Below, piece by piece: positions 1-64,000 of a stretch of DNA of 64,000 nucleotides (position 1 is the stretch's first letter; each line of letters starts with the position of its first letter). Origin of the DNA: Streptomyces sp. ADI96-02 (GTDB taxonomy: Bacteria > Actinomycetota > Actinomycetes > Streptomycetales > Streptomycetaceae); contig NZ_ML123034.1 in NCBI RefSeq assembly GCF_003846185.1, positions 1,554,470 through 1,618,469 on the forward strand. Direction: 5' to 3'. Below the pieces are notes generated by a model. That model had not been told where the DNA came from. It saw only the letters and a program-made list of their open reading frames with translations, and did no database searches. A program made the position numbers and the translations under genes.

Positions 1-19
1 GTACGGGAGGCTCCCGTAC
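1..19. terminator. Short hairpin at window edge
   Basis: An 8-bp perfect inverted repeat (gtacggga / tcccgtac) with a 3-nt loop lies at the very start. It is followed by GC-rich sequence up to the 3' end of the gene at 107-316. It could end transcription of that gene, which runs towards it, or of an unseen gene to the left. The window edge prevents a firmer call. Confidence 0.45.
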
Positions 20-106
20 CGCCCGCCCCGCGTCGCGGGTAACGGGGTCCTGCCCCTCGTCCGTGACCGGGTCCCCTCGCCTTCGCACCGGGTCCCCGGC
101 GCCGGG

Positions 107-316
107 TCAGGCGCCGTCGGCCTGCAGGCTCATCGGGCCGTAGATCTTGGTCGAGTCCTCGAAGAGCGTCACCTGCTGAGCGCCGCCCTCCAGCAGTTCC
201 TTCCAGAACTCGCCGATCCAGGACTCCGCGTCGCCCTGGGTGGTGAACTCCTCCGGCTGCAACGCCGGCTCCGTCTCCGTACCGTCGGACTTCTCGAACC
301 GCCACGTCCACGCCAT
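107..316 (-). CDS. Small conserved hypothetical protein (69 aa)
   Basis: An acidic, tryptophan-rich protein of 69 residues starting MAWTWRFEKSDG, with no signal peptide or membrane segment. I recall this kind of short protein beside cobalamin genes in Streptomyces but know no function for it. The ATG at 316 is preferred over an in-frame GTG 18 bases upstream because a GGAGG ribosome site sits just before it. A TAGGCT -10-like hexamer lies at 347-352 on the same strand. The gene is divergent from cobU, with about 80 bp between the two starts. Confidence 0.75.
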   Translation of the reverse strand: MAWTWRFEKSDGTETEPALQPEEFTTQGDAESWIGEFWKELLEGGAQQVTLFEDSTKIYGPMSLQADGA

Positions 317-394
317 GTCCGCCTCCTGGGTCACGTTGCTGCCCGAAGCCTAGCCGGGCGCGCACCCGGAGCGGGGACACGGGAGGATCAACGT

Positions 395-1597
395 GTGGAA
401 CTGACTCTGCTCGGCACCGGAGCCCCCGACGGGCTGCCGCGCCCCTCCTGCCCCTGTGCCGCCTGCGCGACCGCCCGCGGTCCGTGGGCGCGGGCCGCGA
501 CGGCCCTGCTGGTCGACGAGGCGCTGCTGCTCGACCTGACCCCGGGGGCGGTCTTCGCCGCCGCCCGCGCGGGGCGTTCGCTGAGCGCGGTGCGCCAGGT
601 GCTGCTGACCCATCCGCACGACGGGCCCGCCGTCGAGCTGCCCGCGGTGCTGCCCCCGGCCGGACGGGTGCCGGACGGCCAGGTGCTGACGCTGATCAGC
701 GGGCACCGGGTGCGGGCGGTGCCGATGGACGCGCCGGGCACCGGGTACGAGGTGAGCGCCCCGGAGGGCGAACGGCTGCTGTACCTGCCGCCGGGCGGCG
801 CGCCCGCCGGGCTGGCCGAGCGGGTGGAGCGGCCGTACGACATGGTCGTCTGCGATGTGGTCGGGCGGCCCGACGCGGTGGCGCGGCTGCGGGCGGCGGG
901 CGCGATCGGCCCGGCGACCGAGGTGATCGCGGTCCATCTGGACCATGACGCGCAGCCCGGCGCGGCGCTGGAGCGGCGGCTCGCGGCGGCCGGGGCGCGG
1001 GCGGTGCCGGACGGTACGACGCTGGTGGTCGGCGACTACCGGGCGGTGCCGGACGTGCCGCGGCGGGTGCTGGTGACGGGCGGCGCGCGGTCGGGCAAGT
1101 CGCTGGTGGCCGAGCGGCGGCTGGAGACGTTCCCCGGGGTGGTGTACGTGGCAACGGGCGGGCGGCGGGACGGGGACGCGGAGTGGGCGGCCCGGGTGGG
1201 GGCGCACCGCGAGCGCAGGCCCGGCGGCTGGCGGACCGAGGAGACCTGCGAGCCCGCGGAGCTGCTGGCCGCCGACGGGCCGCCGCTGCTGATCGACTGC
1301 CTGTCGCTGTGGCTGACGGACGCGATGGACCGGGTGGGGGCCTGGGAGGACGAGCGGTGGGCGCGGGGCGGCGAGGCGGCGTTGCGGGCCCGGGTCGCGG
1401 AGCTGGTCGGCGCGGTGCGCGGGACGCGGCGGAGCGTGGTGCTGGTGACCAACGAGGTGGGTTCCGGGGTGGTTCCGGCGACGGCGTCGGGGCGCCGGTT
1501 CCGGGACGAGCTGGGGCGGCTGAACGCGGCGGTGGCCGCCGAGTGCGAAGAGGTCCTGCTGGTGGTGGCGGGCCAGGTGGTGGTCCTGCGCGGCTGA
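395..1597 (+). CDS. cobU: Adenosylcobinamide kinase/guanylyltransferase with N-terminal MBL-like domain
   Basis: The C-terminal half (from about residue 225) is CobU. It has the P-loop VTGGARSGKS, then the conserved TNEVGSGVVP stretch, and ends in the usual RLNAAVAAECEEVLLVVAG region. CobU phosphorylates adenosylcobinamide and adds GMP, giving AdoCbi-GDP for the CobS step. The first ~220 residues resemble a degenerate metallo-beta-lactamase fold: LTHPHDGP sits where THxHxDH is expected, so metal binding is doubtful. The total of 400 aa is about twice a plain CobU, and this fusion is known in Streptomyces. The GTG start at 395 follows GGGAGGA at 381-387. cobT lies downstream on the same strand, after a gap of about 220 bp. 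Confidence 0.88.
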   Translation: MELTLLGTGAPDGLPRPSCPCAACATARGPWARAATALLVDEALLLDLTPGAVFAAARAGRSLSAVRQVLLTHPHDGPAVELPAVLPPAGRVPDGQVLTLISGHRVRAVPMDAPGTGYEVSAPEGERLLYLPPGGAPAGLAERVERPYDMVVCDVVGRPDAVARLRAAGAIGPATEVIAVHLDHDAQPGAALERRLAAAGARAVPDGTTLVVGDYRAVPDVPRRVLVTGGARSGKSLVAERRLETFPGVVYVATGGRRDGDAEWAARVGAHRERRPGGWRTEETCEPAELLAADGPPLLIDCLSLWLTDAMDRVGAWEDERWARGGEAALRARVAELVGAVRGTRRSVVLVTNEVGSGVVPATASGRRFRDELGRLNAAVAAECEEVLLVVAGQVVVLRG

Positions 1598-1818
1598 GCG
1601 CGGGTCCCGGGGCCGTCCCGCGCGGCTGAGCGCGCCCCGGGGCCGGGGACTGCCGGGCGCGCGGGACCGTGCCGGTTGCGGAGGCTCAGGGCGCGCGGGC
1701 CCCGGGCCGGAGCGGCCTTCGGGCGCGGGTCGGCCGCGGAGGGCGGGCGGTACTGTTCCGGGCAGGAGTCCCCGGCGGGCTCCCGGACCCCGACGTGACG
1801 ACCCGCGAGGCAGACTCC

Positions 1819-2979
1819 GTGAACCTGGACGACTTCTCCGACCTGATCGAACGCCCCGACGGGGGTGTCCGGCGCGATGCCGAGGAACGGCGGGAGCGGC
1901 TGATCGTTCCGCCGGGGGCGCTGGGCCGGCTCGACGAACTGGCCGAGTGGCTGAGCGCCGCGCAGCAGTCCGTACCGGTCAGGGCCGTCGCACAGCCGCG
2001 TCTGGTGATCTTCGCGGGCGACCACGGCGTGGCGGAGCTGGGCGTCTCGGGCCGAGCGGCGGGCACCACCCATGAGCTGGTCCGGGCCGCGCTCGACGGT
2101 TCCAGCCCGGTGGCGGTGCTGGCCCGCCGCTTCGCGGTGCCGATGCGGATCGTGGACGCCGGCATCGATTGCGACCCGGAGCTGCTGCCGGAGTCGGTCG
2201 TGCGCCACCGGGTGCGGCGCGGTTCGGGCCGGATCGACGTCGAGGACGCGCTGAGCGCCGAGGAGGCCGAGCGGGCGGTCCGCCTGGGGATGGCCATCGC
2301 GGACGAGGAGGCGGACTCCGGGACGGATCTCGTGGTCCTCGGCGATCTGAGCGTCGGCGGGACCACGGCCGCGGCGACGCTCATCGCGGCGCTGTGCGGT
2401 ACGGACGCCTCCGTGGTGACGGGGCGCGGCGGGGCGGGCATCGACGACCTGGCGTGGATGCGCAAGTGCGCCGCGGTGCGGGACGCGCTGCGGCGGGCGC
2501 GGCCGGTGCTCGGCGACCAGGTGGAGCTGCTGGCCGCGGTGGGCGGCGCGGATCTGGCGGCGATGACGGGGTTCCTGCTCCAGTCGGCGGTGCGCCGGAT
2601 GCCGGTGATCCTGGACGGGGTCGTCTCGGCCGCCTGTGCGCTGGTGGCGCAGCGGGCGGCGTTCCGGGCTCCGGACTGGTGGCTGGCCGGGCAGGTGAGC
2701 GGGGAGCCCGCGCAGACGAAGGCGCTGGACCGGATGGCCCTCACCCCGCTGCTGGACCACGGTGTGACGGTCGGCGAGGGCAGCGGGGCGCTGCTGGCGC
2801 TGCCGCTGGTGCAGGCCGCGGCGGCGCTCGCCGCCGAGCTGCCGGAGCGCCCCGAGCCCGAGCCGGAGCCCCAGCAGGAGCGGGAGCCGGTGCGGGAGGA
2901 CGGGACGCCGGACGGGCCGGACAGCCGGGCGGCCGAGCCCGCCGGCGGAGTGGGAGCCGGGGCCGCCGACGGAGGCTGA
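1819..2979 (+). CDS. cobT: Nicotinate-nucleotide--dimethylbenzimidazole phosphoribosyltransferase
   Basis: CobT activates 5,6-dimethylbenzimidazole to alpha-ribazole phosphate, the lower-ligand donor of cobalamin. The family pattern is clear: RLDELAEWL near the N-terminus, FAGDHGVAELGVS with the conserved DHG, the glycine-rich VTGRGGAGIDD, then PVILDGVVSAACAL and LTPLLDHGVTVGEGSGALLAL near the C-terminus. The GTG at 1819 gives VNLDDFSDLIERPDGG and 386 aa; the open frame extends 50 codons further upstream but without family similarity. The last ~45 residues are a Glu/Pro/Gly-rich tail that is probably disordered. It belongs to the same pathway as cobU and cobS. Confidence 0.9.
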   Translation: MNLDDFSDLIERPDGGVRRDAEERRERLIVPPGALGRLDELAEWLSAAQQSVPVRAVAQPRLVIFAGDHGVAELGVSGRAAGTTHELVRAALDGSSPVAVLARRFAVPMRIVDAGIDCDPELLPESVVRHRVRRGSGRIDVEDALSAEEAERAVRLGMAIADEEADSGTDLVVLGDLSVGGTTAAATLIAALCGTDASVVTGRGGAGIDDLAWMRKCAAVRDALRRARPVLGDQVELLAAVGGADLAAMTGFLLQSAVRRMPVILDGVVSAACALVAQRAAFRAPDWWLAGQVSGEPAQTKALDRMALTPLLDHGVTVGEGSGALLALPLVQAAAALAAELPERPEPEPEPQQEREPVREDGTPDGPDSRAAEPAGGVGAGAADGG

Positions 2980-3044
2980 GCCGCAGCCGCACCGCTGAGC
3001 CGGCACCGTGGACGCGGGCCGGATCCGGGGCGCTCCGCGAGCCG

Positions 3045-3118
3045 TGCGGACCTCAGGAGCGGCCGGCCTCTGCGGATCTCAGGAGCGGTCGGCCCCTGCG
3101 GACCTCAGGAACGACCCC
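3045..3118. repeat. Three tandem 26-bp repeats between cobT and the DUF2156 gene
   Basis: Units start at 3045, 3071 and 3097 (the last one truncated), sharing the core tgcggacctcaggagcgg. They lie in the 180-bp gap after cobT and end about 40 bp before the next start codon. No hairpin is evident. Similar short tandem arrays occur in other gaps of this window. Confidence 0.8.
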
Positions 3119-3158
3119 ACCGCCCATATGTCCGTCAAGCGCCATATGATCGATTCTC

Positions 3159-4946
3159 ATGGGAGAGGTTCGATCGGCCGGCGCGAACGTGGCGACCGGA
3201 CGCGGCAGCGCCCGGTCGCGGCGCTCCGCGGCCTTCGCCGTCTGGTACCTGCGCGTCGTCTCGTTCATCGATTTCCTGAGCGCCGTCTGGGTCACCCTCG
3301 GTCAGGACCTGCGGCGTCACGACACCGAGGACCACTTCACGCCGTATCTGCTGACGGCCGGGTTCTCCTCCGGCGTGATCGCGCTGTTCCTGGCGATCAC
3401 CATGCGCCGGCGCAAACGGGCCGCCTGGATCGTCAACCTGGTGCTGAGCGGCCTGCTGCTGCTCGCGTTCGTCCTCGCCCTCGTCTTCGCGGAGGTCCGG
3501 CAGTACCCGCAGAACTGGGTCTCGCTGGGGCTGACCGCCGCGTTCGTCTCGGCCCTGCTGCTCGGCCGGCGGGAGTTCTACGCCAAGGGCGACCGCTCCA
3601 ACCCGAGGCTCGCGGCCCTGGTCGCGGTGGTCGGGCTGCTGGTCACCTCGCTGGTCGCCGCGGCGCTGGTCACCGTCACGGACACCGCCCACGACGAGTA
3701 CCGCTCCACGTTCTGGGACCGCTGGCGCTACGGGGCGCTGCGGCTGGTCTCGGTGTCCTCCGACGACGCGCGCTTCCCCGGGATCGCCGTGCCCGGCTGG
3801 GTCGACGTGGTCATCAACATCCTGTCGACGCTGCTGCTGATCGCCGTCGTGTACGCGGCCTTCCGCTCGCGCCGGTCGCTCGACGCGCTCACTGCGGAGG
3901 ACGAGGCGGGGCTCCGCGCGCTGCTCGACAGGTACGGCGACCGCGACTCGCTCGGCTACTTCGCGCTGCGCCGCGAGAAGAGCGCGCTGTGGTCGCCGAC
4001 CCGCAAGGCCGCCGTGGTCTACCGGGTGGTCGGCGGTGTCTCGCTGGCCTCGGGCGACCCGGTCGGGGATCCGGAGGCATGGCCGGGGGCGATCGAGCCG
4101 TGGCTGGCCGAGGCCCGGGAGCACGGCTGGATCCCGGCCGTGATGGGTGCGAGCGAGGAGGCGGGCACCGTCTACGCCCGGCACGGCCTGGACGCGCTCG
4201 AACTGGGCGACGAGGCGATCGTGGAGACGGCGGACTTCACGCTGGACGGGCGGGCGATGCGCGGCGTGCGCCAGGCGTACAACCGGGTGGGGCGCGCCGG
4301 GTACACGGTGCGGATCCGGCGGCACGCGGAGATCCCCGGGGACGAGATGGCCCAGTTGGTGCGGCGCGCCGACGACTGGCGCGACGGGGCAACCGAGCGG
4401 GGCTTCTCGATGGCGCTGGGGCGGCTCGGCGATCCGGCGGACGGCCGGTGCGTGATGCTGGAGTGCCGCCAGGCCGGCGAGGACGGGAGGCCGGGCGAAC
4501 TGCGCGCGATCCTGAGCTTCGTGCCGTGGGGGCCGAACGGCCTCTCGCTGGACCTGATGCGCCGCGACCGGAACGCGGAGAACGGCCTGACGGAGTTCAT
4601 GGTCATCGACCTGCTCCGCCGCTCCGGCGAGATCGGGATCACCCAGGTGTCGCTCAACTTCGCGATGTTCCGGTCCGTCTTCGAACGGGGATCGCGGCTC
4701 GGTGCGGGACCGGTGCTGAGGCTGTGGCGTTCGCTGCTGACCTTCTTCTCGCGCTGGTGGCAGATCGAGTCGCTCTACCGCGCCAACGCCAAGTACCGGC
4801 CGATCTGGGAGCCGCGCTTCATGCTGTTCGAGAAGAGCGCCGACCTGGCGCGCGTCTCCCTGGCGGCGGGCCGCGCCGAGGGGTTCCTGCCGGCTCCGAC
4901 GCTCCCGGCGTGGCTGCGCCGCCCGCGCCTGGACGCCCGCGGATGA
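3159..4946 (+). CDS. Membrane protein with C-terminal DUF2156 (phosphatidylglycerol lysyltransferase-like) domain
   Basis: The N-terminal ~240 residues contain about six hydrophobic helices (near 29-48, 64-83, 88-111, 119-135, 150-172 and 217-238). The remainder is a soluble GNAT-like domain of the MprF/DUF2156 type, with motifs such as GDPVGDPEAWP, RRDRNAENGLTEFM and LYRANAKYRPIWEPR. MprF proteins transfer an amino acid from aminoacyl-tRNA to a membrane lipid; whether this short form aminoacylates lipid or has another acceptor is not shown by sequence. At 595 aa it is shorter than full MprF. The ATG at 3159 is the first good start after the 26-bp repeat array. Confidence 0.8.
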   Translation: MGEVRSAGANVATGRGSARSRRSAAFAVWYLRVVSFIDFLSAVWVTLGQDLRRHDTEDHFTPYLLTAGFSSGVIALFLAITMRRRKRAAWIVNLVLSGLLLLAFVLALVFAEVRQYPQNWVSLGLTAAFVSALLLGRREFYAKGDRSNPRLAALVAVVGLLVTSLVAAALVTVTDTAHDEYRSTFWDRWRYGALRLVSVSSDDARFPGIAVPGWVDVVINILSTLLLIAVVYAAFRSRRSLDALTAEDEAGLRALLDRYGDRDSLGYFALRREKSALWSPTRKAAVVYRVVGGVSLASGDPVGDPEAWPGAIEPWLAEAREHGWIPAVMGASEEAGTVYARHGLDALELGDEAIVETADFTLDGRAMRGVRQAYNRVGRAGYTVRIRRHAEIPGDEMAQLVRRADDWRDGATERGFSMALGRLGDPADGRCVMLECRQAGEDGRPGELRAILSFVPWGPNGLSLDLMRRDRNAENGLTEFMVIDLLRRSGEIGITQVSLNFAMFRSVFERGSRLGAGPVLRLWRSLLTFFSRWWQIESLYRANAKYRPIWEPRFMLFEKSADLARVSLAAGRAEGFLPAPTLPAWLRRPRLDARG

Positions 4947-5008
4947 GCCGCCGCCTCCCGGCGCTGTGCGGCGTACGCGCGCGTGGCGCGGCCGGCGTCG
5001 GGACCGTC

Positions 5009-5075
5009 GGGACCGTCAGGGCTTGCGGGGCGGGACCGCCAGGCTTGCGGGCCGGGACCGTCAGGGCTTGCGGGC
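5009..5075. repeat. Three tandem ~22-bp repeats overlapping a gene end
   Basis: Units of the form gggaccgtcagggcttgcgg start at 5009, 5032 (with a one-base deletion) and 5054. The third unit contains the stop codon and last codons of the minus-strand membrane gene, so part of its C-terminus (ARKP) is encoded by the repeat. The array lies between convergent genes. Confidence 0.75.
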
Positions 5076-5825
5076 GGGGGGCAGCGGGGGCCGGTCCGGG
5101 GTGCCCCCGATGAGGTCCTGGAACCTGCGCCGGGGCCCGGCCCACCGCACGTCGTGGTGGTAGGCGCGCAGCACCGCCCGGGAGCGGGCGCGGTGGCGGT
5201 TGCGGTAGAAGCGCCGCGCCCAGAGCGAGGTCGGCCGGGCCAGGCGGATGGCGCCGATCAGCGCGACGATCGGGACGAGCGTGCCGACCACCGCCATCCG
5301 GGTCTTGCCCTTGAACAGCGAGATCAGGACGAAGCAGAAGCTGATCGCGTACGTCGTGATGACGCTGAGCCGGCTCTGCTGCTCGTCGTCGCTCACGCCG
5401 TCCACCCCGAGCGGCGAGAAGCCGAGGAGGACCAGCAGGACGAGCGAGGCGGTCAGCACGACCACCTCCACGCTCTGCCGGCCCTCCTCGGTCCAGTACA
5501 CGTCGTCCAGGTGCAGGATCAGCGCGAACTCGTCGAGCACCAGACCGGCCCCGATCCCGAAGACCACCGCGCAGACCCCCGCGGTCACCCCCTGCCGCCC
5601 GCTGGCGACCGCCCCGAAGCCGCCGACCACCGACAGCACGACGCCGGGCACCACGTGGTGGATGTGCACCCCGCCCGGGGTGATGTTGCGGAACGGGCCC
5701 TTCCCCGCGCGGATCATGCGGGTGATGGTGCGGGTGACGGCGAAGGTCAGCACGAAGGCGGACAGCGCGAGCAGCAGCGGGAGCTTGCCCGGCTCGACGA
5801 TGTTGCTCTGCCACCAGTGACCCAT
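5061..5825 (-). CDS. Conserved integral membrane protein (254 aa)
   Basis: About six predicted membrane spans are visible as long Leu/Val/Ala stretches. They are separated by short polar loops, including GVHIHHVVPG and LDEFALILHLDD, whose His and Asp residues are suggestive but of no known role. The C-terminus is a basic, proline-rich cytoplasmic tail. I recall it as an actinobacterial protein of unknown function often near cobS. The ATG at 5825 (MGHWWQSN) is chosen over a GTG three codons upstream because GGGAG is spaced about 8 nt from it. It is convergent with the DUF2156 gene and divergent from cobS. Confidence 0.72.
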   Translation of the reverse strand: MGHWWQSNIVEPGKLPLLLALSAFVLTFAVTRTITRMIRAGKGPFRNITPGGVHIHHVVPGVVLSVVGGFGAVASGRQGVTAGVCAVVFGIGAGLVLDEFALILHLDDVYWTEEGRQSVEVVVLTASLVLLVLLGFSPLGVDGVSDDEQQSRLSVITTYAISFCFVLISLFKGKTRMAVVGTLVPIVALIGAIRLARPTSLWARRFYRNRHRARSRAVLRAYHHDVRWAGPRRRFQDLIGGTPDRPPLPPARKP

Positions 5826-5900
5826 GCCACCCACTCCCGATACGTCCCGATCCGCGTCGCTGATGACGCTTCGCCCAATCTATCGGCGCGGGACAGCGGC

Positions 5901-5906
5901 TAGCCT
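5901..5906 (+). promoter_or_regulatory. -10 hexamer of a probable leaderless cobS transcript
   Basis: TAGCCT ends 7 nt before the GTG start of cobS. No ribosome site lies in the gap, so transcription probably begins at or within a base of the start codon. No good -35 is visible. Confidence 0.45.
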
Positions 5907-5913
5907 GCCCGCG

Positions 5914-6696
5914 GTGACCTCCCTGAACAGCCACGGCGTGCGTTTCGCCTTCGGCACCCTGACCGTGCTCCCCGTCCGTGTGACCCGCTGGGACCGCGAG
6001 ACGGCCCGTGCGGGCATGCTGCTCGCCCCGCTCGCCGGGCTCGTCGTCGGCGTGCTCGCCGCCGGGGCGGGCTCGCTGTCGCTGCTGCTCGGCTCGGGGC
6101 CGCTGCTCGCGGCGGTCGCCTCCGCGGCGGTGCCCGCCGTCCTCACGCGGGGGCTGCATCTGGACGGTCTGGCCGACACCGCCGACGGCCTCGGCAGCGC
6201 CCGGCCGCCCCGGGACGCGCTGCGGATCATGAAGCAGTCCGACATTGGGCCGTTCGGTGTGATCACCCTGCTGCTGGTGCTGCTGGCCCAGGTCGCCGCG
6301 CTCTTCGAGCTGTACGGGGACGGCTGGGCCCGCGGGGCCCTCGGCGCGGTGGTGGCCGCCGTGACCGGCCGCCTCGCGCTCACCCTGGCGTCCCGTCAGG
6401 GCGTTCCGGCGGCCCGGCCCGAGGGGCTCGGCGCGATGGTCGCGGCCACCGTCCCGGCCGGGCGCGCGGCGGCGGCCGTGGCGGTGACGGCGGCGCTGTG
6501 CGCGGGCGCGGGCGCGCTGCCGGGCGGGTACGGGTCGGCGCACGCGGCGATCGCCGTGCTGCTCGCCCTGGCCGCGGCCGACCTGCTGCTGCGGCACTGC
6601 GTACGGCGGCTGGGCGGGGTCACGGGGGACGTCTTCGGCGGTGTGGAGGAGACGGCGGTGACGGCGGCGCTGGTGGTGCTGGCCCTCGGCCCCTGA
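5914..6696 (+). CDS. cobS: Adenosylcobinamide-GDP ribazoletransferase
   Basis: CobS joins adenosylcobinamide-GDP to alpha-ribazole (phosphate) in the membrane, the last step of cobalamin nucleotide-loop assembly. The 260-residue protein is highly hydrophobic. It shows the family signature TRGLHLDGLADTADGLGS (about residues 77-94) and later MKQSDIGPFGV and GGVTGDVFGG motifs. The GTG at 5914 gives VTSLNSHGVRFAFGTLTVLPV, the usual N-terminus of the family. It is separated from cobU and cobT by two membrane-protein genes, so it is probably transcribed on its own. Confidence 0.9.
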   Translation: MTSLNSHGVRFAFGTLTVLPVRVTRWDRETARAGMLLAPLAGLVVGVLAAGAGSLSLLLGSGPLLAAVASAAVPAVLTRGLHLDGLADTADGLGSARPPRDALRIMKQSDIGPFGVITLLLVLLAQVAALFELYGDGWARGALGAVVAAVTGRLALTLASRQGVPAARPEGLGAMVAATVPAGRAAAAVAVTAALCAGAGALPGGYGSAHAAIAVLLALAAADLLLRHCVRRLGGVTGDVFGGVEETAVTAALVVLALGP

Positions 6697-6704
6697 CCCG
6701 CCCG

Positions 6705-6722
6705 CCGCCCGACGCCGGGCGG
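6705..6722 (+). terminator. Hairpin after cobS
   Basis: A 7-bp G+C stem (ccgcccg / cgggcgg) with a 4-nt loop lies 9 nt after the cobS stop. There is no T-run, as is usual in Streptomyces. Confidence 0.45.
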
Positions 6723-6770
6723 TCGCCCCGGCGGCCGGAGCGCGTACGGCGACGGAACGGCCCGCCGCCC

Positions 6771-6799
6771 TGACCCGACAGGAAGGGCGCGCGTAGGCT
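6771..6799 (+). promoter_or_regulatory. Candidate promoter of pepA
   Basis: TGACCC (6771-6776) and TAGGCT (6794-6799) are 17 bp apart, a reasonable vegetative -35/-10 pair. This places the start near 6806, about 90 nt before the pepA GTG. Confidence 0.4.
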
Positions 6800-6896
6800 C
6801 ATTCCCGGCACATTGCGGGCCGTCTACGATGCGCCGGGCACGGTCGGCCCACCCCTCGACCGATCTGGAACTCAACGGAAGCGAGATTTCACCACC

Positions 6897-8468
6897 GTGA
6901 CTGCTCTCACTCTCAGCACTGCCGGTGCGGCGACGCTGCGCGCCGACGCCCTCGTCGTCGGCGTCGCGAAGGGCGCCGGATCCTCGTCGGGGCACCTGGT
7001 CCTCGCGCCGGGCGCCGAGGCCGTGGACAAGGCGTTCGACGGAAAGCTCGCCACCGTTCTGGAGACCCTGGGCGCCACGGGCGCCGAGGGCGAACTGACC
7101 AAGCTGCCCGCGCCGTCCGGCCTGAAGGCCCCGGTCGTCATCGCGGTCGGGCTCGGCCCGGTCCCCGCCGAGGCGGACGCGTACGACGCCGAGGCGCTGC
7201 GCCGGGCCGCGGGCACCGCGGCCCGCGCTCTGACCGGAGCGAAGAAGGCCGGTTTCGCGCTGCCGACCGGCTCGATCGAGGACGCGGCGGCCGTCGCGGA
7301 GGGCGCGCTGCTCGGCGCGTACGCCTTCACCGCCTACCAGGGCGGCGAGAACAAGCTGGCCCCCAAGGACGCGAAGTCCGGCAAGTCCGCCAAGAACAGC
7401 GGCCCGAAGCCGCCGCTCGCCGAGGTGGCCCTGCTCGGCGGCAAGCCGCGCGACAAGGCGTTCAAGGCCGCCGCCGAGCGTGCCGCCGCCGTGGCGGAGG
7501 AGATCAACCGCGCCCGCGACCTGATCAACACCCCGCCCAACGACCTCTACCCCGAGTCCTTCGCCGCCGTGGCCACCGCCGCCGGCAAGGAGCACGGCAT
7601 CAAGGTCCAGGTCCTCGACGAGAAGGCGCTCGTCAAGGGCGGCTTCGGCGGTCTGCTGGGCGTCGGCCAGGGCTCCACCCACGGCCCGCGCCTGGTGCGG
7701 CTCGCCTACACCCACCCCAAGGCCGAGAAGACCCTCGCCCTCGTCGGCAAGGGCATCACCTACGACTCGGGCGGCATCTCGCTCAAGCCGGCCGGCCACA
7801 ACGAGACGATGAAGTGCGACATGAGCGGCGCCGCCGCCGTGTTCGCCGCCGTCGTCTCGGCCGCCCGCCTCGGCCTGCGGGTCAACGTCACCGGCTGGCT
7901 GGCCCTGGCCGAGAACATGCCCTCCGGCAACGCCACCCGCCCCGGTGACGTGCTGCGCATGTACAGCGGCAAGACCGTCGAGGTCCTGAACACCGACGCC
8001 GAGGGCCGGCTCGTGCTGGCCGACGCGCTGACCCGCGCCTCGGAGGAGAAGCCGGACGCGATCGTGGACGTGGCGACCCTGACCGGCGCGATGGTCCTGG
8101 CGCTCGGCAACCGCACCTTCGGCGTCATGGCGAACGACGACGCCTTCCGCACCTCGATCCACGAGATCGCCGAGGAGGTCGGCGAGGCGTCCTGGCCGAT
8201 GCCGCTCCCCGCCGACCTGCGCAAGGGCATGGACTCCCCCACCGCCGACATCGCCAACATGGGCGAGCGGATGGGCGGCGGCCTGGTGGCCGGCCTGTTC
8301 CTGAAGGAGTTCGTGGGCGAGGGCATCGCCTGGGCGCACCTGGACATCGCGGGCCCGGCCTTCCACGAGGGCGCTCCGTACGGTTACACGCCCAAGGGCG
8401 GCACCGGCTCCGCGGTCCGCACCCTGGTGCGCCTCGCCGAGCGCACCGCCGACGGCGACCTGGGCTGA
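6897..8468 (+). CDS. pepA: Leucyl aminopeptidase (cytosol aminopeptidase, M17)
   Basis: PepA removes N-terminal residues from peptides in the cytosol, using two metal ions in a hexamer. The family signature VLNTDAEGRLVLADAL is present, preceded by the metal-binding stretches VGKGITYDSGGISLKP and MKCDMSGAAAV. Length is 523 aa. The N-terminal domain carries a Lys/Ser-rich insertion (about residues 150-172, with KDAKSGKSAK) that I do not expect in the usual enzyme. The GTG at 6897 is preceded by GGAAGCGAG; an alternative start upstream adds 28 codons without family similarity. The gene is single and flanked by hairpins. Confidence 0.92.
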   Translation: MTALTLSTAGAATLRADALVVGVAKGAGSSSGHLVLAPGAEAVDKAFDGKLATVLETLGATGAEGELTKLPAPSGLKAPVVIAVGLGPVPAEADAYDAEALRRAAGTAARALTGAKKAGFALPTGSIEDAAAVAEGALLGAYAFTAYQGGENKLAPKDAKSGKSAKNSGPKPPLAEVALLGGKPRDKAFKAAAERAAAVAEEINRARDLINTPPNDLYPESFAAVATAAGKEHGIKVQVLDEKALVKGGFGGLLGVGQGSTHGPRLVRLAYTHPKAEKTLALVGKGITYDSGGISLKPAGHNETMKCDMSGAAAVFAAVVSAARLGLRVNVTGWLALAENMPSGNATRPGDVLRMYSGKTVEVLNTDAEGRLVLADALTRASEEKPDAIVDVATLTGAMVLALGNRTFGVMANDDAFRTSIHEIAEEVGEASWPMPLPADLRKGMDSPTADIANMGERMGGGLVAGLFLKEFVGEGIAWAHLDIAGPAFHEGAPYGYTPKGGTGSAVRTLVRLAERTADGDLG

Positions 8469-8482
8469 GCGAGCCGACGCGC

Positions 8483-8510
8483 ACGGCCCCGGGCACAGGT
8501 CCGGGGCCGT
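8483..8510 (+). terminator. Terminator hairpin after pepA
   Basis: A perfect 10-bp stem (acggccccgg / ccggggccgt) with an 8-nt loop starts 14 nt after the pepA stop. Confidence 0.6.
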
Positions 8511-8543
8511 ACGTGTTGTCCGTGCGGCAGCGGTAAGGAGTGC

Positions 8544-8597
8544 CACGGGTCCGGAGTATCTCGCGGGTCCGGGAGGGTTCGCGGGTCCGGGAGGGTT
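8544..8597. repeat. Three tandem 18-bp repeats upstream of lpd
   Basis: Units at 8544, 8562 and 8580 share cgcgggtccgggagggtt; the first is diverged. They lie in the 378-bp pepA-lpd gap. The rest of that gap holds the pepA hairpin and a less G+C-rich stretch near 8700-8740, which presumably carries the lpd promoter; I could not pick out a convincing -35/-10 pair. Confidence 0.75.
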
Positions 8598-8846
8598 TCG
8601 CTCTCGACGTAACCGCCGAATCCGCCGCCGTCTACGCAGCAGTAACCCTCCGGGACGGACGATCCTCCGTCCCGGAGGCGGGCCCCGCGTCCCGCCTGCC
8701 TTCGACAAGTGCGAAGATGGGTTCTCGGCAGGACAGGGCCCCCACCACAGGGCCGAATGACAAAAGCGGCCGAACACCAGCCGACCGGCCGGTCACACCC
8801 CAGCGACGGGGCCCGGCGTACGGCGCACATGCATGGAGGACGTGAC

Positions 8847-10235
8847 GTGGCGAACGACGCCAGCACCGTTTTCGACCTAGTGATCCTCGGCGGTGGCAGT
8901 GGCGGTTACGCCGCGGCCCTGCGCGGAGCGCAGCTGGGCCTGGACGTCGCCCTGATCGAGAAGGGCAAGGTCGGCGGCACCTGCCTGCACAACGGCTGCA
9001 TCCCCACGAAGGCGCTGCTGCACGCCGGCGAGATCGCCGACCAGGCCCGCGAGTCGGCCCAGTTCGGCGTGAAGGCGACCTTCGAGGGCATCGACATGGA
9101 GGCCGTCAACGCGTACAAGGACGAGGTGATCTCGGGCCTGTACAAGGGTCTCCAGGGACTCATCGCCTCGCGCAAGGTCCACTACATCGAGGGTGAGGGC
9201 ACGCTCTCGTCGCCGACCTCCGTCGATGTGAACGGCCAGCGCGTCCAGGGCCGCCACGTGCTGCTGGCGACCGGCTCCGTGCCGAAGTCGCTGCCCGGCC
9301 TGGAGATCGACGGCAACCGGATCATCTCCTCGGACCACGCGCTGAAGATGGACCGTGTCCCGAAGACCGCGATCGTGCTGGGCGGCGGCGTCATCGGCGT
9401 CGAGTTCGCCTCGGCGTGGAAGTCCTTCGGCACCGAGGTCACCGTCGTCGAGGGCCTCAAGCACCTCGTCCCGGTCGAGGACGAGAACAGCTCGAAGCTT
9501 CTGGAGCGCGCGTTCCGCAAGCGCGGCATCAAGTTCAACCTCGGCACGTTCTTCGAGAAGGCCGAGTACACGCAGGACGGCGTCCGCGTCACCCTGGCCG
9601 ACGGCAAGACGTTCGAGGCCGAGCTGCTGCTCGTCGCGATCGGCCGCGGCCCGGTCTCGCAGGGCCTGGGCTACGAGGAGCAGGGCGTCGCGATGGACCG
9701 CGGCTACGTCCTGGTCGACGAGTACATGCAGACCAACGTCCCGACGATCTCGGCCGTCGGCGACCTCGTCCCGACCCTCCAGCTCGCCCACGTCGGCTTC
9801 GCCGAGGGCATCCTGGTGGCGGAGCGCCTCGCCGGCCTCAAGACCGTCCCGATCGACTACGACGGCGTGCCGCGGGTGACGTACTGCCACCCCGAGGTCG
9901 CCTCCGTCGGCATCACCGAGGCCAAGGCCAAGGAGATCTACGGTGCGGACAAGGTCGTCGCCCTCAAGTACAACCTCGCGGGCAACGGCAAGAGCAAGAT
10001 CCTGAAGACCGCGGGCGAGATCAAGCTCGTCCAGGTCAAGGACGGTGCCGTGGTCGGCGTCCACATGGTGGGCGACCGCATGGGCGAGCAGGTCGGCGAA
10101 GCCCAGCTGATCTACAACTGGGAGGCGCTGCCCGCCGAGGTCGCGCAGCTCATCCACGCCCACCCGACCCAGAACGAGGCGATGGGCGAGGCTCACCTGG
10201 CGCTGGCCGGCAAGCCCCTCCACTCACACGACTGA
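8847..10235 (+). CDS. lpdA: Dihydrolipoamide dehydrogenase (E3)
   Basis: E3 reoxidises the lipoyl arms of 2-oxoacid dehydrogenase complexes with FAD and NAD+. Features in order are the FAD-binding ILGGGSGGYAAALRGAQLG, the redox disulfide in GGTCLHNGCIP (Cys46 and Cys51), the NAD-binding VLGGGVIGVEFASAW, the second FAD motif TNVPTISAVGDL and the active-site HAHPTQNEAMGE. It has 462 aa, normal for the family. The GTG at 8847 follows GGAGGA at 8835-8840. sucB follows after 62 bp, so the two are very likely co-transcribed. Confidence 0.95.
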   Translation: MANDASTVFDLVILGGGSGGYAAALRGAQLGLDVALIEKGKVGGTCLHNGCIPTKALLHAGEIADQARESAQFGVKATFEGIDMEAVNAYKDEVISGLYKGLQGLIASRKVHYIEGEGTLSSPTSVDVNGQRVQGRHVLLATGSVPKSLPGLEIDGNRIISSDHALKMDRVPKTAIVLGGGVIGVEFASAWKSFGTEVTVVEGLKHLVPVEDENSSKLLERAFRKRGIKFNLGTFFEKAEYTQDGVRVTLADGKTFEAELLLVAIGRGPVSQGLGYEEQGVAMDRGYVLVDEYMQTNVPTISAVGDLVPTLQLAHVGFAEGILVAERLAGLKTVPIDYDGVPRVTYCHPEVASVGITEAKAKEIYGADKVVALKYNLAGNGKSKILKTAGEIKLVQVKDGAVVGVHMVGDRMGEQVGEAQLIYNWEALPAEVAQLIHAHPTQNEAMGEAHLALAGKPLHSHD

Positions 10236-10297
10236 TCCCCCGGTTCCGGGCGCGACGACCGACCACTTCCGCATTTTCGTAAGGAGCAACTGAAACC

Positions 10298-12151
10298 ATG
10301 TCGGTTTCCGTAACCCTTCCGGCGCTCGGCGAGAGCGTCACCGAGGGCACTGTCACCCGTTGGCTGAAGGCCGAGGGCGAGCGCGTCGAGGCCGACGAGC
10401 CGCTGCTGGAGGTCTCGACCGACAAGGTCGACACCGAGATCCCGGCCCCCGCTTCCGGCGTTCTGGCCTCCATCAAGGTCGCCGAGGACGAGACCGTCGA
10501 GGTCGGCGCCGAGCTGGCCGTCATCGACGACGGCTCGGGCGCTCCGGCCGCCGCCGAGGCGCCTGCCGCCGAGGCCCCGTCCACCGAGCCGGCCGCCACC
10601 CCGGCCCCGGCCGCCGAGGAGGCGCCCACCGCGCCGTCGACCGAGACCGAGGCTCCGGCCGAGGCCCCGACCGCCGAGGCGGCCACCGGCGCTTCGTCCG
10701 CCGAGGGCACCGACGTCACCCTCCCCGCGCTCGGCGAGAGCGTCACCGAGGGCACCGTCACCCGCTGGCTGAAGGAGGTCGGCGAGGAGGTGGCCGAGGA
10801 CGAGCCTCTGCTGGAGGTCTCCACGGACAAGGTCGACACCGAGATCCCCGCCCCGGTCGCCGGCGTGCTGCTGGAGATCGTGGTCGGCGAGGACGAGACC
10901 GCCGAGGTCGGCGCCAAGCTCGCCGTCATCGGCGCCCCGGGCTCGGCTCCGGCCGCCGCTCCGGCGCAGCCCGCCGCCCCGGCCCAGGAGGCTCCGCAGC
11001 AGGAGGCCCCGAAGCAGGAGGAAGCCCCCCGGCAGGAGGCTCCGAAGCAGGAGGCCCCGGCCGCTCCGGCCGCTCCGGCCGCTCCGGCCGCCGCGCCCGC
11101 CGCCCCGCCGCAGCCCGCCGCCCCGGCCCAGGCCCAGGCTCCGTCGGCCCCGGCCCCCGCCGCTCCGGCTCCGGTCACCCCGGCCCCGGCCGCCCCGGCC
11201 CCCGCCGCGCCCTCCGGCGACGACGGCGCGTACGTCACGCCGCTGGTCCGCAAGCTCGCGTCCGAGAACAACGTGGACCTGGGCGCGGTCAAGGGCACCG
11301 GCGTCGGCGGCCGTATCCGCAAGCAGGACGTCGTCGCCGCCGCGGAGGCCGCCAAGGCCGCCGCCGCTCCGGCGCCCTCCGCCGCTCCGGCCGCCGCCGC
11401 CAAGGCGCCGAAGCTGGAGGCGTCCCCGCTGCGCGGTCAGACGGTCAAGATGACCCGCATGCGCAAGGTCATCGGCGACAACATGATGAAGGCGCTGCAC
11501 TCGCAGGCCCAGCTGACCTCGGTCGTCGAGGTCGACATCACCAAGCTGATGAAGCTGCGCAACCAGGCGAAGGCCGCCTTCGCCGCCCGCGAGGGCGTCA
11601 AGCTGTCCCCGATGCCGTTCTTCGTGAAGGCGGCGGCCCAGGCGCTGAAGGCCCACCCGGTCGTCAACGCCCGGATCAACGAGGACGAGGGCACCATCAC
11701 GTACTTCGACTCGGAGAACATCGGCATCGCCGTGGACGCCGAGAAGGGTCTGATGACCCCGGTCATCAAGGGTGCGGGCGACCTGAACATCGCCGGCATC
11801 TCGAAGAAGACCGCCGAGCTGGCCGGCAAGGCCCGCGGTGGCGGCCTGACCCCGGACGACATGTCCGGCGCCACCTTCACCATCAGCAACACCGGTTCGC
11901 GCGGTGCGCTGTTCGACACCGTCATCGTCCCGCCGAACCAGGCCGCCATCCTGGGCATCGGCGCGACGGTCCGCCGTCCGGTGGTCATCGACCACCCGGA
12001 CCTCGGCGAGACCATCGCGGTGCGCGACATGACCTACCTCGCGCTCTCCTACGACCACCGTCTGGTCGACGGCGCGGACGCCGCCCGTTACCTGACCTCG
12101 GTCAAGGCGATCCTGGAGGCCGGCGAGTTCGAGGTCGAGCTCGGCCTCTGA
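10298..12151 (+). CDS. sucB: 2-oxoglutarate dehydrogenase E2 (dihydrolipoamide succinyltransferase), two lipoyl domains
   Basis: Domains in order are lipoyl 1 (lipoylated Lys43 in TDKVD) and lipoyl 2 (Lys178 in an almost identical TDKVD context). An Ala/Pro/Gln-rich linker of ~80 residues comes next, then the E1/E3-binding domain ([20 protein letters not shown]), a second Ala-rich linker and the acyltransferase core with SYDHRLVDG (His587, Asp591). The 617-aa enzyme is the actinobacterial E2, annotated as succinyltransferase; in actinobacteria the same E2 can serve pyruvate dehydrogenase. The two lipoyl modules are so alike that they look like a duplication. AAGGAG lies before the ATG. Lipoylation depends on lipB and lipA further along. 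Confidence 0.93.
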
Positions 12152-12178
12152 ACCACCGCCTGTAACCAGCCTCACCAG

Positions 12179-12217
12179 CGGCGCCCCCGTCCGGAACCCT
12201 TCCGGGCGGGGGCGCCG
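12179..12217 (+). terminator. Strong terminator after sucB
   Basis: A 16-bp stem (arms 12179-12194 and 12202-12217, one G-U type mismatch) with a 7-nt loop lies 28 nt after the sucB stop and closes the lpd-sucB unit. Confidence 0.8.
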
Positions 12218-12224
12218 CCGTATT

Positions 12225-12233
12225 GTCTAAGAC
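12225..12233. promoter_or_regulatory. Possible FCD/GntR operator upstream of the regulator gene
   Basis: The palindrome GTCT-A-AGAC sits in ATTGTCTAAGACCGA. It fits the GT...AC core seen at FadR-subfamily operators. It lies 140 bp upstream of the GntR gene and would suit autoregulation. This is inference from pattern only. Confidence 0.3.
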
Positions 12234-12375
12234 CGAGCGACGCACGGAGGGTGGAGGAGGGAGCGGGCCTGCCCCGCGCCGCCGCCCGCCACGCGCCGCT
12301 CGGTCTGACACCGCGGGCGGCCCGCCGCCACCGTGATGACGTAGGCCGCACCGGTCTGCCCCGAAGGAGCGCTCC

Positions 12376-12999
12376 ATGACCCCGCCCGTCGTCCACTCGC
12401 TGCGCGAACAGATCCGCGAGCACATCGTGGAGGGGATCGTCAGCGGGCGCTGGAAGCCGGGCGAGCGGATCGTGGAGCGCCGGATCGCCACCGAGCTGGA
12501 GGTCAGCCAGACGCCGGTGCGCGAGGCCCTGCGCGAGCTGGAGACGCTCCGGCTGATCGAGTCGGCTCCCAACAAGGGCGTGCGGGTGCGCAGTCTGACC
12601 GCCGCGGACCTGGAGGAGAGCTATCCGGTCCGGGCCGGTCTGGAGCAGATCGCGGCCGAGCTGGCGGCCTCCCGGCTCGGCCGGGACTGCTCGGCGCTGG
12701 CGCCGCACGTGGCCGCCCTGTACGAGGCGGACCGGCGGGCGGACGGCGAGGCGCAGGTGCGGCACACGGTGGGCTTCCACCGGGAGCTGGTGCGGGCCGC
12801 GGGGAACGCGGTCCTGCTGCACACCTGGGAGGGGCTGGGCATCGAGGTGTTCACGGCCCTGTCGATCCGCTGGCTGGGCACGGTGCAGAAGTCGTACGCG
12901 GAGGAGCACGAGGCGCTGATCGACGCGTTCCTGCGGCACGACCCGCAGATCGGCGAGCTGGTGAAGGCGCATGTCCTGGGCTGCGCGCCGCGCGCCTGA
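12376..12999 (+). CDS. GntR family (FCD/FadR subfamily) transcriptional regulator
   Basis: This 207-aa protein has an N-terminal winged helix (about 1-75) with the GntR signature REQIREHIVEGIVSGRWKPG and the recognition helix ATELEVSQTPVREALREL. An all-helical FCD effector domain follows (about 80-205). FCD regulators usually sense small carboxylates. Placed directly before aceE and after lpd/sucB, it is a natural candidate for control of pyruvate dehydrogenase, as PdhR does in enterobacteria; that role is inferred from position. The ATG at 12376 follows GAAGGAG. Confidence 0.87.
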   Translation: MTPPVVHSLREQIREHIVEGIVSGRWKPGERIVERRIATELEVSQTPVREALRELETLRLIESAPNKGVRVRSLTAADLEESYPVRAGLEQIAAELAASRLGRDCSALAPHVAALYEADRRADGEAQVRHTVGFHRELVRAAGNAVLLHTWEGLGIEVFTALSIRWLGTVQKSYAEEHEALIDAFLRHDPQIGELVKAHVLGCAPRA

Positions 13000-13140
13000 C
13001 GGCCGCGTCATCTGGCGGCCGGCTCGCTCTTCCGTGCAGGTCAGCGCCCTTTTTGCCGCCTTTGAGGCGTCACTGCGTGCCCCGTTTCGAGGCACGGAAT
13101 GCCACTTTTCTTCAGATCGAGAAGTTTTGCCTTCAAATCT

Positions 13141-13170
13141 TTGATCGATCATCGATCAGCGTCCTACAGT
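13141..13170 (+). promoter_or_regulatory. aceE promoter with overlapping palindromic operator
   Basis: TTGATC (13141-13146) and TACAGT (13165-13170) are 18 bp apart. A perfect palindrome, TGATCGAT-C-ATCGATCA (13142-13158), covers the -35 and half the spacer, the position expected for a repressor site. The surrounding 13,060-13,170 stretch is unusually A+T-rich for this genome. The predicted leader is about 80 nt. The GntR gene just upstream is one candidate binder, though the palindrome lacks the usual GT...AC core. Confidence 0.6.
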
Positions 13171-13255
13171 TCACTTCGCGGGCCCACCGGCCCCATCGCC
13201 CTGTCCTGCCCGTCAGGGACTTCTCCACCCCCCTCCTCTCCGGAAGGCGGCGATC

Positions 13256-15925
13256 ATGACCGACCCCGTAGGAAAGCTTCCGAGCGAGCTCGACCAGCTC
13301 CCGGACCGCGACCCCGAGGAGACCGCCGAATGGGCGGCCTCCCTGGACGCCGTCACCAAGGCCGCCGGCCCGCACCGCGCCGCGTACCTGATGCGCCGCT
13401 CGCTCCAGCACGCCGAGGGCGCCGGTCTCGCGCTGCCCAAGCTGCTGGAGACCGATTACGTCAACACCATCCCGACCGCCGCCGAGCCCGCGTTCGACGG
13501 CGACCTGGAGATGGAGTCGAGGATCACCGCGTGGAACCGCTGGAACGCGGCGGCGATGGTGACCCGGGGCGCCCGCTACGGGGTCGGCGGCCACATCGCC
13601 ACCTTCGCCTCGGCGGCCTGGCTCTACGAGACCGGCTTCAACCACTTCTTCCGCGGCAAGGAGGGGGACGGCAGCGGCGACCAGCTCTACATCCAGGGCC
13701 ACGCCTCCCCCGGCATCTACGCCCGCGCCTTCCTGGACGGCCGGATCAGCGAGCAGCAGCTCGACAACTTCCGCCAGGAGGCGGGCGGCGAGGGCCTGCC
13801 CTCCTACCCGCACCCGCGGCGGCTGCCCTGGCTGTGGGAGTTCCCCACCGTGTCGATGGGCCTCGGCCCGCTCTCGGCCATCTACCAGGCGCGCTTCAAC
13901 CGCTATCTGGCCAACCGCGGCATCAAGGACACCTCGAACTCGCACGTCTGGGCCTTCCTGGGCGACGGCGAGATGGACGAGCCCGAGTCGACCGCGGCCC
14001 TGGCACTGGCGGCGCGGGAGGGGCTGGACAACCTCACCTTCGTCATCAACTGCAACCTCCAGCGCCTCGACGGGCCGGTCCGCGCCAACTTCCGCGTGGT
14101 CCAGGAGCTGGAGGGCGCGTTCCGCGGGGCCGGCTGGAACGTCGTCAAGACGCTCTGGGGCAGCGCCTGGGACGAGCTGTTCCAGCTGGACACCACGGGT
14201 GCGCTGGTGCGGCGGCTGCGCGCGGTGCCGGACGCCCAGTTCCAGACGTACGCCACCCGCGACGTCGCCTACATCCGCGAGCACTTCTTCGGCGCCGAGC
14301 CCGCGCTCGCCGAGCTGGCGAAGCTGCTCAGCGACGCGAAGATCGCCGAGTGCTTCTACACCTCGCGCGGCGGCCACGAGGCCCGCAAGGTGTACGCGGC
14401 GTACCGGGCGGCCGTCGAGCACAAGGGCGCGCCGACCGTCATCCTCGCCCAGACGGTCAAGGGCTACACGCTCGGCAAGGGCTTCGAGTCCAAGAACGCC
14501 AACCACCAGATGAAGAAGCTGTCGATCGACGAGTTCAAGGGCATGCGCGAGCTGCTCGGCCTCCCGATCCCGGACAGCGCCTTCGCCGACGGCCTGGTCC
14601 CCTACGGCCACCCGGGCGCCGACTCCCCCGAGGTCCGCTACCTCCAGGAGCGCCGCGCCGCCCTCGGCGGCCCCGCCCCCGCCCGCCGGGTGCACGCGGT
14701 GGCGCTGCCGGAGCCGGAGGAGCGCGCGTTCACGGCCCTGTACAAGGGGTCCGGCAAGCAGGAGATGGCCACCACCATGGCGTTCGTCCGCCTGGTGAAG
14801 GACCTGATGCGGGACAAGCAGACCGGCAGGCGCTGGGTGCCGATCGTCCCGGACGAGGCCCGTACCTTCGGTATGGAGTCCCTCTTCCCGTCCGCCGGCA
14901 TCTACTCGCCGCTGGGCCAGACGTACGAGCCGGTCGACCGCGACCAGCTGATGTACTACAAGGAGGCCAAGGACGGCCAGATCCTCAACGAGGGGATCAC
15001 CGAGGCCGGGGCCATGGCCGACTTCATCGCCGCCGCCACGTCGTACGCGACGCACGGCGAGACGATGATCCCGTTCTACATCTTCTACTCGATGTTCGGC
15101 TGGCAGCGGACCGGCGACCAGATGTGGCAGCTCGCCGACCAGCTCGGCAAGGGCTTCATCGTCGGCGCGACGGCGGGCCGTACGACCCTGACGGGTGAGG
15201 GCCTCCAGCACGCGGACGGCCACTCGCACCTGATCGCGGCCACCAACCCGGCCTCGCTCAACTACGACCCGGCGTTCGCGTACGAGATCGCGGTGATCGT
15301 CAAGGACGGTCTGCGCCGGATGTACGGGCCCCAGGCCGAGGACGTCTTCTACTACCTGACGGTCTACAACGAGCCGAAGCCCCAGCCCGCGATGCCCGCG
15401 GGCGTCGAGGAGGGCATCCTCAAGGGCCTGTACCGCTTCAAGGAGGGCACGCCCGCGGCGGCGGACGCGCCGCGCCTGCAACTGCTGGCCTCCGGCACGG
15501 CGATCCACTGGGCGCTGGAGGCCCAGGAGCTGCTGGCCGCCGACTGGGGCATCACCACCGACGTCTGGTCCGCCACCTCCTGGGGCGAGCTGCGCCGGGA
15601 CGCGCTGGCGGCCGACGAGGCGCTGCTCCGCGGCGAGATGCGTCTTCCGTACGTGACGCAGGCGCTCTCCGGGGCCCCGGGCCCGGTGCTCGCGGTCAGC
15701 GACTGGATGCGCCAGGTGCCGGACCAGATCAGCCAGTGGGTGGAGCAGGACTGGTCCTCGCTCGGCACGGACGGTTTCGGCCTCTCCGACACCCGTGACG
15801 CGGCCCGCCGCCACTTCGGCGTCGACGCGCGGTCGATCGCGGTCGCCGCGCTGGCGCAGCTGGCCCGGCGCGGCGAGGTCCCGGCCTCCGCCGTCAAGGA
15901 GGCCCGGGAGCGTTACGGGCTCTGA
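13256..15925 (+). CDS. aceE: Pyruvate dehydrogenase E1 component, homodimeric type
   Basis: The thiamine-diphosphate enzyme decarboxylates pyruvate and acetylates the lipoyl arm of E2. The 889-aa length and sequence are those of the alpha2-type E1 used by actinobacteria and enterobacteria. Visible motifs are [12 protein letters not shown] and [18 protein letters not shown] (ThDP/Mg site), [19 protein letters not shown], and [18 protein letters not shown] in the C-terminal half. The ATG at 13256 follows GGAAGGCGG. It is monocistronic between a clear promoter and a long hairpin. Its partners E2 and E3 are probably the sucB and lpdA products nearby. Confidence 0.95.
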
Positions 15926-15950
15926 CGCCCGGCTCCACCGCAGGTCCCCG

Positions 15951-16009
15951 AACCCCCGGCCGCCGGGGCGGGCGCGTCCGACAGCGCCCCGCCCCGGCGG
16001 CCGGGGGTT
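15951..16009 (+). terminator. Long terminator after aceE
   Basis: Arms at 15951-15975 and 15984-16009 pair over 25 bp with one bulged base and an 8-nt loop, 25 nt after the stop. It is one of the strongest hairpins in the window. Confidence 0.85.
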
Positions 16010-16111
16010 CGCGCATGCCGTCGCGCCCGCAGCGCCCGCAGCGCCCGTCACGGGCCGTCTCGGGCCGTCTCGGGCCGGGGCCGCCGTGGACGCGGCGGCC
16101 ACAATGGACGC

Positions 16112-17086
16112 ATGCGCGCTGCCCGGCTGATCAAGATGGTGCTGCTCCTGCAGTCCCGCCCCGCCATGACCGCCGCCGAACTCGCGGCGGAGCTGGAGGT
16201 GTCGGAGCGGACCGTGACCCGGGACGCCCAGGCCCTGTCCGAGGCGGGCGTCCCGGTCTACGCCGAGCGGGGCCGGGCGGGCGGCTACCGGCTGGTCGGC
16301 GGCTACCGCACCCGGCTGACGGGCCTGGCCCGCGACGAGGCGGAGGCGCTGTTCCTGTCGGGGCTGCCCTCGGCGCTGCGCGAGATGGGTCTGGAGGACG
16401 CGGCGTCGGCCGCGCGGCTCAAGGTGTCGGCGGCGCTGCTGCCCTCGCTGCGCGACGCCTCCGCCTCCGCCGCCCGGCGCTTCCACCTCGACGCCCCGTC
16501 CTGGTACCACGAACCGGCCACTCCCGATCTGCTGCCCGTCGTGGCGGACGCGGTATGGGACGACCGGCTGCTGCGCGCCCGGTACCGCAGGGGCGGTCGC
16601 GACGGTACGGAGGTGGAGCGGGAGCTCGCTCCGTACGGGCTCGTCCTGAAAGCAGGGGTCTGGTACCTGTGCGCCCGGGTCGCGGACGACTTCCGGGTCT
16701 ACCGGATCGACCGCTTCACGGCGGTGACGGCGGGCGAGGAGCGCTTCGAGCGGGACGCGGCCTTCGACCTGCCCGGGTTCTGGGCGGAGCGTGCCGCCGA
16801 CTTCGCCCGGTCCCTGCTGCGTACCGAGGTGACCGTACGGGTGAGCGAAAGCGGAGCGCGGCAACTGGCGCGCGCGGGCGACCGGGCGGCGGCCGAGGCG
16901 GCGCTCGCCGAGGCGGCGCCGGCCGGTCCGGACGGGCTGCGCACGGTCACGCTGCCCGTGGAATCACTGGAGGTGGCGTACAGCCAGCTGCTGGCGCTCG
17001 GCCCCGAGTTGGAGGTCCTGGCTCCGCCGGCCCTGCGGAGCCGGTTCGCCGAGGCGGCCGAACGCCTGCGCGAGCTGTATCGCTGA
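16112..17086 (+). CDS. HTH and WYL domain transcriptional regulator
   Basis: An N-terminal HTH_11 winged helix (KMVLLLQSRPAMTAAELAAELEVSERTVTRD) is followed by a WYL domain with the typical LLRARYRRGG, YGLVLKAGVWYLCARV and FRVYRIDRFTAV motifs. The 324-aa regulator belongs to the YafY/PafC-like group that senses nucleotides or other ligands and may act as activator or repressor. The target is unknown. CACAAT at 16100-16105 lies 6 nt before the ATG and no ribosome site is present, so the message is probably leaderless. The DUF4240-like gene follows after 62 bp. Confidence 0.85.
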   Translation: MRAARLIKMVLLLQSRPAMTAAELAAELEVSERTVTRDAQALSEAGVPVYAERGRAGGYRLVGGYRTRLTGLARDEAEALFLSGLPSALREMGLEDAASAARLKVSAALLPSLRDASASAARRFHLDAPSWYHEPATPDLLPVVADAVWDDRLLRARYRRGGRDGTEVERELAPYGLVLKAGVWYLCARVADDFRVYRIDRFTAVTAGEERFERDAAFDLPGFWAERAADFARSLLRTEVTVRVSESGARQLARAGDRAAAEAALAEAAPAGPDGLRTVTLPVESLEVAYSQLLALGPELEVLAPPALRSRFAEAAERLRELYR

Positions 17087-17148
17087 AGGGCTTCTTTTCG
17101 CCGTCTGGGCGTGCGGGCCCACCCGGCAGGCTGGATGCTGGACCCGTG

Positions 17149-17670
17149 ATGGACGAGACGGAGTTCTGGGAGATCGTCGACAGCACCCGCGAGGCCGCCG
17201 AGGGGGACCCCGAGGAACAGGCCGATCTGCTCGTGGAGCGGCTGGTGCAGCTCGATCCGGAATCCGTGCTGGATTTCGCCCGGCACTTCGAGGCCCGCTA
17301 CAACCGCGCCTACCGCTGGGACGTGTGGGGCGCGGCGGCCGTACTGCTGGGCGGCGCGAGCGACGACGCGTTCGACTACTTCCGGTGCTGGCTGATCGGC
17401 CAGGGCCGGGAGGTCTTCGAGGGCGCGCTGCACGACCCGGACAGCCTGGCGGAGCTGCTGGACGACTTCGACGAGGAGATCGACGGCGACGGCGAGGACC
17501 TGGGGTACGCGGCCGACGAGGCGTACGAGCAGTTGACCGGCGTGGTCGCCCCGGACCTGGGGCTGCCGCCGCAGAGCGCCGACCCGCTGGGCACGCCGTT
17601 CGACTTCGAGGACGAGGAGGCCCTGGCCGCCCGCTACCCCGGGCTGCGGGACCGGTTCGGACCGGGCTGA
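17149..17670 (+). CDS. DUF4240 domain protein (173 aa)
   Basis: A soluble, acidic protein with MDETEFWEIVDSTRE at the N-terminus, a central RYNRAYRWDVWGAAAVLLGGASDDAFDYFRCWLIGQG and the closing LAARYPGLRDRFG. I recognise this as the actinobacterial DUF4240 family, often described as SMI1-like neighbours but without known function. A GTG directly before the ATG at 17149 is an equally possible start. It may be read with the WYL regulator. Confidence 0.75.
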   Translation: MDETEFWEIVDSTREAAEGDPEEQADLLVERLVQLDPESVLDFARHFEARYNRAYRWDVWGAAAVLLGGASDDAFDYFRCWLIGQGREVFEGALHDPDSLAELLDDFDEEIDGDGEDLGYAADEAYEQLTGVVAPDLGLPPQSADPLGTPFDFEDEEALAARYPGLRDRFGPG

Positions 17671-17689
17671 GCCGCCGGGCCGGGACGGG

Positions 17690-18214
17690 TCACGGCGTGA
17701 GGGAGCGGCCCATCAGGACGTCGTCGGCGTAGCGCCCGTCCAGGAAGAACTCCCCGCCCAGCACGCCTTCCACGGCGAACCCCTCCGAGGCGTAGAGCGC
17801 GCGGGCCGGGGTGTTGTGGCCGAGGACCCGCAGGGTGATCCGGGCGGCGCCCTGGCGGCGCGCCTCGGCGACGGCGGCCCGCAGCAGGATCCGCCCGACT
17901 CCGGCCCCGCGCGCCCAGACGGCCACGGCGAGCCCCTGTATCTGCCGGACGTGGGCGTTGCAGGCGAGCGCGGTCGGCGGACGCAGCGCGATGTATCCGG
18001 CGAGGCGGTGGCGGCCTGGCTCCTCCGCCGCCTCGGCCTCCGCCACCAGGTAGTACTGCGGCAGGTGCCGTTCGTCGAAGAACGGGGCGTACGGCGGCTG
18101 CGGGCGGGGCTGCACCGCGTGCAGCGTCGACCAGGTCGCCCGGTCCAGCTCGCCCAGGGCGGCGGCGTCGGAGGGCACGGCGCGGCGGACGGGACGCAGG
18201 GCGGGCGGAGGCAT
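17690..18214 (-). CDS. GNAT family N-acetyltransferase
   Basis: The 174-aa protein has the GNAT acetyl-CoA signature QIQGLAVAVWARGAGVGRILLRAAVAEA, with the Q/RxxGxG/A loop, followed by ITLRVLGHNTPARALYASEGF. The acceptor substrate is unknown. The ATG at 18214 gives MPPPALRPVRRAV. It converges on the DUF4240 gene and diverges from the epimerase gene, whose start is about 50 bp away. Confidence 0.85.
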   Translation of the reverse strand: MPPPALRPVRRAVPSDAAALGELDRATWSTLHAVQPRPQPPYAPFFDERHLPQYYLVAEAEAAEEPGRHRLAGYIALRPPTALACNAHVRQIQGLAVAVWARGAGVGRILLRAAVAEARRQGAARITLRVLGHNTPARALYASEGFAVEGVLGGEFFLDGRYADDVLMGRSLTP

Positions 18215-18267
18215 GGCGTCACTGTGCCATGCGGTGTCCGACGGGGTCCATGGGGCAGGATGGACGC

Positions 18268-19167
18268 ATGCCGAGCTCCCGTATCGCCGTCAGCGGATCG
18301 ACCGGACTCATCGGAGCGGCGCTGGTGCGCTCGCTGCGAGCCGACGGGCACGAGGTGGCCCGCCTGGTGCGGCGGCCCGCCGCGTCCGGCGACGAGGTGG
18401 AGTGGGATCCGAAGCGCGGTCGGGTGGACGTGGCCGGGCTGGTGGGCTGCGACGCCGTGGTGCACCTGGCGGGGGCCGGGGTGGGCGACCGCCGGTGGAC
18501 GGACGCGTACAAGCGGGAGATCCGCGACAGCCGGGTGCTGGGCACGGCCGCGATCGCCGACGCCGTCGCCTCGCTCGACACTCCGCCGCGCGTGCTGCTC
18601 TCCGGGTCGGCGATCGGCTTCTACGGCGACACGGGCGTTCGCGCGGTGGACGAGGGCGCGCCGCCCGGCGACGGGTTCCTGCCGTCCGTGTGCGAGGAGT
18701 GGGAGGCGGCCACCGCCGCCGCCGAGGAGGCGGGCATCCGCACGGTCCACGCCCGCACGGGGCTGGTGGTGGCGCGCGAGGGCGGTGCGTGGGGGCGGCT
18801 GTTCCCGCTGTTCCGGGCCGGGCTCGGCGGCCGGATGGGCAGTGGTCGCCAGTACTGGAGCTTCATCGCGCTGCACGACCACGTCGCCGCGCTGCGGCAC
18901 ATCCTGGACACCGAGACCCTCACCGGCCCGGTGAACCTCACCGGGCCCGATCCGGTCACCAACGCCGAGGTGACCGCGGCCATGGGCCGCGTCCTGCGCC
19001 GCCCGACTCTCTTCACCGCGCCCGCGCCCGCGCTCCGGGCCGCGCTCGGCGAGTTCGCGGAGGACGTGCTGGGCAGTCAGCGGGTGCTGCCGGGCAGGCT
19101 GCTGGACTCCGGGTTCGCCTTCGCCTTCCCCGGCATCGACGAGGCGATCCGCGCGGCACTGCGCTGA
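18268..19167 (+). CDS. TIGR01777 family NAD-dependent epimerase-like protein
   Basis: A Rossmann fold starts at RIAVSGSTGLIGAALVRSL. The family motifs follow: VVHLAGAGVGDRRWTDAYK, LLSGSAIGFYGD, DEGAPPGDGFLP, then RTGLVVAREGGAWGRL and a C-terminal DUF1731-type segment (LRAALGEFAEDVLGSQRVLPG). Length is 299 aa. The enzyme class is related to extended SDRs, but its substrate is unknown. The ATG at 18268 lies 6 nt after CAGGAT (18256-18261), again suggesting a leaderless mRNA. Confidence 0.83.
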   Translation: MPSSRIAVSGSTGLIGAALVRSLRADGHEVARLVRRPAASGDEVEWDPKRGRVDVAGLVGCDAVVHLAGAGVGDRRWTDAYKREIRDSRVLGTAAIADAVASLDTPPRVLLSGSAIGFYGDTGVRAVDEGAPPGDGFLPSVCEEWEAATAAAEEAGIRTVHARTGLVVAREGGAWGRLFPLFRAGLGGRMGSGRQYWSFIALHDHVAALRHILDTETLTGPVNLTGPDPVTNAEVTAAMGRVLRRPTLFTAPAPALRAALGEFAEDVLGSQRVLPGRLLDSGFAFAFPGIDEAIRAALR

Positions 19168-19401
19168 CCGCTCGTGTACGGACGGCCGGTGGCGGGCGCA
19201 GGTCCGGCCGTACCGTCCGGTGCGGGCGTACGTCCGGCGGGTGCGGGCCCCGGCGTGTGCGACCCCGTGCCCCGGTGCTCCCCGTCGCGCGCGACTGACC
19301 CGTTCCCGGCCGTCCTCCTAGCCTCGATGCGAACTCCGGTATTCCGGGGAGCTGTCGAGGGCAATAGCCCTCCACCAGTCGCACCGACTCGGGAGGGGCA
19401 T

Positions 19402-20769
19402 GTGCGCAGCACGGCACACCACGCAGACGTGGTCATCATCGGAGCCGGAATCGCCGGCCTGTCAGCGGCCCACCTGCTGACCCGGGCAGGGCTCGGCGTC
19501 AGCGTCCTGGAGGCCGCGTCCCGGGTGGGCGGCCGACTGGTCACCGACGACCTGGACGGCTTCCGCCTGGACCATCTGGGCCCGCTGCTCTGCGGCTCCT
19601 GGCCCGAGCTGGCGGGCGCTCCCGGGCTCGGGGGCCCGAAGCTCGCCGGGTTCGCGCCCGGAGTGCTGGTGCACAGCGAGGGCCGACGCCACCTCACGGC
19701 CGACCTCCGGAGCGCGAGGGGCGCATTGAAAGCGGTGCGCTCCCGTACGAGCGCCCCCCACAGTTCGCCGCCCCGAACGTACGGGGGCGGTCCGCGGATC
19801 GCCCCGCGCGGCGGCAGGAGCGGCGTGGTGACGGGCGCGATCGACCGGGCCCGGCTGAGCGCGGCGCTCTCCCGGCTGGCCGCCGTGCCCGCGGCCCGCA
19901 TCCTGGCCCGCCCGGAACGGACCGCGGCCGACTCGCCGCTCGTGGGCGGTCTGCCCGCCCGCACGGTCGACGGCGTCCTGCGTCCGCTGCTCTCGGCCCT
20001 GCTGGGCGATCCCGCGCTGACGACGTCGAGCCGGTACGCCGAGCTGGTCCTGCGGGACTACGCGCGCGGCGGGCTCTGCGTCCCGGCCGGGGGCTCGGCG
20101 GCTCTGCCCGATCTGCTGGCCGCCGCGCTGCCGCCGGGGACGGTGCGCACCGGCGTGCACGTGACGGCCGCCGACATCACCTCCGTACGCACCAAGGAGC
20201 ACGGCGAACTGGGCTGCCGCTCGCTGCTGCTGGCCACCGGTGCGGGTGCGGCGGCCGAGCTGCTGCCCGGTCTGCGCCTGCCCGCGTTCCATCCCGTGAC
20301 GGTCCTGCACCACACCGCTCCCGCGCCGCCGCCGACCGGGGGCTCGCTGGTGCTGGACGCCGACCGGTCGGGCCCGGTGGCGCACACGGCGGTGATGAGC
20401 GAGGTGGATCCCTCGCGCGCCCCGGCGGGCCGGACGCTGATCACCTCGACGGTGCTGGGGACCCCGCCGCCGGATCTGGACCGCTCCGTGCGCGGGCATC
20501 TCGCGGCCCTGTACGGCACGCCGACGCACGACTGGGAGCTGCTGGCCGCCCATCACGATCCGGAGGCGGTGCCCGCGATGGAGGCCCCGCACGATCCGCG
20601 CCGCCCGGTGCGGGTGCTGGCCGGGCTGTACGTGTGCGGCGACCACCGCGACACGAGCACCGTCCAGGGCGCGCTCCAGTCGGGCCGCCGCGCGGCGCGG
20701 GCGATCCTGGCCGACCTGGGCCTCCCGGCGGCGCACGAAGGGGACGCGCGGCTCGCCGAGGCGGCGTAA
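19402..20769 (+). CDS. FAD-dependent oxidoreductase (amine oxidase/phytoene desaturase type)
   Basis: It has an N-terminal dinucleotide-binding VVIIGAGIAGLSAAHLL followed by LEAASRVGGRLVT, the second part of the amine-oxidase FAD motif. The C-terminal FAD region is LYVCGDHRDTSTVQGALQSGRRAARAI. Length is 455 aa, with no signal peptide. Substrate unknown. The GTG at 19402 is preceded by GGGAGGGG. A ~70-residue stretch in the middle (about 95-150) is Arg/Ser/Gly-rich and poorly conserved-looking. It converges with the HTH/TPR regulator gene. Confidence 0.82.
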   Translation: MRSTAHHADVVIIGAGIAGLSAAHLLTRAGLGVSVLEAASRVGGRLVTDDLDGFRLDHLGPLLCGSWPELAGAPGLGGPKLAGFAPGVLVHSEGRRHLTADLRSARGALKAVRSRTSAPHSSPPRTYGGGPRIAPRGGRSGVVTGAIDRARLSAALSRLAAVPAARILARPERTAADSPLVGGLPARTVDGVLRPLLSALLGDPALTTSSRYAELVLRDYARGGLCVPAGGSAALPDLLAAALPPGTVRTGVHVTAADITSVRTKEHGELGCRSLLLATGAGAAAELLPGLRLPAFHPVTVLHHTAPAPPPTGGSLVLDADRSGPVAHTAVMSEVDPSRAPAGRTLITSTVLGTPPPDLDRSVRGHLAALYGTPTHDWELLAAHHDPEAVPAMEAPHDPRRPVRVLAGLYVCGDHRDTSTVQGALQSGRRAARAILADLGLPAAHEGDARLAEAA

Positions 20770-20805
20770 GGGCTGCCCCCTCGCGCGCCGGTGGCCGCGT
20801 CCGGG

Positions 20806-22392
20806 TCAGCCGAGGGCGGCGACCCGGTCGCGGTAGCCGCGGACGGCGGCGGCGTCCCGGTAGGGCTCCAGGCTCCGCTCGAAGGCGCGCACGTACTCGG
20901 TGGCCCGTACGGAGCGCATCTCCGACGCCTGCTGGGCCGCCTCGGCGCCCAGCAGGCACGCCTGGTCCAGCTCGCCGAGGCCGAGCCGGGCCGAGGCCAG
21001 CACGACCCGGCAGAAGAGCCTGCTGCGGGCGTAGGCCGGGGCGCGCAGCTGGAGCGAGCGTTCCGCGTGCTGGGCGGCGGCCCGGTACTGCTGGAGGTCG
21101 CGGTGGCAGTGGCCGAGCTCGTCGGCGAGCTGCGCCTCGTCGAAGTGGCGGGCCCAGTGCGGCACGTCGTCGCCGGGCCGCGCCGCCTCCAGGGCGTGCT
21201 CGGCCCGGGTCAGCGCTGCGGTGCAGGCCCGGACCTCGCCGAGGACGCCGTGGCCGCGCGCCTCGACCGAGTGCAGCAGGGCCTGGACGAGCGGCGGCGC
21301 GGCCGAGCCGAGGCCCTGCTGGGCGACCCGGGCGAGCTGCACCGCCTCCCGGCCGTGCCCGAGGTAGACGGCCTGCCGGCTCATCGTGATGAGGACGTAC
21401 GCCCCGTAGCCCCGGTCCCCCGCGGCCTGGGCGAGACGCAGCGCCTGGACGAAGTAGCGCTGCGCGAGGCCGTGGGCGGCGATGTCGTACGAGGTCCAGC
21501 CGGCCAGCCGGGTCAGGTCGGCGGCGGCGGCGAACAGGCGGCGGCCGGTGGCCTCGCCGTAGCTGCCCCGGAGCATCGGCTCGGCCTCGTGCTCCAGGTA
21601 GCGCACGAGGGCCTGCCGGGCGTGCCCGCCGCCGTAGGCGTTGTCGAGGGCGCGGAAGAGCTCGGCGACCGAGCGGAGCGCGGCCACGTCCCCGCCGCCC
21701 ACCCGCTGGCCGGGCCCGCGGTCGGTCTGCTGCCGCTGGCGCGGGACGGCGGGCAGCGGCCCGGCGCCGGGCGGCGCGGTGAGCGGCGACGGCTGTACGG
21801 CCTGCGGGGCGGGGGCGCGCAGCGCGCCGCGGAGGTCGGTGCGCGGCGGGCCGTCCGGGCGGCCCGCGAGCGGGGCTCCGCCGGCCACCGGGGCGCCGGC
21901 CCGGCGCGGCGGCGCGGGCTGGCGGTCCGGGCCGCCGTCGCGGGCGACCCAGTCGTCGGGCCGCCCGATCAGCCAGTCGCGGCTGGGCACGACGAGGCCG
22001 GCCGGGGTGAAGGCGATCTTGCGCAGCTCGGTGTGGGTGCCGGAGTCCTTGCGCCACAGTCCGCTGACGATGTCGACGGCCTCGGCCGGGGTCGCGGCGA
22101 ACTCCAGGCCGGCGTAGACGGGGGCACAGGCGTCGAGGCCGAGGTCCTGGGCGGAGAGCCTGCGTCCGAGCCGCCGGGTGAAGACCTCCGCGATCAGCGC
22201 GGGCGTGGTGCCGCGCGGCTGCTGCCCCCGGAGCCAGCGGGTGACGGAGGTCTTGTCGTACCGCAGGTCGAGGCCGTGTTCGAGGCCGAGTTGGTCGACC
22301 CTGCGGGCCAGACCCGCATGGGAGAACCCGGCTTCCGCGATCAGTGAGGCGAGTCGGCGGTTGGGCGTGCGCTGTGGGGGTCGCTCCGACAT
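20806..22392 (-). CDS. Large HTH/TPR regulator of the NsdA-like Streptomyces type
   Basis: The 528-aa protein starts MSERPPQRTPNRRLASLIAEAGFSHAGLARRVDQLG. An N-terminal helix-turn-helix-like region includes RYDKTSVTRWLRGQQPRG. A Pro/Ala-rich linker is followed by a C-terminal array of helical TPR-like repeats (LRLAQAAGDRGYGAYVL, QYRAAAQHAERSLQLRA). I recall this layout from Streptomyces differentiation regulators such as NsdA, but the assignment to that group is tentative. The ATG at 22392 is chosen although further in-frame starts lie upstream, because the conserved HTH follows directly and a GGAG lies 12 nt before. It is divergent from lipB. Confidence 0.7.
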   Translation of the reverse strand: MSERPPQRTPNRRLASLIAEAGFSHAGLARRVDQLGLEHGLDLRYDKTSVTRWLRGQQPRGTTPALIAEVFTRRLGRRLSAQDLGLDACAPVYAGLEFAATPAEAVDIVSGLWRKDSGTHTELRKIAFTPAGLVVPSRDWLIGRPDDWVARDGGPDRQPAPPRRAGAPVAGGAPLAGRPDGPPRTDLRGALRAPAPQAVQPSPLTAPPGAGPLPAVPRQRQQTDRGPGQRVGGGDVAALRSVAELFRALDNAYGGGHARQALVRYLEHEAEPMLRGSYGEATGRRLFAAAADLTRLAGWTSYDIAAHGLAQRYFVQALRLAQAAGDRGYGAYVLITMSRQAVYLGHGREAVQLARVAQQGLGSAAPPLVQALLHSVEARGHGVLGEVRACTAALTRAEHALEAARPGDDVPHWARHFDEAQLADELGHCHRDLQQYRAAAQHAERSLQLRAPAYARSRLFCRVVLASARLGLGELDQACLLGAEAAQQASEMRSVRATEYVRAFERSLEPYRDAAAVRGYRDRVAALG

Positions 22393-22663
22393 CAGCTGTA
22401 CGGTCTCCTGCCTTCGGGGCCGGACGGGCAGCCCACATGGGAACGGCGTGAATTTAGCGGCCACCGGGGCGTCCGGAGGCACCCTTTGCTCCACGTTCAT
22501 CCGATCGTGTGAGGATTGCGAACAGAGCTGACGGAATCGACCTGCCCGAGGGCCGACCGGGTGACGGTCGTACAGTGGGTCGCGGGCGCGATCAGTGCAG
22601 GGCGCCGTCATCCCGGGGACACCCCTCCGGGCGCGCGGCGCCACACGTAGGGAGGCATCTGCC

Positions 22664-23473
22664 GTGAGCGAGCTGCGGTTCGTCCGTCTGGGGTTCGGCG
22701 CGGAGGCCGTCGAGTACCAGGAGGCGTGGCAGAAGCAGCGCGAGGTGCACGCGGCCCGGTTCGCGGACCTGGCGCCGGACACCTGCCTGCTCCTGGAGCA
22801 TCCGCCGGTCTACACGGCGGGCCGCCGGACCGCCGACAGCGAACGCCCGCTGGACGGCACGCCGGTCGTCGACGTGGACCGGGGCGGGAAGATCACCTGG
22901 CACGGCCCGGGGCAGCTCGTCGGCTACCCGATCCAGAAACTGCCGCGCCCGGTCGACGTGGTCGCGCACGTCCGCCGGCTGGAGGACGCGCTGATCCGCA
23001 CGGCCGCCGACTTCGGCGTGGAGACCTCGCGGGTCGAGGGGCGCAGCGGCGTCTGGGTGCTCGGCGACCCGGTCGAGCGGCGTCCGTCGCCGGGCGGGCT
23101 CGCGCTGGACTTCGACCCGCGGCTCAACGACGAGGAGTTCGACCCGCGGCTCAACGGCCCCGAGTACGCCCCGTCCAACGCCGGCCAGCGCCGCGAGGAC
23201 CGCAAGCTGGCCGCGATCGGCATCCGGGTCGCCAAGGGCGTGACGATGCACGGGTTCGCCCTCAACGTGAACCCGGACAACACCTGGTTCGACCGCATCG
23301 TGCCCTGCGGCATCCGCGACGCGGGGGTCACCTCGCTCTCGGCCGAGCTGGGCCGGGAGATCACCATCGGCGAGGTGCTGCCGGTGGTGGAGAAGCACCT
23401 GCGCGAGATCCTGGAGAACGCGGACCTCGCGCCCCGGGCGGTCGAGCCGCCGAAGGCGGCGGCGTCCGCCTGA
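22664..23473 (+). CDS. lipB: Lipoyl(octanoyl) transferase
   Basis: LipB moves octanoate from acyl carrier protein to the lipoyl domains of E2 and GcvH. Motifs present are YTAGRRT, the signature [18 protein letters not shown], the catalytic lysine in [12 protein letters not shown] and the cysteine in IVPCGI. At 269 aa it is longer than the usual ~220-240 because of an insertion before the lysine motif that includes a 9-residue tandem duplication. The GTG at 22664 follows GGGAGG. lipA follows after 170 bp. Confidence 0.92.
23111..23156 (+). repeat. In-frame 27-bp tandem duplication inside lipB
   Basis: ttcgacccgcggctcaacg occurs at 23111-23129 and again at 23138-23156. The 27-bp period gives FDPRLNDEE and FDPRLNGPE in the surface insertion of LipB, keeping the frame. 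Confidence 0.85.
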
Positions 23474-23643
23474 CACCGTCGGCGGTACCGGCGGGCATCC
23501 GTGGCGTTACCCACCGGTACAGCCGTCCGGGGAATAGGCCCCTTCGGCCGCAGGTTGGCCGGACGTAAGGCCGTTTGAATTACGGGCGTACCCTGGTGTT
23601 CGCCGAAGAATCCAATGCAGCGAAAGCAAAGGGGAGTGCCGGA

Positions 23644-24624
23644 GTGTCCGCTGTCGCACCCGACGGGCGCAAGATGCTGCGCCTGGAGGTCCGGAACAGC
23701 CAGACCCCCATCGAGCGCAAGCCCGAGTGGATCAAAACGCGGGCGAAGATGGGCCCCGAGTACCAGCAGCTGCAGAAGCTCGTGAAGGGCGAGGGGCTGC
23801 ACACGGTCTGCCAGGAGGCGGGCTGCCCCAACATCTTCGAATGCTGGGAGGACCGTGAGGCCACCTTCCTCATCGGCGGCGACCAGTGCACCCGGCGCTG
23901 CGACTTCTGCCAGATCGACACGGGCAAGCCGCAGGCGCTGGACCGCGACGAGCCGCGCCGCGTCGGCGAGTCCGTCGTCACCATGGACCTGAACTACGCC
24001 ACCATCACGGGCGTCGCGCGCGACGACCTGGAGGACGGCGGCGCCTGGCTGTACGCGGAGACCGTGCGCCAGATCCACGCCCTGACCGCGCAGCGGGAGG
24101 CGGGCGCGACCAAGGTCGAGCTGCTGATCCCCGACTTCAACGCGGAGCCCGAGCAGCTCGCCGAGGTCTTCTCCTCACGCCCCGAGGTGCTCGCGCACAA
24201 CGTGGAGACGGTGCCGCGGATCTTCAAGCGGATCCGCCCCGGCTTCCGCTACGAGCGCTCCCTGGAGGTCATCACGCGGGCCCGGGAAGCCGGCCTGGTG
24301 ACCAAGTCCAACCTGATCCTCGGCATGGGCGAGACCCGCGAGGAGGTCAGCGAGGCGCTTCAGGACCTGTACGACGCGGGCTGCGAGCTGATCACCATCA
24401 CGCAGTACCTGCGCCCCTCCGTGCGCCACCACCCGGTCGAGCGCTGGGTCAAGCCGCACGAGTTCGTCGAGCTGAAGGACGAGGCCGACGCGATCGGCTA
24501 CTCCGGCGTGATGTCGGGCCCGCTGGTGCGTTCCTCGTACCGCGCCGGCCGCCTGTTCCAGCAGGCGATGGAGGCGCGCGGCGCCGCCGCGGCCGGGAGC
24601 CCGCCCACCGCGCGGGCCGTGTGA
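23644..24624 (+). CDS. lipA: Lipoyl synthase (radical SAM)
   Basis: LipA inserts two sulfurs into protein-bound octanoate, using one iron-sulfur cluster for radical chemistry and sacrificing another. The auxiliary cluster cysteines are in [12 protein letters not shown] and the radical SAM cluster is in [11 protein letters not shown]. The C-terminal RSSY (in LVRSSYRAG) is also present. It has 326 aa. The GTG at 23644 ([18 protein letters not shown]) is preceded by AGGGGAG; the open frame extends upstream but without family similarity. Together with lipB it supplies lipoate for the E2 proteins of this region. Confidence 0.95.
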
Positions 24625-24730
24625 ATCCGCTCACCCGGCGCTACTGACCGGTAACCGCATGTCGACGGCGGCCCGCGCACTCTCCGCAGGTGAGGGACGC
24701 GTATGGGCCGCCCCGGCGTGCGCGGTGCCG

Positions 24731-24780
24731 GAATCAAGGATTCATTAGTGTTTGACCGACCGGTCATGCGCTGGTAACAC
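24731..24780 (+). promoter_or_regulatory. Candidate promoter with two adjacent palindromes
   Basis: GAATC-AAG-GATTC (24731-24743) is followed 9 bp later by TGACCG-AC-CGGTCA (24753-24766). The second palindrome overlaps a TTGACC -35 (24752-24757), with TAACAC 17 bp downstream as a weak -10. This lies in the 280-bp gap between lipA and the 66-aa gene and looks like an operator-promoter. Confidence 0.5.
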
Positions 24781-24797
24781 CGAGCGGTGACCCTAGG

Positions 24798-24818
24798 TAC
24801 ACGTACACGTACACGTAC
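24798..24818. repeat. Short TACACG tandem repeat
   Basis: Three and a half copies of TACACG lie just downstream of the candidate promoter, in the leader of the 66-aa gene. Confidence 0.7.
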
Positions 24819-24906
24819 GGCGTCGGCCTGGCCGCCGCCGTCACCGTCACCGCTTCCCGTTCTCAGTCCGCGCCCCGGGGGCGCATCCGTTCCGAGGGGG
24901 AACACC

Positions 24907-25107
24907 ATGCAGGCCGCACCGGTCCGCGCGCACGCCCTTCCGTCCGTCACCACCGCCCTGCGCGCCGTCGAGTCGCTGCTGCTGAGCAGCGGCCAGCGCA
25001 CCGCCCGCCGCAACGCCTGGACAGCCGTCCTGGAGGACCGCCGCCGCGCCGAGGACCGGGTGGAGGCCCAGTACGTCCTGGAAGCCGTGGGCGAGGGTCA
25101 CGCCTAG
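24907..25107 (+). CDS. Small Streptomyces protein of unknown function (66 aa)
   Basis: It begins MQAAPVRAHALPSVTTALRAVESLL and ends in a helical, charged AVLEDRRRAEDRVEAQYVLEAVG. There is no signal peptide, membrane span or cysteine. I recall a similar short gene between lipA and the DUF4191 gene in Streptomyces chromosomes, without a function. The ATG at 24907 follows GAGGGGG. Coding bias is normal for the genome. The promoter region upstream is unusually rich in palindromes. Confidence 0.7.
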   Translation: MQAAPVRAHALPSVTTALRAVESLLLSSGQRTARRNAWTAVLEDRRRAEDRVEAQYVLEAVGEGHA

Positions 25108-25237
25108 GAAGTCCCGCCGCCCTCGCGACGGGGTCCCGGAGGCCCGGGGTACGCCCTGGCGGCGGACTCGGACTCGTGGCCCCCGGCACACGCACTCGCC
25201 GATCCGCCCTGGACGTCGAGCCCTCCCCCGGGCCACG

Positions 25238-25243
25238 TAAACT
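25238..25243 (+). promoter_or_regulatory. -10 hexamer of a probable leaderless DUF4191 transcript
   Basis: TAAACT ends 7 nt before the ATG at 25251, and no ribosome site intervenes. Confidence 0.5.
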
Positions 25244-25250
25244 TCGCATC

Positions 25251-25958
25251 ATGGCGAGGAAGGCAAACACTGAAGGCGCGGACAGCGCCGAGAACGCAGG
25301 GCGGCTCAAGCAGATCGCCCTGACCTACAAGATGACCAAGCGGACCGACAGCAAGATCGGTCTCGTCGTCGCGGGTGTGGGAATCGTCACGTTCGGTGTC
25401 CTCCTCGGCATCGGCTTCGCGATCGGCCACCCCGTGTACCTGGGCATCCTGGGCTTCGTACTGGCCGTCCTCGCGATGGCGATCGTCTTCGGGCGACGCG
25501 CCGAGCGGGCGGCCTTCGGACAGATGGAGGGGCAGCCCGGCGCGGCTGCCGCCGTCCTGGACCGGATCGGCCGCGGCTGGACCACGACTCCCGCGGTCGC
25601 GATGAACCGCAGCCAGGACGTCGTCCACCGGGCCGTCGGCAAGGCCGGCATCGTCCTGGTCGCCGAGGGCAACCCGAACCGCGTGAAGAGCCTGCTGGCG
25701 GCCGAGAAGAAGAAGATGGCCCGCATCGTGGTGGACGTGCCGGTGCACGACATCATCGTGGGCAACGGCGAGGGCCAGACGCCGCTGAAGAAGGTCCGCA
25801 CCAAGATGCTCAAGCTCCCCCGGGTGCTCACCGGCCCGCAGGTGACCAGCACCAACGACCGGCTGCGCGCCATGGGCGACCTGATGAGCAACATGCCGCT
25901 GCCGAAGGGGCCGATGCCCAAGGGCATGCGGATGCCGCGCGGCGGAAAGATGCGCTGA
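25251..25958 (+). CDS. DUF4191 membrane protein
   Basis: The 235-aa protein has a charged N-terminus with MTKRTDSKIG, then two adjacent membrane spans (about residues 40-82). A soluble domain follows with GWTTTPAVAMNRSQDVVHRAVGK, AGIVLVAEGNPNRVKSLL and the basic C-terminus MPLPKGPMPKGMRMPRGGKMR. This is the actinobacterial DUF4191 family, of unknown function, regularly found next to lipA and glnA. The ATG at 25251 appears leaderless. It converges with the RDD gene across a very long hairpin. Confidence 0.83.
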   Translation: MARKANTEGADSAENAGRLKQIALTYKMTKRTDSKIGLVVAGVGIVTFGVLLGIGFAIGHPVYLGILGFVLAVLAMAIVFGRRAERAAFGQMEGQPGAAAAVLDRIGRGWTTTPAVAMNRSQDVVHRAVGKAGIVLVAEGNPNRVKSLLAAEKKKMARIVVDVPVHDIIVGNGEGQTPLKKVRTKMLKLPRVLTGPQVTSTNDRLRAMGDLMSNMPLPKGPMPKGMRMPRGGKMR

Positions 25959-25986
25959 GCCCGGGCGTACGCAGGACGCGGTGAAC

Positions 25987-26037
25987 GCGAAGTGGGGTGG
26001 TCCCGGACCGAACAGGTCCGGGACCACCCCACTTCGC
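25987..26037. terminator. Perfect 23-bp bidirectional terminator
   Basis: Arms 25987-26009 and 26015-26037 pair perfectly over 23 bp with a 5-nt loop (gaaca). It lies between the convergent DUF4191 and RDD genes, about 30 bp after one stop and 9 bp after the other, and can serve both. Confidence 0.92.
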
Positions 26038-26045
26038 TTCGCTCT

Positions 26046-26513
26046 TCACATGCGGATCTGCACGGCGCGCGCCAGCCGGTCGTGCAGTCCGCGGCCGTCG
26101 CGGTCCCAGACGAGGGCGGGGATGACGAGCAGCAGCAGGACGGTGCGCAGGAGCACCCGGACGAAACCGAGCCGTCCGCCGTTCTCGGCGGCCACCCGCA
26201 GCCCCAGCAGGCGTTTGCCCGGGGTGCAGCCGATGGTCCCGACGGTCAGGGCGCTCAGGACGAGGAAGACGCCGAGCGCCCAGTTGCCCGCCATCTGCTG
26301 GTCACCGCGGGCGAGCAGCCCGTAGGCGATGAGCATGCAGAGCGTCCAGTCGATGAAGACCGCCCCGAACCGGCGGCCGAGCGGCGCCATCGATCCCGGC
26401 CCCTCCTCGGGCAGCCCGAGCCTCTTGCCCCGGTAGCCGAAGTCGGCGCCCATCTCCTCGGCCGCCGCGCGGGGCCCCGAGAGCCACGATCCGATTGCTT
26501 GCCTGTTGTCCAC
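26046..26513 (-). CDS. RDD family membrane protein (155 aa)
   Basis: The RDD signature is at LGRRFGAVFIDWTLCMLIAYGLL. Further spans are at LGVFLVLSALTVGTIG and VLLRTVLLLLVIPALVW, and the family's CTPGKRLLGLRV motif is present. Function is unknown. The start is GTG at 26513; TACCGT at 26520-26525 lies 6 nt upstream, suggesting a leaderless transcript. It is divergent from glnA, with the GlnR box in between. Confidence 0.82.
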   Translation of the reverse strand: MDNRQAIGSWLSGPRAAAEEMGADFGYRGKRLGLPEEGPGSMAPLGRRFGAVFIDWTLCMLIAYGLLARGDQQMAGNWALGVFLVLSALTVGTIGCTPGKRLLGLRVAAENGGRLGFVRVLLRTVLLLLVIPALVWDRDGRGLHDRLARAVQIRM

Positions 26514-26598
26514 CCGTCCACGGTACTGCGCCCATGTTTGCGCCCTGCCGGGCGGGGCACGGAAACAGCCGCGGAGATGCCGCCCGCCCTCGCCCCGG

Positions 26599-26636
26599 TT
26601 AACTTGGGCGAAACAAATGGGTCATGCTTGAGAAAT
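26599..26636 (+). promoter_or_regulatory. GlnR binding region upstream of glnA
   Basis: Four 5-mers with 6-bp spacing are visible: TTAAC (26599), GAAAC (26610), GTCAT (26621) and GAAAT (26632). This matches the known Streptomyces GlnR pattern gTnAC-n6-GaAAc repeated twice. A TATGGT -10-like hexamer lies at 26647-26652. Nitrogen control of glnA by GlnR is established in Streptomyces; the assignment here rests on the motif. Confidence 0.85.
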
Positions 26637-26733
26637 CCCGCCTGCCTATGGTCGGGTCCAGCGTGTGCCACCGCACTGGCCGCACCACGAGCTACAACCC
26701 CGTCCCTCCCGGGCCGGGAGTAGGAGGAGTTGG

Positions 26734-28143
26734 ATGTTCCAGAACGCCGACGAAGTGCAGAAGTACATCGCGGACAACGACGTCAAGTTCATCGATGTCC
26801 GGTTCTGCGACCTGCCCGGGGTGATGCAGCACTTCACGATCCCGGCAGCGACCTTCGACCCGGCCGAGGAACTGGCCTTCGACGGTTCGTCGATCCGTGG
26901 CTTCCAGGCCATCCACGAGTCCGACATGGCGCTGCGCGCGGACCTGTCGACGGCTCGGGTGGACCCGTTCCGCCGGGACAAGACCGTCAACATCAACTTC
27001 TTCATCCACGACCCGATCACGGGCGAGCAGTACAGCCGCGACCCGCGCAACATCGCCAAGAAGGCCGAGGCGTACCTGGCCTCGACCGGCATCGCGGACA
27101 CCGCGTACTTCGGCCCGGAGGCCGAGTTCTACGTCTTCGACAACGTCCGCTTCCAGACGTCGGCGAACGAGAGCTTCTACCACATCGACTCCGAGGCCGG
27201 CGCCTGGAACACCGGTGCGCTGGAGAACAACCGCGGCTACAAGGTCCGCTACAAGGGCGGCTACTTCCCGGCCCCGCCGGTGGACCACTTCGCCGACCTG
27301 CGGGCCGAGATCTCCCTGGAGCTGGACAAGAACGGCCTCCAGGTCGAGCGCCAGCACCACGAGGTCGGCACCGCCGGCCAGGCCGAGATCAACTACAAGT
27401 TCAACACGCTGCTCGCCGCGGCCGACGACCTGATGCTCTTCAAGTACATCGTGAAGAACGTCGCCTGGCGCAACGGCAAGACCGCGACCTTCATGCCGAA
27501 GCCGATCTTCGGCGACAACGGCTCGGGCATGCACGTGCACCAGTCGCTGTGGCAGGGCGGCTCGCCGCTCTTCTACGACGAGCAGGGCTACGCCGGCCTG
27601 TCGGACATGGCGCGCTACTACATCGGCGGCATCCTCAAGCACGCCCCGTCGCTGCTGGCGTTCACCAACCCGACGGTGAACTCGTACCACCGCCTGGTCC
27701 CCGGCTTCGAGGCCCCGGTCAACATGGTGTACTCGCAGCGCAACCGCTCCGCCGCGATGCGCATCCCGATCACCGGCTCGAACCCGAAGGCCAAGCGCGT
27801 CGAGTTCCGCGCCCCGGACCCGTCGTCCAACCCGTACCTCGCGTTCTCCGCGCTGCTGATGGCGGGCCTGGACGGCGTCAAGAACAAGATCGAGCCGGCC
27901 GAGCCGATCGACAAGGACCTGTACGAGCTGGCTCCCGAGGAGCACGCCAACGTCCAGCAGGTCCCGACGTCCCTCCCGGCCGTGCTCGACGCCCTGGAGG
28001 CGGACAACGAGTACCTCCAGGCGGGCGGCGTCTTCACGTCCGACCTGATCGAGACGTGGATCGACTACAAGCGCACGAACGAGATCGCCCCGATCCAGCT
28101 GCGCCCGCACCCGCACGAGTTCGAGCTGTACTTCGACATCTAA
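26734..28143 (+). CDS. glnA: Type I glutamine synthetase
   Basis: GlnA makes glutamine from glutamate, ammonia and ATP as a dodecamer. The 469-aa protein has the GSI motifs [38 protein letters not shown] and [19 protein letters not shown]. The adenylylation site is LYELAPEE (Tyr397), so it is the beta-type enzyme controlled by GlnE. The ATG at 26734 follows TAGGAGGAG. It is a single gene ending at a hairpin about 150 nt downstream, after which the sequence character changes. Confidence 0.96.
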
Positions 28144-28293
28144 GAGGCTGGGGTTGGCTTGCCTGAAGGCGCATCTCGAAAACCTGCTGTGACCTACGAA
28201 ATCAGCTCTTTTCGCTGCCAGTGCTTGTTTTTCGCCGCCTTGTGCCCACGTGTGCACCGGCCAGCCACCTCTTCGACGTGATGTCAGGTGCCA

Positions 28294-28328
28294 CGAGGGC
28301 TGCCACCCATTCAGAGTGGCAGCCCTCG
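28294..28328 (+). terminator. Terminator downstream of glnA
   Basis: A perfect 13-bp stem (cgagggctgccac / gtggcagccctcg) with a 9-nt loop. The 28,144-28,646 stretch otherwise holds no convincing gene; its base composition is less G+C-biased than the surrounding genes. Confidence 0.8.
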
Positions 28329-28567
28329 CTGACTCTTCCAGGCTACTTGACGCGTACACGCCATTACCTGGCAGTGGTTGCCGCCGAAGTTTGGGCTTCG
28401 GATCCGGACTGGCAAAGGCTTCACTGCAAGCAGGAGACTGGGGGGCGAGGCCCGCACCGCATACTCCCGGACGCCTGATCACTACGCGGCCAACGTCTAC
28501 GCAGACCGTCATCACGGTCGGCAGCGTTCCTTCCTCCAGGTCGCCGACCGGGCCGGGCAGCCCCACA

Positions 28568-28646
28568 CGCGCCGTTTTACTGGGCGACAAACACTACGAC
28601 AGCAACATCGCGGCTACGTAGGTAGCTGCACAAGGCCGCATCGTGC
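28568..28646 (+). pseudogene. Possible transposase scrap cut by the IS630 element
   Basis: One frame reads LLGDKHYDSNIAAT, a stop, then VAAQGRIVL, and ends exactly where the IS630 begins. This resembles the DKgYDS block of IS5-type DDE transposases, with an internal stop. The continuation beyond the right end of the IS is not recognisable. The match is short and the call is weak. Confidence 0.3.
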
Positions 28647-28648
28647 TA

Positions 28649-29749
28649 TTGATCAGAAACTCATGGGGTTCTCGTCCAGGACGTAGCGGACGTGCGGGCC
28701 GCCGAAGTAGCCGCGGACGATGTGCGGCTGACGCTGGCGTCTGCGGAAGAAGCGGCGGGTCTCGGCGGCGAGTTCGGCCTGATCGCGAGCCCGGTGCTGC
28801 TTGGGCAGGCTGTGCTCGAGGTCCGCGTTGACCAACTCGTCGGGGTTCAGCTCGGGCGAGTACGGGGGCAGGAAGTGCAGTTCGAAGTCGTCGGAGTGGG
28901 CGGCGAGCCAGTCGCGGACCCTCTTGGAGCGGTGGGCGGAGTGCCCGTCGACCACGAGGTGGACCTTGTGGTCGAAGTGGCCGGCGAGCCGGTCCAGGAA
29001 GCGGCACATCACCTCGGCGGTGAAGCTCTCGGCGAAGACCATGAAGTGCATCCGGCCCTTGGTGCTGATCGCCGAAATCGCGTTCACCGAGAACCGGTTC
29101 CCGCTCCGCCGCACCACAGGTGTCCTACCCCTCTCACCCCAGGTACGGCCGGTGACCTGGTCCGAGCGGATGCCGACCTGATCGGCGAAGAGGATCCCCC
29201 CGTCGGCCCTCGCCTTCGCGCGGATCCCCGGCCAGGTCTCCTGATGCCGGCGCCGGACAGCATCCGGGCCCTGCTCGACGGCCCGCTTGTCCGGACGCTG
29301 GAAGGACAGCCCCCAACGCTTCAGGTACTCGCCCACCCCCACCTCGGTCAGCCGCACCCGGTACAGCTCCGCGATCAGCTCCCCCACCCACCGCCGCGTC
29401 CACAGCTGACCGCAAAGCCCCACCTCACAGGGCCGGTGATCGAGTACCGCCTGCCGCACCACGGCCTGCTCGGCCTCCCCGAGCACCTGGCGCACCCGAC
29501 CGGCTTGCCACGCGGACGCATGACCAGCGCCTCCGCCCGCCGGCCTGCCACTTCGCCCACCACGTGCCGACCGCCTTCAACGACACCCCGAACACCGCCG
29601 CCACGTCCTCGCGGTCCCGTCCCGCTACCAGCGCGGCCACCGCCCGCAGCCGCAGGGCCTCCTGCGCCGACGGCGACAGATGCCGCGCGTCCCCCACCAG
29701 ATCACTCACACCCGCCCAACGACCCAGAAACCAAACCGTTTCTGATCAA
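28649..29749 (-). mobile_element. IS630-family insertion sequence, inactive
   Basis: The ends are 12-bp perfect inverted repeats (TTGATCAGAAAC at 28649-28660 and its complement at 29738-29749). They are flanked on both sides by TA (28647-28648 and 29750-29751), the target duplication of the IS630/Tc1 group. The element is 1,101 bp. Its single transposase gene, on the minus strand, is broken by two frameshifts, so it should not move by itself. Confidence 0.88.
28653..29709 (-). pseudogene. IS630 transposase, frameshifted twice
   Basis: The N-terminal piece (from 29709) has the helix-turn-helix RDREDVAAVFGVSLKAVGTWW and runs to WQAGG. The short middle piece EALVMRPRGKPVG is in a second frame. 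The remainder, RQVLGEAEQAVVRQAVLD onwards, is in a third. Both breaks fall in G-runs (near 29538-29546 and 29500-29504), each fitting loss of one base. The catalytic domain is otherwise intact: FADQVGIRSD, LVVDGHSAHRS and LPPYSPELNPDE supply the DDE residues, and it ends in DENPMSF. Programmed frameshifting is conceivable, but two shifts make decay more likely. Confidence 0.85.
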
Positions 29750-29858
29750 TATCACTGTGATGCTCTTCTTGGGGCGCCACCAGCAGAGGAGTGTGTAGCC
29801 GGTGAAGTGCGAGCGCCGCGGATGTCAAGGCGTCTTCTTGAAGAACGAAGAACTGCCA

Positions 29859-30443
29859 TCACGCTTCCGGCCGGGCATTGCCGGCATAAACCCAGGCCCG
29901 GCCGGTCTGGCGGTATTCCTCCACCGGGATCGGTTCGACGCCAGTTCGCATGCGGGCGGCGTAGAGAAGGCCATCGAGGTGATCGACCTCATGGTGGATG
30001 AGGCGGGCGAGGCCGTGTTCGTACACGGTGGTTAGGGGCTCGCCGGTCAGGGCCGCGGTCTCCACCGTGACCTTCAGAGCGCGGGGCACGAGGCCGCGCA
30101 CGTCGAAGAAACTCAGGCAGCCCTCGTACTGCTCGTCCGTCTCGCCTGAGCGGGCAGTGACCATTGGGTTGAGCAGGACGATCGCGGGTGCGTCGCCGGG
30201 CGGCTGGACGACGGCGGCGGCGCGGCTGATGCCGATCTGTGGGGCAGCGAGGCCCACGCCTTTGGCGAAGGGATGGACCTGGCTGATGCGGTCGATGGCG
30301 GCGAACAGCTCGTCCACGACACGCTCTGCTTCATCCTTCTCAGCAGGCAGGTCGAAGGCGCGGGCCGGTTCGGTGAGGATGGCGGCACCCTGCTGAACGA
30401 CTCCTAGGTCTCGCATCCGCTGGCTGGGCCGCATGTCCGTCAC
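29859..30443 (-). CDS. def: Peptide deformylase-like protein coupled to an XRE regulator
   Basis: Peptide deformylase removes the formyl group from new N-termini with a bound metal. All three family motifs are present: GVGLAAPQIG, EGCLSF (metal Cys) and HHEVDHLDG (HExxH). Length is 194 aa. It starts at GTG 30443, whose TGA-overlapping GTGA shares bases with the stop of the XRE gene upstream, and AAGGAG precedes it. It is not in the usual def-fmt context. It sits in accessory DNA and may be a second copy used for a resistant proteome, for a special peptide, or with the regulator as a functional pair. Those roles are guesses. Confidence 0.85.
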   Translation of the reverse strand: MTDMRPSQRMRDLGVVQQGAAILTEPARAFDLPAEKDEAERVVDELFAAIDRISQVHPFAKGVGLAAPQIGISRAAAVVQPPGDAPAIVLLNPMVTARSGETDEQYEGCLSFFDVRGLVPRALKVTVETAALTGEPLTTVYEHGLARLIHHEVDHLDGLLYAARMRTGVEPIPVEEYRQTGRAWVYAGNARPEA

Positions 30444-31450
30444 CTGAACTCTCCTTGTTCCGTCTCGGGTTCGGGCTGTAACCGGAACCGCCATTCCAGA
30501 CGGTACCGAGCGTGCAGTGCGGGCGTGGTCGTGATCCACGTGAAAGTCCGCTGGTCACCGTCGTCCCTGCGAATGGGTGGGGTGCGCAGCGGCGAGGCCT
30601 CGGCGGTCATGGATGTCTCGGTGCCCCAGACGACGGGGTCGAGAGCAGCCGGGAAGACCAGTTGGACTTCGAGTTGCTCGGTGGGCAGACGTACGGCTCG
30701 CTGGAACCAGTTGCCCCACTTCTCATGGCCCACGGTGTACGCGTATTCGATCCAGACGGACTCGCCCGGGTAGAGGGGGAAGCGGCCGTGCTCGTTGTCG
30801 AAGAGCAGCCAGACTTCTTTGAAGGCGTCACGGTCGTGCTTCGCCTGCCATCGCATCGACTCCCCTCGGCAGATGGCTGTGAGGTCGAGTTCGTCCCAGG
30901 TCAGGGGGTGTGCTCGGTAGTGGGCGTTGGATTGCTCGGGGTTGCCGGGGTAACGATCGACTGAGATACGGATCAGGTAGCGGGTCACCGGCTCAGTGCC
31001 GGTGTTGCGCAGTAGTCGGCGCATGGTGAGCCGGTAGGAGCGGCCGTCGTAGTGGAGAAGGGCCGCGTCGTGTTCGACCACGAGAGCCGAATCGGTGGCG
31101 TACGGCTGCTCGGAGCGGCGGAAAGCCAGCGGAGCTGGAGACGGGACGCCGCTGCGCGCCCGTGCCTTCTCGTACTCGCGCCATCGTCGCCAGATGGCCT
31201 TCCCTGCCCTCAAAGCCTCGTCGGCGAGCCGGGCGAAGTCTTCGCTGGGTTTGTGCCGGCCCGACTCCACATGGCTGACGTAGGACGGGTCGAACCCCAT
31301 CGCCCTGGCCAGCGCCCGTTTGGACATGCCGCGCACCTCGCGCCAGCGCGCCACTTCCGCCGCGAAGTCCTCGGCCGTCTGGTCGCCGGTGATCTCTTCG
31401 CCCTGCGCGTCCATCGGAAGACCCGCCCCCGCGTGATGGTCAGTGAGCAT
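30440..31450 (-). CDS. XRE family helix-turn-helix regulator with C-terminal effector-like domain
   Basis: Residues about 28-85 form a Cro/C1-type HTH (VARWREVRGMSKRALARAMGFDPSYVSHVESGRHKPS). A basic linker follows, then a ~210-residue all-beta-looking C-terminal domain rich in Trp and Tyr (EVWLLFDNEHGRFPLYPGESVWIEYAYT) that I do not recognise. It has 336 aa. The ATG at 31450 is divergent from the glycosyltransferase operon, with 113 bp between them. It overlaps the deformylase gene by 4 bp, so the two are translationally coupled. It is the most likely regulator of the adjacent operon. Confidence 0.78.
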   Translation of the reverse strand: MLTDHHAGAGLPMDAQGEEITGDQTAEDFAAEVARWREVRGMSKRALARAMGFDPSYVSHVESGRHKPSEDFARLADEALRAGKAIWRRWREYEKARARSGVPSPAPLAFRRSEQPYATDSALVVEHDAALLHYDGRSYRLTMRRLLRNTGTEPVTRYLIRISVDRYPGNPEQSNAHYRAHPLTWDELDLTAICRGESMRWQAKHDRDAFKEVWLLFDNEHGRFPLYPGESVWIEYAYTVGHEKWGNWFQRAVRLPTEQLEVQLVFPAALDPVVWGTETSMTAEASPLRTPPIRRDDGDQRTFTWITTTPALHARYRLEWRFRLQPEPETEQGEFR

Positions 31451-31563
31451 GAATGAACCGTGAGTGATCCCAGTTCATCATCCCGTCACGGCTTGCGCCA
31501 CGGGTTTCCTTCCCTCATCACCCCGGATCGACCTGTCCGGGCAACTGAGAAAGGCGAAACTCG

Positions 31564-32721
31564 ATGCACATCTTGTATCTGCTCAATATCTCCAACCCTG
31601 ACCGCCTGTCGGCTGATTCGGGATGGATCTTCGCGGACCTGCTCGCTCCGGCCCTGGTGGACGCCGGAGCCAGCGTGACCGTAGCCGCACCGGCAGCGGT
31701 CGGAGACGAACGTTGCGGCTTCTACCTGACCGGGGTGCCGGAAACGAAGTATCGGGCACGGTTCTCCTCCGACCTCGACGAGTTGGTGGAAATGATCCGG
31801 GACGAGCGGCCGGATGTGGTGGTGGCCAACCAGATCGAGGAAGCTTCCGCGCTACGTATCGCCTTGTTGGAGGCCGGATCGAGCGCGCTGCTGGTCGGCT
31901 ATTGCCACTACCTTCCGTTCTCGTTCACAGCCGAGGGGCAGCTCCTGCTCGACCCCTCCATGAACGACGCCGGACTGGGCAAGCCGGTGCTTCTGGCCTT
32001 CGCCGCCGGGTTGGCCGCTTGCGACCGGGTGATGGTCCACTCCGGCCTGGCAGCGTGCTGGGTGTCTGCCGCCGCCGCTCGGATGACGGTGGATCTCGAC
32101 GACAAGGTACGGGTCGTACCGGCTCCCCGTGACGAACGCCTCGTTCGGGACCCCGACCATGCCAAGCCCAAGGACAGGGCTGGTTCGATCGGCGTCTACA
32201 ACCACCGGCTGTACGCGCACTACGGCACGGAGCAGTTCGTGGATCTCGCACGGCACCTCGCCGCTTCCGGGACGGTCCGGCTGCGGGTCATGGATCTCTT
32301 CGGTCCACGCCGCGCGGAACGGAAGATCCTGGACGACAGCCCTGAACGGATGCGCGACCAGCTCGCGGCCCTGCCGCGCGTGCAGCTCGTGTCCGACCGA
32401 GGTGACCGTCTCCGCTACAGGAACCTCCTGGCCGGCGCGCGCTTCGGCATCGCCCCCTTCCGCCCCGGCTGCCCTTGGTCGATGAGCGTGATCGACTGCC
32501 AGGGCATGGGTTTGCCGGTCATCGCGCCCCGGCTGGGCTGGCTCGCCGAGCACATCGATCCCGAGCTGTGCTTCACCACCACGACTGAAGCCGTCGGACT
32601 CGCCGAACGCCTCGCCACTGACGACGGGTTCCACGCGGCACACGCCAAGCGTGCGTATGCCTCCACCGTCGACTTCACGCCTGTACGGGTCGCCGCACGC
32701 TACTTGGAGGCCCTGTCGTGA
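31564..32721 (+). CDS. Glycosyltransferase-like protein, GT-B type
   Basis: The N-terminal half, MHILYLLNISNPDRLSADSGW, opens a Rossmann-like fold. The C-terminal half, SIGVYNHRLYAHYGTEQFVDLARHL, reads like the donor half of GT4-type enzymes, followed by RMRDQLAALPRVQLV, YRNLLAGARFGIAPFRPGCPW and CQGMGLPVIAP. The NHRxYxxYGTE block is distinctive. Length is 385 aa. The sugar and acceptor are unknown. It is the first gene of a five-gene operon and overlaps the next by 4 bp (GTGA). The ATG at 31564 follows GAGAAAGG. Confidence 0.7.
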   Translation: MHILYLLNISNPDRLSADSGWIFADLLAPALVDAGASVTVAAPAAVGDERCGFYLTGVPETKYRARFSSDLDELVEMIRDERPDVVVANQIEEASALRIALLEAGSSALLVGYCHYLPFSFTAEGQLLLDPSMNDAGLGKPVLLAFAAGLAACDRVMVHSGLAACWVSAAAARMTVDLDDKVRVVPAPRDERLVRDPDHAKPKDRAGSIGVYNHRLYAHYGTEQFVDLARHLAASGTVRLRVMDLFGPRRAERKILDDSPERMRDQLAALPRVQLVSDRGDRLRYRNLLAGARFGIAPFRPGCPWSMSVIDCQGMGLPVIAPRLGWLAEHIDPELCFTTTTEAVGLAERLATDDGFHAAHAKRAYASTVDFTPVRVAARYLEALS

Positions 32722-33422
32722 CGAACTTCGACGCCGTTCTCCTGTCGTACGACGAGCCGATGGCCGACGCTCTGCACTCGCGGCTGCAACGGACCCTCGG
32801 GAGTTCGGTCAAGCGCCTGCACGGAGTGCAGGGGATGCGCAGGGCCTACCGGCTGTCTGCCGAGGTCGTGGACCGCGAGCAGTTCCTCCTCGCCGACGGG
32901 GATTTTTCCATTGCTGCCGACTTCGATGTGGCTGCGATCGAACCATTGGACGAGGCGGTCTCCATGCGGGTGTGGCGGGCGATCAACCCGGTCAACGGCC
33001 TGGCTTACGGATACGGCGGGCTCAAGCTCATTCGCCGCAGTGCTCTGCGTGAGATGGGCAACGCCGTAGACGTGCTCGCTGCCCTGCCTGGACGGATCGA
33101 ATTCGCCCAGCAGACCGCCGGGATCACGAGGTTCAACCAAAGCCCCTTCCACGCGTGGAAGGCCGGTTTCCGCGAGTGCGCGATGCTCGCCCGCGGCAGC
33201 GAGTACGGCATGGCCGACGACGATTCCCGCCAGCGAGTGGAGGCATGGACCATGAGCCGCAACGCCGAGTTCGCCCCGTACGCCGCCGCGGGGGCCCGCG
33301 AAGGGGTCGCCTTCGCCAAAGAGTTCCCTCGCGCCTCCGGACAGTTCGACCACCTCAACGACCCCACGTGGCTGCGGGAGAGGTTCACTGCCGCCCACGG
33401 GGACCCGGCGGTGGCCGGGTGA
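32718..33422 (+). CDS. Glycosyltransferase-like protein of a phage-type family
   Basis: The 234-aa protein opens FDAVLLSYDEPMADALHSRLQ and then shows RLHGVQGMRRAYRLSAE and FLLADGDFSI, with a DGD acidic motif expected to bind a metal-nucleotide sugar. Further on are VWRAINPVNGLAYGYGGLKLI and FHAWKAGFRECAMLA. I associate this set of motifs with glycosyltransferase-like proteins in phages and large viruses, which is from memory and not checked. It lacks any membrane span. Start is GTG 32718 in a GTGA overlap; its own stop overlaps the next start the same way. Confidence 0.65.
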   Translation: MTNFDAVLLSYDEPMADALHSRLQRTLGSSVKRLHGVQGMRRAYRLSAEVVDREQFLLADGDFSIAADFDVAAIEPLDEAVSMRVWRAINPVNGLAYGYGGLKLIRRSALREMGNAVDVLAALPGRIEFAQQTAGITRFNQSPFHAWKAGFRECAMLARGSEYGMADDDSRQRVEAWTMSRNAEFAPYAAAGAREGVAFAKEFPRASGQFDHLNDPTWLRERFTAAHGDPAVAG

Positions 33423-34654
33423 CCGCCCCCCTGGTGCTGATCGAGCCGTACGCCGGCCGTCGGGGCGGGCACCACCAGCGCACGCTGGTGGCCCTCGCCC
33501 GGGCCCGGCCCGGCAGCCTCGTGATCGCCCCGCACGGGATCGCCCGCGAGGCGGTGGCGGCCCTGCGCGAGGCCAAGGCTCGCCGGATGACCGGACCGGC
33601 CGGGCACCCCGCGGCCGTGCTGCTGGCCGCCTCCCGCCTTGCGGCCGGGCTCTCCAAGGCTGGACTGCAGGTTTTCCGCTCGCGCCGCCGGCCGCGCTTC
33701 CTGCGGCGGCTTCCGCACCAGATCACCCTCATCGCCCGGTGCTTTGCGGAGGCATCGGCCCTGAGGACCGCCCGCCGACTGGAGCCCGGCGCTGAGGCGG
33801 TGGTGATCCTGAGCGCGAGCGAAGCCCTGCACGGGGCCGCTGCTCTCCTAGGCGGGCTGCCGCACCTGCGGTTCGTCCACGAACAAGTCACTGCCGAGGA
33901 CGCCGCTGTGCGGTTCCTCGGCCGGCTCGCCCGCCGGGGCGAAAGGCAGGTTCTGGCAGTGTGCCCGACCCTGGCTGTAGGCGATCAGCTCACGGCAGCC
34001 TTCCCGGACCTGCCCTCGGTGGTGCGGGCCTTCGCTGTCGATGATGGTCGCCGCCTCACCGACGCCGAACGCGACGGCGGCCGTACCGCCTTCGACATCC
34101 CCATCGGTGAAGCCGCGGTGTGCCTGGTCGGCGGCTGGTGGCCCTACAAGGACATCGGTGTCATTGACGCCGCTCTGCCCCTGCTGAAGGATCCGCTGCA
34201 CCTGGTGGTCACCGGCATACCTCTCGACGAAGCCGTGCTCGCCCGATGGCGTGACCTGCCGAACGTCCGCCTCCACACGGTGCCCGGACCAGTGAGCGAA
34301 TCGGTGCTGCGGCTGGTATACGCCGCCGCCGACGCTGCCCTGGTCACCCGCCGCCCCGGCGTCGGCAAGGAGTCCGGGCTCGTGATGGACGCCGCCCGCC
34401 TCGGCGTCCCCCTGGTCGTCTCCGACCACGACCCCGGTCTCACCGCCCGCCTGCGTGGACGGCCCTGGGTCCTGCCCTTCGCCGCCAGCGCGCCGGACGC
34501 CCTCGTCGAGGCCCTGCACAGCATCATCCGTCAGCCGCCTGAGCGGCCCGGCCCCGAGGCGCCCCAACTGTTGGGGATGTGGTCGGCGGCCGGGCAGGCC
34601 AACTTCCTCACCCGCGCCTTCGCCTCACTGTGTACGAAGGAGTCCCGATGCTGA
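33419..34654 (+). CDS. Glycosyltransferase, GT-B/GT4-like
   Basis: VTAPLVLIEPYAGRRGGHHQ begins the acceptor domain, with the glycine/histidine loop typical of GT-B enzymes. The donor half has CLVGGWWPYKDIGVIDAALPLL, HLVVTGIPLDEAV, RLHTVPGPVSESVLRLVYAAADAAL and ESGLVMDAARLGVPLVVSDHDPGL, matching the GT4 layout including the conserved E...E region. It has 411 aa. Start is GTG 33419, overlapping the previous stop by 4 bp. The next gene begins 7 bp before its end. Donor and acceptor are unknown. Confidence 0.75.
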   Translation: MTAPLVLIEPYAGRRGGHHQRTLVALARARPGSLVIAPHGIAREAVAALREAKARRMTGPAGHPAAVLLAASRLAAGLSKAGLQVFRSRRRPRFLRRLPHQITLIARCFAEASALRTARRLEPGAEAVVILSASEALHGAAALLGGLPHLRFVHEQVTAEDAAVRFLGRLARRGERQVLAVCPTLAVGDQLTAAFPDLPSVVRAFAVDDGRRLTDAERDGGRTAFDIPIGEAAVCLVGGWWPYKDIGVIDAALPLLKDPLHLVVTGIPLDEAVLARWRDLPNVRLHTVPGPVSESVLRLVYAAADAALVTRRPGVGKESGLVMDAARLGVPLVVSDHDPGLTARLRGRPWVLPFAASAPDALVEALHSIIRQPPERPGPEAPQLLGMWSAAGQANFLTRAFASLCTKESRC

Positions 34655-35559
34655 GCACCCCTCCCCCGCTGATCGCCGTCGTCGGCCCGGTCGAACCACC
34701 GCTGCTGGCCAGCTGGGTCCGCCACTACCGGTGGCTGGGCGTCGAGCGGTTCCTGATCGCCTTCCACTTCCCCGAGCACGTGCCCGACCAGCAGCGGCAC
34801 GAACTCCAGGCCGCCAGCCACGAACTGGGCATCATCCCCACCGGCATCAGCAACGGCCCGTGGCACGAGCACACCAACACCCAGCTCAGGGACGCCCTGC
34901 GGCACCGGGCCGGCCAGGGCTGGCATCTGCTCGCCGACGCCGACGAGTTCCAGCAGTACCCCGCCCCGCTGAGAGAGGTGATCGCCCAGGCAGAAGACTC
35001 GGGGCACCGCGTGGTGGGCGGCCTGATGCTCGACCGGATCGCCGCGAGCGGGCACCTGACCGGCTGGAGGCCCGGAGGCGGACTGGATCTCGCCTATCCC
35101 CTCGGCGGGCACCTCACCCACCGGCTCCTGCACGGGGACCCTAGGAAGATCGTTCTCGCCCGCCACGATGTCACCGTTTCGGGCGGTAACCACCGGGCCC
35201 CCGGACAGCATCCGGATGCCGACCGCATCTGCGCGGTTCACCACTTCAAGTGGCGTTCGGGCGTTCTCGACGACCTCCGCCGCCGGATCCAGCACTTCTC
35301 GACCGGCACATGGCAGGAACAGACCCCAGCCGTACGCGACGAGGCGAGCCGACTTCTGTCGCACGTCGACCAGCACGGGGCCAAGATCAACATCAGCGAC
35401 CCGCAGTTCGCCTTCCGCCGGGTGAGCCTGGACCGCATTCCGTTCACCTGGCCCAGCGAGGCCCGCCGCATCGTCACGACCTGGCAACCGCACACCGCGC
35501 GCCGACCAGGATGGGAGACAATGAAGGCGCCCAGGCACAGCTCCTCGCGGAAGGGATGA
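34648..35559 (+). CDS. Glycosyltransferase, GT2/GT92-like with DxDEF motif
   Basis: PLLASWVRHYRWLGVERFLI and then WHLLADADEFQQYP give the pattern of the Glyco_tranf_2_4 family (DxDEF motif binding the metal and nucleotide sugar). A later HHFKWRSGVLDDLRRR segment is also typical. Length is 303 aa. The ATG at 34648 follows GAAGGAG and is within the end of the previous gene, so translation is coupled. Specificity unknown. Confidence 0.75.
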   Translation: MLSTPPPLIAVVGPVEPPLLASWVRHYRWLGVERFLIAFHFPEHVPDQQRHELQAASHELGIIPTGISNGPWHEHTNTQLRDALRHRAGQGWHLLADADEFQQYPAPLREVIAQAEDSGHRVVGGLMLDRIAASGHLTGWRPGGGLDLAYPLGGHLTHRLLHGDPRKIVLARHDVTVSGGNHRAPGQHPDADRICAVHHFKWRSGVLDDLRRRIQHFSTGTWQEQTPAVRDEASRLLSHVDQHGAKINISDPQFAFRRVSLDRIPFTWPSEARRIVTTWQPHTARRPGWETMKAPRHSSSRKG

Positions 35560-35563
35560 CCGC

Positions 35564-36094
35564 GTGCCCCTCGCCGTTCTCCTGGCCGGCATCACCGGCT
35601 CCGGGAAGACCACAGTCGCCCAAGCCCTGGCCGGCCACGGCTACACACGCCTGTCCGTCGACGAGGAGGTACACCGCCTCCACGGCCGATACGGGGTGGA
35701 CTACCCCGAGCACACCTACTTCGAGCGCGAACGACCCGTGGTCGAGGCAATCCGGCAGCGGTTCTTCAAGGAGCTGGAGGCCGGGAACGACGTCGTCCTG
35801 GACCACGGGCTATGGCGGCGCGCCGAGCGCGACGCCTGGCGGCAGGTCGCCCGCGATGCAGGCGGCCACCCGGTCGTGGTCTATCTCCCTGTCGGGCGGG
35901 AAGAGCTGCTTGGACGCCTTGCCGAGCGCAACCAGCGTGAGGACGCCAACGCCCTCACCGTCACCCCCGAAGCCCTCGACGACTTCTTCGCCCGATTCGA
36001 CCGCCCGGCCGACGACGAAGCAGTCATGGTCTACACCCGGGACCTGGACGCGCTCGTGGGGGCACTGTTCACGGTCAGGCACAGACAGGTCTGA
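35564..36094 (+). CDS. P-loop kinase (AAA_33-like)
   Basis: The 176-aa protein starts MPLAVLLAGITGSGKTTVAQALAGHGYTRLS, with Walker A at residues 9-16. It then has a DEEVHRLHGRYG segment, a VVLDHGLWRRAERDAW strand-loop and a LID-like RLAERNQRED. This is the small-molecule kinase fold also seen in chloramphenicol phosphotransferase, zeta toxin and polynucleotide kinase-like proteins. The substrate is unknown; with four glycosyltransferases a sugar or nucleoside is plausible. GTG at 35564, 4 bp after the previous stop, with GAAGGG upstream. It is the last gene before a hairpin. Confidence 0.78.
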   Translation: MPLAVLLAGITGSGKTTVAQALAGHGYTRLSVDEEVHRLHGRYGVDYPEHTYFERERPVVEAIRQRFFKELEAGNDVVLDHGLWRRAERDAWRQVARDAGGHPVVVYLPVGREELLGRLAERNQREDANALTVTPEALDDFFARFDRPADDEAVMVYTRDLDALVGALFTVRHRQV

Positions 36095-36105
36095 AGTAGT
36101 CCCAC

Positions 36106-36132
36106 TCAGTGCTCGTCATCACCGAGCACTGA
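36106..36132 (+). terminator. Terminator of the glycosyltransferase operon
   Basis: A perfect 10-bp stem (tcagtgctcg / cgagcactga) with a 7-nt loop, 12 nt after the kinase stop. Confidence 0.75.
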
Positions 36133-36365
36133 CAGATCCGGCCCACGCTTGCCCCGCCCACGCCGGCGGCGGGCTGTGATCAGCGCTCCGCTCACACACT
36201 GCTGTGGGCGCAGGCTGAAGTGCGGAACCGATGGGCTTGGCACTCGTGCTGCTTCGCGTGCATGTTGCTTGCAGGCTTGTTCGGCTGTGCGGTGGTACGC
36301 CTGCTCGCACAACCGCTCCCACGCGTTGACGTCTTGGCTCCGCCACTCGGCGGCCGCGGGCGCGG

Positions 36366-36545
36366 GTGCCCGACTCACCGACGCAACGCGTGCGACTGGA
36401 CACCGCCCATGGCCACATCCTGCTCTCCGACGCGGCGACCCGGGATGATGGGCTGCACGTCCTCGATCCGAAGCTCGGATTCGCCATCGAGCAGATAGTC
36501 CCGGAGGACGTGCATGCCTGCATACGCCCCCCATCCGCGACGGCT
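36366..36545 (+). pseudogene. Possible gene fragment in a 500-bp gap
   Basis: The 36,133-36,630 gap has no convincing complete gene. One plus-strand stretch reads QRVRLDTAHGHILLSDAATR then DDGLHVLDPKLGFAIEQIV with good third-position G/C, and then loses frame quality near 36545. An overlapping minus-strand frame (36106-36549) is open but has weak codon bias. I do not recognise either. The fragment may be what is left of a gene at the junction of the accessory region. Confidence 0.25.
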
Positions 36546-36630
36546 TCACCAGCCGCCTTGTCGCCTCGTGGCTCCGAGGTGTTCTCAGTAGCGGAGCCCG
36601 ATCACGTCGACGCGGTCGACGAGCTCGCGC

Positions 36631-37569
36631 TCAGGTGTGTCCCGGGTGCTTGTCCTCCGCCTCCTGGATGTGCGTGGCGATGGCGGTCGCCAGTCGGTCG
36701 TGGAAGGCGGGCTCCAGCATGTGGCCCATGCCGGGCACGGTCAGCAGGTGCGCGCCCGGTACGGCGTCCGCGATCAGGCGTCCGTTGGGCGGAGGGAAGA
36801 TGGGGTCGTCCTCGCCCTGGACGACGAGGGTCGGGGCTTCGACCCGGGTGAGGGACGGCAGCAGGTTCAGCCAGTTCTCGGAGGTTCGGTCCGCGGCCTG
36901 TTTGTGGTCGAACGCCATGGTGCGGGCGGGGTCCGGCGCGTTCGCCGTGAGCTGCTCCCGCCAGTACGACCGGTCCGTGTCGCCTCGGCTCCCGCAGGCC
37001 AGCGCGAAGGATTCGGCCAGCAGTTCCGCGTACGGCTGGTCGGTCGGGATCCCGGCCACGGCTCGGGCCCAGTCCTCGCGCGGGGGCGGTGGAGTCGTGT
37101 GGCGGGGCTCGCGGCCGTGCAGCGTGGCGTCGAGCAGTACGGTGTAGTCGCCCGTCGACATCATCGTGGTCAGCCCGGCCACGCGGTCGGGGTGGCGCAG
37201 CGCGGCGAGCAGTCCGATGAAGCCGCCCATGGAGAGGCCGACCAGGTGGACCCGCTCCCGCCCGAGCGCATCGGCCAGGGCGATGACGTCGTCGGTGAGG
37301 TCGAGCAGGTCGTAGGGGTGCTCGGTGAAGACGCCGTGGGTCGAGGCGCCGATGTCGCGGTAGTCGAAGTGCGTGGTGTGCAGTCCGCTCGCGACGAGTC
37401 GGGCGCGGAAGTCGGCGGGCCAGAACGACCCGGGCATCGTGTTCCCCATGAGCAGGACCACCGCCGGCCCCGCCGGGTCGCCGGCGGACCAACACGCGAT
37501 CTCGTGGTGCGGACCCCGCAGACCCCAGGGCGTCGGCGGCTCGATGGAGGGCTGTTCAGTGCTGGACAT
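36631..37569 (-). CDS. Alpha/beta hydrolase
   Basis: The 312-aa protein has the nucleophile elbow LVGLSMGGFIGLLAALR, an oxyanion-side stretch VVLLMGNTMPGSFWP, the acid in LVVQGEDDPIFPP and the histidine in VPGMGHMLEP. It resembles the pimeloyl-ACP esterase/haloperoxidase-like hydrolases. The ATG at 37569 is 7 nt after TAGGAT (37577-37582), so it appears to have its own leaderless promoter rather than being the tail of the biosynthetic operon. It lies 134 bp beyond the type II thioesterase. Whether it belongs to the cluster is open. Confidence 0.82.
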   Translation of the reverse strand: MSSTEQPSIEPPTPWGLRGPHHEIACWSAGDPAGPAVVLLMGNTMPGSFWPADFRARLVASGLHTTHFDYRDIGASTHGVFTEHPYDLLDLTDDVIALADALGRERVHLVGLSMGGFIGLLAALRHPDRVAGLTTMMSTGDYTVLLDATLHGREPRHTTPPPPREDWARAVAGIPTDQPYAELLAESFALACGSRGDTDRSYWREQLTANAPDPARTMAFDHKQAADRTSENWLNLLPSLTRVEAPTLVVQGEDDPIFPPPNGRLIADAVPGAHLLTVPGMGHMLEPAFHDRLATAIATHIQEAEDKHPGHT

Positions 37570-37576
37570 TCTTGTG

Positions 37577-37582
37577 ATCCTA
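37577..37582 (-). promoter_or_regulatory. -10 hexamer of a probable leaderless hydrolase transcript
   Basis: On the minus strand TAGGAT is followed by 7 nt and the ATG at 37569. No ribosome site is visible. Confidence 0.5.
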
Positions 37583-37703
37583 GGGACTTGCGGGGAGGCG
37601 CGCGCCTGCTTTTTTCCGGCGTCGCCCCGGCGTCTCGCCTTCCCTGCGTGTCCACCCGCCTCCGGTGGCCCAGCGGTCGGTCGGTGCGCGTGTCGGGCAG
37701 CCC

Positions 37704-38444
37704 TCAGGCCAGCGTTTCGCTCAGGGCCCTCAGGAATCGGGGTTCGTCGTCGCGGAAGGGGAAATGGCCGCCGGGGAAGGTCCGCACCGTGAGCGGCAGG
37801 GCGGTGTGCGGCTGCCAGGCGGTGGGGGCGGTGGCGGACATCGGGTCGGTGGTTCCGGTGAAGACCGTGAGGGGGACGGGCAGCGGTGGGCCCGGCCGGT
37901 GGTAGTGGGTTTCGGCCAGGCGCAGGTCCGCGCGGAGCGGACCGGTGATCATCGCGCGCAGGTGGCGGGAGGCGAGGACCGGTTCGGGGATGCCGCCGTG
38001 CCGGGCCGAGACCGCTTCGAGGAACGCGTCGTCGGGCAGGGTGTGCAGGGGCGGGCCGGGGCGCGGCAGGTGCGGGGCCGGGAAGGCGGAGGCGATCAGC
38101 CGGCGGGGCAGCGGGCGGTCCTGGATGTGCAGGGCCCTGGTGATCTCGTACGCCACCAGGGCCCCCAGGCTGTGCCCGAAGAACGCGAACGGGCCCTCGC
38201 CCAGGGGTACGTCGGCCAGGAAGCCCGCGACCAGTTCGGGCATGCTCCCGGCGTAGGGCTCGCGGTGGCGTCCGCCGCGGCCGGGCAGCTGGACCGTGTG
38301 CAGGGCGACGCCGGGCAGGGCGTCGGCCCAGCGCGCGTACTCGGCCGGGTTCCCTCCGGCGTGCGGGAAGCAGTACAGGTCCAGCGTGCCCGTGGAGCCG
38401 GGCGGGGTGAGCAGCCAGGGGCGGGCCGTCGCCGTGGGCTTCAT
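37704..38444 (-). CDS. Type II thioesterase
   Basis: Type II thioesterases clear wrongly loaded acyl groups from carrier proteins of NRPS/PKS lines. The 246-aa protein has LYCFPHAGGNPAEYARW, the nucleophile motif FFGHSLGALVAYE and the catalytic histidine in FPGGHFPFRD. It starts at ATG 38444, overlapping the stop of a second thioesterase by 4 bp (ATGA). It is the last gene of the minus-strand NRPS operon. Having two such enzymes in tandem is unusual. Confidence 0.9.
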   Translation of the reverse strand: MKPTATARPWLLTPPGSTGTLDLYCFPHAGGNPAEYARWADALPGVALHTVQLPGRGGRHREPYAGSMPELVAGFLADVPLGEGPFAFFGHSLGALVAYEITRALHIQDRPLPRRLIASAFPAPHLPRPGPPLHTLPDDAFLEAVSARHGGIPEPVLASRHLRAMITGPLRADLRLAETHYHRPGPPLPVPLTVFTGTTDPMSATAPTAWQPHTALPLTVRTFPGGHFPFRDDEPRFLRALSETLA

Positions 38445-39208
38445 GCCCGACGGGCCGCGAGGACGCGCCGGGACAGGTCCGGGACCAGCTCCGGTGCGGC
38501 GTCCTGGAGGTAGAAGTGGTCGCCCGGGTACGGGACCACGGCGGTGGGGCCCGCGCCGTACGCGCGCCATTCGTCGGCCCAGCGTCGCGCGTCCTCGTCC
38601 TCGGCGCCGAAGCAGGCCGTCAGCGGTGCGTCGAGCGGGGCGGCGCCGGGTGTCGGGCGGTAGCTCTCGATCAGTTCGTAGTCGGCGCGGAAGGCGGGCA
38701 GCAGGAAGGCGCGGAATTCCGGGTCGGCGAGCAGTTCGCTCTCCGCGGCGCCCATGTCCAGGACGTCCTCGACGATCGCATCGTCGCCCCGTGCGTGGAT
38801 GCCGCGGGACTCGTTGCGGTGCGGCGGGACGGCCCCGGACACCACCAGGCCGGCCACGGGGCGGCCGTGCTCCTCGCGCAGGGCGAGGGCCGTCTCGTAG
38901 GCGAGGAGCGCGCCCATGCTGTGGCCGAACAACCACAGCGGGAGGTCGCCCGCGGCGGCCAGCACGGCGGCGATCCGGCGGGCCATGACGTGCGGGTCGG
39001 TGATGACGGGCTCCGCGAAGCGGGTCTGGCGGCCCGGGTAGCAGACGGCGCTCAGTTCGATGGCCGGGTCCAGGTGGCGCGGCCAGTCGCGGAAGAAGGA
39101 CGGCGAGCCGCCGGCGTGCGGCAGGCAGACGAGGCGGGCCCGGGGTTCGGCTCCGGGCGGGCGGGCGGCGGTGGCGAAGGGGTGCAGCCACTCCTGGTCG
39201 GCGGTCAA
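38441..39208 (-). CDS. Type II thioesterase
   Basis: The 255-aa protein has LVCLPHAGGSPSFFRDWP, the serine elbow LFGHSMGALLAYETAL and the histidine in YPGDHFYLQD. It is clearly a paralogue of the downstream thioesterase but only moderately similar, so the two may serve different carriers. The start is TTG at 39208 with GGAAAG just upstream; TTG is rare here. An 88-bp gap separates it from the phosphopantetheinyl transferase. Confidence 0.9.
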   Translation of the reverse strand: MTADQEWLHPFATAARPPGAEPRARLVCLPHAGGSPSFFRDWPRHLDPAIELSAVCYPGRQTRFAEPVITDPHVMARRIAAVLAAAGDLPLWLFGHSMGALLAYETALALREEHGRPVAGLVVSGAVPPHRNESRGIHARGDDAIVEDVLDMGAAESELLADPEFRAFLLPAFRADYELIESYRPTPGAAPLDAPLTACFGAEDEDARRWADEWRAYGAGPTAVVPYPGDHFYLQDAAPELVPDLSRRVLAARRA

Positions 39209-39296
39209 CTGGTCTTTCCTTTCGGGGAGTACGGTTCCTCGGAGCCGTGGGCGGGGAGCGGGACGGCGTGCCTCGGCGGGTGTTCTTCCCTCGGTC

Positions 39297-39923
39297 TCAG
39301 GTCGGTTCCCTGATCGGGCCGTACGCGCAACTCAGCGGAAGTGGTGAGGAGTTGCGCAGGCTGGTCCAGTTCAGGCCGTCCCAGGCGCCGTGTGTGTCGC
39401 CGGGTGCGGGTTCGGCGTGGAAGGCCGCTCCGGCCACGCCGGTCCCGGCGGCCTTGCCGAGGGCCTCCTTCACCGTCCACAGCCAGGCGAACTCCGTCGC
39501 CCGCGCGTGCTCGGGCAGCGCCAGGAGGGTCGTGCGGTGGTGCGGCGCGCACCACCGCAGGAGGGAGGCGGCGACCTCCTGCGGCGGCTGCTGCACGTCG
39601 ACGCCGACCTCGCGGTCGTACGCGGCGCAGACGGCGACCGCCGTGCCGCTGTGGCTGACACTGACGCCGACGCGGGGCAGGTCCGGCAGTACGGGGCGGC
39701 CGGTGGGCCCGTATCCGACGGTTGCGGCGGCGGCCTCGGGGAAGCGCTCGGCCAGCAGGGCGCGCAGCGTGCGCCGGCCGGCCAGGTGCGCCCTCCGCCG
39801 GGCCGGCCCGGTCAACCGGCGTGCGTGGGCCCGGTCCTGTGCGGTGAGCCGGCCGGCGGCGGGGTCGCGGGTGCTCGACAGGAGCACCCAGACGCCGGGC
39901 GCCGGGGCCAGGCTCAGCGGCAT
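39297..39923 (-). CDS. 4'-phosphopantetheinyl transferase (Sfp type), first of two
   Basis: The enzyme arms carrier proteins with phosphopantetheine from CoA. The 208-aa protein shows VGVSVSHSGTAVAVC, the metal-binding VGVDVQQ (usually VGIDIE, here with Gln in place of Glu) and FAWLWTVKEALGKAAGTG. The ATG at 39923 is one base from the stop of the adenylation gene upstream. The change at the third acidic position is common in some PPTases, so activity is not excluded. Confidence 0.9.
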   Translation of the reverse strand: MPLSLAPAPGVWVLLSSTRDPAAGRLTAQDRAHARRLTGPARRRAHLAGRRTLRALLAERFPEAAAATVGYGPTGRPVLPDLPRVGVSVSHSGTAVAVCAAYDREVGVDVQQPPQEVAASLLRWCAPHHRTTLLALPEHARATEFAWLWTVKEALGKAAGTGVAGAAFHAEPAPGDTHGAWDGLNWTSLRNSSPLPLSCAYGPIREPT

Positions 39924-39924
39924 G

Positions 39925-41445
39925 TCACTCGCCCGCGCCCGCGAGGACCTTGGCCCGGTCGACCTTGCCGGTGACGCCGAGCGGCATCCGCTCGTGCGTC
40001 CTGATCTCGGCGGGCACCATGTAGGCGGGCAGCGTCGTGCCGAGGGCGGTGCGCAGGGCGGTGCGGAAGGCGTCGGGGTCCTCGCGGTCGGCCGGGTTCT
40101 GGGGGACGACGTGGGCGACGAGCTGTTCGCCGCCGCCGGGGCGCTCCTCGACGCCGACGACGGCGGTGCGGACCTCTTCGAGGTCCCGGAGCGCGATCTC
40201 GACCTCCTCCAGTTCGATGCGGAAACCGCGGATCTTGACCTGCCGGTCGGCGCGGCCCAGGAACACCAGCTCGCCGTCCTCGACGGCGACGAGGTCGCCC
40301 GTGCGGTAGTGGACGCCGTCGCGGCCGGGCAGTTCGACGAAGCGCTGTCCGGTGAGGTCGGGGCGGCCGAGGTAGCCGGTGGCGACGCACGGCCCGCCGA
40401 GGTGGAGCTCGCCGCTCTCGCCGTCGGCGGCCTCGCGGCCCTCGGCGTCCAGGACCACGGTGGTGTGTCCGGGCATGCCGTGGCCGATCGGGACGCGGGC
40501 GCCGTTCCAGCCGGGTGCGATCCAGTAGAGCGTGGCCGTGACGATCGCCTCGGTCGGTCCGTAGGTGTTGCAGAGCGGGATCGAGGCGAGCGGGCCGTTG
40601 GCCCAGCGGCGTACGACGCCGGGGTGCACCGCCTCGCCGCCGAAGATGATCCCGCGCAGCGAGCCGAGCGCGTCGCGGTCGTCGTCCGTCAGCTCCTCGC
40701 CGAAGAACGCCTCGAAGTAGGCGGTGGTGCAGGAGATGTAGGTGACCTGGTGGGTCCGCACCCGGGCGAAGAGCTGCTGGCCGGTCCAGAGGGACGGGCC
40801 GCGCAGCAGCACGGTGGCTCCGCGGGTCAGCGGCGCCCAGATCTCCTCCACGGCCGCGTCGAAGCTCGCCGAGGAGAACGAGAGCAGCACGTCCCGCTCG
40901 GTGAGTCCGTACGCCTCGCAGGCGCCCCGCAGGTGTACGGCGAGTCCGTGGTGGCCGACCTGCACGCCCTTGGGGCGGCCGGTGGAGCCGGAGGTGTAGA
41001 TGAGGTAGGCGGTGTCGTCCCCGGTCGCGCGGTGCGGTGCGAGGCGGGCGGCGGGTGCGGGGTCGGCGGGGGCGGTGGCCGGCCTGATCCGTTCGACGGG
41101 CAGGCCGGGTTCGGGGCCGTTGTCCGCGGTGTGCAGGACGAGGCGGGCGTCGGTGTCGTCGAGGATGTAGCGGACGCGTTCGGCGGGCAGTTGGGGGTCC
41201 ATGGGCACCCAGGCGACGCCGGTCAGCCAGGCGCCGAGTGCGGCGGTCACGAACTCCGCGTTGCCCGGTCCGGCCAGGACGACGGTGTCGCCGCGCTCGC
41301 AGCCGAGGGCGAGCAGCCGCTCGGCCACCGCGTGGGCGCCGTCCCACAGTTGCCGGTAGGTCACGCGGTCCTGGCCGCAGAGCAGCGCGTTCTTGTCGGG
41401 GTGGCGAAGGACGTTCGCCTCGATGAGGTCGATGACGGTGGTCAT
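39925..41445 (-). CDS. Stand-alone NRPS adenylation domain
   Basis: Free adenylation enzymes activate an amino acid with ATP and load it on a separate carrier. The 506-aa protein has A3 YLIYTSGSTGRPKG, A5 NTYGPTEAIVT, A7 YRTGDL, A8 GRADRQVKIRGFRIE and A10 VTGKVDRAK. The amino-group aspartate is present in SFDAAVEE, so an alpha-amino acid is likely. My rough specificity reading is D-A-E-A-I-G-T-V-T-K, which I cannot match. The ATG at 41445 has GGAG 7 nt upstream. A 68-bp gap separates it from the NRPS module. Confidence 0.88.
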   Translation of the reverse strand: MTTVIDLIEANVLRHPDKNALLCGQDRVTYRQLWDGAHAVAERLLALGCERGDTVVLAGPGNAEFVTAALGAWLTGVAWVPMDPQLPAERVRYILDDTDARLVLHTADNGPEPGLPVERIRPATAPADPAPAARLAPHRATGDDTAYLIYTSGSTGRPKGVQVGHHGLAVHLRGACEAYGLTERDVLLSFSSASFDAAVEEIWAPLTRGATVLLRGPSLWTGQQLFARVRTHQVTYISCTTAYFEAFFGEELTDDDRDALGSLRGIIFGGEAVHPGVVRRWANGPLASIPLCNTYGPTEAIVTATLYWIAPGWNGARVPIGHGMPGHTTVVLDAEGREAADGESGELHLGGPCVATGYLGRPDLTGQRFVELPGRDGVHYRTGDLVAVEDGELVFLGRADRQVKIRGFRIELEEVEIALRDLEEVRTAVVGVEERPGGGEQLVAHVVPQNPADREDPDAFRTALRTALGTTLPAYMVPAEIRTHERMPLGVTGKVDRAKVLAGAGE

Positions 41446-41513
41446 GTACGTCTCCGTGGTCGGGGTCGGTCGAACGGAGGGCGGGATCGGAGGGGGTGAC
41501 GGGGAGGGCGGTG

Positions 41514-44500
41514 TCAGTGCGGGGCGGCGGGGGACGGTGGAGCGGCGTCGAGGTGGGCGGCCAGGGCGCGGACGGTGGGCGAGCGGAAGAAGTCCGCCAC
41601 CGGGACGCGGACGCCGGTGGCCTCGGCCGTCGCGCCCAACAGGCGCATGACGTCGAAGGAGTTGCCGCCGAGCACGAAGAACGAGTCGTCGGGGCGGGTG
41701 GGTTCGTTGTCGAGGATCTTCGTCCACAGGTCGCGGACCGTCGCCTCGGCCGGGCTCGGCGTCCAGTCGCCGGTGGCCGGCCGCTCCTCGGCGGTGTCGA
41801 GTTCGCCGGCCTCGAAGCGGCGGAGCAGGGCGACGCGGTCGATCTTGCCGTTGGCCGTCAGGGGCATCGCGTCGATGTGCAGGACGTGCCGGGGGATCAT
41901 GTACGTGGGCAGGTCCTGCTGGAGCGCGCCGCGCAGAGCGGGCACGTCGAGCGGTTCGCCGGTGGCGGGCAGGACGAAGAGGCAGAGGGCGGCCTGCTCT
42001 CCGGTGCCGTGCACGGCCGCGGCGGCGGCCCTGACCGCGGGCAGCCGCTCTGCGGCCGTCTCCAGTTCGCCCAGTTCGACGCGGTGCCCGCGCAGCTTGA
42101 CCTGGGAGTCCCGGCGGCCCAGGAACAGCAGGGTGCCGTCCTCGGCGCGCAGGGCCAGGTCGCCGGTGCGGTACATGCGGCCCGCGCCGCCCGGTGCGGG
42201 CAGGAAGGCGGCCTCGGTGCGCTCGGGGCTGTTGACGTACTCCTGGGCGGGGCAGATGCCGCCGAAGTGCAGTTCGCCGACCGCTCCGGGCGGCGCCTCG
42301 TGGCCGTCGGGGCCGAGGAGGTAGGTGTCGACTCCGGGCAGGGTGCGGCCGATCGGCACGTGGGACGGGCGTTCGGCGGGCCCGCCCGGCAGGACGTGCC
42401 AGGTCACCGCGTGCGTCTCGGTGGGCCCGTACAGGTTGACCAGCGTCAGCCCGTCGTGGGTGTCCAGGAGTCGGCGCGAGCGGCTGTCCAGGTGGAGCTG
42501 TTCACCCGACACGCAGAGGAAGGAGACGGTGGCCAGGGTGTGTCCGGCCTCGTCGGCGGCGGCGGCGAACGCGCCGAGGACGGCCACCGGGAGGTAGACG
42601 TGGGTCAGCCGCTCGCGGTCGACCAGCGCGGCCACCTCTTCGAGGTCGCGGCGGTCGGTGGAGCCCAGCCCGTACACCGTGCCGCCCGCCGCCAGGGTCG
42701 GGAAGATCTCCTGGTAGGAGACGTCGAAGCCGAGCGGCGCGAACTGGAGGAAGCGGGTGGCGGGTCCCATCGCCAGCTCGTCGAGCTGCCAGTGGAGGAG
42801 GTTGGTGAGCGCGGGCTGTCCCATCAGGACGCCCTTGGGCCGGCCGGTGGAGCCGGAGGTGAACATGATGTAGACCGGGTCGCGGCCGTCGCAGGGCTCC
42901 GGCGCTCGCGTGGTCGCTCCGGCCGCTTCCAGCTCCGCCACGGTGGCCCGCTCGGGCTCGTCGGGCACCACGGACGCGGCGGCGATCATGAAGGTGCAGT
43001 CGGCGTGGTCGAGCATGTAGCTCAGCCGGTCGGCCGGGAGTCCGGTGTCGATCGGCAGGTAGGCCGCGCCGCACCACAGGACGGCGAGCATGGAGACGAC
43101 CGTGTCGGCGAGGTTGTCGGGCACCACCGCGACGACGTGGCCGCGGCGCACGCCCCGCTCGCTCAGTCCGGCCGCCGCGCGCCGGGTGCGCTCCAGCAAC
43201 TCGCGGTAGGTCAGGCCCGTGCCGTCGGGCCCGGCGACGGCCGGGTGCTCCGGGTCGCGCTCGGCGGCGGCGGCCACCAGGCCGAGGAGTCCGCCCCGGG
43301 CCTCGGCGCGGGCCTCGTGGCCGCGCCGGAAGTCGGGCGTACGGCGGGTGGCGAGCGCTCGGGTCAGCTCGCCGAGCGGGGCGCGCGGCTCGTCGGCGGC
43401 GGCCAGCACGAGCTGCCGGTACTCGGCGAGGAAGCGCTCGGCGTACGGGGCGGGGAGCAGGTCGGTGTCGTACTCCAGCTCGATGAGCAGCCCGTCGTCG
43501 ACGGGGGTCGCGCCGAGCCACAGGTCGAAGCGGGCCGCCTCCTGCGAGACGAACTCCACCGTGCCCGTGAGCCCGGGGGCGAGTTCGATGCGGGTGGGCA
43601 GGGTGTCCTGCATGGCGAACATGCACTGGAAGAGCGGGTTGCGGTTCGTCACGCGCTCGGGCGCGACCTCGGCCACCAGTGCGTCGAAGGGCACCGCCTG
43701 GTAGCGCATGGCCTCGCGGACGACGCCGGCGACGGCGGTGCAGTGCTCGTCGAAGGTGGCCGCGGCGGCGGGCAGCACGAGCGGCAGCGTGTTGACGAAG
43801 AAGCCGCACAGGTCGTGCGAGGCGATGGTACGCCGGGTGGAGAAGGGGCTGCCGACGACGACGGTGTCCTGGCCGGCGTACTGGCCCAGCAGGGTGGAGT
43901 AGCAGGCGAGCAGGAAGCCGAACGGGGTGACGGCCAGTTCGCGGGCCGCCGCCTCGACGCGTTGGCGTTCCCCGGTCGTGAGCAGGACGTGGAGGTCCCC
44001 GCCGGCGAAGGCGGTGTCGGCGGGGCGCGTCGGGGTCGGGTAGAGCGTCGTGGCGGGTGCGGCGGCGACGGCCGAGGCGAGCCGGGGCACCTCTCCGGCG
44101 GCGAGGGCGGCGTCGGTGGCCCGGACCTGGGCCGCGAGTTCGGCGGCGAGCTGCTGTTCGCGGCGGGCGGGGTCGGGTCCCGGCGCGGACGTGCGGTAGC
44201 CCTCGCGCAGTTCGTCCAGGAACGCCGTCATGGACACGCCGTCGCTGACCGAGTGGTGGATGTTGCACAGCAGCGCGCTGCGCTCCGGGCCTCGGACGAG
44301 CGCGAACCGGCAGAGCGGGGCCCGTCGCAGGTCGACCACGAGCTGGGCGAACCGGCGGCTCTCCGTCTCGACGAGACCGGCGAAGCCCGCGCCCCGCTCG
44401 GTGACGTCCCTGATCTCCAGGGCGACGTCGGCGGGTTCGGTGATCCGGGCCCGGGGCACGCCGCCGTCCAGGGCGAACTCGGTGCGCAGCGCGGGCTGCA

Positions 44501-44711
44501 CCCGCAGCAGCCTGGTCAGGGAGCGGCGCAGCGCCTGCTCGTCGACCACGCCGTCGAAGGTGACGCGGAAGCTGATGTTGTAGAGGTCCTTGCGCTCCAT
44601 GGCCTCCTGGATGAAGAGGAGGCTGCGCTGGGCGGCGGTGACCGGAAGGTCGGTGTCGGGCGCGGTCGCGGTGCGGGCCGGCGCCTCGGGGCCGGTGGTC
44701 GTCACGCTCAT
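41514..44711 (-). CDS. NRPS module: condensation, adenylation, carrier (C-A-T)
   Basis: The 1,065-aa protein begins with a condensation domain (about 20-440) with IHHSVSDG, the HHxxxDG catalytic motif at 152-158. The adenylation domain (about 460-950) has MFTSGSTGRPKG, GFDVSYQEIFP, LYGPTETHAVT, YRTGDLAL and TANGKIDRVAL. The carrier domain has FFVLGGNSFD (phosphopantetheine on Ser1018). There is no epimerisation or thioesterase domain. The specificity reads roughly D-V-Q-x-C-S-L-A-V-K; the D-V-Q start recalls proline-type codes but the rest does not. The ATG at 44711 overlaps the stop of the free carrier gene. It is the only condensation domain in the window. Confidence 0.93.
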   Translation of the reverse strand: MSVTTTGPEAPARTATAPDTDLPVTAAQRSLLFIQEAMERKDLYNISFRVTFDGVVDEQALRRSLTRLLRVQPALRTEFALDGGVPRARITEPADVALEIRDVTERGAGFAGLVETESRRFAQLVVDLRRAPLCRFALVRGPERSALLCNIHHSVSDGVSMTAFLDELREGYRTSAPGPDPARREQQLAAELAAQVRATDAALAAGEVPRLASAVAAAPATTLYPTPTRPADTAFAGGDLHVLLTTGERQRVEAAARELAVTPFGFLLACYSTLLGQYAGQDTVVVGSPFSTRRTIASHDLCGFFVNTLPLVLPAAAATFDEHCTAVAGVVREAMRYQAVPFDALVAEVAPERVTNRNPLFQCMFAMQDTLPTRIELAPGLTGTVEFVSQEAARFDLWLGATPVDDGLLIELEYDTDLLPAPYAERFLAEYRQLVLAAADEPRAPLGELTRALATRRTPDFRRGHEARAEARGGLLGLVAAAAERDPEHPAVAGPDGTGLTYRELLERTRRAAAGLSERGVRRGHVVAVVPDNLADTVVSMLAVLWCGAAYLPIDTGLPADRLSYMLDHADCTFMIAAASVVPDEPERATVAELEAAGATTRAPEPCDGRDPVYIMFTSGSTGRPKGVLMGQPALTNLLHWQLDELAMGPATRFLQFAPLGFDVSYQEIFPTLAAGGTVYGLGSTDRRDLEEVAALVDRERLTHVYLPVAVLGAFAAAADEAGHTLATVSFLCVSGEQLHLDSRSRRLLDTHDGLTLVNLYGPTETHAVTWHVLPGGPAERPSHVPIGRTLPGVDTYLLGPDGHEAPPGAVGELHFGGICPAQEYVNSPERTEAAFLPAPGGAGRMYRTGDLALRAEDGTLLFLGRRDSQVKLRGHRVELGELETAAERLPAVRAAAAAVHGTGEQAALCLFVLPATGEPLDVPALRGALQQDLPTYMIPRHVLHIDAMPLTANGKIDRVALLRRFEAGELDTAEERPATGDWTPSPAEATVRDLWTKILDNEPTRPDDSFFVLGGNSFDVMRLLGATAEATGVRVPVADFFRSPTVRALAAHLDAAPPSPAAPH

Positions 44712-44989
44712 GCCCAGTCCCCCACGAAGTCGGCGAGGTCGGCGACCGTACGGACGTCGGCGAGGCGGTACGGGTCGATCTCCTGGGACGGGTCGACGGC
44801 GAGGTCGCCCAGGATGCGGAGCAGCAGCAGGGAGTCGATCCCGAGGGCCGCCAACTCCGTGGTGGGGGTGAGCGGGTGGCCGGTGCCCACGCGCCGGGCG
44901 ATGGCGGCGGTCACCCGCTCGGCGGCCGGGGCGTCCGCGGCGGGTTCGGCGGCGGTCTCGGACGGGGCGGGTGCGGGAGTCGCTGTCAT
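44708..44989 (-). CDS. Free peptidyl/acyl carrier protein
   Basis: This 93-aa carrier has an Ala/Pro-rich N-terminus and the attachment motif AALGIDSLLLLRIL (Ser53). It lies directly upstream of the C-A-T protein and overlaps it by 4 bp (ATGA). It could present the upstream donor substrate to that condensation domain. The ATG at 44989 is the only start fitting the domain. Confidence 0.88.
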   Translation of the reverse strand: MTATPAPAPSETAAEPAADAPAAERVTAAIARRVGTGHPLTPTTELAALGIDSLLLLRILGDLAVDPSQEIDPYRLADVRTVADLADFVGDWA

Positions 44990-45034
44990 GTCGGGCCTTT
45001 CTGGGGCGCGGAGGTGGGCTGGGCTTCGTGGGCT

Positions 45035-45106
45035 GGGCTTCGTGTCCGGGCGGGGCCGGGGCTTCGTGTCCGGGCGCGGCCGGGGCTTCGTGTCCGGGCG
45101 GGGCCG
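45035..45106. repeat. Three tandem 24-bp repeats between LysR and carrier genes
   Basis: gggcttcgtgtccgggcg-type units begin at 45035, 45059 and 45083. They fill half of the 160-bp gap upstream of the carrier protein gene. Confidence 0.85.
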
Positions 45107-45149
45107 CCGGGGCCGGGACGGCTGCCCGGGGTCGTCGCGCGGGCTCGCC

Positions 45150-46067
45150 TCAGCTCGCGGCGAGGACGAGCGGGTCCATCGGTTCGGCGGCGACGTCGAG
45201 GGCCGCGGCCACCAGCGCGGACAGCGCGGCGTGCGAGACGTTCGCCTTGCGGCGTACGACCTGGGTGAACGTCTCGAAGGGCGGCACCCAGTCGATCGCG
45301 GCGAGCGCGCCCTCGCCCAGTTCGCGTTCCACGGCGACCAGGGGCATGAGGGCCATGCCGATGCCCAGGGCGACACTGCGCTTGGCGGCGTCGACGGAGT
45401 CCAGCTCGAAGACGCGGGGGCGGTCGGCCTCTCCTCTCGGCCCCAGCGCCTCCTCGAACTGGTTGTGGTAGCCGGCGCGGCTGTCCGCGCGGATGATCGG
45501 CGTGTTGCGCAGGTCCGCGTCGGCGACCTGGCCGCGTCCGACCAGGGAGTGGGAGGGGCTGCCGACCAGGACGAGCGGCTCGGGGCAGAGGACCTGGGTC
45601 TCCAGTCCCTCGTGCTCCTCGGGCGATCCGACGACGAACGCGCAGTCGAGGCGGCCGTCGCGGACCGCCGTGATGGCGTCGGCGTCCGCGCCGGCGTGCA
45701 GGGAGACCTGCATCTTGGGGTAGCGGCGGTAGAGGTACTCGACCATGGGCAGCAGGCGGTAGCTGGTGACGCTCTCGACGGTGCCGACCTCCACGCAGCC
45801 GTGCGGCTCGCCGTCCGAGCTGATCGCCTGCCGGGCGCGGGCGGTCAGCGAGATGATCTCCCTTGCGTACGGGAGCAGTTGGACGCCTGCGGGAGTGGGT
45901 CGCACTCCGCTGGGCAGGCGTTCGAGCAGCGACACGCCGAGTCCGTGCTCCAGCGACTTCACCCGGGTGGTGACCGTCGGCTGTGACAGGTTCAGGCGTG
46001 CGGCGGCCCTGGTGAAGCTTCCGATCTCCACAACGGCCACAAAGGCGTCGAGTTGAGGAGTGTCCAC
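45150..46067 (-). CDS. LysR family transcriptional regulator
   Basis: The 305-aa protein has the LysR winged helix (MDTPQLDAFVAVVEIGSF, then RAAARLNLSQPTVTTRVKSL) and a periplasmic-binding-like effector domain with VEVGTVESVTSYRLLPMV, DCAFVVG and ALGIGMALMPLVAVE. The start is GTG at 46067 after AGGAGG. It lies at the head of the NRPS operon (same strand) and is divergent from the small secreted peptide gene, the usual arrangement for a LysR and its target. Confidence 0.9.
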   Translation of the reverse strand: MDTPQLDAFVAVVEIGSFTRAAARLNLSQPTVTTRVKSLEHGLGVSLLERLPSGVRPTPAGVQLLPYAREIISLTARARQAISSDGEPHGCVEVGTVESVTSYRLLPMVEYLYRRYPKMQVSLHAGADADAITAVRDGRLDCAFVVGSPEEHEGLETQVLCPEPLVLVGSPSHSLVGRGQVADADLRNTPIIRADSRAGYHNQFEEALGPRGEADRPRVFELDSVDAAKRSVALGIGMALMPLVAVERELGEGALAAIDWVPPFETFTQVVRRKANVSHAALSALVAAALDVAAEPMDPLVLAAS

Positions 46068-46128
46068 GGTCCAGCCTCCTCCGGCACGGGGGTGGGACTG
46101 CCTTTCGGCTCCTCATGCTCCGGGCCCC

Positions 46129-46150
46129 CGCTACCAGCGCGCTACTGCGG
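46129..46150. promoter_or_regulatory. 11-bp-spaced direct repeat in the LysR/peptide intergenic region
   Basis: CGCTAC occurs at 46129 and 46140, exactly 11 bp apart, and inverted at 46209. SARP proteins bind direct repeats with 11-bp spacing, and LysR proteins bind in divergent gaps like this one. TAGCGT near 46224 could be the -10 of the peptide gene. No function is proven. Confidence 0.35.
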
Positions 46151-46282
46151 CGGAACCGGCGGGGCGGGCCGCGTGGGAGGCGGGCAGGTGCCGGACGGTA
46201 GGAGATGAGTAGCGGGCACTTCTAGCGTTCTCGGCAGATGGAGGAGCGACCTTCCGCCCACCGACCGAGGAGACTGACTCAC

Positions 46283-46522
46283 GTGCGAAAGATCCTGTTC
46301 AGCAGCGCAGCCGCACTGATCGCCGCCGGCGCCCTCCTTCCGCTCCCGGCCGCCCTCGGCGGGCACACGGAGGCCCGGACGGTCATGGCGGTCCTCGGCG
46401 ACACCCCGTGGCCGCACTCCGGACAGTCCTCCGCGCTCCAGGACGACACCCCGTGGCCGATCGGCGGGAAGACGGTCGTCCTGGCCGACGGCGACACCCC
46501 GTGGCCGGTCGGCGGGGCCTGA
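46283..46522 (+). CDS. Small secreted peptide with three DTPWP repeats
   Basis: The 79-aa product begins VRKILFSSAAALIAAGALLP, a clear signal peptide, with likely cleavage near residues 26-32. The mature part of about 50 residues contains DTPWPHSG, DTPWPIGG and DTPWPVGG, spaced 15-16 residues apart. At DNA level cgacaccccgtggccg is repeated exactly three times (46399, 46444, 46492). There is no cysteine. It starts at GTG 46283 after GAGGAGA and is the only plus-strand gene of the cluster, divergent from the LysR. I do not recognise it. It could be a signal, an immunity-type or structural peptide, or a multi-core precursor. No maturation enzyme of a known RiPP class is next to it. Confidence 0.78.
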   Translation: MRKILFSSAAALIAAGALLPLPAALGGHTEARTVMAVLGDTPWPHSGQSSALQDDTPWPIGGKTVVLADGDTPWPVGGA

Positions 46523-46554
46523 GTCCCGCGGCGGCCGGACCGGTGAGCCCCTTT

Positions 46555-46629
46555 CGGGTCGTCCGGTGCCGGGTCGTCCGGTGCCGGGTCGTCCGGTTCC
46601 GGGACGTCCGGTTCCGGGACGTCCGGTCC
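46555..46629. repeat. Five tandem 15-bp repeats between convergent genes
   Basis: Units cgggtcgtccggtgc, with a t-to-a change at the fifth position in the last two, start at 46555, 46570, 46585, 46600 and 46615. They fill the gap between the secreted-peptide gene and the convergent SARP gene and may replace a classical terminator. Confidence 0.9.
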
Positions 46630-46636
46630 GGGGCCG

Positions 46637-49564
46637 TCAGCCGAGGGCGCTGATGAGCGGGAACTCGAAGCCGGTGAGGCGCTCGCGGTGCTTGGCCTCC
46701 AACTGGGCCAGCTCCAGGCGGGCTTCGGCCGCGCCCACCGGGTCCATGATCTGCTCGCGGATGGCGACGACGTCCCGCAGCAGCGCCTGGGCGGCGCCCG
46801 GACGGCCGAGGCGGGCGTTCACCAGCCCCAGTTGGTGCAGGATGCGGGACTCGCCGGCGATGTCGCCGCGCGATCGCACCACCTCCAGGACCTCGCGCAG
46901 CAGTTCCTCGGCCTCCTGGTAGCGCCCCCGGTGCTGCATGAGGTCGCTGAGCACCAGGCGCACCTGGCCCTCGGTGCGGCGGCTGCCGGTGGTCCGGCAG
47001 ATCTCCAGCGCCTCGCCCAGCAACTCCTCCGCGTCGTCCAGGCGTTCGTCGCCGAGCGCGAGGCGGGCCAGGTGCGCGAGGACGTTCGTCCGGCCGACGT
47101 GATCGGCGACGGCGAGGAAGTCGGCGGCGGCCCGTTCGTGCAGCTCGCGCGCGGTATCCGTGTCGCCCTGCCGTACGGCGAGCAGCGCGAGGTTGCGCCG
47201 GGTGAGGGCCAGGCCGTGGGTGTCGTCGAGGGCGAGGAACGCCTCCAGGGCCGGTTCGAGCGCCCGGCGGGCGGCTCCGAGGTGGGCGCGGCCCAGGCAG
47301 AGCGAGCCCACGGAGCACATGACCGCGGCGAAGCCCCGGGACAGGCCGGCGTCGCGCACCGCGTCCAGGGCGCGCTGGTGGGTCTGCTGCCACTCGTCGT
47401 AGTAGCAGCGGGACTCGAAGAGGGTCACCAGGGTGACGGCGAGGTCCCAGCACGCCTCGGCCTGGCCCCGGGAGGCGGCCAGGTCGACGGCCCGGCAGAG
47501 GTTGGCGCGCTCCTCCTCCAGCCAGGCCAGCGGGTCGCCGAGCAGCCGGTCGGCCTGGGCGAGGGCGGGCTGCCAGCGCGGGGCGTCGCCGTGCAGGACG
47601 GTGAAGTCGCCCCCGTACAGCCGTCGGTGGGCCTCGTCGACGAGGGCCAGCCAGCCGCCGACGAGCCTGCGCAGGGCCGCGTCGGTGTCGTCCTCGGCGC
47701 TGTGCCGCTCCTGCTGCTCGCGGGCGAAGAGCTGGACCAGGGAGTGCAGGCGGTACTGCGGTCCGGTCCGGGCGGCGGCGTCGACGACCTCCAGCATCTG
47801 GGCGTCCACCAGGAGTTCGAGCAGGTCGTCCGCCGCGAAGAGATCGATGTCCAGGAGCGCCGCGGCCGTCCAGGTCGCGATGGAACCGCCTTCCACCACG
47901 CTGAGCAGCCGCAGCAAGCGTCTCGCCTCCTCGCCGAGGCCGTCGTAGGTCAGGGCGAGGCTGGAGCGGATCACCATCTCGCCGTGGGCGAGTTCGTCGA
48001 GTCTCCGGCGTTCGTTGGAGAGACGATTCAGCATCCATTCCAGGGACCAGTGCGGGCGGGCGACGAGGCGGGCCGCGATGATCCGCAGCGCCAGCGGCAT
48101 CTGCCCGACCAGCCGGACCAGGGCGCGCGCCGCCTCCGGTTCCCCGCCCACGCGTTCCTCGCCGACGACGGCCGCGAGCATCGCGATCGCCTCGTCGGGT
48201 TCGAAGACGCCGACGGGGACGAAGCGGGCGCCGGGCAGGCCGGTCATCCGCGAGCGCCCGGTGACCAGCACGGCGGAGCCGCCGCTGCCGGGCAGCAGGC
48301 GGCGCACCTGCCGGGCGTCGGCGGCGCTGTCGAGCACGACCAGGACGCGGCGTGAGGCCAGCAGGTCGCGGTACATCGAGGCCCGTTCGTCGACGCTCTC
48401 GGGCAGTTGCGAGCCGGGGATGCCGAGGGCGCGCAGGAAGCGGCCCAGTACGTCGAGGGCGGTGGCGGGTTCGTCGCGGGTGCCGCCGAGGTCGCAGTAG
48501 AGCTGGCCGTCGGAGAAGTGCTGGGCCAGTCGGTGCGCGGTGTGCACGGCGACGGTGCTCTTGCCGACACCGGGCGGCCCGGTGAGGACCACCACGGGCG
48601 TCGCGCGCGCGTCGCCGGCCACCAGTGCGGTGCGGGCGGCGTTGACGACGGCGGCCTGTCCGGTGAAGTCGCCGATGTCGGAAGGAAGTTGGCACGGGAC
48701 GGCGGTGATGGCCGGTTCCGGCCGGGCGGCGGCGGGCTGCGGGGCCCGCGAAGGCGGCGTCGCGGGTGCGGGCGGCGTCGCGGGGTCGGCGATGTGCAGC
48801 GCGCCGTCGCCGGCCAGGATGGCCGCCTCCAGCCGGCGCAGTTCGTCGCCGGGTTCGATGCCGAGCTGTTCGACCAGCAGCAGCCGGCCGGCGCGGAAGG
48901 TCTCCAGCGCCTCGGCCTGGCGTCCGGACCGGTAGAGCGCGAGCATCAGCTGGCCGCGCAGCCCCTCGCGCAGCGGGTGCTGGGCGACGAGCGCGGAGAG
49001 TTCGGGCACGAGGGCCGCGTGCCCGCCGAGCTGGAGCCGGAGCGCGGCGTGCGCCTCCAGGCCGGCCAGCCGGCGTTCGTCCAGGTGGGCGGCGGCGGCC
49101 TGGAGGGTCAGGCTCTTGGTCCCGCTGAGGGCGGGCCCGCGACACAGGTCGTCCGCGGCTCTGAGCGCGTCGGCCGCCTCGGCGGGGCTGCCGGCCTCCG
49201 CCAGGGTCTGGGCCCGGCGGGTCAGGACGCCGAACAGCTTCGCGTCCAACTGCTCGTCGTCGACCCGCAGGAGGTACCCGGGCTCCTGGGTGATCAGGCT
49301 CGTGTGCTCCCTGATGGCCGCGAGATTGGTCCGCAGGGCGGAGATGCAGGTCTGGATCTGGGTGCGGGCGGTCGACGGAGGGACGGTCCCCCAGATCGCG
49401 TCGACGAGGCTCTCGGTGCTGACGATCCGGTTCGCCTCCAGCAGGAGCGCGCACAGGACCACCTGTTGCCGACCACGGGGAATGCGACACACACGGCCGT
49501 CCGCCCCGGTCACTTGGAGAGGTCCGAGAATCCGATAAATCGGACCGGATTTCCTGTCCTGCAT
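46637..49564 (-). CDS. SARP-family regulator with ATPase and TPR domains (AfsR-like)
   Basis: The 975-aa protein has an OmpR-like winged helix (about 10-90, YRILGPLQVTGADGR) and a BTAD domain (about 95-250, LRAADDLCRGPALSG, YRSGRQAEALETFRAGR). An NB-ARC ATPase follows with VVLTGPPGVGKSTVAVHTAHRLA and VLVVLDSAADARQVRRLLP. The C-terminal TPR array includes ALRRLVGGWLALVDEAHRRL and LALTRRNLALLAVRQGDTDTARELHE. Such proteins activate antibiotic clusters. The ATG at 49564 after GGGGGGCGGA is preferred to a GTG 16 codons upstream. It follows the SnoaL-like gene by 49 bp on the same strand, so it may be both operon member and activator. Confidence 0.93.
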   Translation of the reverse strand: MQDRKSGPIYRILGPLQVTGADGRVCRIPRGRQQVVLCALLLEANRIVSTESLVDAIWGTVPPSTARTQIQTCISALRTNLAAIREHTSLITQEPGYLLRVDDEQLDAKLFGVLTRRAQTLAEAGSPAEAADALRAADDLCRGPALSGTKSLTLQAAAAHLDERRLAGLEAHAALRLQLGGHAALVPELSALVAQHPLREGLRGQLMLALYRSGRQAEALETFRAGRLLLVEQLGIEPGDELRRLEAAILAGDGALHIADPATPPAPATPPSRAPQPAAARPEPAITAVPCQLPSDIGDFTGQAAVVNAARTALVAGDARATPVVVLTGPPGVGKSTVAVHTAHRLAQHFSDGQLYCDLGGTRDEPATALDVLGRFLRALGIPGSQLPESVDERASMYRDLLASRRVLVVLDSAADARQVRRLLPGSGGSAVLVTGRSRMTGLPGARFVPVGVFEPDEAIAMLAAVVGEERVGGEPEAARALVRLVGQMPLALRIIAARLVARPHWSLEWMLNRLSNERRRLDELAHGEMVIRSSLALTYDGLGEEARRLLRLLSVVEGGSIATWTAAALLDIDLFAADDLLELLVDAQMLEVVDAAARTGPQYRLHSLVQLFAREQQERHSAEDDTDAALRRLVGGWLALVDEAHRRLYGGDFTVLHGDAPRWQPALAQADRLLGDPLAWLEEERANLCRAVDLAASRGQAEACWDLAVTLVTLFESRCYYDEWQQTHQRALDAVRDAGLSRGFAAVMCSVGSLCLGRAHLGAARRALEPALEAFLALDDTHGLALTRRNLALLAVRQGDTDTARELHERAAADFLAVADHVGRTNVLAHLARLALGDERLDDAEELLGEALEICRTTGSRRTEGQVRLVLSDLMQHRGRYQEAEELLREVLEVVRSRGDIAGESRILHQLGLVNARLGRPGAAQALLRDVVAIREQIMDPVGAAEARLELAQLEAKHRERLTGFEFPLISALG

Positions 49565-49613
49565 TCCGCCCCCCGTGTCAGCGAGCACATAATCGCCGTC
49601 AGAAACACCCAAA

Positions 49614-50060
49614 CTAGCACGGGGTCCATCGCCGAAAAAGCTGGCCTACTCGCGTCCGGAACTTCTGTTGAAATCCAGACGATTCACCGACTGTCAAGGG
49701 GTGGTTCACGCCGGGCGGCTCGGCGTGGAAGCGCTTCCGTGTGAGGAGCAGGCCGCAGGGAGAAAAGGTGAGAATATCGACGAAACCCACCGCACCGGCC
49801 GAGTCCGTTCGTGGATGGACGACACCGGTGACGAAAACCCCTCCCGGCGTGGTCCACACGGACTCCAGCGAATACACCAGGTCGCGGGAAAATTCCAGCC
49901 ACATTACCGAGTCCTTGCCCCGTACGGACTCTTCTCCGGGAAGATGCACACTGACGTCCTCGTCCAGCAGTGATCCGAACGCATCGTATTCCGTGGCGTT
50001 GAGATAGGCATACGCCAGATACACGTGCTCTCCGGCCGTTTTCTCCTCCGGTGGTAACAC
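49614..50060 (-). CDS. SnoaL-like (NTF2 fold) protein
   Basis: The 148-aa frame shows YLAYAYLNATEYDAFGSLLDEDVSVHLPGEESVRGKDSV, the opening of the SnoaL/NTF2-like fold, then VWTTPGGVFVTGVVHPRTD and a final basic segment. Members include polyketide cyclases, epoxide hydrolases and non-catalytic binding proteins; the role here is unknown. Two starts compete: GTG at 50060, which abuts the previous stop (TGAGTG) and would place a TTA codon second; or GTG at 50024, which has GGAGAG just upstream and avoids the TTA. Confidence 0.78.
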   Translation of the reverse strand: MLPPEEKTAGEHVYLAYAYLNATEYDAFGSLLDEDVSVHLPGEESVRGKDSVMWLEFSRDLVYSLESVWTTPGGVFVTGVVHPRTDSAGAVGFVDILTFSPCGLLLTRKRFHAEPPGVNHPLTVGESSGFQQKFRTRVGQLFRRWTPC

Positions 50061-51662
50061 TCAGCAGTCCCCGGCGGTGAAGCGGGCGGCCAGCGCCCGG
50101 CGGTCGGTCTTGCCGTGGGCGGTCACCGGCAGTTCGGCCGGGAAGTGGAACTCGGCCGGAATCATGTAGGCGGGCAGCGTCCGTCCGCAGAACGCGGTGA
50201 GGCGCCCGTCGTCCACGTCGCCGGCTCCCGCCCGCGCCACCACGCAGGCGGCGAGCGCCGGATCGGACCCGTCCCGCTCGCGCACCAGCACCGCGACGGC
50301 CGCCACGTCCTCGTGTTCGAGCAGCCGGCGCTCCACCTCCCCCAGCTCCACGCGATTGCCCCGGATCTGCACCTGCGAGTCCGCCCGCCCGCAGAAGTAC
50401 AGCTCGCCCTCCGGCCCCCGGTACGCCAGGTCGCCGGTGCGCAGGACCAGTTGGCCCGAGCGCGGCTCGGCCGGATCGGGCACCCGGGCCGCCGCCGAGG
50501 CCGCCGGGTCGTCCCAGTAGCCAGTGAAGAGCGCCGGGGTGCGCAGGTGGATCTCGCCCGTCTCCCCCGGCCCGTCGACGAGTCGGCCCGCCGCGTCGAC
50601 CAGCAGCATCTCGGCGCCCCGGTGGGCGTAGCCGATGGAGAGCCGTTCGACGTCCCGCGGCAGCGGGTCGGGCACGTCGGTGAAGGAGCAGGCCATGGAC
50701 TCGGTCGCGCCGTAGCAGTTCACCAGCCGCGCCCTCGGCAGGCGGCGCTGGAGCTCGCGGAGTTCGGCGAGCGGGAACGCCTCCCCGCAGAAGAGCACCC
50801 CGCGCACCTCGGTGAGCGTCTCCAGCACGTGCGGGAGGTGGCGCAGGGCCTGCCGCCAGATCGACGGGACGCCGTTGACCTGGGTGGCCCCGGTGTCGGC
50901 CAGGACCCGCAGGAAGCGGGTGGGCCAGCGCATCAGCGTACGCGGAACGGGGGCCAGGGCCGCGCCGCTGCCGAGCGCGAGGCCGATGTCGAGCAGCGAG
51001 AAGTCGAACTGGAGCGGTGAGGTGGAGGCGACCGTGTCCCCGGGTCCCACGATGCCCTCGGCGCACATGCCCCGGTAGAAGGAGGTGACCGCGCGGTGGC
51101 TCATCACCACGCCCTTGGGGCGGCCCGTGGTGCCGGAGGTGAAGATCATGTACGCGGTGTCGGTCGGGCACAGCTCGCGGCGGCGGCGCACCCGCGGGGC
51201 GGGCGGGCGCTCCGCGGTGAGCCGGCCGCCGCCGAACCGGGCGGTGCCGGTGCTGCGCGGGAGTCCGGTCCGTTTCCCGTCGTCCGCCTGGAGGTGGAGG
51301 GCCGCGCCGGTGGCCTCGATGACGCGGTGCAGCCGCTCGTCGGGCGTCTCGGGGCTGACCGGCACGAAGGGCAGGCCGAGCCGGGAGCAGGCCAGCAGCA
51401 CCGCGAGGGCCTGCGCGGAGGTGTCGGACTCCAGGACGACCCGGTCGCCGATGTCGAGGCCCAGGGAGTCGAGCGCGTCCGCGTAGTCCCGGGCCAGCTC
51501 CGCGAGCCGGCCGTAACTGACCTCGCGTACCTCGCCGTTGGCGATGAACTCGACCACGGCCGGGCTGTCCGGGGCGGTCCGGGCGGCGGCGAGCAGGAAG
51601 GAGTGCAGGAACTCGCTCTGCGCGGGCGGGCGCAGGACGGCGGGTTCGGCGGCGACGGTCAC
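50061..51662 (-). CDS. Stand-alone NRPS adenylation domain
   Basis: The 533-aa protein has MIFTSGTTGRPKGVVMSHR, VNCYGATESMACS, LRTGDLAYRG, CGRADSQVQIRGNRVELGE and the C-terminal lysine in TAHGKTDRRAL. The expected aspartate is present in QFDFSLLD. My rough specificity reading is D-F-L-S-L-C-C-A-C-K, which I cannot assign. The start is GTG at 51662 after GAGGAG. It follows the flavin reductase gene after 143 bp of G+C-rich repeat and precedes the SnoaL-like gene without a gap. Confidence 0.88.
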   Translation of the reverse strand: MTVAAEPAVLRPPAQSEFLHSFLLAAARTAPDSPAVVEFIANGEVREVSYGRLAELARDYADALDSLGLDIGDRVVLESDTSAQALAVLLACSRLGLPFVPVSPETPDERLHRVIEATGAALHLQADDGKRTGLPRSTGTARFGGGRLTAERPPAPRVRRRRELCPTDTAYMIFTSGTTGRPKGVVMSHRAVTSFYRGMCAEGIVGPGDTVASTSPLQFDFSLLDIGLALGSGAALAPVPRTLMRWPTRFLRVLADTGATQVNGVPSIWRQALRHLPHVLETLTEVRGVLFCGEAFPLAELRELQRRLPRARLVNCYGATESMACSFTDVPDPLPRDVERLSIGYAHRGAEMLLVDAAGRLVDGPGETGEIHLRTPALFTGYWDDPAASAAARVPDPAEPRSGQLVLRTGDLAYRGPEGELYFCGRADSQVQIRGNRVELGEVERRLLEHEDVAAVAVLVRERDGSDPALAACVVARAGAGDVDDGRLTAFCGRTLPAYMIPAEFHFPAELPVTAHGKTDRRALAARFTAGDC

Positions 51663-51736
51663 GGCGGATCTCCTCGGGTCTCTCGGAAGCGTGGACGGGC
51701 GACGGCGGGGTGGGCGTCGCGGTTCGGGCGGGTCGG

Positions 51737-51784
51737 GCGGACGGCCGGGCGGGCGGCTCGGCGGACGGCTGGGCGGGCGGTGCG
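51737..51784. repeat. Two tandem 24-bp repeats between flavin reductase and adenylation genes
   Basis: gcggacggccgggcgggcgg occurs at 51737 and, with one change, at 51761. The remainder of the 143-bp gap is similar G/C-rich sequence without a recognised site. Confidence 0.65.
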
Positions 51785-51805
51785 GGCGGGCCGCCCGGCG
51801 GTCCG

Positions 51806-52459
51806 TCAGCGGGCCGCGGGATCGACGGGTTCGGCGACCTGGCCGGCCACGCCGTCGAGCAGCACCATCGGCGCGTGCGGCAGGCTGGAGGCGTGGCGCG
51901 CCGTGCCGATCAGCAGGGTGTGGTCGAGGAGGTCGACCGACTCCGACAGGTCGCACACCACCGTGGCCGCGCATCCGTCCAGGACGGGCACGCCGTGCGT
52001 ACGGGAGTGGCGGACCCGGTCGAAGCGGCGGCGCGGATCACCCGTCGCGAACGCTCCGGCGAGCGAACGCTGCTCCCAGGAGAGGACGTTGACCGCGAAC
52101 GCGCCCGACTCGCGGATGTGCGCCAGGGTCCGCCCCGCGGTGCGCAGCGAGACCAGGACGCTCGCCGGTTCCAGGGAGAGGGACAGCACGGCGGTGGCGG
52201 TGCAGCCGGAGGGGCCGTCGGGCGTGGCTGAGGTGATCACGGTGACGAAGCTCGGGAAGCGCGCCATCACCTGCCGGAAGGCGGCCCGGTCCACGCCGGG
52301 CTCCGGCGTCCCGTCCGCGGCCGGACCGTGCCCCGGCGCGGTGGCCGGGCGGTCCCCGTAGGGGGCGGGTGCGTGCGGCGCGGCCCGGTGGCCCGCGCCG
52401 TCGGCGGCCGGCCACGCGCTGACCGGTCCCTCGCACAGGGTCTGTATGTCGACGGTCAT
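51806..52459 (-). CDS. Flavin reductase family protein
   Basis: After a ~50-residue Ala/Pro/His-rich N-terminal extension, the 217-aa protein shows AAFRQVMARFPSFVTVITS, DGPSGCTATAVLSLSLEPASVLVSL, SGAFAVNVLSWEQ and a C-terminal VLLDGVAG, the split-barrel flavin reductase pattern. Such proteins supply reduced FMN or FAD to a partner monooxygenase; none is seen in the window, so the partner may lie outside, or the acyl-CoA dehydrogenase-like proteins may be used differently. The ATG at 52459 lies 14 bp after the upstream adenylation gene. Confidence 0.85.
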   Translation of the reverse strand: MTVDIQTLCEGPVSAWPAADGAGHRAAPHAPAPYGDRPATAPGHGPAADGTPEPGVDRAAFRQVMARFPSFVTVITSATPDGPSGCTATAVLSLSLEPASVLVSLRTAGRTLAHIRESGAFAVNVLSWEQRSLAGAFATGDPRRRFDRVRHSRTHGVPVLDGCAATVVCDLSESVDLLDHTLLIGTARHASSLPHAPMVLLDGVAGQVAEPVDPAAR

Positions 52460-52473
52460 GTGTATCTGCTCCC

Positions 52474-54072
52474 TCAGGCCGCTTGCGGTTGGGTCAGGGA
52501 TGCGAGGAGCACGGCACGGTCGACCTTGCCGTTGGCGTTGAGCGGCAGGGCCCCGGTGAAGGTCACCGCCGCCGGAACCATGTAGGCCGGCAGCCGCAGC
52601 CGCAGCGCGCCCAGCAGTTCCTCCGGATCGCGGGGCGGTCCCGCGCACACGGCGTGCAGGACCGGTTCGCCCCGGCGGCCGGGCACCGGCAGCACCACCG
52701 CGTCGGTGACGTCCCGCTGGCGCAGCAGCAGCGATTCGATCTCGCCCAGCTCGACCCGGTAGCCGTGGATCTTGACCTGGTGGTCGAGGCGGCCCAGGTG
52801 GACCAGGACCCCGTCCGCCCGGCGCACCCGGTCGCCGGTGCGGTACCAGTGCGCGGGCGTCAGCGGCCCGGTGCCGTCGTGCACGGCGTACGGCGGGAGC
52901 GGCGCGCGGAAGCGGCCCGTGTCGTCGGCCGGGTCCAGGTAGCCGGGGAAGCGCTGGCTGCCGCGTACGCACAGCTCGCCGTCGTCCGCCGGGCGTCCGG
53001 CCTCGTCCAGGATCAGGTGCTCCTGCCCGGGGTAGGGGACGCCGATCGGGACGGTCCCGTTGGCGGTGGCCGGCCAGTCCTCCTCCTCGGGCGGCAGCCG
53101 GTACTCGGTCCAGGTCACCGTCATCTCGGTCGGTCCGTAGATGTTCTCGACCGTGCTGTGCGGGGCCGCCGCCCGCCAGGCCCGTGCCTGGGGCAGCTTC
53201 AGCGCCTCGCCGCAGAACAGGCTCCAGCGCAGCGTGGGCATCGAGCCGGGCCGCAGGGCGCGCAGCCGCTGCGCGAGGGCGGCGACGGACGGCACGGAGT
53301 TCCAGTGGGTGATCCGGGCGCGGTTGACGAACCGTACGGGCGCGAGCAGTTCCTCGCGGGTGGGCACGACGAGCGTGGCACCCGTGCCCCACGCCGAGAA
53401 CATGTCGTACACCGACGGGTCGAAGGTGAGGTCGAAGGTCTGCGAGACCCGGTCCCCCGGGCCCGTCCCGTACCGCTGGATCACGTGGCCGAGGTAGGCG
53501 GCGACGTTGGCCTGGGTCACCGGGACGCCCTTGGGGCGGCCGGTCGAGCCGGAGGTGAAGAGGATGTAGGCGAGGTCGTCCGGCGCGGTCCGTCCCCGGG
53601 CGGGCGGTTCGGCCGGTGCGGCGGGCTGCCGCGCGTCGCAGCGCAGCACGGGGACGGGCAGGCCGTCCAGTCCGGGCAGGGCGGCGTCCGCGATGACCAG
53701 GTCCAGGCCGGCGGTGCGGGCGACGTCGGCGCTGCGGGCGATGGGGAAGGCCGGGTTGAGCGGGACGACGGTGGCGCCCAGCCGGGCCACCGCGAGGTAG
53801 CCGGCGTAGGCGAGGACCGTGCGGGAGGCGAGGAGCCCGACGCGCGCGGGACGGCCGCCGTGCCGGGCGACGAGCGCGGCGGCGAGGTGGCCGGCCAGGG
53901 TCTCCAGGGCGCGGTAGCTCAGCTCCCGTCCGTCGGCCTCCAGGGCGGTGCGGGTGTCGCCGTACGTCGCGGCGCTGTCGGCGAACCAGTCGTAGAGCCG
54001 TTTTCCGGTCACCGGTTCCGGGCCGGTCCGGGGCCCGGCCCCGGTCGCGGTGAGGGTCGTGTGCACGCTCAT
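52474..54072 (-). CDS. Stand-alone NRPS adenylation domain
   Basis: The 532-aa protein has ILFTSGSTGRPKGVPVTQ, TFDLTFDPSVYDMFSAW with the amino-group aspartate, NIYGPTEMTVTWTEY, YRTGDRVRR, LGRLDHQVKIHGYRVELGE and NANGKVDRAVL. Rough specificity reading is D-P-Y-S-L-C-I-V-T-K, not assigned. It overlaps the C39-like gene upstream by 4 bp (ATGA, start 54072), which suggests that the two proteins work on the same carrier. Confidence 0.88.
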   Translation of the reverse strand: MSVHTTLTATGAGPRTGPEPVTGKRLYDWFADSAATYGDTRTALEADGRELSYRALETLAGHLAAALVARHGGRPARVGLLASRTVLAYAGYLAVARLGATVVPLNPAFPIARSADVARTAGLDLVIADAALPGLDGLPVPVLRCDARQPAAPAEPPARGRTAPDDLAYILFTSGSTGRPKGVPVTQANVAAYLGHVIQRYGTGPGDRVSQTFDLTFDPSVYDMFSAWGTGATLVVPTREELLAPVRFVNRARITHWNSVPSVAALAQRLRALRPGSMPTLRWSLFCGEALKLPQARAWRAAAPHSTVENIYGPTEMTVTWTEYRLPPEEEDWPATANGTVPIGVPYPGQEHLILDEAGRPADDGELCVRGSQRFPGYLDPADDTGRFRAPLPPYAVHDGTGPLTPAHWYRTGDRVRRADGVLVHLGRLDHQVKIHGYRVELGEIESLLLRQRDVTDAVVLPVPGRRGEPVLHAVCAGPPRDPEELLGALRLRLPAYMVPAAVTFTGALPLNANGKVDRAVLLASLTQPQAA

Positions 54073-55049
54073 CGGGTGGGCGCCTCTCGCTGTAGGGCGG
54101 TCATGGCGTCGATCAGGTCCTCGAATGCCTTCGCCACCACGCCGGGGCGGGGGCGGCCCCGTTCGGCGGAGGTGGCGGCGAAGCGCAGCGAGCGCGGGAG
54201 TTCGCCCCAGGAGTGGGCTGCGGCGTCGGCGGGGGGCGCGGGCGTCCGGCCCCGGCGGACCAGGGAGTCCAGTCGATGGCGCTGGTGGCGGGAGGCGGCC
54301 CAGAGGTCGTCGGCGTGGGCGGCCAGTGCGGCGGGGTCCTCGCCGAGCCGGGCGGCGAGGAACCGCAGCACGTCGAGCGGGTCGGTGAGCCACCGCCCGG
54401 CCGGCGGGCGCTCCGCCGTCCGCGCCTCGCGGGCCAGCCAGCCGTAGTGGCCCGGCTCGGGCAGCTCCAGGGCGCCGCCCAGGGCGTGGACGTCGCGGGC
54501 GCGGTTATGGTACGGCAACTCGCCCACAGGAGTGAGGAGTCGGCGCAGCTCGTCGTCGTCCAGGACGCCGGAGTACGGCAGTTGCTCGCCGTCCGGGAGC
54601 AGGGCGGCGAACCGGTCGGTGACCCGCCACCGGTCGCCGTGGCCCCTCGCGCGCTCCAGCAGCACCCAGTGGGAGACGGCGGAACGGCCGTGGGCTGGCG
54701 ACCAGGGCACGTGCCGGGTGTTGGCGACGGCCAGGACCCGTCCGCGCAGCGCGCTCTCGTGGCGCAGCCCGGCCAGGGCGTCCGCCCAGCGGGCGGCCCC
54801 CCGGTGGACGAGCGGGCCGTCCGGGCCGTCCGTGTCGATACGGGCGTGGTGGCGGAAGGCGAGGCGGCCGTCCGGCAGGTCGGTGCGGACGGCGAGGGCG
54901 ATCGCGTCGGCGAGGCGGTCGGCCGCGTCGGGCCGCTCCGCCTCCAGGTAGGCCACCAGGTTGGCGGTGTAGCAGCTCAGCTCGGGTGCGGCGTCTGCGG
55001 CCCGGTCGGGGCCCTCCGCCCGTGCGGCGGTGTTCGTCGCGGTGCTCAC
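54069..55049 (-). CDS. BtrH/peptidase C39-like protein without carrier domain
   Basis: The 326-aa protein reads ELSCYTANLVAYLEAERPD, then RVLAVANTRHVPWSPAHGRSAVSHWVLL and RWRVTDRF. This gives a Cys-His-Asp triad (Cys26, His127, Asp145) in the order of the papain-like C39 fold. In butirosin biosynthesis BtrH, of this type, transfers an acyl group from a carrier protein to an amine. It is a paralogue of the carrier-fused protein at 58385-59545. The function here is inferred: amide formation or release from a carrier. The GTG start at 55049 overlaps the PPTase stop (GTGA) and has GGGAG upstream; an ATG four codons earlier is possible. Confidence 0.65.
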   Translation of the reverse strand: MSTATNTAARAEGPDRAADAAPELSCYTANLVAYLEAERPDAADRLADAIALAVRTDLPDGRLAFRHHARIDTDGPDGPLVHRGAARWADALAGLRHESALRGRVLAVANTRHVPWSPAHGRSAVSHWVLLERARGHGDRWRVTDRFAALLPDGEQLPYSGVLDDDELRRLLTPVGELPYHNRARDVHALGGALELPEPGHYGWLAREARTAERPPAGRWLTDPLDVLRFLAARLGEDPAALAAHADDLWAASRHQRHRLDSLVRRGRTPAPPADAAAHSWGELPRSLRFAATSAERGRPRPGVVAKAFEDLIDAMTALQREAPTR

Positions 55050-55678
55050 ATCAGCTCCCATGCGCAGCTCAGGGGGGTGTCGGACCGGTCGCGCAGGCTG
55101 CGCCACCGGAAGGTCTTCCATCGGCCGGTCGTCTCTCCGACGGGTACGTCCACGGTCCAGGGGCCGCCCGACAGGCCGCTCCCCTCCGCCTTCACGCACG
55201 CCTCCTGCACGGTCCAGATCCAGGCGAACTCGCGGGCGCGTTCGGCCGGCGGCAGCGCGTCGAGCCGTTCGCGGCCCTGGCGCACGCACTTGCGCACCAC
55301 TCCGTCGCCCAGTTCCTCGGCGGGCAGCTGGATGTCGATGCCGACGGCGCGGCCGATCGCGACGCAGGCGGCGACGTGCCCCCGGTCGTGGGCGATGCTG
55401 ATGCCGAGGTCGGGGCGGTCGGCCAGGCCCGGTTTGCCGTTGGGGCCCAGCGTCACGCGCCCGTCGGCCGCCTCGGGCACGGTGGCGGCGAGCAGTTCGC
55501 GCAGCAGCGCCCGGCCGGCCAGGAACTCCGCCGCGCGCCAGTCGGCCAGTCCGGCGGCGTCCGCGAGGTCGTGGGGGTGGCCCCGGGGCAGGGTGGGGCC
55601 CTGGCGGGTGACGGCCCAGATGCCGGGCTCGAACTCGGTGGCGGCCGTCGCGACGGGGCGGTTACGGGTCACGTTCAC
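55046..55678 (-). CDS. 4'-phosphopantetheinyl transferase (Sfp type), second of two
   Basis: The 210-aa protein has LGISIAHDRGHVAACVAIGRAVGIDIQ and FAWIWTVQEACVKAEGSGL. It is distinct from the PPTase at 39297-39923. The GTG at 55678 overlaps the stop of the acyl-CoA dehydrogenase-like gene by 4 bp, and its own stop overlaps the next start, placing it within the tightly coupled operon. Two enzymes in one cluster may reflect the atypical carriers, or the merging of two older gene sets. Confidence 0.9.
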   Translation of the reverse strand: MNVTRNRPVATAATEFEPGIWAVTRQGPTLPRGHPHDLADAAGLADWRAAEFLAGRALLRELLAATVPEAADGRVTLGPNGKPGLADRPDLGISIAHDRGHVAACVAIGRAVGIDIQLPAEELGDGVVRKCVRQGRERLDALPPAERAREFAWIWTVQEACVKAEGSGLSGGPWTVDVPVGETTGRWKTFRWRSLRDRSDTPLSCAWELM

Positions 55679-56871
55679 GGCGCCAGCTCCGCGAGGAGGG
55701 AGTCGGCGGATCCGGCCACCGCGGACAGGACGACTTCGGTGGCCCCGCCGCCGACGCCCCACAGGGCGGCCTGGGCCCGGGTCCACTGGGCGCCGCCGGT
55801 GGTGAAGCCCTCCGCGCCCTGCAACTGGGCGCAGGCGCCGAGGACGTGCCCGACGGTCTGGGCGGCGGCGGCCTTCAGCAGGGAGGCGGCGGCGGTGTCG
55901 TGGCGGCGGGCGACGCGTTCGGCGAGCCGGTCGGTCAGCGCGTCCAACTGGTGGACGCGGACGAGGCAGTCGGCGAAGCGCTGCCGGACGCTCTCCAGGC
56001 CCCAGAGTGTGCCGTCGCCGAACTTCCTTCCCTGGAGGTGCTGTTGGGTGTGCTTCAACTGGCGGTGGCAGAGGGCGACGGCCCACAGGGTTCCGGTGAG
56101 CCGTTCCACGGCGATGTGGGCGGCGAAAGAGGTCATGCCGCGCCCTACGCGGCCGACGAGGTGGGTGCGCTCCAGGCGTACGCCGTCGAGGCGCAGATGG
56201 CCGGTGCCGGAGCCGTCGAACAGCTGCGAGTCGGCCGGTTCGACGTGTACGCCGGGGGCGGTGGCGGGCACCAGGACCCAGGTGAAGTTGGTGAAGTGGC
56301 CGCCCTCGCGGTGCCGGGCGAGCACCAGGAAGTGGTCGGCGTGGGTGGCGTTGGTGATCCAGCGCTTGACGCCGCTCACCGTGAGGCCGTCCGCCTCGAT
56401 CGCCACGGTGGTGCCCAGCCCGGTGAGGTCCGAGCCGGAGCCCTCGTCGGTGGCGGCGAGGGCGACGACCGCCCGGCCGGCCAGCGCCTCGTCCAGGACG
56501 TGTGCGGCCTGTTCGCCGCCGAGCGTGAGCAGCGGTACGGCGGTGGCGATCTGGACGCACAGGGCGAGCGTGGAGCCGATGCCGGAGACCGCGTCCGCCT
56601 CGGCCATCAGGGTGCGCAGCGCCGGTACGTCGACGCCGGCGGCCGGGTCCGCGCCGGTGTAGGCGGCGCGGAGCCGGCCGGCCGCGCCGAGCGCGGCCCA
56701 CAGGCTCCGGCCGTCGGTGTCGGCGGGCAGGCCCGGGGCGTGGGCCGCGCGCGGCGCGGGACCGGGCGGCGCGAGGGGGCGGGCCAGGGTGAGGAGCGGG
56801 CCGGTGGGCGCGTCGCGCGGGGGTCCTTCGGCGACGTCTCCGGCCGGGGTGTCCGGCGTCCGTTCAGACAA
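55675..56871 (-). CDS. Acyl-CoA dehydrogenase-like protein
   Basis: The 398-aa protein shows ALAATDEGSGSDLTGLGT, a GVKRWITNATHADHFLVLAR block and HIAVERLTGTLWAVAL, the order of motifs in the flavin-dependent acyl-CoA dehydrogenase fold. The C-terminal catalytic segment QLQGAEGFTTGGAQWTRAQ is present. A Pro/Ala-rich 40-residue N-terminal extension precedes the fold. In carrier-protein pathways such enzymes oxidise aminoacyl or acyl groups on a carrier. Start is TTG at 56871, inside the end of the preceding gene by 8 bp. It forms a coupled pair with the next upstream dehydrogenase. Confidence 0.88.
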   Translation of the reverse strand: MSERTPDTPAGDVAEGPPRDAPTGPLLTLARPLAPPGPAPRAAHAPGLPADTDGRSLWAALGAAGRLRAAYTGADPAAGVDVPALRTLMAEADAVSGIGSTLALCVQIATAVPLLTLGGEQAAHVLDEALAGRAVVALAATDEGSGSDLTGLGTTVAIEADGLTVSGVKRWITNATHADHFLVLARHREGGHFTNFTWVLVPATAPGVHVEPADSQLFDGSGTGHLRLDGVRLERTHLVGRVGRGMTSFAAHIAVERLTGTLWAVALCHRQLKHTQQHLQGRKFGDGTLWGLESVRQRFADCLVRVHQLDALTDRLAERVARRHDTAAASLLKAAAAQTVGHVLGACAQLQGAEGFTTGGAQWTRAQAALWGVGGGATEVVLSAVAGSADSLLAELAP

Positions 56872-58069
56872 GGCGCACCTCCGCGTCCATCAGGGTGAGG
56901 CGGCCGTCGGCCTGGTGGAGGCGGTCGTTGCTGTAGTTCAGCGGGGCGGAGCGCAGATCGCGCAGGGCCGCCTCCAGCCGGGTGGCGGAGTCCTTGAGGT
57001 AGCCGTGGCGCAGTCCGACGGCTTCGACGAGCGTGTCGACCGCCGCGTGGCACTCCTGGGAGGCCCCGATCTTCAGGGCGTTCAGGAGCAGTTGCACGCG
57101 CGGGGCGGAGACGTCCGGGGCGGCGGCGACGGCCTGTTCGGTGTGGCGCAGCAGCGCGTGCACGGTGTCGATCTTCTGGCGGGCGGCGGAGAGCCGGCCC
57201 AGCAGCAGTTCGGAGCCGAGGTCGAAGCGGCCCCGGCCGGCCGGGCTGCGCAGGAGCGTCACCACCCGGGACAGGGCTCCGGCGGCCGTGCCGAGCCATG
57301 CGGCGGACCACGCCAGGTGGGCGAGCGGGCCGAAGATCTCGACGGCGATCCGGGAGAACTGGCCGCTCTCGCCGATCACTTGGTGTTCGGGCAGCTGTCC
57401 GGTGAGGCGCAGGGCGACGCTGTGGCTGGCCCGCATGCCCATCGGCTGCCAGTCACCGCTCTGCTCGATGGAGAGCTGGTCGCGGTCGGCGTAGACGAGG
57501 GAGACCTGGCTCGGGGAGGTGGCGTCCGGCGGCTGGACGGTGATGAGGAAGCCGTCGGCGTGCGCGCCGCCCGTGACGATCGGCGCGAACCGGTCGACGA
57601 CCAGGTCGGAGCCGGAGCGGTCGGTGCGGGAGCCGGCGGTCAGCAGGTGCCCGCCCTTGCCCGCCTCGGTGGTGACGGAGGCCAGGTAGCGACGGCCGGC
57701 GGCGATCTCCGGGAGGAGCGTGGCGCGCAGGGCGGGCGAGGCGTGGGCGACGACGGCGGCCACCTGCTGGCAGTGCATGCCGAGGATCATGGCGACGGAC
57801 ATGTCGGCCCGGCCCAGTTCGACGCAGACGTCGAGGAGTTCGCCGGTGCTCGCGCCGAGGCCGCCGTACTCGGTGGGGACGGTCAGGCCGAGCAGTCGGG
57901 TCTCGCGCAGGGCGGCCAGCGCCTCCACCGGGAAGTCGGCGTCGTCGTCGTGCCGGGGCGCGTGGACGGCGGTGACCTCGGCGACGTGCCGGGCCCGCTG
58001 GAGGGGGCTCCGCCCCGCGAAGGGGTCGGCGGCCAGGGTTTCGGGGGCGGTCGGGAGCACGGTGGTCAT
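56864..58069 (-). CDS. Acyl-CoA dehydrogenase-like protein
   Basis: The 401-aa protein has LLGLTVPTEYGGLGASTGELL, LASVTTEAGKGGHLLTAGSRT, GMRASHSVALRLTG and a helical C-terminal half ending SNDRLHQADGRLTLMDAEVRLV. It is only distantly similar to its downstream partner, so the two may form a heteromer or act in sequence. Start ATG 58069 overlaps the stop of the carrier gene by 4 bp (ATGA), which points to a substrate bound to that carrier. Confidence 0.87.
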   Translation of the reverse strand: MTTVLPTAPETLAADPFAGRSPLQRARHVAEVTAVHAPRHDDDADFPVEALAALRETRLLGLTVPTEYGGLGASTGELLDVCVELGRADMSVAMILGMHCQQVAAVVAHASPALRATLLPEIAAGRRYLASVTTEAGKGGHLLTAGSRTDRSGSDLVVDRFAPIVTGGAHADGFLITVQPPDATSPSQVSLVYADRDQLSIEQSGDWQPMGMRASHSVALRLTGQLPEHQVIGESGQFSRIAVEIFGPLAHLAWSAAWLGTAAGALSRVVTLLRSPAGRGRFDLGSELLLGRLSAARQKIDTVHALLRHTEQAVAAAPDVSAPRVQLLLNALKIGASQECHAAVDTLVEAVGLRHGYLKDSATRLEAALRDLRSAPLNYSNDRLHQADGRLTLMDAEVRLV

Positions 58070-58326
58070 GCCGCCTCCGCCGCTGCGGCGTCGGCGTCCT
58101 GCGCGGCCTCGATGGCGCTCCACAGGCTGCCCGCGGTCGCGAAGGTCGCGTCGTTGAGGTCGTCGTCGGCGAGCGCGATGCCGAAGGTGTCCTCGATGGC
58201 GAAGAGCAGTTCGATCGACTGCATGGAGTCCAGGCCCAGTTCGCGCAGGACCGAGTCCTGGCGGAGCTCCTGTCCGTGCAGGTACTTGAGGAAGGGCGCC
58301 AGCAGTTCGGTGAATCGGGTGTCCAT
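58066..58326 (-). CDS. Free acyl carrier protein
   Basis: The 86-aa carrier has LRELGLDSMQSIELLFAIEDTFGIAL, with the phosphopantetheine serine at 34. It is acidic and closely resembles discrete amino-acid carrier proteins. AGGAG precedes the ATG at 58326. It lies between the C39-carrier fusion (58-bp gap) and the dehydrogenase pair. Confidence 0.9.
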   Translation of the reverse strand: MDTRFTELLAPFLKYLHGQELRQDSVLRELGLDSMQSIELLFAIEDTFGIALADDDLNDATFATAGSLWSAIEAAQDADAAAAEAA

Positions 58327-58384
58327 CGCGATGCTCCTAGAGGCTGGGAAGGGTGGGGAGGGGTGCGCGGGGGCGCGCGGGATG

Positions 58385-59545
58385 TCAGCGGGCCGCCCCG
58401 GCGGCCGTGACCAGGGCGCAGAGGCCGTCGAGCCGGTGCAGGTTCTCGGGGAGGAGGTCGTCGGGGTCGAACTCGACGCCGAACCTCTCCTCCAGGGCTT
58501 CGACGACCTCGACGACCTCGAAGGAGTGGAAGCCGGGCAGCGCGGTCAGCGCGGGCGCGGCCCGCACCTCGTCGGCGGGGACGCCGACGACGTCGGCGAC
58601 CACCTCGGCCACGGCGGCGCGGACGGGGTCCGGCGTCCCGAAGAGCTCCCGGTCGGCGTGGAGGGCGGCGGCCACGTCGGGCAGCAGTCCCCCGGGTTCG
58701 GGCCGGCCGCGCTGGACCCGCCGGAACGCCAGGAACGCCTGCTCCGCGAGGCGGCCCAGCCGCAGCACGTGCGCGGCGGTCCGCTCGTCGAGAGGGCCGG
58801 GCCGGGTGGCGAGGAAGGCCGCGTGCAGGGCGCGGGAGCGGGCCAGCAGCCAGGTCTCGGTGGTGAGCTGGTCCAGGGCTGCCACCCGGTCGGGGTGGGC
58901 GGCGTAGGCGGCGACGTACTCCTCGATCCCCGCGTGGTCGCCGTACGGCTCCGCCTCGGGGGCCGGGACCGGGTCGAAGCGCAGCACGAGCGAGGAGACC
59001 GGCAGCGTCGACCAGTCCGTCACCCACCGCACGGGGGCCGCGACGCCCCACGGGGTGTGGCTGGAGTAGGCGTCGACGACGAGGGCCCGCTCGCCGTGCG
59101 GGGCCACCAGGTAGCTGTGTTCCATGTGCCGCTGCCCGTGGTACGGGAGCCACGGCATGGCGAAGGAGTCCGCGACGACGTACAGGCGGCCGTGCTCGCG
59201 GGCGAGTCCGGCCAGGGCGTCGGGCTGGACGGCGGTCCACCGGGCGGTCTCGGCGAGGCCGGCCGAGGCCGCCGTGGCGAGCTGGTCCTCCAGGGCCGGT
59301 TCGACCGTGGGCAGGCCGTGCGGGCCGGGCCGGGGACGAAAGCGCAGGGCCGCGCCGAGGGCGAGGTGGGCGTCCGGTCCGTGCAGGTCGTCGGCGAGCT
59401 GGGCCAGGTTCGACTGGACGCAGTCGAGCCGCCCGGCGCGCTCCGCCGACAGGACCGCCGCCGTGTCCGGGCCACTCGCGGCGGCCGTCGGTGGGACCGT
59501 CGGTGGGGCCGTCGGTGTGGCCGCGGCCTCGGTGACGGCGGTCAT
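58385..59545 (-). CDS. BtrH/peptidase C39-like domain fused to a carrier domain
   Basis: The 386-aa protein has a low-complexity Ala/Pro/Thr start, then RLDCVQSNLAQLADDLHG (Cys42), MPWLPYHGQRHMEHSYLV (His143) and ALVVDAYSSHTPWG (Asp158), the C39-like triad. After a helical linker a carrier domain ends the protein: LPGFHSFEVVEVVEALEERFGVEF, in which Ser341 stands in HSFE instead of the usual DSL. It starts at ATG 59545 in an ATGA overlap with the TrpB-like gene. The fusion suggests that the thiol domain acts on its own tethered acyl group. The role is inferred, and the non-standard serine motif leaves carrier function to be shown. Confidence 0.68.
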   Translation of the reverse strand: MTAVTEAAATPTAPPTVPPTAAASGPDTAAVLSAERAGRLDCVQSNLAQLADDLHGPDAHLALGAALRFRPRPGPHGLPTVEPALEDQLATAASAGLAETARWTAVQPDALAGLAREHGRLYVVADSFAMPWLPYHGQRHMEHSYLVAPHGERALVVDAYSSHTPWGVAAPVRWVTDWSTLPVSSLVLRFDPVPAPEAEPYGDHAGIEEYVAAYAAHPDRVAALDQLTTETWLLARSRALHAAFLATRPGPLDERTAAHVLRLGRLAEQAFLAFRRVQRGRPEPGGLLPDVAAALHADRELFGTPDPVRAAVAEVVADVVGVPADEVRAAPALTALPGFHSFEVVEVVEALEERFGVEFDPDDLLPENLHRLDGLCALVTAAGAAR

Positions 59546-60918
59546 CGCGGTCCTCCCGCGGCTCCCGCGAGGAGGGCGGCGGCGGGGTGCGCGCCGGGGG
59601 CGGCGGGGCTGAGTCCGGACACCGCGGCGAGCAGGGCCTGCTCGCTCGGGGCCTCGTCGCCCAGCTCGTCGTTGAGCAGCTGCTCGTAGGCGGCCAGGTC
59701 GAGGTAGCCGCTGCCGCTGACGCAGACCAGGACGCCCTTCTCGGCCCGCATGCCGTCCGCGCCGGAGGTGGCGAGCTTGGCGGCGGCGGCGAGCGCGTGG
59801 CCGGACTCCGGTGCGGGGAGCACGGTCTCGTGCCGGGTGAGCAGGCGGCCGGCGTCCAGTGCCTCCTGCTGGGTGACGGCGGTGGCGTCGATGTCGCCGG
59901 TGTGGCGCATGGCGGAGATGAGTTTGGCCGCCCCGTGGAAGCGCAGCCCGGCGGAGTGCGCGTCCGGGATCGGGTAGTCGCTGCCGATGGTGTACATCGC
60001 CTCCAGCGGGCCGGTGCCGGTGGCGTCGGTCTTGTCGTACGCGTACACGCCCCGGGTGAGTTTGGGGGCCGTCGAGGACTCGGCCGCGACCAGGCGGGGC
60101 GGCGTCGCGCCGGTGGCGGCGGCCTCCGCGTGGAAGGGCAGGGCTATGCCGCCGAAGTTGGAGCCCGCGCCGACCGCGCCGACCACCGTGTCGATGCCGG
60201 CGTCCAGCTCCGCGAGCTGCGTCTGCGCCTCCAGGCCGATGACGGACTGGTGGAGGATGCTGTAGGTCTCGCCGCTGCCGATGCAGAAGGCCACATCGTC
60301 GTGGTCGGAGGCGTACTCGACCGCTTCGCCGATGGCCAGCGCCAGGCTGTTGCCGATGCCGTCGGCGCGGGTTCCGGAGACCCGGGTGAGGCCGCTGGGG
60401 CTGGAGTGGATCTCCGCGCCGAGCATGCGCATGAGCACCCCGCGGTACGGCTTGCGCCGCAGGCTGGACTCGACCATGAACACCCGGCAGCGCAGCCCGA
60501 ACAGCGCGCAGGCAGCCGCCATCGCGGTGCCCCACTGGCCGGCGCCGGTCCCGGTGACCAGTTCCCTGACCCCGGCCTTCTTGTAGTAGTACGCCTGCGC
60601 CAGAGCCGTGTTGAGCTTGTGGCTGCCGGAGATGTTGCCGCCCTCGTACTTCATGTAGACGGGCACCCGGGCGCCGATGGCCCGCTCGAAACCGGTGGCG
60701 CGCCACAGCGGCGTCGGCCGGAACCTGGCGTAGGCGTCGAGGACTTCGGCGGGGATGTCCCAGTACTCGCGCTCCAGCACGCTCTGCCGGACCAGCTCCA
60801 TCGGCAGGTTGACGCCGACGCCGGTGCGGCCGGTGGTCTCGGGGGTGAGGTCGGGCGGCAGCGGGACGGAGAGGTGGGGCAGGGTGCTGCGCCAGCGGGT
60901 GGGCAGGGCGGCGGTCAT
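59542..60918 (-). CDS. TrpB-like pyridoxal phosphate enzyme
   Basis: The 458-aa protein matches the TrpB-like (TrpB2) group: ARFRPTPLWRATGFERAIGARVPVYMKYEGGNISGSHKLN, with the PLP lysine at 101, then GTGAGQWGTAMAAACALFGL and VVGAVGAGSNFGGIALPF. The phosphate-binding segment is near CVSGSGYLDL. The housekeeping trp genes are not here, so it is probably a specialised lyase or synthase using serine or a related amino acid. Overlaps of 4 bp on both sides (start 60918; stop overlapping the C39-carrier start) link it to the carrier proteins. Confidence 0.88.
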   Translation of the reverse strand: MTAALPTRWRSTLPHLSVPLPPDLTPETTGRTGVGVNLPMELVRQSVLEREYWDIPAEVLDAYARFRPTPLWRATGFERAIGARVPVYMKYEGGNISGSHKLNTALAQAYYYKKAGVRELVTGTGAGQWGTAMAAACALFGLRCRVFMVESSLRRKPYRGVLMRMLGAEIHSSPSGLTRVSGTRADGIGNSLALAIGEAVEYASDHDDVAFCIGSGETYSILHQSVIGLEAQTQLAELDAGIDTVVGAVGAGSNFGGIALPFHAEAAATGATPPRLVAAESSTAPKLTRGVYAYDKTDATGTGPLEAMYTIGSDYPIPDAHSAGLRFHGAAKLISAMRHTGDIDATAVTQQEALDAGRLLTRHETVLPAPESGHALAAAAKLATSGADGMRAEKGVLVCVSGSGYLDLAAYEQLLNDELGDEAPSEQALLAAVSGLSPAAPGAHPAAALLAGAAGGPR

Positions 60919-61229
60919 CGGACGTCCTCCGCACCGGAGACGACGACGTCGATCAGGTCGCCGACGGTCTGGAAGGACCGGCCGACGAACAGGTCGTCGG
61001 GCAGGGTGATGGAGAGCTCGTCCTCGATGCGGACCAGCATGCCGACGAAGCCGAGGGAGTTGACGCGCAGCAGGGTGCCGACGAGCGGTTCGGCGTCGTC
61101 GATGGCGTCGGGGCCGATGGACAGGCGGGACTCCGCGATGACGACGCGTTTGACGGTGTCGGCCACCGCCGCGCGGTCGAGCCGCTGGGCCGTCGGTGCG
61201 GGAGCCTCGGTCGGGTGGGACTGGATCAT
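60915..61229 (-). CDS. Free acyl carrier protein, atypical motif
   Basis: The 104-aa protein has TLLRVNSLGFVGMLVRIEDELSITL, a carrier helix in which the usual DSL is NSL (Ser58). The serine is present, so loading is still possible. It overlaps the TrpB-like gene start by 4 bp. GAGAGG precedes the ATG at 61229. A 174-bp G+C-rich gap without a recognised feature separates it from the ProA-like gene. Confidence 0.82.
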   Translation of the reverse strand: MIQSHPTEAPAPTAQRLDRAAVADTVKRVVIAESRLSIGPDAIDDAEPLVGTLLRVNSLGFVGMLVRIEDELSITLPDDLFVGRSFQTVGDLIDVVVSGAEDVR

Positions 61230-61403
61230 GACAACCTCTCGAAGATCGGTACGGGACGTGACGGACGTGCGGGAGGGTGTGCGCGGGCGGCGGGTGGGGG
61301 GGCGGCCTGCCGTGGGGGAGGCGGCCTGCCGTGGTGGGCGGCTCGGTCGGGTGCGGGCGCGGCTCGGCGGTGGCCGTGCGACCGCGGTGCGGGCCGGCCG
61401 GTG

Positions 61404-62681
61404 TCAGTCCCGCATCTGGCCGTCGGCCTCGATCACCCAGGAGCTGGTGACCAGCGCCCCGAGGGTGACCGGGCCGCGGACGTGCAGGCGGCCGGTGGCG
61501 ATGGCGATCTCGGAGCCGAGGCCGAGCTTGGGTCCGTCGTGCAGGCGCAGGGATCCGTTGACGACGACCATGGCCGCGTCGACCCGGCGGGTGAACTCCC
61601 GGGCGACCTCGCGGTCCCGGGCGACGATGCCCTCGGTGTGCTGCGAGCCGTGGGCCCGGACGAACGCGGCGGCGGCCTGCGGGCCGGAGACCGGGCGCAG
61701 GGCGATCACCGGGTCGAGGAACTCCCGCCCGGTGTCGTGCGGTTCCAGCGGTTCGGTGCGCCAGGGGCTGTCCTCGCGGGGCGCGGGGGCCGGTACGGAG
61801 GCGTCCAGGCGCACGGTGAGGTCGGCCCGCTCGCGTTCGCACGCGTCGAGCAGGGCCGCCAGGTACTCCTGGGCGATCTCCTCGTCGACCAGGACCATCT
61901 CCACCGAGGTGCAGCCGGCCGGTTCGGGGATCTTGCTGTTCAGGGTGGCGCGGGCGGCCAGTTCCAGGTCGGCGCTGCGGTGCACGTACAGGTGGTTGAC
62001 CCCGCCGCCGCTGGCGATCAGCGGGATGGAGCTGGAGCTGCGGCAGTAGTCGATGAGGGAGGGGCTGCCGCGCGGGATGAGGACGTCGACCTGGTCGGGG
62101 CGGGCCAGTACGCCCTTCATCAGGGAGCGGTCGGGGTCGTCGAGGACGGTCACGAGGCCCGGCGGCAGCCCGGCCGCCCGCAGCGCCGCCTTGACGGCCG
62201 TGGCGAGGGCGGCGTCGGTGGCGGCGCTCTCCTTGCCGCCGCGCAGCAGGACCGCGTTGCCGACCGCGACCGGGAGGAGCGCGCCGTCGACGGTCACGGT
62301 GGGCCGCGCCTCGTAGATCATGAACGCGACGCCGAGCGGTTTGGGGACCCGGCGCAGGACGCCCCAGTCGCCGGCCGGGATTCCCGGTGCGTCGGCGAGG
62401 ACGGTGGCCAGTTCCGAGGCGACGGCCTCGGTGAGCCGGACCATGGCCGCGAGATGGGCGTCGGTCAGGCGCAGCCGGGTCACCAGGGTGGGCGGGAGGC
62501 CGCGGGCCTCGGCGCGGGCGAGGTCGGTGCGGTTGGCTTCCTGGATGTCGGCCCAGTGCGCGGTGAGGTGGGCGGCGAGTTCGTGGCAGTAGCGGGTGTA
62601 GGCGGGGTCGCCGGTCGGCGGGGCGGCGTCGAGGGCCGCGCGTGCCTCGTTGAGTATCTGCTCGGGCATGTCGGCGTTCAC
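61404..62681 (-). CDS. Glutamate-5-semialdehyde dehydrogenase-like protein (ProA family)
   Basis: The 425-aa protein has the ProA signature VPKPLGVAFMIYEARPTVTVD, GNAVLLRGGKES, LIPRGSPSLI and the catalytic cysteine in PEPAGCTSVE. ProA reduces gamma-glutamyl phosphate to the semialdehyde, giving pyrroline carboxylate. No proB kinase is adjacent, and the gene sits in a biosynthetic operon, so the substrate may be a carrier-bound or phosphorylated intermediate. The start GTG at 62681 overlaps the SDR stop by 4 bp; another GTG is one codon earlier. Confidence 0.87.
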   Translation of the reverse strand: MNADMPEQILNEARAALDAAPPTGDPAYTRYCHELAAHLTAHWADIQEANRTDLARAEARGLPPTLVTRLRLTDAHLAAMVRLTEAVASELATVLADAPGIPAGDWGVLRRVPKPLGVAFMIYEARPTVTVDGALLPVAVGNAVLLRGGKESAATDAALATAVKAALRAAGLPPGLVTVLDDPDRSLMKGVLARPDQVDVLIPRGSPSLIDYCRSSSSIPLIASGGGVNHLYVHRSADLELAARATLNSKIPEPAGCTSVEMVLVDEEIAQEYLAALLDACERERADLTVRLDASVPAPAPREDSPWRTEPLEPHDTGREFLDPVIALRPVSGPQAAAAFVRAHGSQHTEGIVARDREVAREFTRRVDAAMVVVNGSLRLHDGPKLGLGSEIAIATGRLHVRGPVTLGALVTSSWVIEADGQMRD

Positions 62682-63415
62682 CACATGAACTGGCCACCGT
62701 CAATGATCAGTTTCTGACCATTGAGGTAGGTGGCGGCCGGGCCGACGAGGAATTCGAGCGCGTCGGCGACGTCCTCGACGGTTCCCATGCGGCGGGAGGG
62801 GATCTCGTCCAGGGTCTGCTCCATGCGCTCCGGGTCGTCCAGGCGCCAGCGGGTGCGCAGCTCCTCGGTGTCGATCATGCCGGGGATCAGGCAGTTGACC
62901 CGGATCGTGGGGGCCAGCTCCAGGGCCAGGCACTTGGTGAACTGGAGCAGACCGGCTTTGCTGGCGCAGTAGTTGACGCCGTCGACACGGGGCCGGATGC
63001 CGGTGGTCGCGCCGATGTTGACGATCGAGCCGCCGCCGGCCGCGAGCATCGCCGGGGCGAGGGCCCGGGTCAGCCAGAACGGGCCGGAGAGGTTGGTGTC
63101 GAGGACGGCGCGCCAGTCCTCGTCGCTCATCTCCAGGAACGGCCGGTCGATGTTGCGTCCGGCGTTGTTGACCAGGACGGCGGGCGTGCCGTGCTCGGCC
63201 AGGACGCGGGCGGCGGCGTCGGCCACGGCCGAGGCGTCGGCGAGGTCGACCTGGAGGGCGGTGAGCCCGGCGTCGTTCGCCTCGGCCTTCTCGGCGGACT
63301 CCCGGTCGTGGGCGTAGAAGGCGACGACCCGGTGGCCCATGCCGATCAGCCGCCGGCTCAGGGCCAGTCCGATTCCTCGTGTTCCGCCGGTGACAACGGC
63401 AAGTGGTTCCGGCAT
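62678..63415 (-). CDS. Short-chain dehydrogenase/reductase (FabG-like)
   Basis: The 245-aa protein has VVTGGTRGIGLALS, LVNNAGRN, NYCASKAG (Tyr149 and Lys153) and the C-terminal LNGQKLIIDGG. The usual catalytic serine in the NISS block is replaced: the sequence is NIGATTG, with Ala and a neighbouring Thr. It may use the threonine or be altered in activity. The ATG at 63415 follows GAGGAG. It is the first gene of the long minus-strand operon. Confidence 0.87.
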   Translation of the reverse strand: MPEPLAVVTGGTRGIGLALSRRLIGMGHRVVAFYAHDRESAEKAEANDAGLTALQVDLADASAVADAAARVLAEHGTPAVLVNNAGRNIDRPFLEMSDEDWRAVLDTNLSGPFWLTRALAPAMLAAGGGSIVNIGATTGIRPRVDGVNYCASKAGLLQFTKCLALELAPTIRVNCLIPGMIDTEELRTRWRLDDPERMEQTLDEIPSRRMGTVEDVADALEFLVGPAATYLNGQKLIIDGGQFMW

Positions 63416-63464
63416 GCGGGCTCCTCATAGGTCGCTTGAATGTACGGGCCGAACGAGCAACGCC

Positions 63465-63495
63465 ATTTTATGGAGGGCACTTCACGAGCGGTCAA
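63465..63495 (-). promoter_or_regulatory. Candidate promoter of the biosynthetic operon
   Basis: On the minus strand TTGACC (63490-63495) and TAAAAT (63465-63470) are 19 bp apart, upstream of the SDR gene. The stretch is A+T-rich for this genome. The leader would be about 45 nt. Confidence 0.5.
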
Positions 63496-63553
63496 CGAAA
63501 CAGAGCGGAGCGCTCATTGGCGGGAGCGATGGCCGAAGCGGCTATGCGAATTC

Positions 63554-63569
63554 CCTATGGGGCCATAGG
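63554..63569. promoter_or_regulatory. Palindrome upstream of the operon promoter
   Basis: CCTATGG-GG-CCATAGG is a 7-bp perfect inverted repeat with a 2-nt centre, about 58 bp upstream of the candidate -35. It is a plausible regulator site. It lies in the 206-bp gap between the SDR gene and the CGNR gene, both on the minus strand. Confidence 0.4.
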
Positions 63570-63621
63570 CGCGCGGGAAGGCCGCACAGTGGAAGGGAAC
63601 AGCGGGCGACGGCGTGTGCGG

Positions 63622-64000
63622 TCACTGTTCGCGCCGGCGGGCGGTGTAGCGGCGGGACTTGGTGCGGTTGCCGCACAGCCGCATCGAGCACCAGCGGCGG
63701 CTGTGGTTCTTGGAGGCGTCCCAGAACGCGCCGCGGCAGGTGTGCTCCGCGCACCTCTTGAGGCGCTGGATCTGTCCGGTCAGCACGAGTTCGGCCCAGG
63801 CGACGGCGAGCAGCGCCATGGCCCGGCGGGCGGGCGGCAGCGCGGGGTCGGGGACCAGGGTCGGCCCGCCGGGGCGCGCTCCGGTGAGGGTGACCAGGAC
63901 CGGCACCTCGGCCAGCACGGCGTCGGCGAGCGCCAGCCGGTGCGGGGCGACCGGGTCCGCGTCGTCCAGCGCCTCGCGGAAGCCGGCGCGCAGGTCGAGG
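63622..64000 (-). CDS. CGNR zinc-finger regulator (partial, 5' end beyond the window)
   Basis: The C-terminal part reads RLKRCAEHTCRGAFWDASKNHSRRWCSMRLCGNRTKSRRY, a four-cysteine CGNR zinc finger, preceded by part of the ABATE domain. The reading frame stays open to position 64000, so the start lies outside. These proteins are thought to be transcription regulators. It precedes the operon on the same strand and may or may not belong to the cluster. Confidence 0.85.
   Translation of the reverse strand, partial: LDLRAGFREALDDADPVAPHRLALADAVLAEVPVLVTLTGARPGGPTLVPDPALPPARRAMALLAVAWAELVLTGQIQRLKRCAEHTCRGAFWDASKNHSRRWCSMRLCGNRTKSRRYTARRREQ

Follow-up and report, generated by a model that had tools for sequence, protein, structure and literature searches.

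Two papain-like proteins in a carrier-rich gene cluster

The window, i.e., the whole stretch of 64,000 nucleotides from Streptomyces sp. ADI96-02 that was analyzed, contains two homologous genes, here called B1 and B2. The initial annotation had placed them within 54069-59545, and both open reading frames were found there, on the minus strand like all window features described below. B1 (58385-59545) encodes 386 amino acids, comprising a catalytic part with a papain-like fold and C-terminal helices (residues 1-303, 58637..59545) and, fused to it, a carrier domain (residues 304-386 with the stop codon, 58385..58636; PF00550, E 5.2e-7). B2 (54069..55049), the second papain-like protein, has 326 amino acids, starts with GTG and lacks a carrier.

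The residue numbers claimed for the two catalytic triads were correct, i.e., Cys42 (59422-59420), His143 (59119-59117) and Asp158 (59074-59072) in B1, and Cys26 (54974-54972), His127 (54671-54669) and Asp145 (54617-54615) in B2. The annotation had made its reading depend on the conservation of these residues, and they were indeed invariant in 24/24 aligned B1 homologues and in 20/20 aligned B2 homologues, the latter alignment leaving out one row with a broken frame (L079). The triads are thus not due to chance. Near-invariance was also seen in larger sets of 91 B1 and 63 B2 rows: Cys42 was present in 87/87 covered rows, His143 in 89/89 and Asp158 in 89/90, and Cys26 was present in 62/63 rows, His127 in 63/63 and Asp145 in 62/63. 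The three exceptions (L159, L145 and L079) are on draft contigs and appear truncated or frame-broken.

The fused carrier of B1 structurally resembles acyl carrier proteins (Z 10.6-12.7), and its serine, Ser341 (58525-58523), is part of the motif GFHSFE. The serine was conserved in all 18 fused carriers of the smaller set and in all 77 rows of the larger set that have a carrier, while the residue preceding it varies among relatives (H, G, N, D, S or T). The carrier with a serine in HSFE is present as described before, but the motif, which had been regarded as non-standard, is less odd than it had seemed. B1 has a built-in carrier in 75 of 88 tree rows, and in 12 of the 13 rows with an unfused B1 a separate gene for a B1-type carrier was found; at the remaining locus (L075), where B1 lies at a contig end, no B1-type carrier was seen.

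After removal of repeats, 91 B1 loci were available for comparison with the surroundings of B1 in the window. The neighbors include the free-standing carrier protein ACP2 (58066..58326; PF00550; 83/91 loci), ACADb (56864..58069; 80/91), which has an acyl-CoA-dehydrogenase (ACAD) fold and is also similar to DszC-type flavin monooxygenases, and ACADa (55675..56871; 83/91), which has the same fold and is similar to MbtN and prolyl-carrier dehydrogenases. Further genes encode a phosphopantetheinyl transferase (55046..55678; PF01648; 79/91), the free-standing adenylation enzyme A2 (52474..54072), a StyB/HsaB-like flavin reductase (51806..52459; PF01613, E 5.9e-31; 42/91) and A1 (50061..51662), an adenylation enzyme resembling beta-aminoacyl-ACP synthetases. 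A TrpB2-like PLP enzyme (59542..60918; NF009057, E 6e-151), the AmcB-like free-standing carrier protein ACP1 (60915..61229; PF00550), a ProA-like aldehyde dehydrogenase (61404..62684; NF001221, E 5.3e-104) and a FabG-like SDR (62678..63415; PF00106, E 4.3e-51) are also encoded in the window. The genes scanned, at 36.6-63.4 kb, contain one condensation (C) domain versus four adenylation and five carrier domains. This sole C domain is part of a C-A-T NRPS module (41514..44711; PF00668, PF00501, PF00550) and has an intact motif, HHSVSDG.

Predicted folds and known relatives

A structure prediction had been named as a check, and the predicted folds of B1 and B2 are papain-like. Both models are confident (pLDDT 88.8 for B1 and 91.4 for B2) and have a C-terminal helical part as in CcbD/CtaG-type transferases, with which they also share the order Cys, then His, then Asp/Glu. 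The best matches were CcbD, CtaG and AziU3 (VIA Z 16.5-18.2). For B1, the values were 17.6 with CcbD 9dks (257 residues, 3.2 A), 17.4 with the AziU2-U3 complex chain 8gs1_D (257 residues, 3.4 A) and 17.2 with CtaG 9qvl (257 residues, 3.4 A), and among the 50 matches listed the best other papain-like proteins were PCAT1 and PeiR at Z 10.7. For B2, 8gs1_D reached 18.2 (268 residues, 3.6 A), CcbD 9dks 17.9 (264 residues, 3.6 A) and CtaG 9qvl 17.8 (271 residues, 4.3 A); the next papain-like match among those listed had Z 7.8, and the C39-like peptidase 3erv had Z 7.3. In Foldseek, too, a chain of the AziU2-U3 complex ranked first for each model (E 1.8e-6 for B1, 1.7e-9 for B2). The matching chains of 8gs1 and 7wuw are assumed, from their length, to be AziU3 and not AziU2. 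AziU3 forms an aziridine, not an amide, and the fold alone thus does not fix the reaction. No sequence match to the CcbD, CtaG or AziU3 chains was obtained when single B1, single B2 and a B2 profile were compared with the PDB sequences.

The proteins had been described as BtrH/C39-like. The papain-like fold and a probable distant similarity to BtrH agree with this, but the best structural matches are the three proteins named above. In hhalign comparisons restricted to seven PF14399 proteins, B1 reached E 2.2e-5 (probability 76%) and B2 E 4.7e-4 (probability 33%). Cys, His and Asp were in register in the printed alignments, and the Cys is not invariant within the seven proteins. The Pfam family BtrH_N (PF14399) was reached by neither B1 nor B2 up to E 1, and weak hits were seen for 3/24 members of the B1 alignment (best E 0.012) and for 3/20 members of the B2 alignment (best E 0.0005). 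Judged from these sequence comparisons, BtrH is probably a distant relative of B1 and B2. Neither protein has a Pfam peptidase C39 match or an ABC transporter fusion (E up to 1), neither matches the condensation domain PF00668 up to E 1, and DUF3335, which is C39-like, matched one B2 relative (E 0.17).

Of the described relatives, CtaG, the closthioamide peptidyl transferase (PDB 9quz, 9qvl and others), matches B1 and B2 over 254-271 residues (VIA Z 16.5-17.8) at an identity of 6-8% in the aligned parts. Its mutated residues named in PDB titles, C11, H128 and D144, have the same order as the B1/B2 triads and a similar spacing. Passages of PMC6772006 propose that CtaG moves hydroxybenzoate from the carrier CtaH to tri-beta-alanine on the carrier CtaE. 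With its two carriers and a beta-amino acid as acceptor, this proposed reaction makes CtaG the closest parallel to B1. Unlike B1, the solved CtaG chains of 305-312 residues leave no room for a fused carrier, and in the closthioamide pathway, unlike the B1 cassette, an ATP-grasp enzyme is the proposed beta-alanine loader.

The lincosamide condensing enzymes CcbD and LmbD (PDB 7yn1, 7yn2, 9dkr, 9dks) match at VIA Z 17.4-17.9 with 13-15% identity in the VIA alignments. Excerpts of PMC12945683 describe ping-pong amide formation from a carrier-bound acyl group with a Cys-His-Glu triad; by that description the catalytic Cys is shared with B1 and B2, whereas these have Cys-His-Asp. The acceptor of CcbD/LmbD is an amino sugar, and their solved complexes show the carrier as a separate protein domain. 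AziU3 of the azinomycin pathway (PDB 8gs1, 7wuw) is 15-20% identical to B1/B2 and, unlike them, works in a complex with AziU2. BtrH (PF14399), from butirosin biosynthesis, belongs to a carrier-based side-chain logic with BtrK, and BtrK-like genes are found in 47 of the 91 B1 loci; BtrH transfers to an aminoglycoside, however, and no BtrK-like gene passed the cut-offs in the window's own cluster.

The B1 cassette and a possible supply of beta-amino acids

B1 marks a cassette linked to carrier-bound beta-amino acids. By sequence similarity A1 belongs with the beta-aminoacyl-ACP synthetases, its best solved relative being 7dq5, a putative ATP-dependent b-aminoacyl-ACP synthetase (E 1.4e-191, versus 1.1e-90 for the best multi-domain NRPS chain). 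The second type of loader, A', is nearest to 3wvn, which we take to be VinN. Among the 91 loci, 25 have A1, 45 have the VinN-like A' and none has both. In relatives, A1 is exchanged for A' together with a BtrK-like decarboxylase, whose gene accompanies A' in 45/45 cases; KamA-family genes are present in 29 loci, the decarboxylase in 47 and both in none. At the cut-offs used, 21 loci have neither loader (nine with KamA, two with the decarboxylase and ten with neither), and eight have neither ACAD within the stretch used. Some of the loci without a loader or an ACAD are cut short, and some resemble other types.

In five A1 loci, including the window, KamA was absent inside the stretch used, and that of the window cluster lies just outside, 1.8 kb beyond the window end (match at G000:C1:1620346-1621359). 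It scores 119.6 bits, under the TIGR00238 cut-off of 199.2 bits, but this KamA-family gene (L175:2805-4196) is 73% identical to its counterpart in a Streptomyces lydicus locus (L133), and the PLP gene at L175:4189-5454 is 70% identical to that of the L133 locus.

The macrolactam starter pathways (vicenistatin, incednine, hitachimycin) have a beta-aminoacyl loader in common with the cassette, the incednine pathway has a KamA-family gene, as found beside the window cluster, and A2 is a candidate VinM-type enzyme. In contrast to these pathways, no PKS or VinK-like acyltransferase was found among the scanned window genes, and two ACAD-fold enzymes as well as the papain-like B1 are extra components of the cassette. 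In the bolagladin dehydro-beta-alanine pathway (BolO, BolN, BolC, BolQ), desaturation needs an ACAD-fold enzyme, according to parts of PMC7756342. As far as described there, this resembles the cassette in its beta-aminoacyl carrier and ACAD-fold enzyme, but N-acylation is proposed to occur via KAS III homologues and not via a papain-like enzyme.

Proposed reactions, alternatives and meaning

B1 and B2 are probably not proteases. More likely, they take an activated building block off a carrier protein and pass it on to a different molecule. That their cysteine carries out a carrier-dependent acyl transfer is very likely. The proposal is based on the predicted fold, the triad conservation, the carrier serine and the gene set; beyond these, we infer the donor, the acceptor, the order of steps, an amide rather than a thioester product and the role of each carrier. 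In the most likely mechanism for B1, His143 and Asp158 would activate Cys42, which would accept an acyl or aminoacyl group as an enzyme thioester, with ACP2 as the likeliest donor carrier. B1 would then acylate a beta-amino acid, at its amino group, on a second carrier, perhaps its own (Ser341). With its papain fold, B1 would thereby replace both an NRPS condensation domain and the acceptor carrier of such a domain. Two enzymes encoded just outside the window, the KamA-type aminomutase and the PLP enzyme, would supply the beta-amino acid, and A1 would load it. A second small amino acid would be activated by A2, oxidation of the carrier-bound group would fall to ACADa, ACADb and the flavin reductase, and B2 might perform a second transfer, e.g., onto ACP1 or an amine. 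With this full mechanism, the reading of B1 and B2 as carrier-dependent acyl (peptidyl) transferases of papain fold is narrowly probable. The chances that B1 forms an amide are balanced, and that its own carrier is the acceptor is somewhat less likely than not.

A2 bears on the main alternative. Compared as single domains, its nearest solved relatives are 8k4r (E 7.2e-95, 322 bits) and 6akd (3e-92, 313 bits), presumably VinM and IdnL7. The gramicidin synthase chain 6mfy has a similar E-value only because two domains are summed, the better of which has 187 bits. As described in sections of PMC11284099, VinM needs no C domain to couple Ala, Ser or Gly to a beta-amino acid on a carrier, and the dipeptide is subsequently transferred by VinK onto another carrier. 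B1 and B2 could, like VinK in vicenistatin biosynthesis, be carrier-to-carrier transacylases (thioester to thioester), and the amides would be made by the VinM-type A2, present in 75/91 loci, and the single C domain; the fused carrier of B1 could serve as a ready acceptor. This is possible but somewhat doubtful, because CcbD and CtaG, the closest folds with a described reaction, are amide-making according to the passages cited above, and the case for an amide-forming A2 is built on its similarity to the presumed VinM and IdnL7. Still, judged by its sequence, A2 may supply some of the missing condensation activity independently of B1 and B2. Among the genes scanned, the shortage of condensation domains, which these two had been thought to explain, is real. 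Overall, the initial interpretation is partly supported.

The other alternatives have lower probabilities. As BtrH does in butirosin biosynthesis, B1 or B2 might deliver a completed side chain from a carrier, here the fused one, to an amine of a small acceptor molecule or of the NRPS product. This would fit the probable distant similarity to BtrH_N, in which the triad residues align, the BtrK-like decarboxylase in about half of the loci (47/91) and the designation of BtrH as an ACP:aminoglycoside acyltransferase in the relevant passage of PMC10318531. It is unlikely, as no acceptor genes, e.g., for an amino sugar, were recognized among the scanned genes and Pfam BtrH_N was not reached. An AziU3-like ring formation by one of the two, in which a substrate, free or bound to a carrier, would react intramolecularly and no acyl group would be transferred, is very improbable in spite of the top Foldseek match, since the fused carrier, the invariant triad and the carrier-rich context suit acyl transfer better. 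That B1 and B2 are ordinary C39-like peptidases, acting in peptide processing or in cleaving off a protecting residue, is hardly conceivable: the superfamily fold is shared, but the Pfam match is absent, the nearest folds are biosynthetic proteins and B1 carries a carrier.

Papain-like carrier-dependent transferases are, to our knowledge, few, i.e., BtrH, CcbD/LmbD and CtaG. To these, the B1 family adds 91 loci, mostly with the carrier built in, and it connects the papain fold to carrier-bound beta-amino acids. In the three plasmid records found, its annotation does not go beyond "hypothetical protein" or "acyl carrier protein". The cassette, a widespread gene set, seems to build beta-amino-acid compounds. 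More speculatively, B1 would be a self-contained condensing module whose papain-like part, instead of a C domain, acylates the beta-amino acid on the fused carrier, and B1-ACP2-ACADb-ACADa-PPTase-A2 with swappable loaders might form a portable, C-domain-free line that makes N-acyl, probably unsaturated or oxidized, beta-amino acid units in mycelial actinobacteria. B1 is a genome-mining handle for peptides assembled with little NRPS condensation, and it lets one ask whether a papain fold replaces a condensation domain inside one polypeptide.

The two papain-like proteins and their predicted fold

The window is chromosomal (G000:C1:1554470-1618469). Its biosynthetic cluster spans about 36.6 to 63.4 kb and encodes two papain-like proteins, B1 with a fused carrier domain (58385-59545, minus strand) and B2 without carrier (54069-55049, minus strand). 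Both ORFs were found where the initial annotation had placed them, with the same residue numbers for the triads (Cys42/His143/Asp158 and Cys26/His127/Asp145). The two proteins are homologous: BLASTP yielded an E-value of 1e-8 across 83 residues, and profile comparison with hhalign gave a probability of 98.8% (E 9.9e-17, 276 columns), with an RGRP stretch in the C-terminal helices common to both. The proposed Cys-His-Asp triads proved to be conserved, i.e., they were kept in all 24 B1 and all 20 B2 alignment rows. In larger sets the counts were 87/87 for Cys42, 89/89 for His143 and 89/90 for Asp158 of B1, and 62/63 for Cys26, 63/63 for His127 and 62/63 for Asp145 of B2.

No family naming the catalytic part of either protein was found in NCBIfam (up to E 0.1) or Pfam (up to E 1), and PDB sequence searches with single B1, single B2 and a B2 profile revealed nothing credible for this part. 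AlphaFold2 models were built on homologue alignments (pLDDT 88.8 for B1, 91.4 for B2). With Foldseek (E ≤0.001) 12 matches were found for B1 and 19 for B2, and every one was CtaG, CcbD or the AziU2-U3 complex. The VIA Z scores to these structures were 16.5-17.6 for B1 and 17.4-18.2 for B2, and among the 50 matches listed the remaining papain-like structures scored at most 10.7 (B1) and 7.8 (B2). Based on the family searches and the fold ranking, a role as C39 peptidase or protease was set aside for both proteins. According to the PDB titles, the mutated residues of CtaG are C11, H128 and D144. By residue number, the putative triad spacings are thus 117 and 16 in CtaG; B1 has 101 and 15, and B2 has 101 and 18.

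The accessible parts of one report describe CcbD and LmbD as amide-forming enzymes that use a carrier-bound acyl group in a ping-pong mechanism, and arginines 312, 316 and 324 of CcbD as critical in carrier recognition (PMC12945683). In the homologue alignments R275, R276 and R279 in the C-terminal part of B1 are invariant, and R297 in the RGRP stretch of B2 is nearly so; as a guess, these residues might serve carrier docking. BtrH is, in the available text of another report, an ACP:aminoglycoside acyltransferase with an N-terminal family near C39 and C70 (PMC10318531).

Distribution of B1 and its fused or split carrier

Matches to B1 (E 1e-10) were found in 25 of 394 family genomes and matches to B2 (E 1e-6) in 21, the own genome included in each case; 17 genomes had both, and one of the 25 with a B1 match, genome G075, matched the carrier part only. 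A scan of named genomes yielded 79 distinct loci from the best 80 of 88 relatives, with hosts in Streptomyces, Amycolatopsis, Saccharothrix, Saccharopolyspora, Micromonospora, Salinispora, Actinomadura and others. Of 396 genomes in the phylum scan just two contained a match, one being the genome of the window and the other a member of its genus. B1 homologues were also present on the Streptomyces plasmids NZ_CP109002.1, NZ_CP059899.1 and NZ_CP070262.1, and, therefore, the gene is at times plasmid-borne; in these three records the product is named either hypothetical protein or acyl carrier protein. A cassette of this kind was also found at locus L102, whose contig bears the label Burkholderia multivorans WS-FJ9; either contamination or transfer would account for it. 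For the catalytic part of B1, 103 loci including the window were reduced to 91 after removal of repeats by comparison of the last 150 residues.

Ser341 of the fused carrier is kept in all 77 fused-carrier rows, with a variable preceding residue, and because of this retention a degenerate carrier was rejected. A tree of 88 rows (three of the 91 loci were too short) contained 75 fused and 13 split proteins, requiring at least four changes. For 12 of the 13 unfused rows a separate gene for a B1-type carrier was found, indicating that the catalytic part and the carrier stay together even when unfused. It adjoins B1 in five loci (L148, L149, L155, L076, L157), and in seven (L064, L065, L066, L068, L110, L091, L126) it lies behind the KamA (aminomutase family) and PLP enzyme genes of a divergent operon. 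At L075, an unfused B1 at a contig end, no B1-type carrier was found at the locus.

The divergent operon occurs at seven distinct places (10 loci, three being repeats). At six of them the adenylation enzyme A2 and the acyl-CoA-dehydrogenase fold protein ACADb both follow the carrier; at the remaining one, L066, ACADb is present before the stretch ends. The free-standing carrier ACP2 is together with B1 at six of the seven places, L091 being the exception. This arrangement suggests that A2 and ACADb are partners of the B1 carrier, and A1 (a synthetase of the beta-aminoacyl-ACP type) and ACADa (the second such fold protein) of ACP2; neighbourhood is no proof.

Putative beta-amino acid supply and cassette variants

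The best solved relative of A1 was 7dq5 (E 1.4e-191), by title a beta-aminoacyl-ACP synthetase, followed by 5jjq (E 1.6e-188) and 5jjp (E 1.5e-176), which we take to be CmiS6 and IdnL1; multi-domain NRPS chains were far behind (1.1e-90). Elsewhere among the B1 loci, A' takes the place of A1. It is closest to 3wvn (E 4.1e-109), presumably VinN, and the accompanying decarboxylase is closest to BtrK (1.9e-55). With author-chosen identity cut-offs for A1, A2 and A' (42, 42 and 38% over at least 150 residues), A1 was present in 25 of the 91 loci, A' in 45, both in none and neither in 21, absence counts being upper limits because contig ends or flanks truncate part of the loci. Nine of these 21 have KamA and two the decarboxylase; over all 91 loci the numbers were 29 and 47, and again none had both. 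Judged by sequence, B1 is tied to carrier-bound beta-amino acids because of the relatives of A1, the KamA and decarboxylase genes and these loader counts.

In the 64-kb window itself no source of a beta-amino acid was found. A KamA-family gene is located 1.8 kb beyond its end, followed by a PLP enzyme gene, and the pair has 73% and 70% identity to that of the Streptomyces lydicus locus L133. Together with an MFS transporter gene they lie past the right end (MFS transporter, KamA-family aminomutase, class I/II PLP enzyme; L175:1320-5454, own genome G000), and, thus, the cluster runs beyond the window. For incednine, the accessible part of one paper states that a PLP decarboxylase turns beta-glutamate into 3-aminobutyrate, and that beta-glutamate likely arises from glutamate by a radical-SAM enzyme (PMC11284099).

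The most frequent neighbours in the 91 loci were ACP2 (83), ACADa (83), ACADb (80), the phosphopantetheinyl transferase (79) and A2 (75), and 63 loci have all five together. Less frequent were ACP1 (43), ProA (43), TrpB (42), a flavin reductase (42) and SDR (30); a TrpB2-like gene, ACP1 and a ProA-like gene form a sub-cassette (59542-62684), each being present in 42-43 loci. ACADb is also similar to DszC-type monooxygenases, and the flavin reductase gene is close by. Deletion of the ACAD-fold gene bolQ led to replacement of dehydro-beta-alanine by beta-alanine in bolagladin, according to the available text (PMC7756342); by analogy, a desaturation of the dehydro-beta-alanine type is possible for ACADa. 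Four loci (L139, L144, L154, L158) have B1 homologues and A2-like genes and neither ACAD in the available stretch, perhaps a variant without oxidation step. A second cluster type round the same core, found in S. lydicus (L133:918-9890) and relatives, has a C domain, an ATP-grasp protein, a carbamoyltransferase, an aminomutase and a PLP enzyme; the carbamoyltransferase is present in 18 of the 91 loci. For an alpha/beta hydrolase (36631-37569) the closest matches were models of macrolide esterases, and prolyl aminopeptidase matched weakly; it might be a VinJ-like deprotecting enzyme.

Possible routes to an amide bond

The simplest model using all parts is a CtaG-like transfer, in which an acyl group would move from one carrier to Cys42 and from there to the amino group of a carrier-bound beta-amino acid, the second carrier perhaps being that of B1 itself; we lean slightly towards this model. 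Such a transfer would relieve the shortage of condensation domains, which was borne out by a scan of the genes in the cluster region (one C domain versus four A and five carrier domains). Alternatively, A2 could make the amide as VinM does, and B1 and B2 would shift acyl groups between carriers. This second route is strengthened by the single-domain scores of A2, 322 bits with 8k4r and 313 bits with 6akd (which we assume to be VinM and IdnL7) versus 187 bits with the better domain of gramicidin synthase, whose E-value, summed over two domains, looks similar to those of 8k4r and 6akd. B1 and B2 would then take the place of VinK, which in the vicenistatin pathway moves an acyl group between carriers, as described in the accessible part of the same paper (PMC11284099). 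We regard this main alternative as somewhat less probable than the CtaG-like transfer. B2 looks like an optional second transfer, because it is present in 58 of the 91 B1 loci.

Among the matches listed in the open-access literature no paper on this cassette was found, a weak negative result, as subscription journals are mostly outside this literature. Taken together, the kind of enzyme is already known, and the novelty seems to lie in the fusion to a carrier, in the context of beta-amino acids and in how widely the family is distributed.
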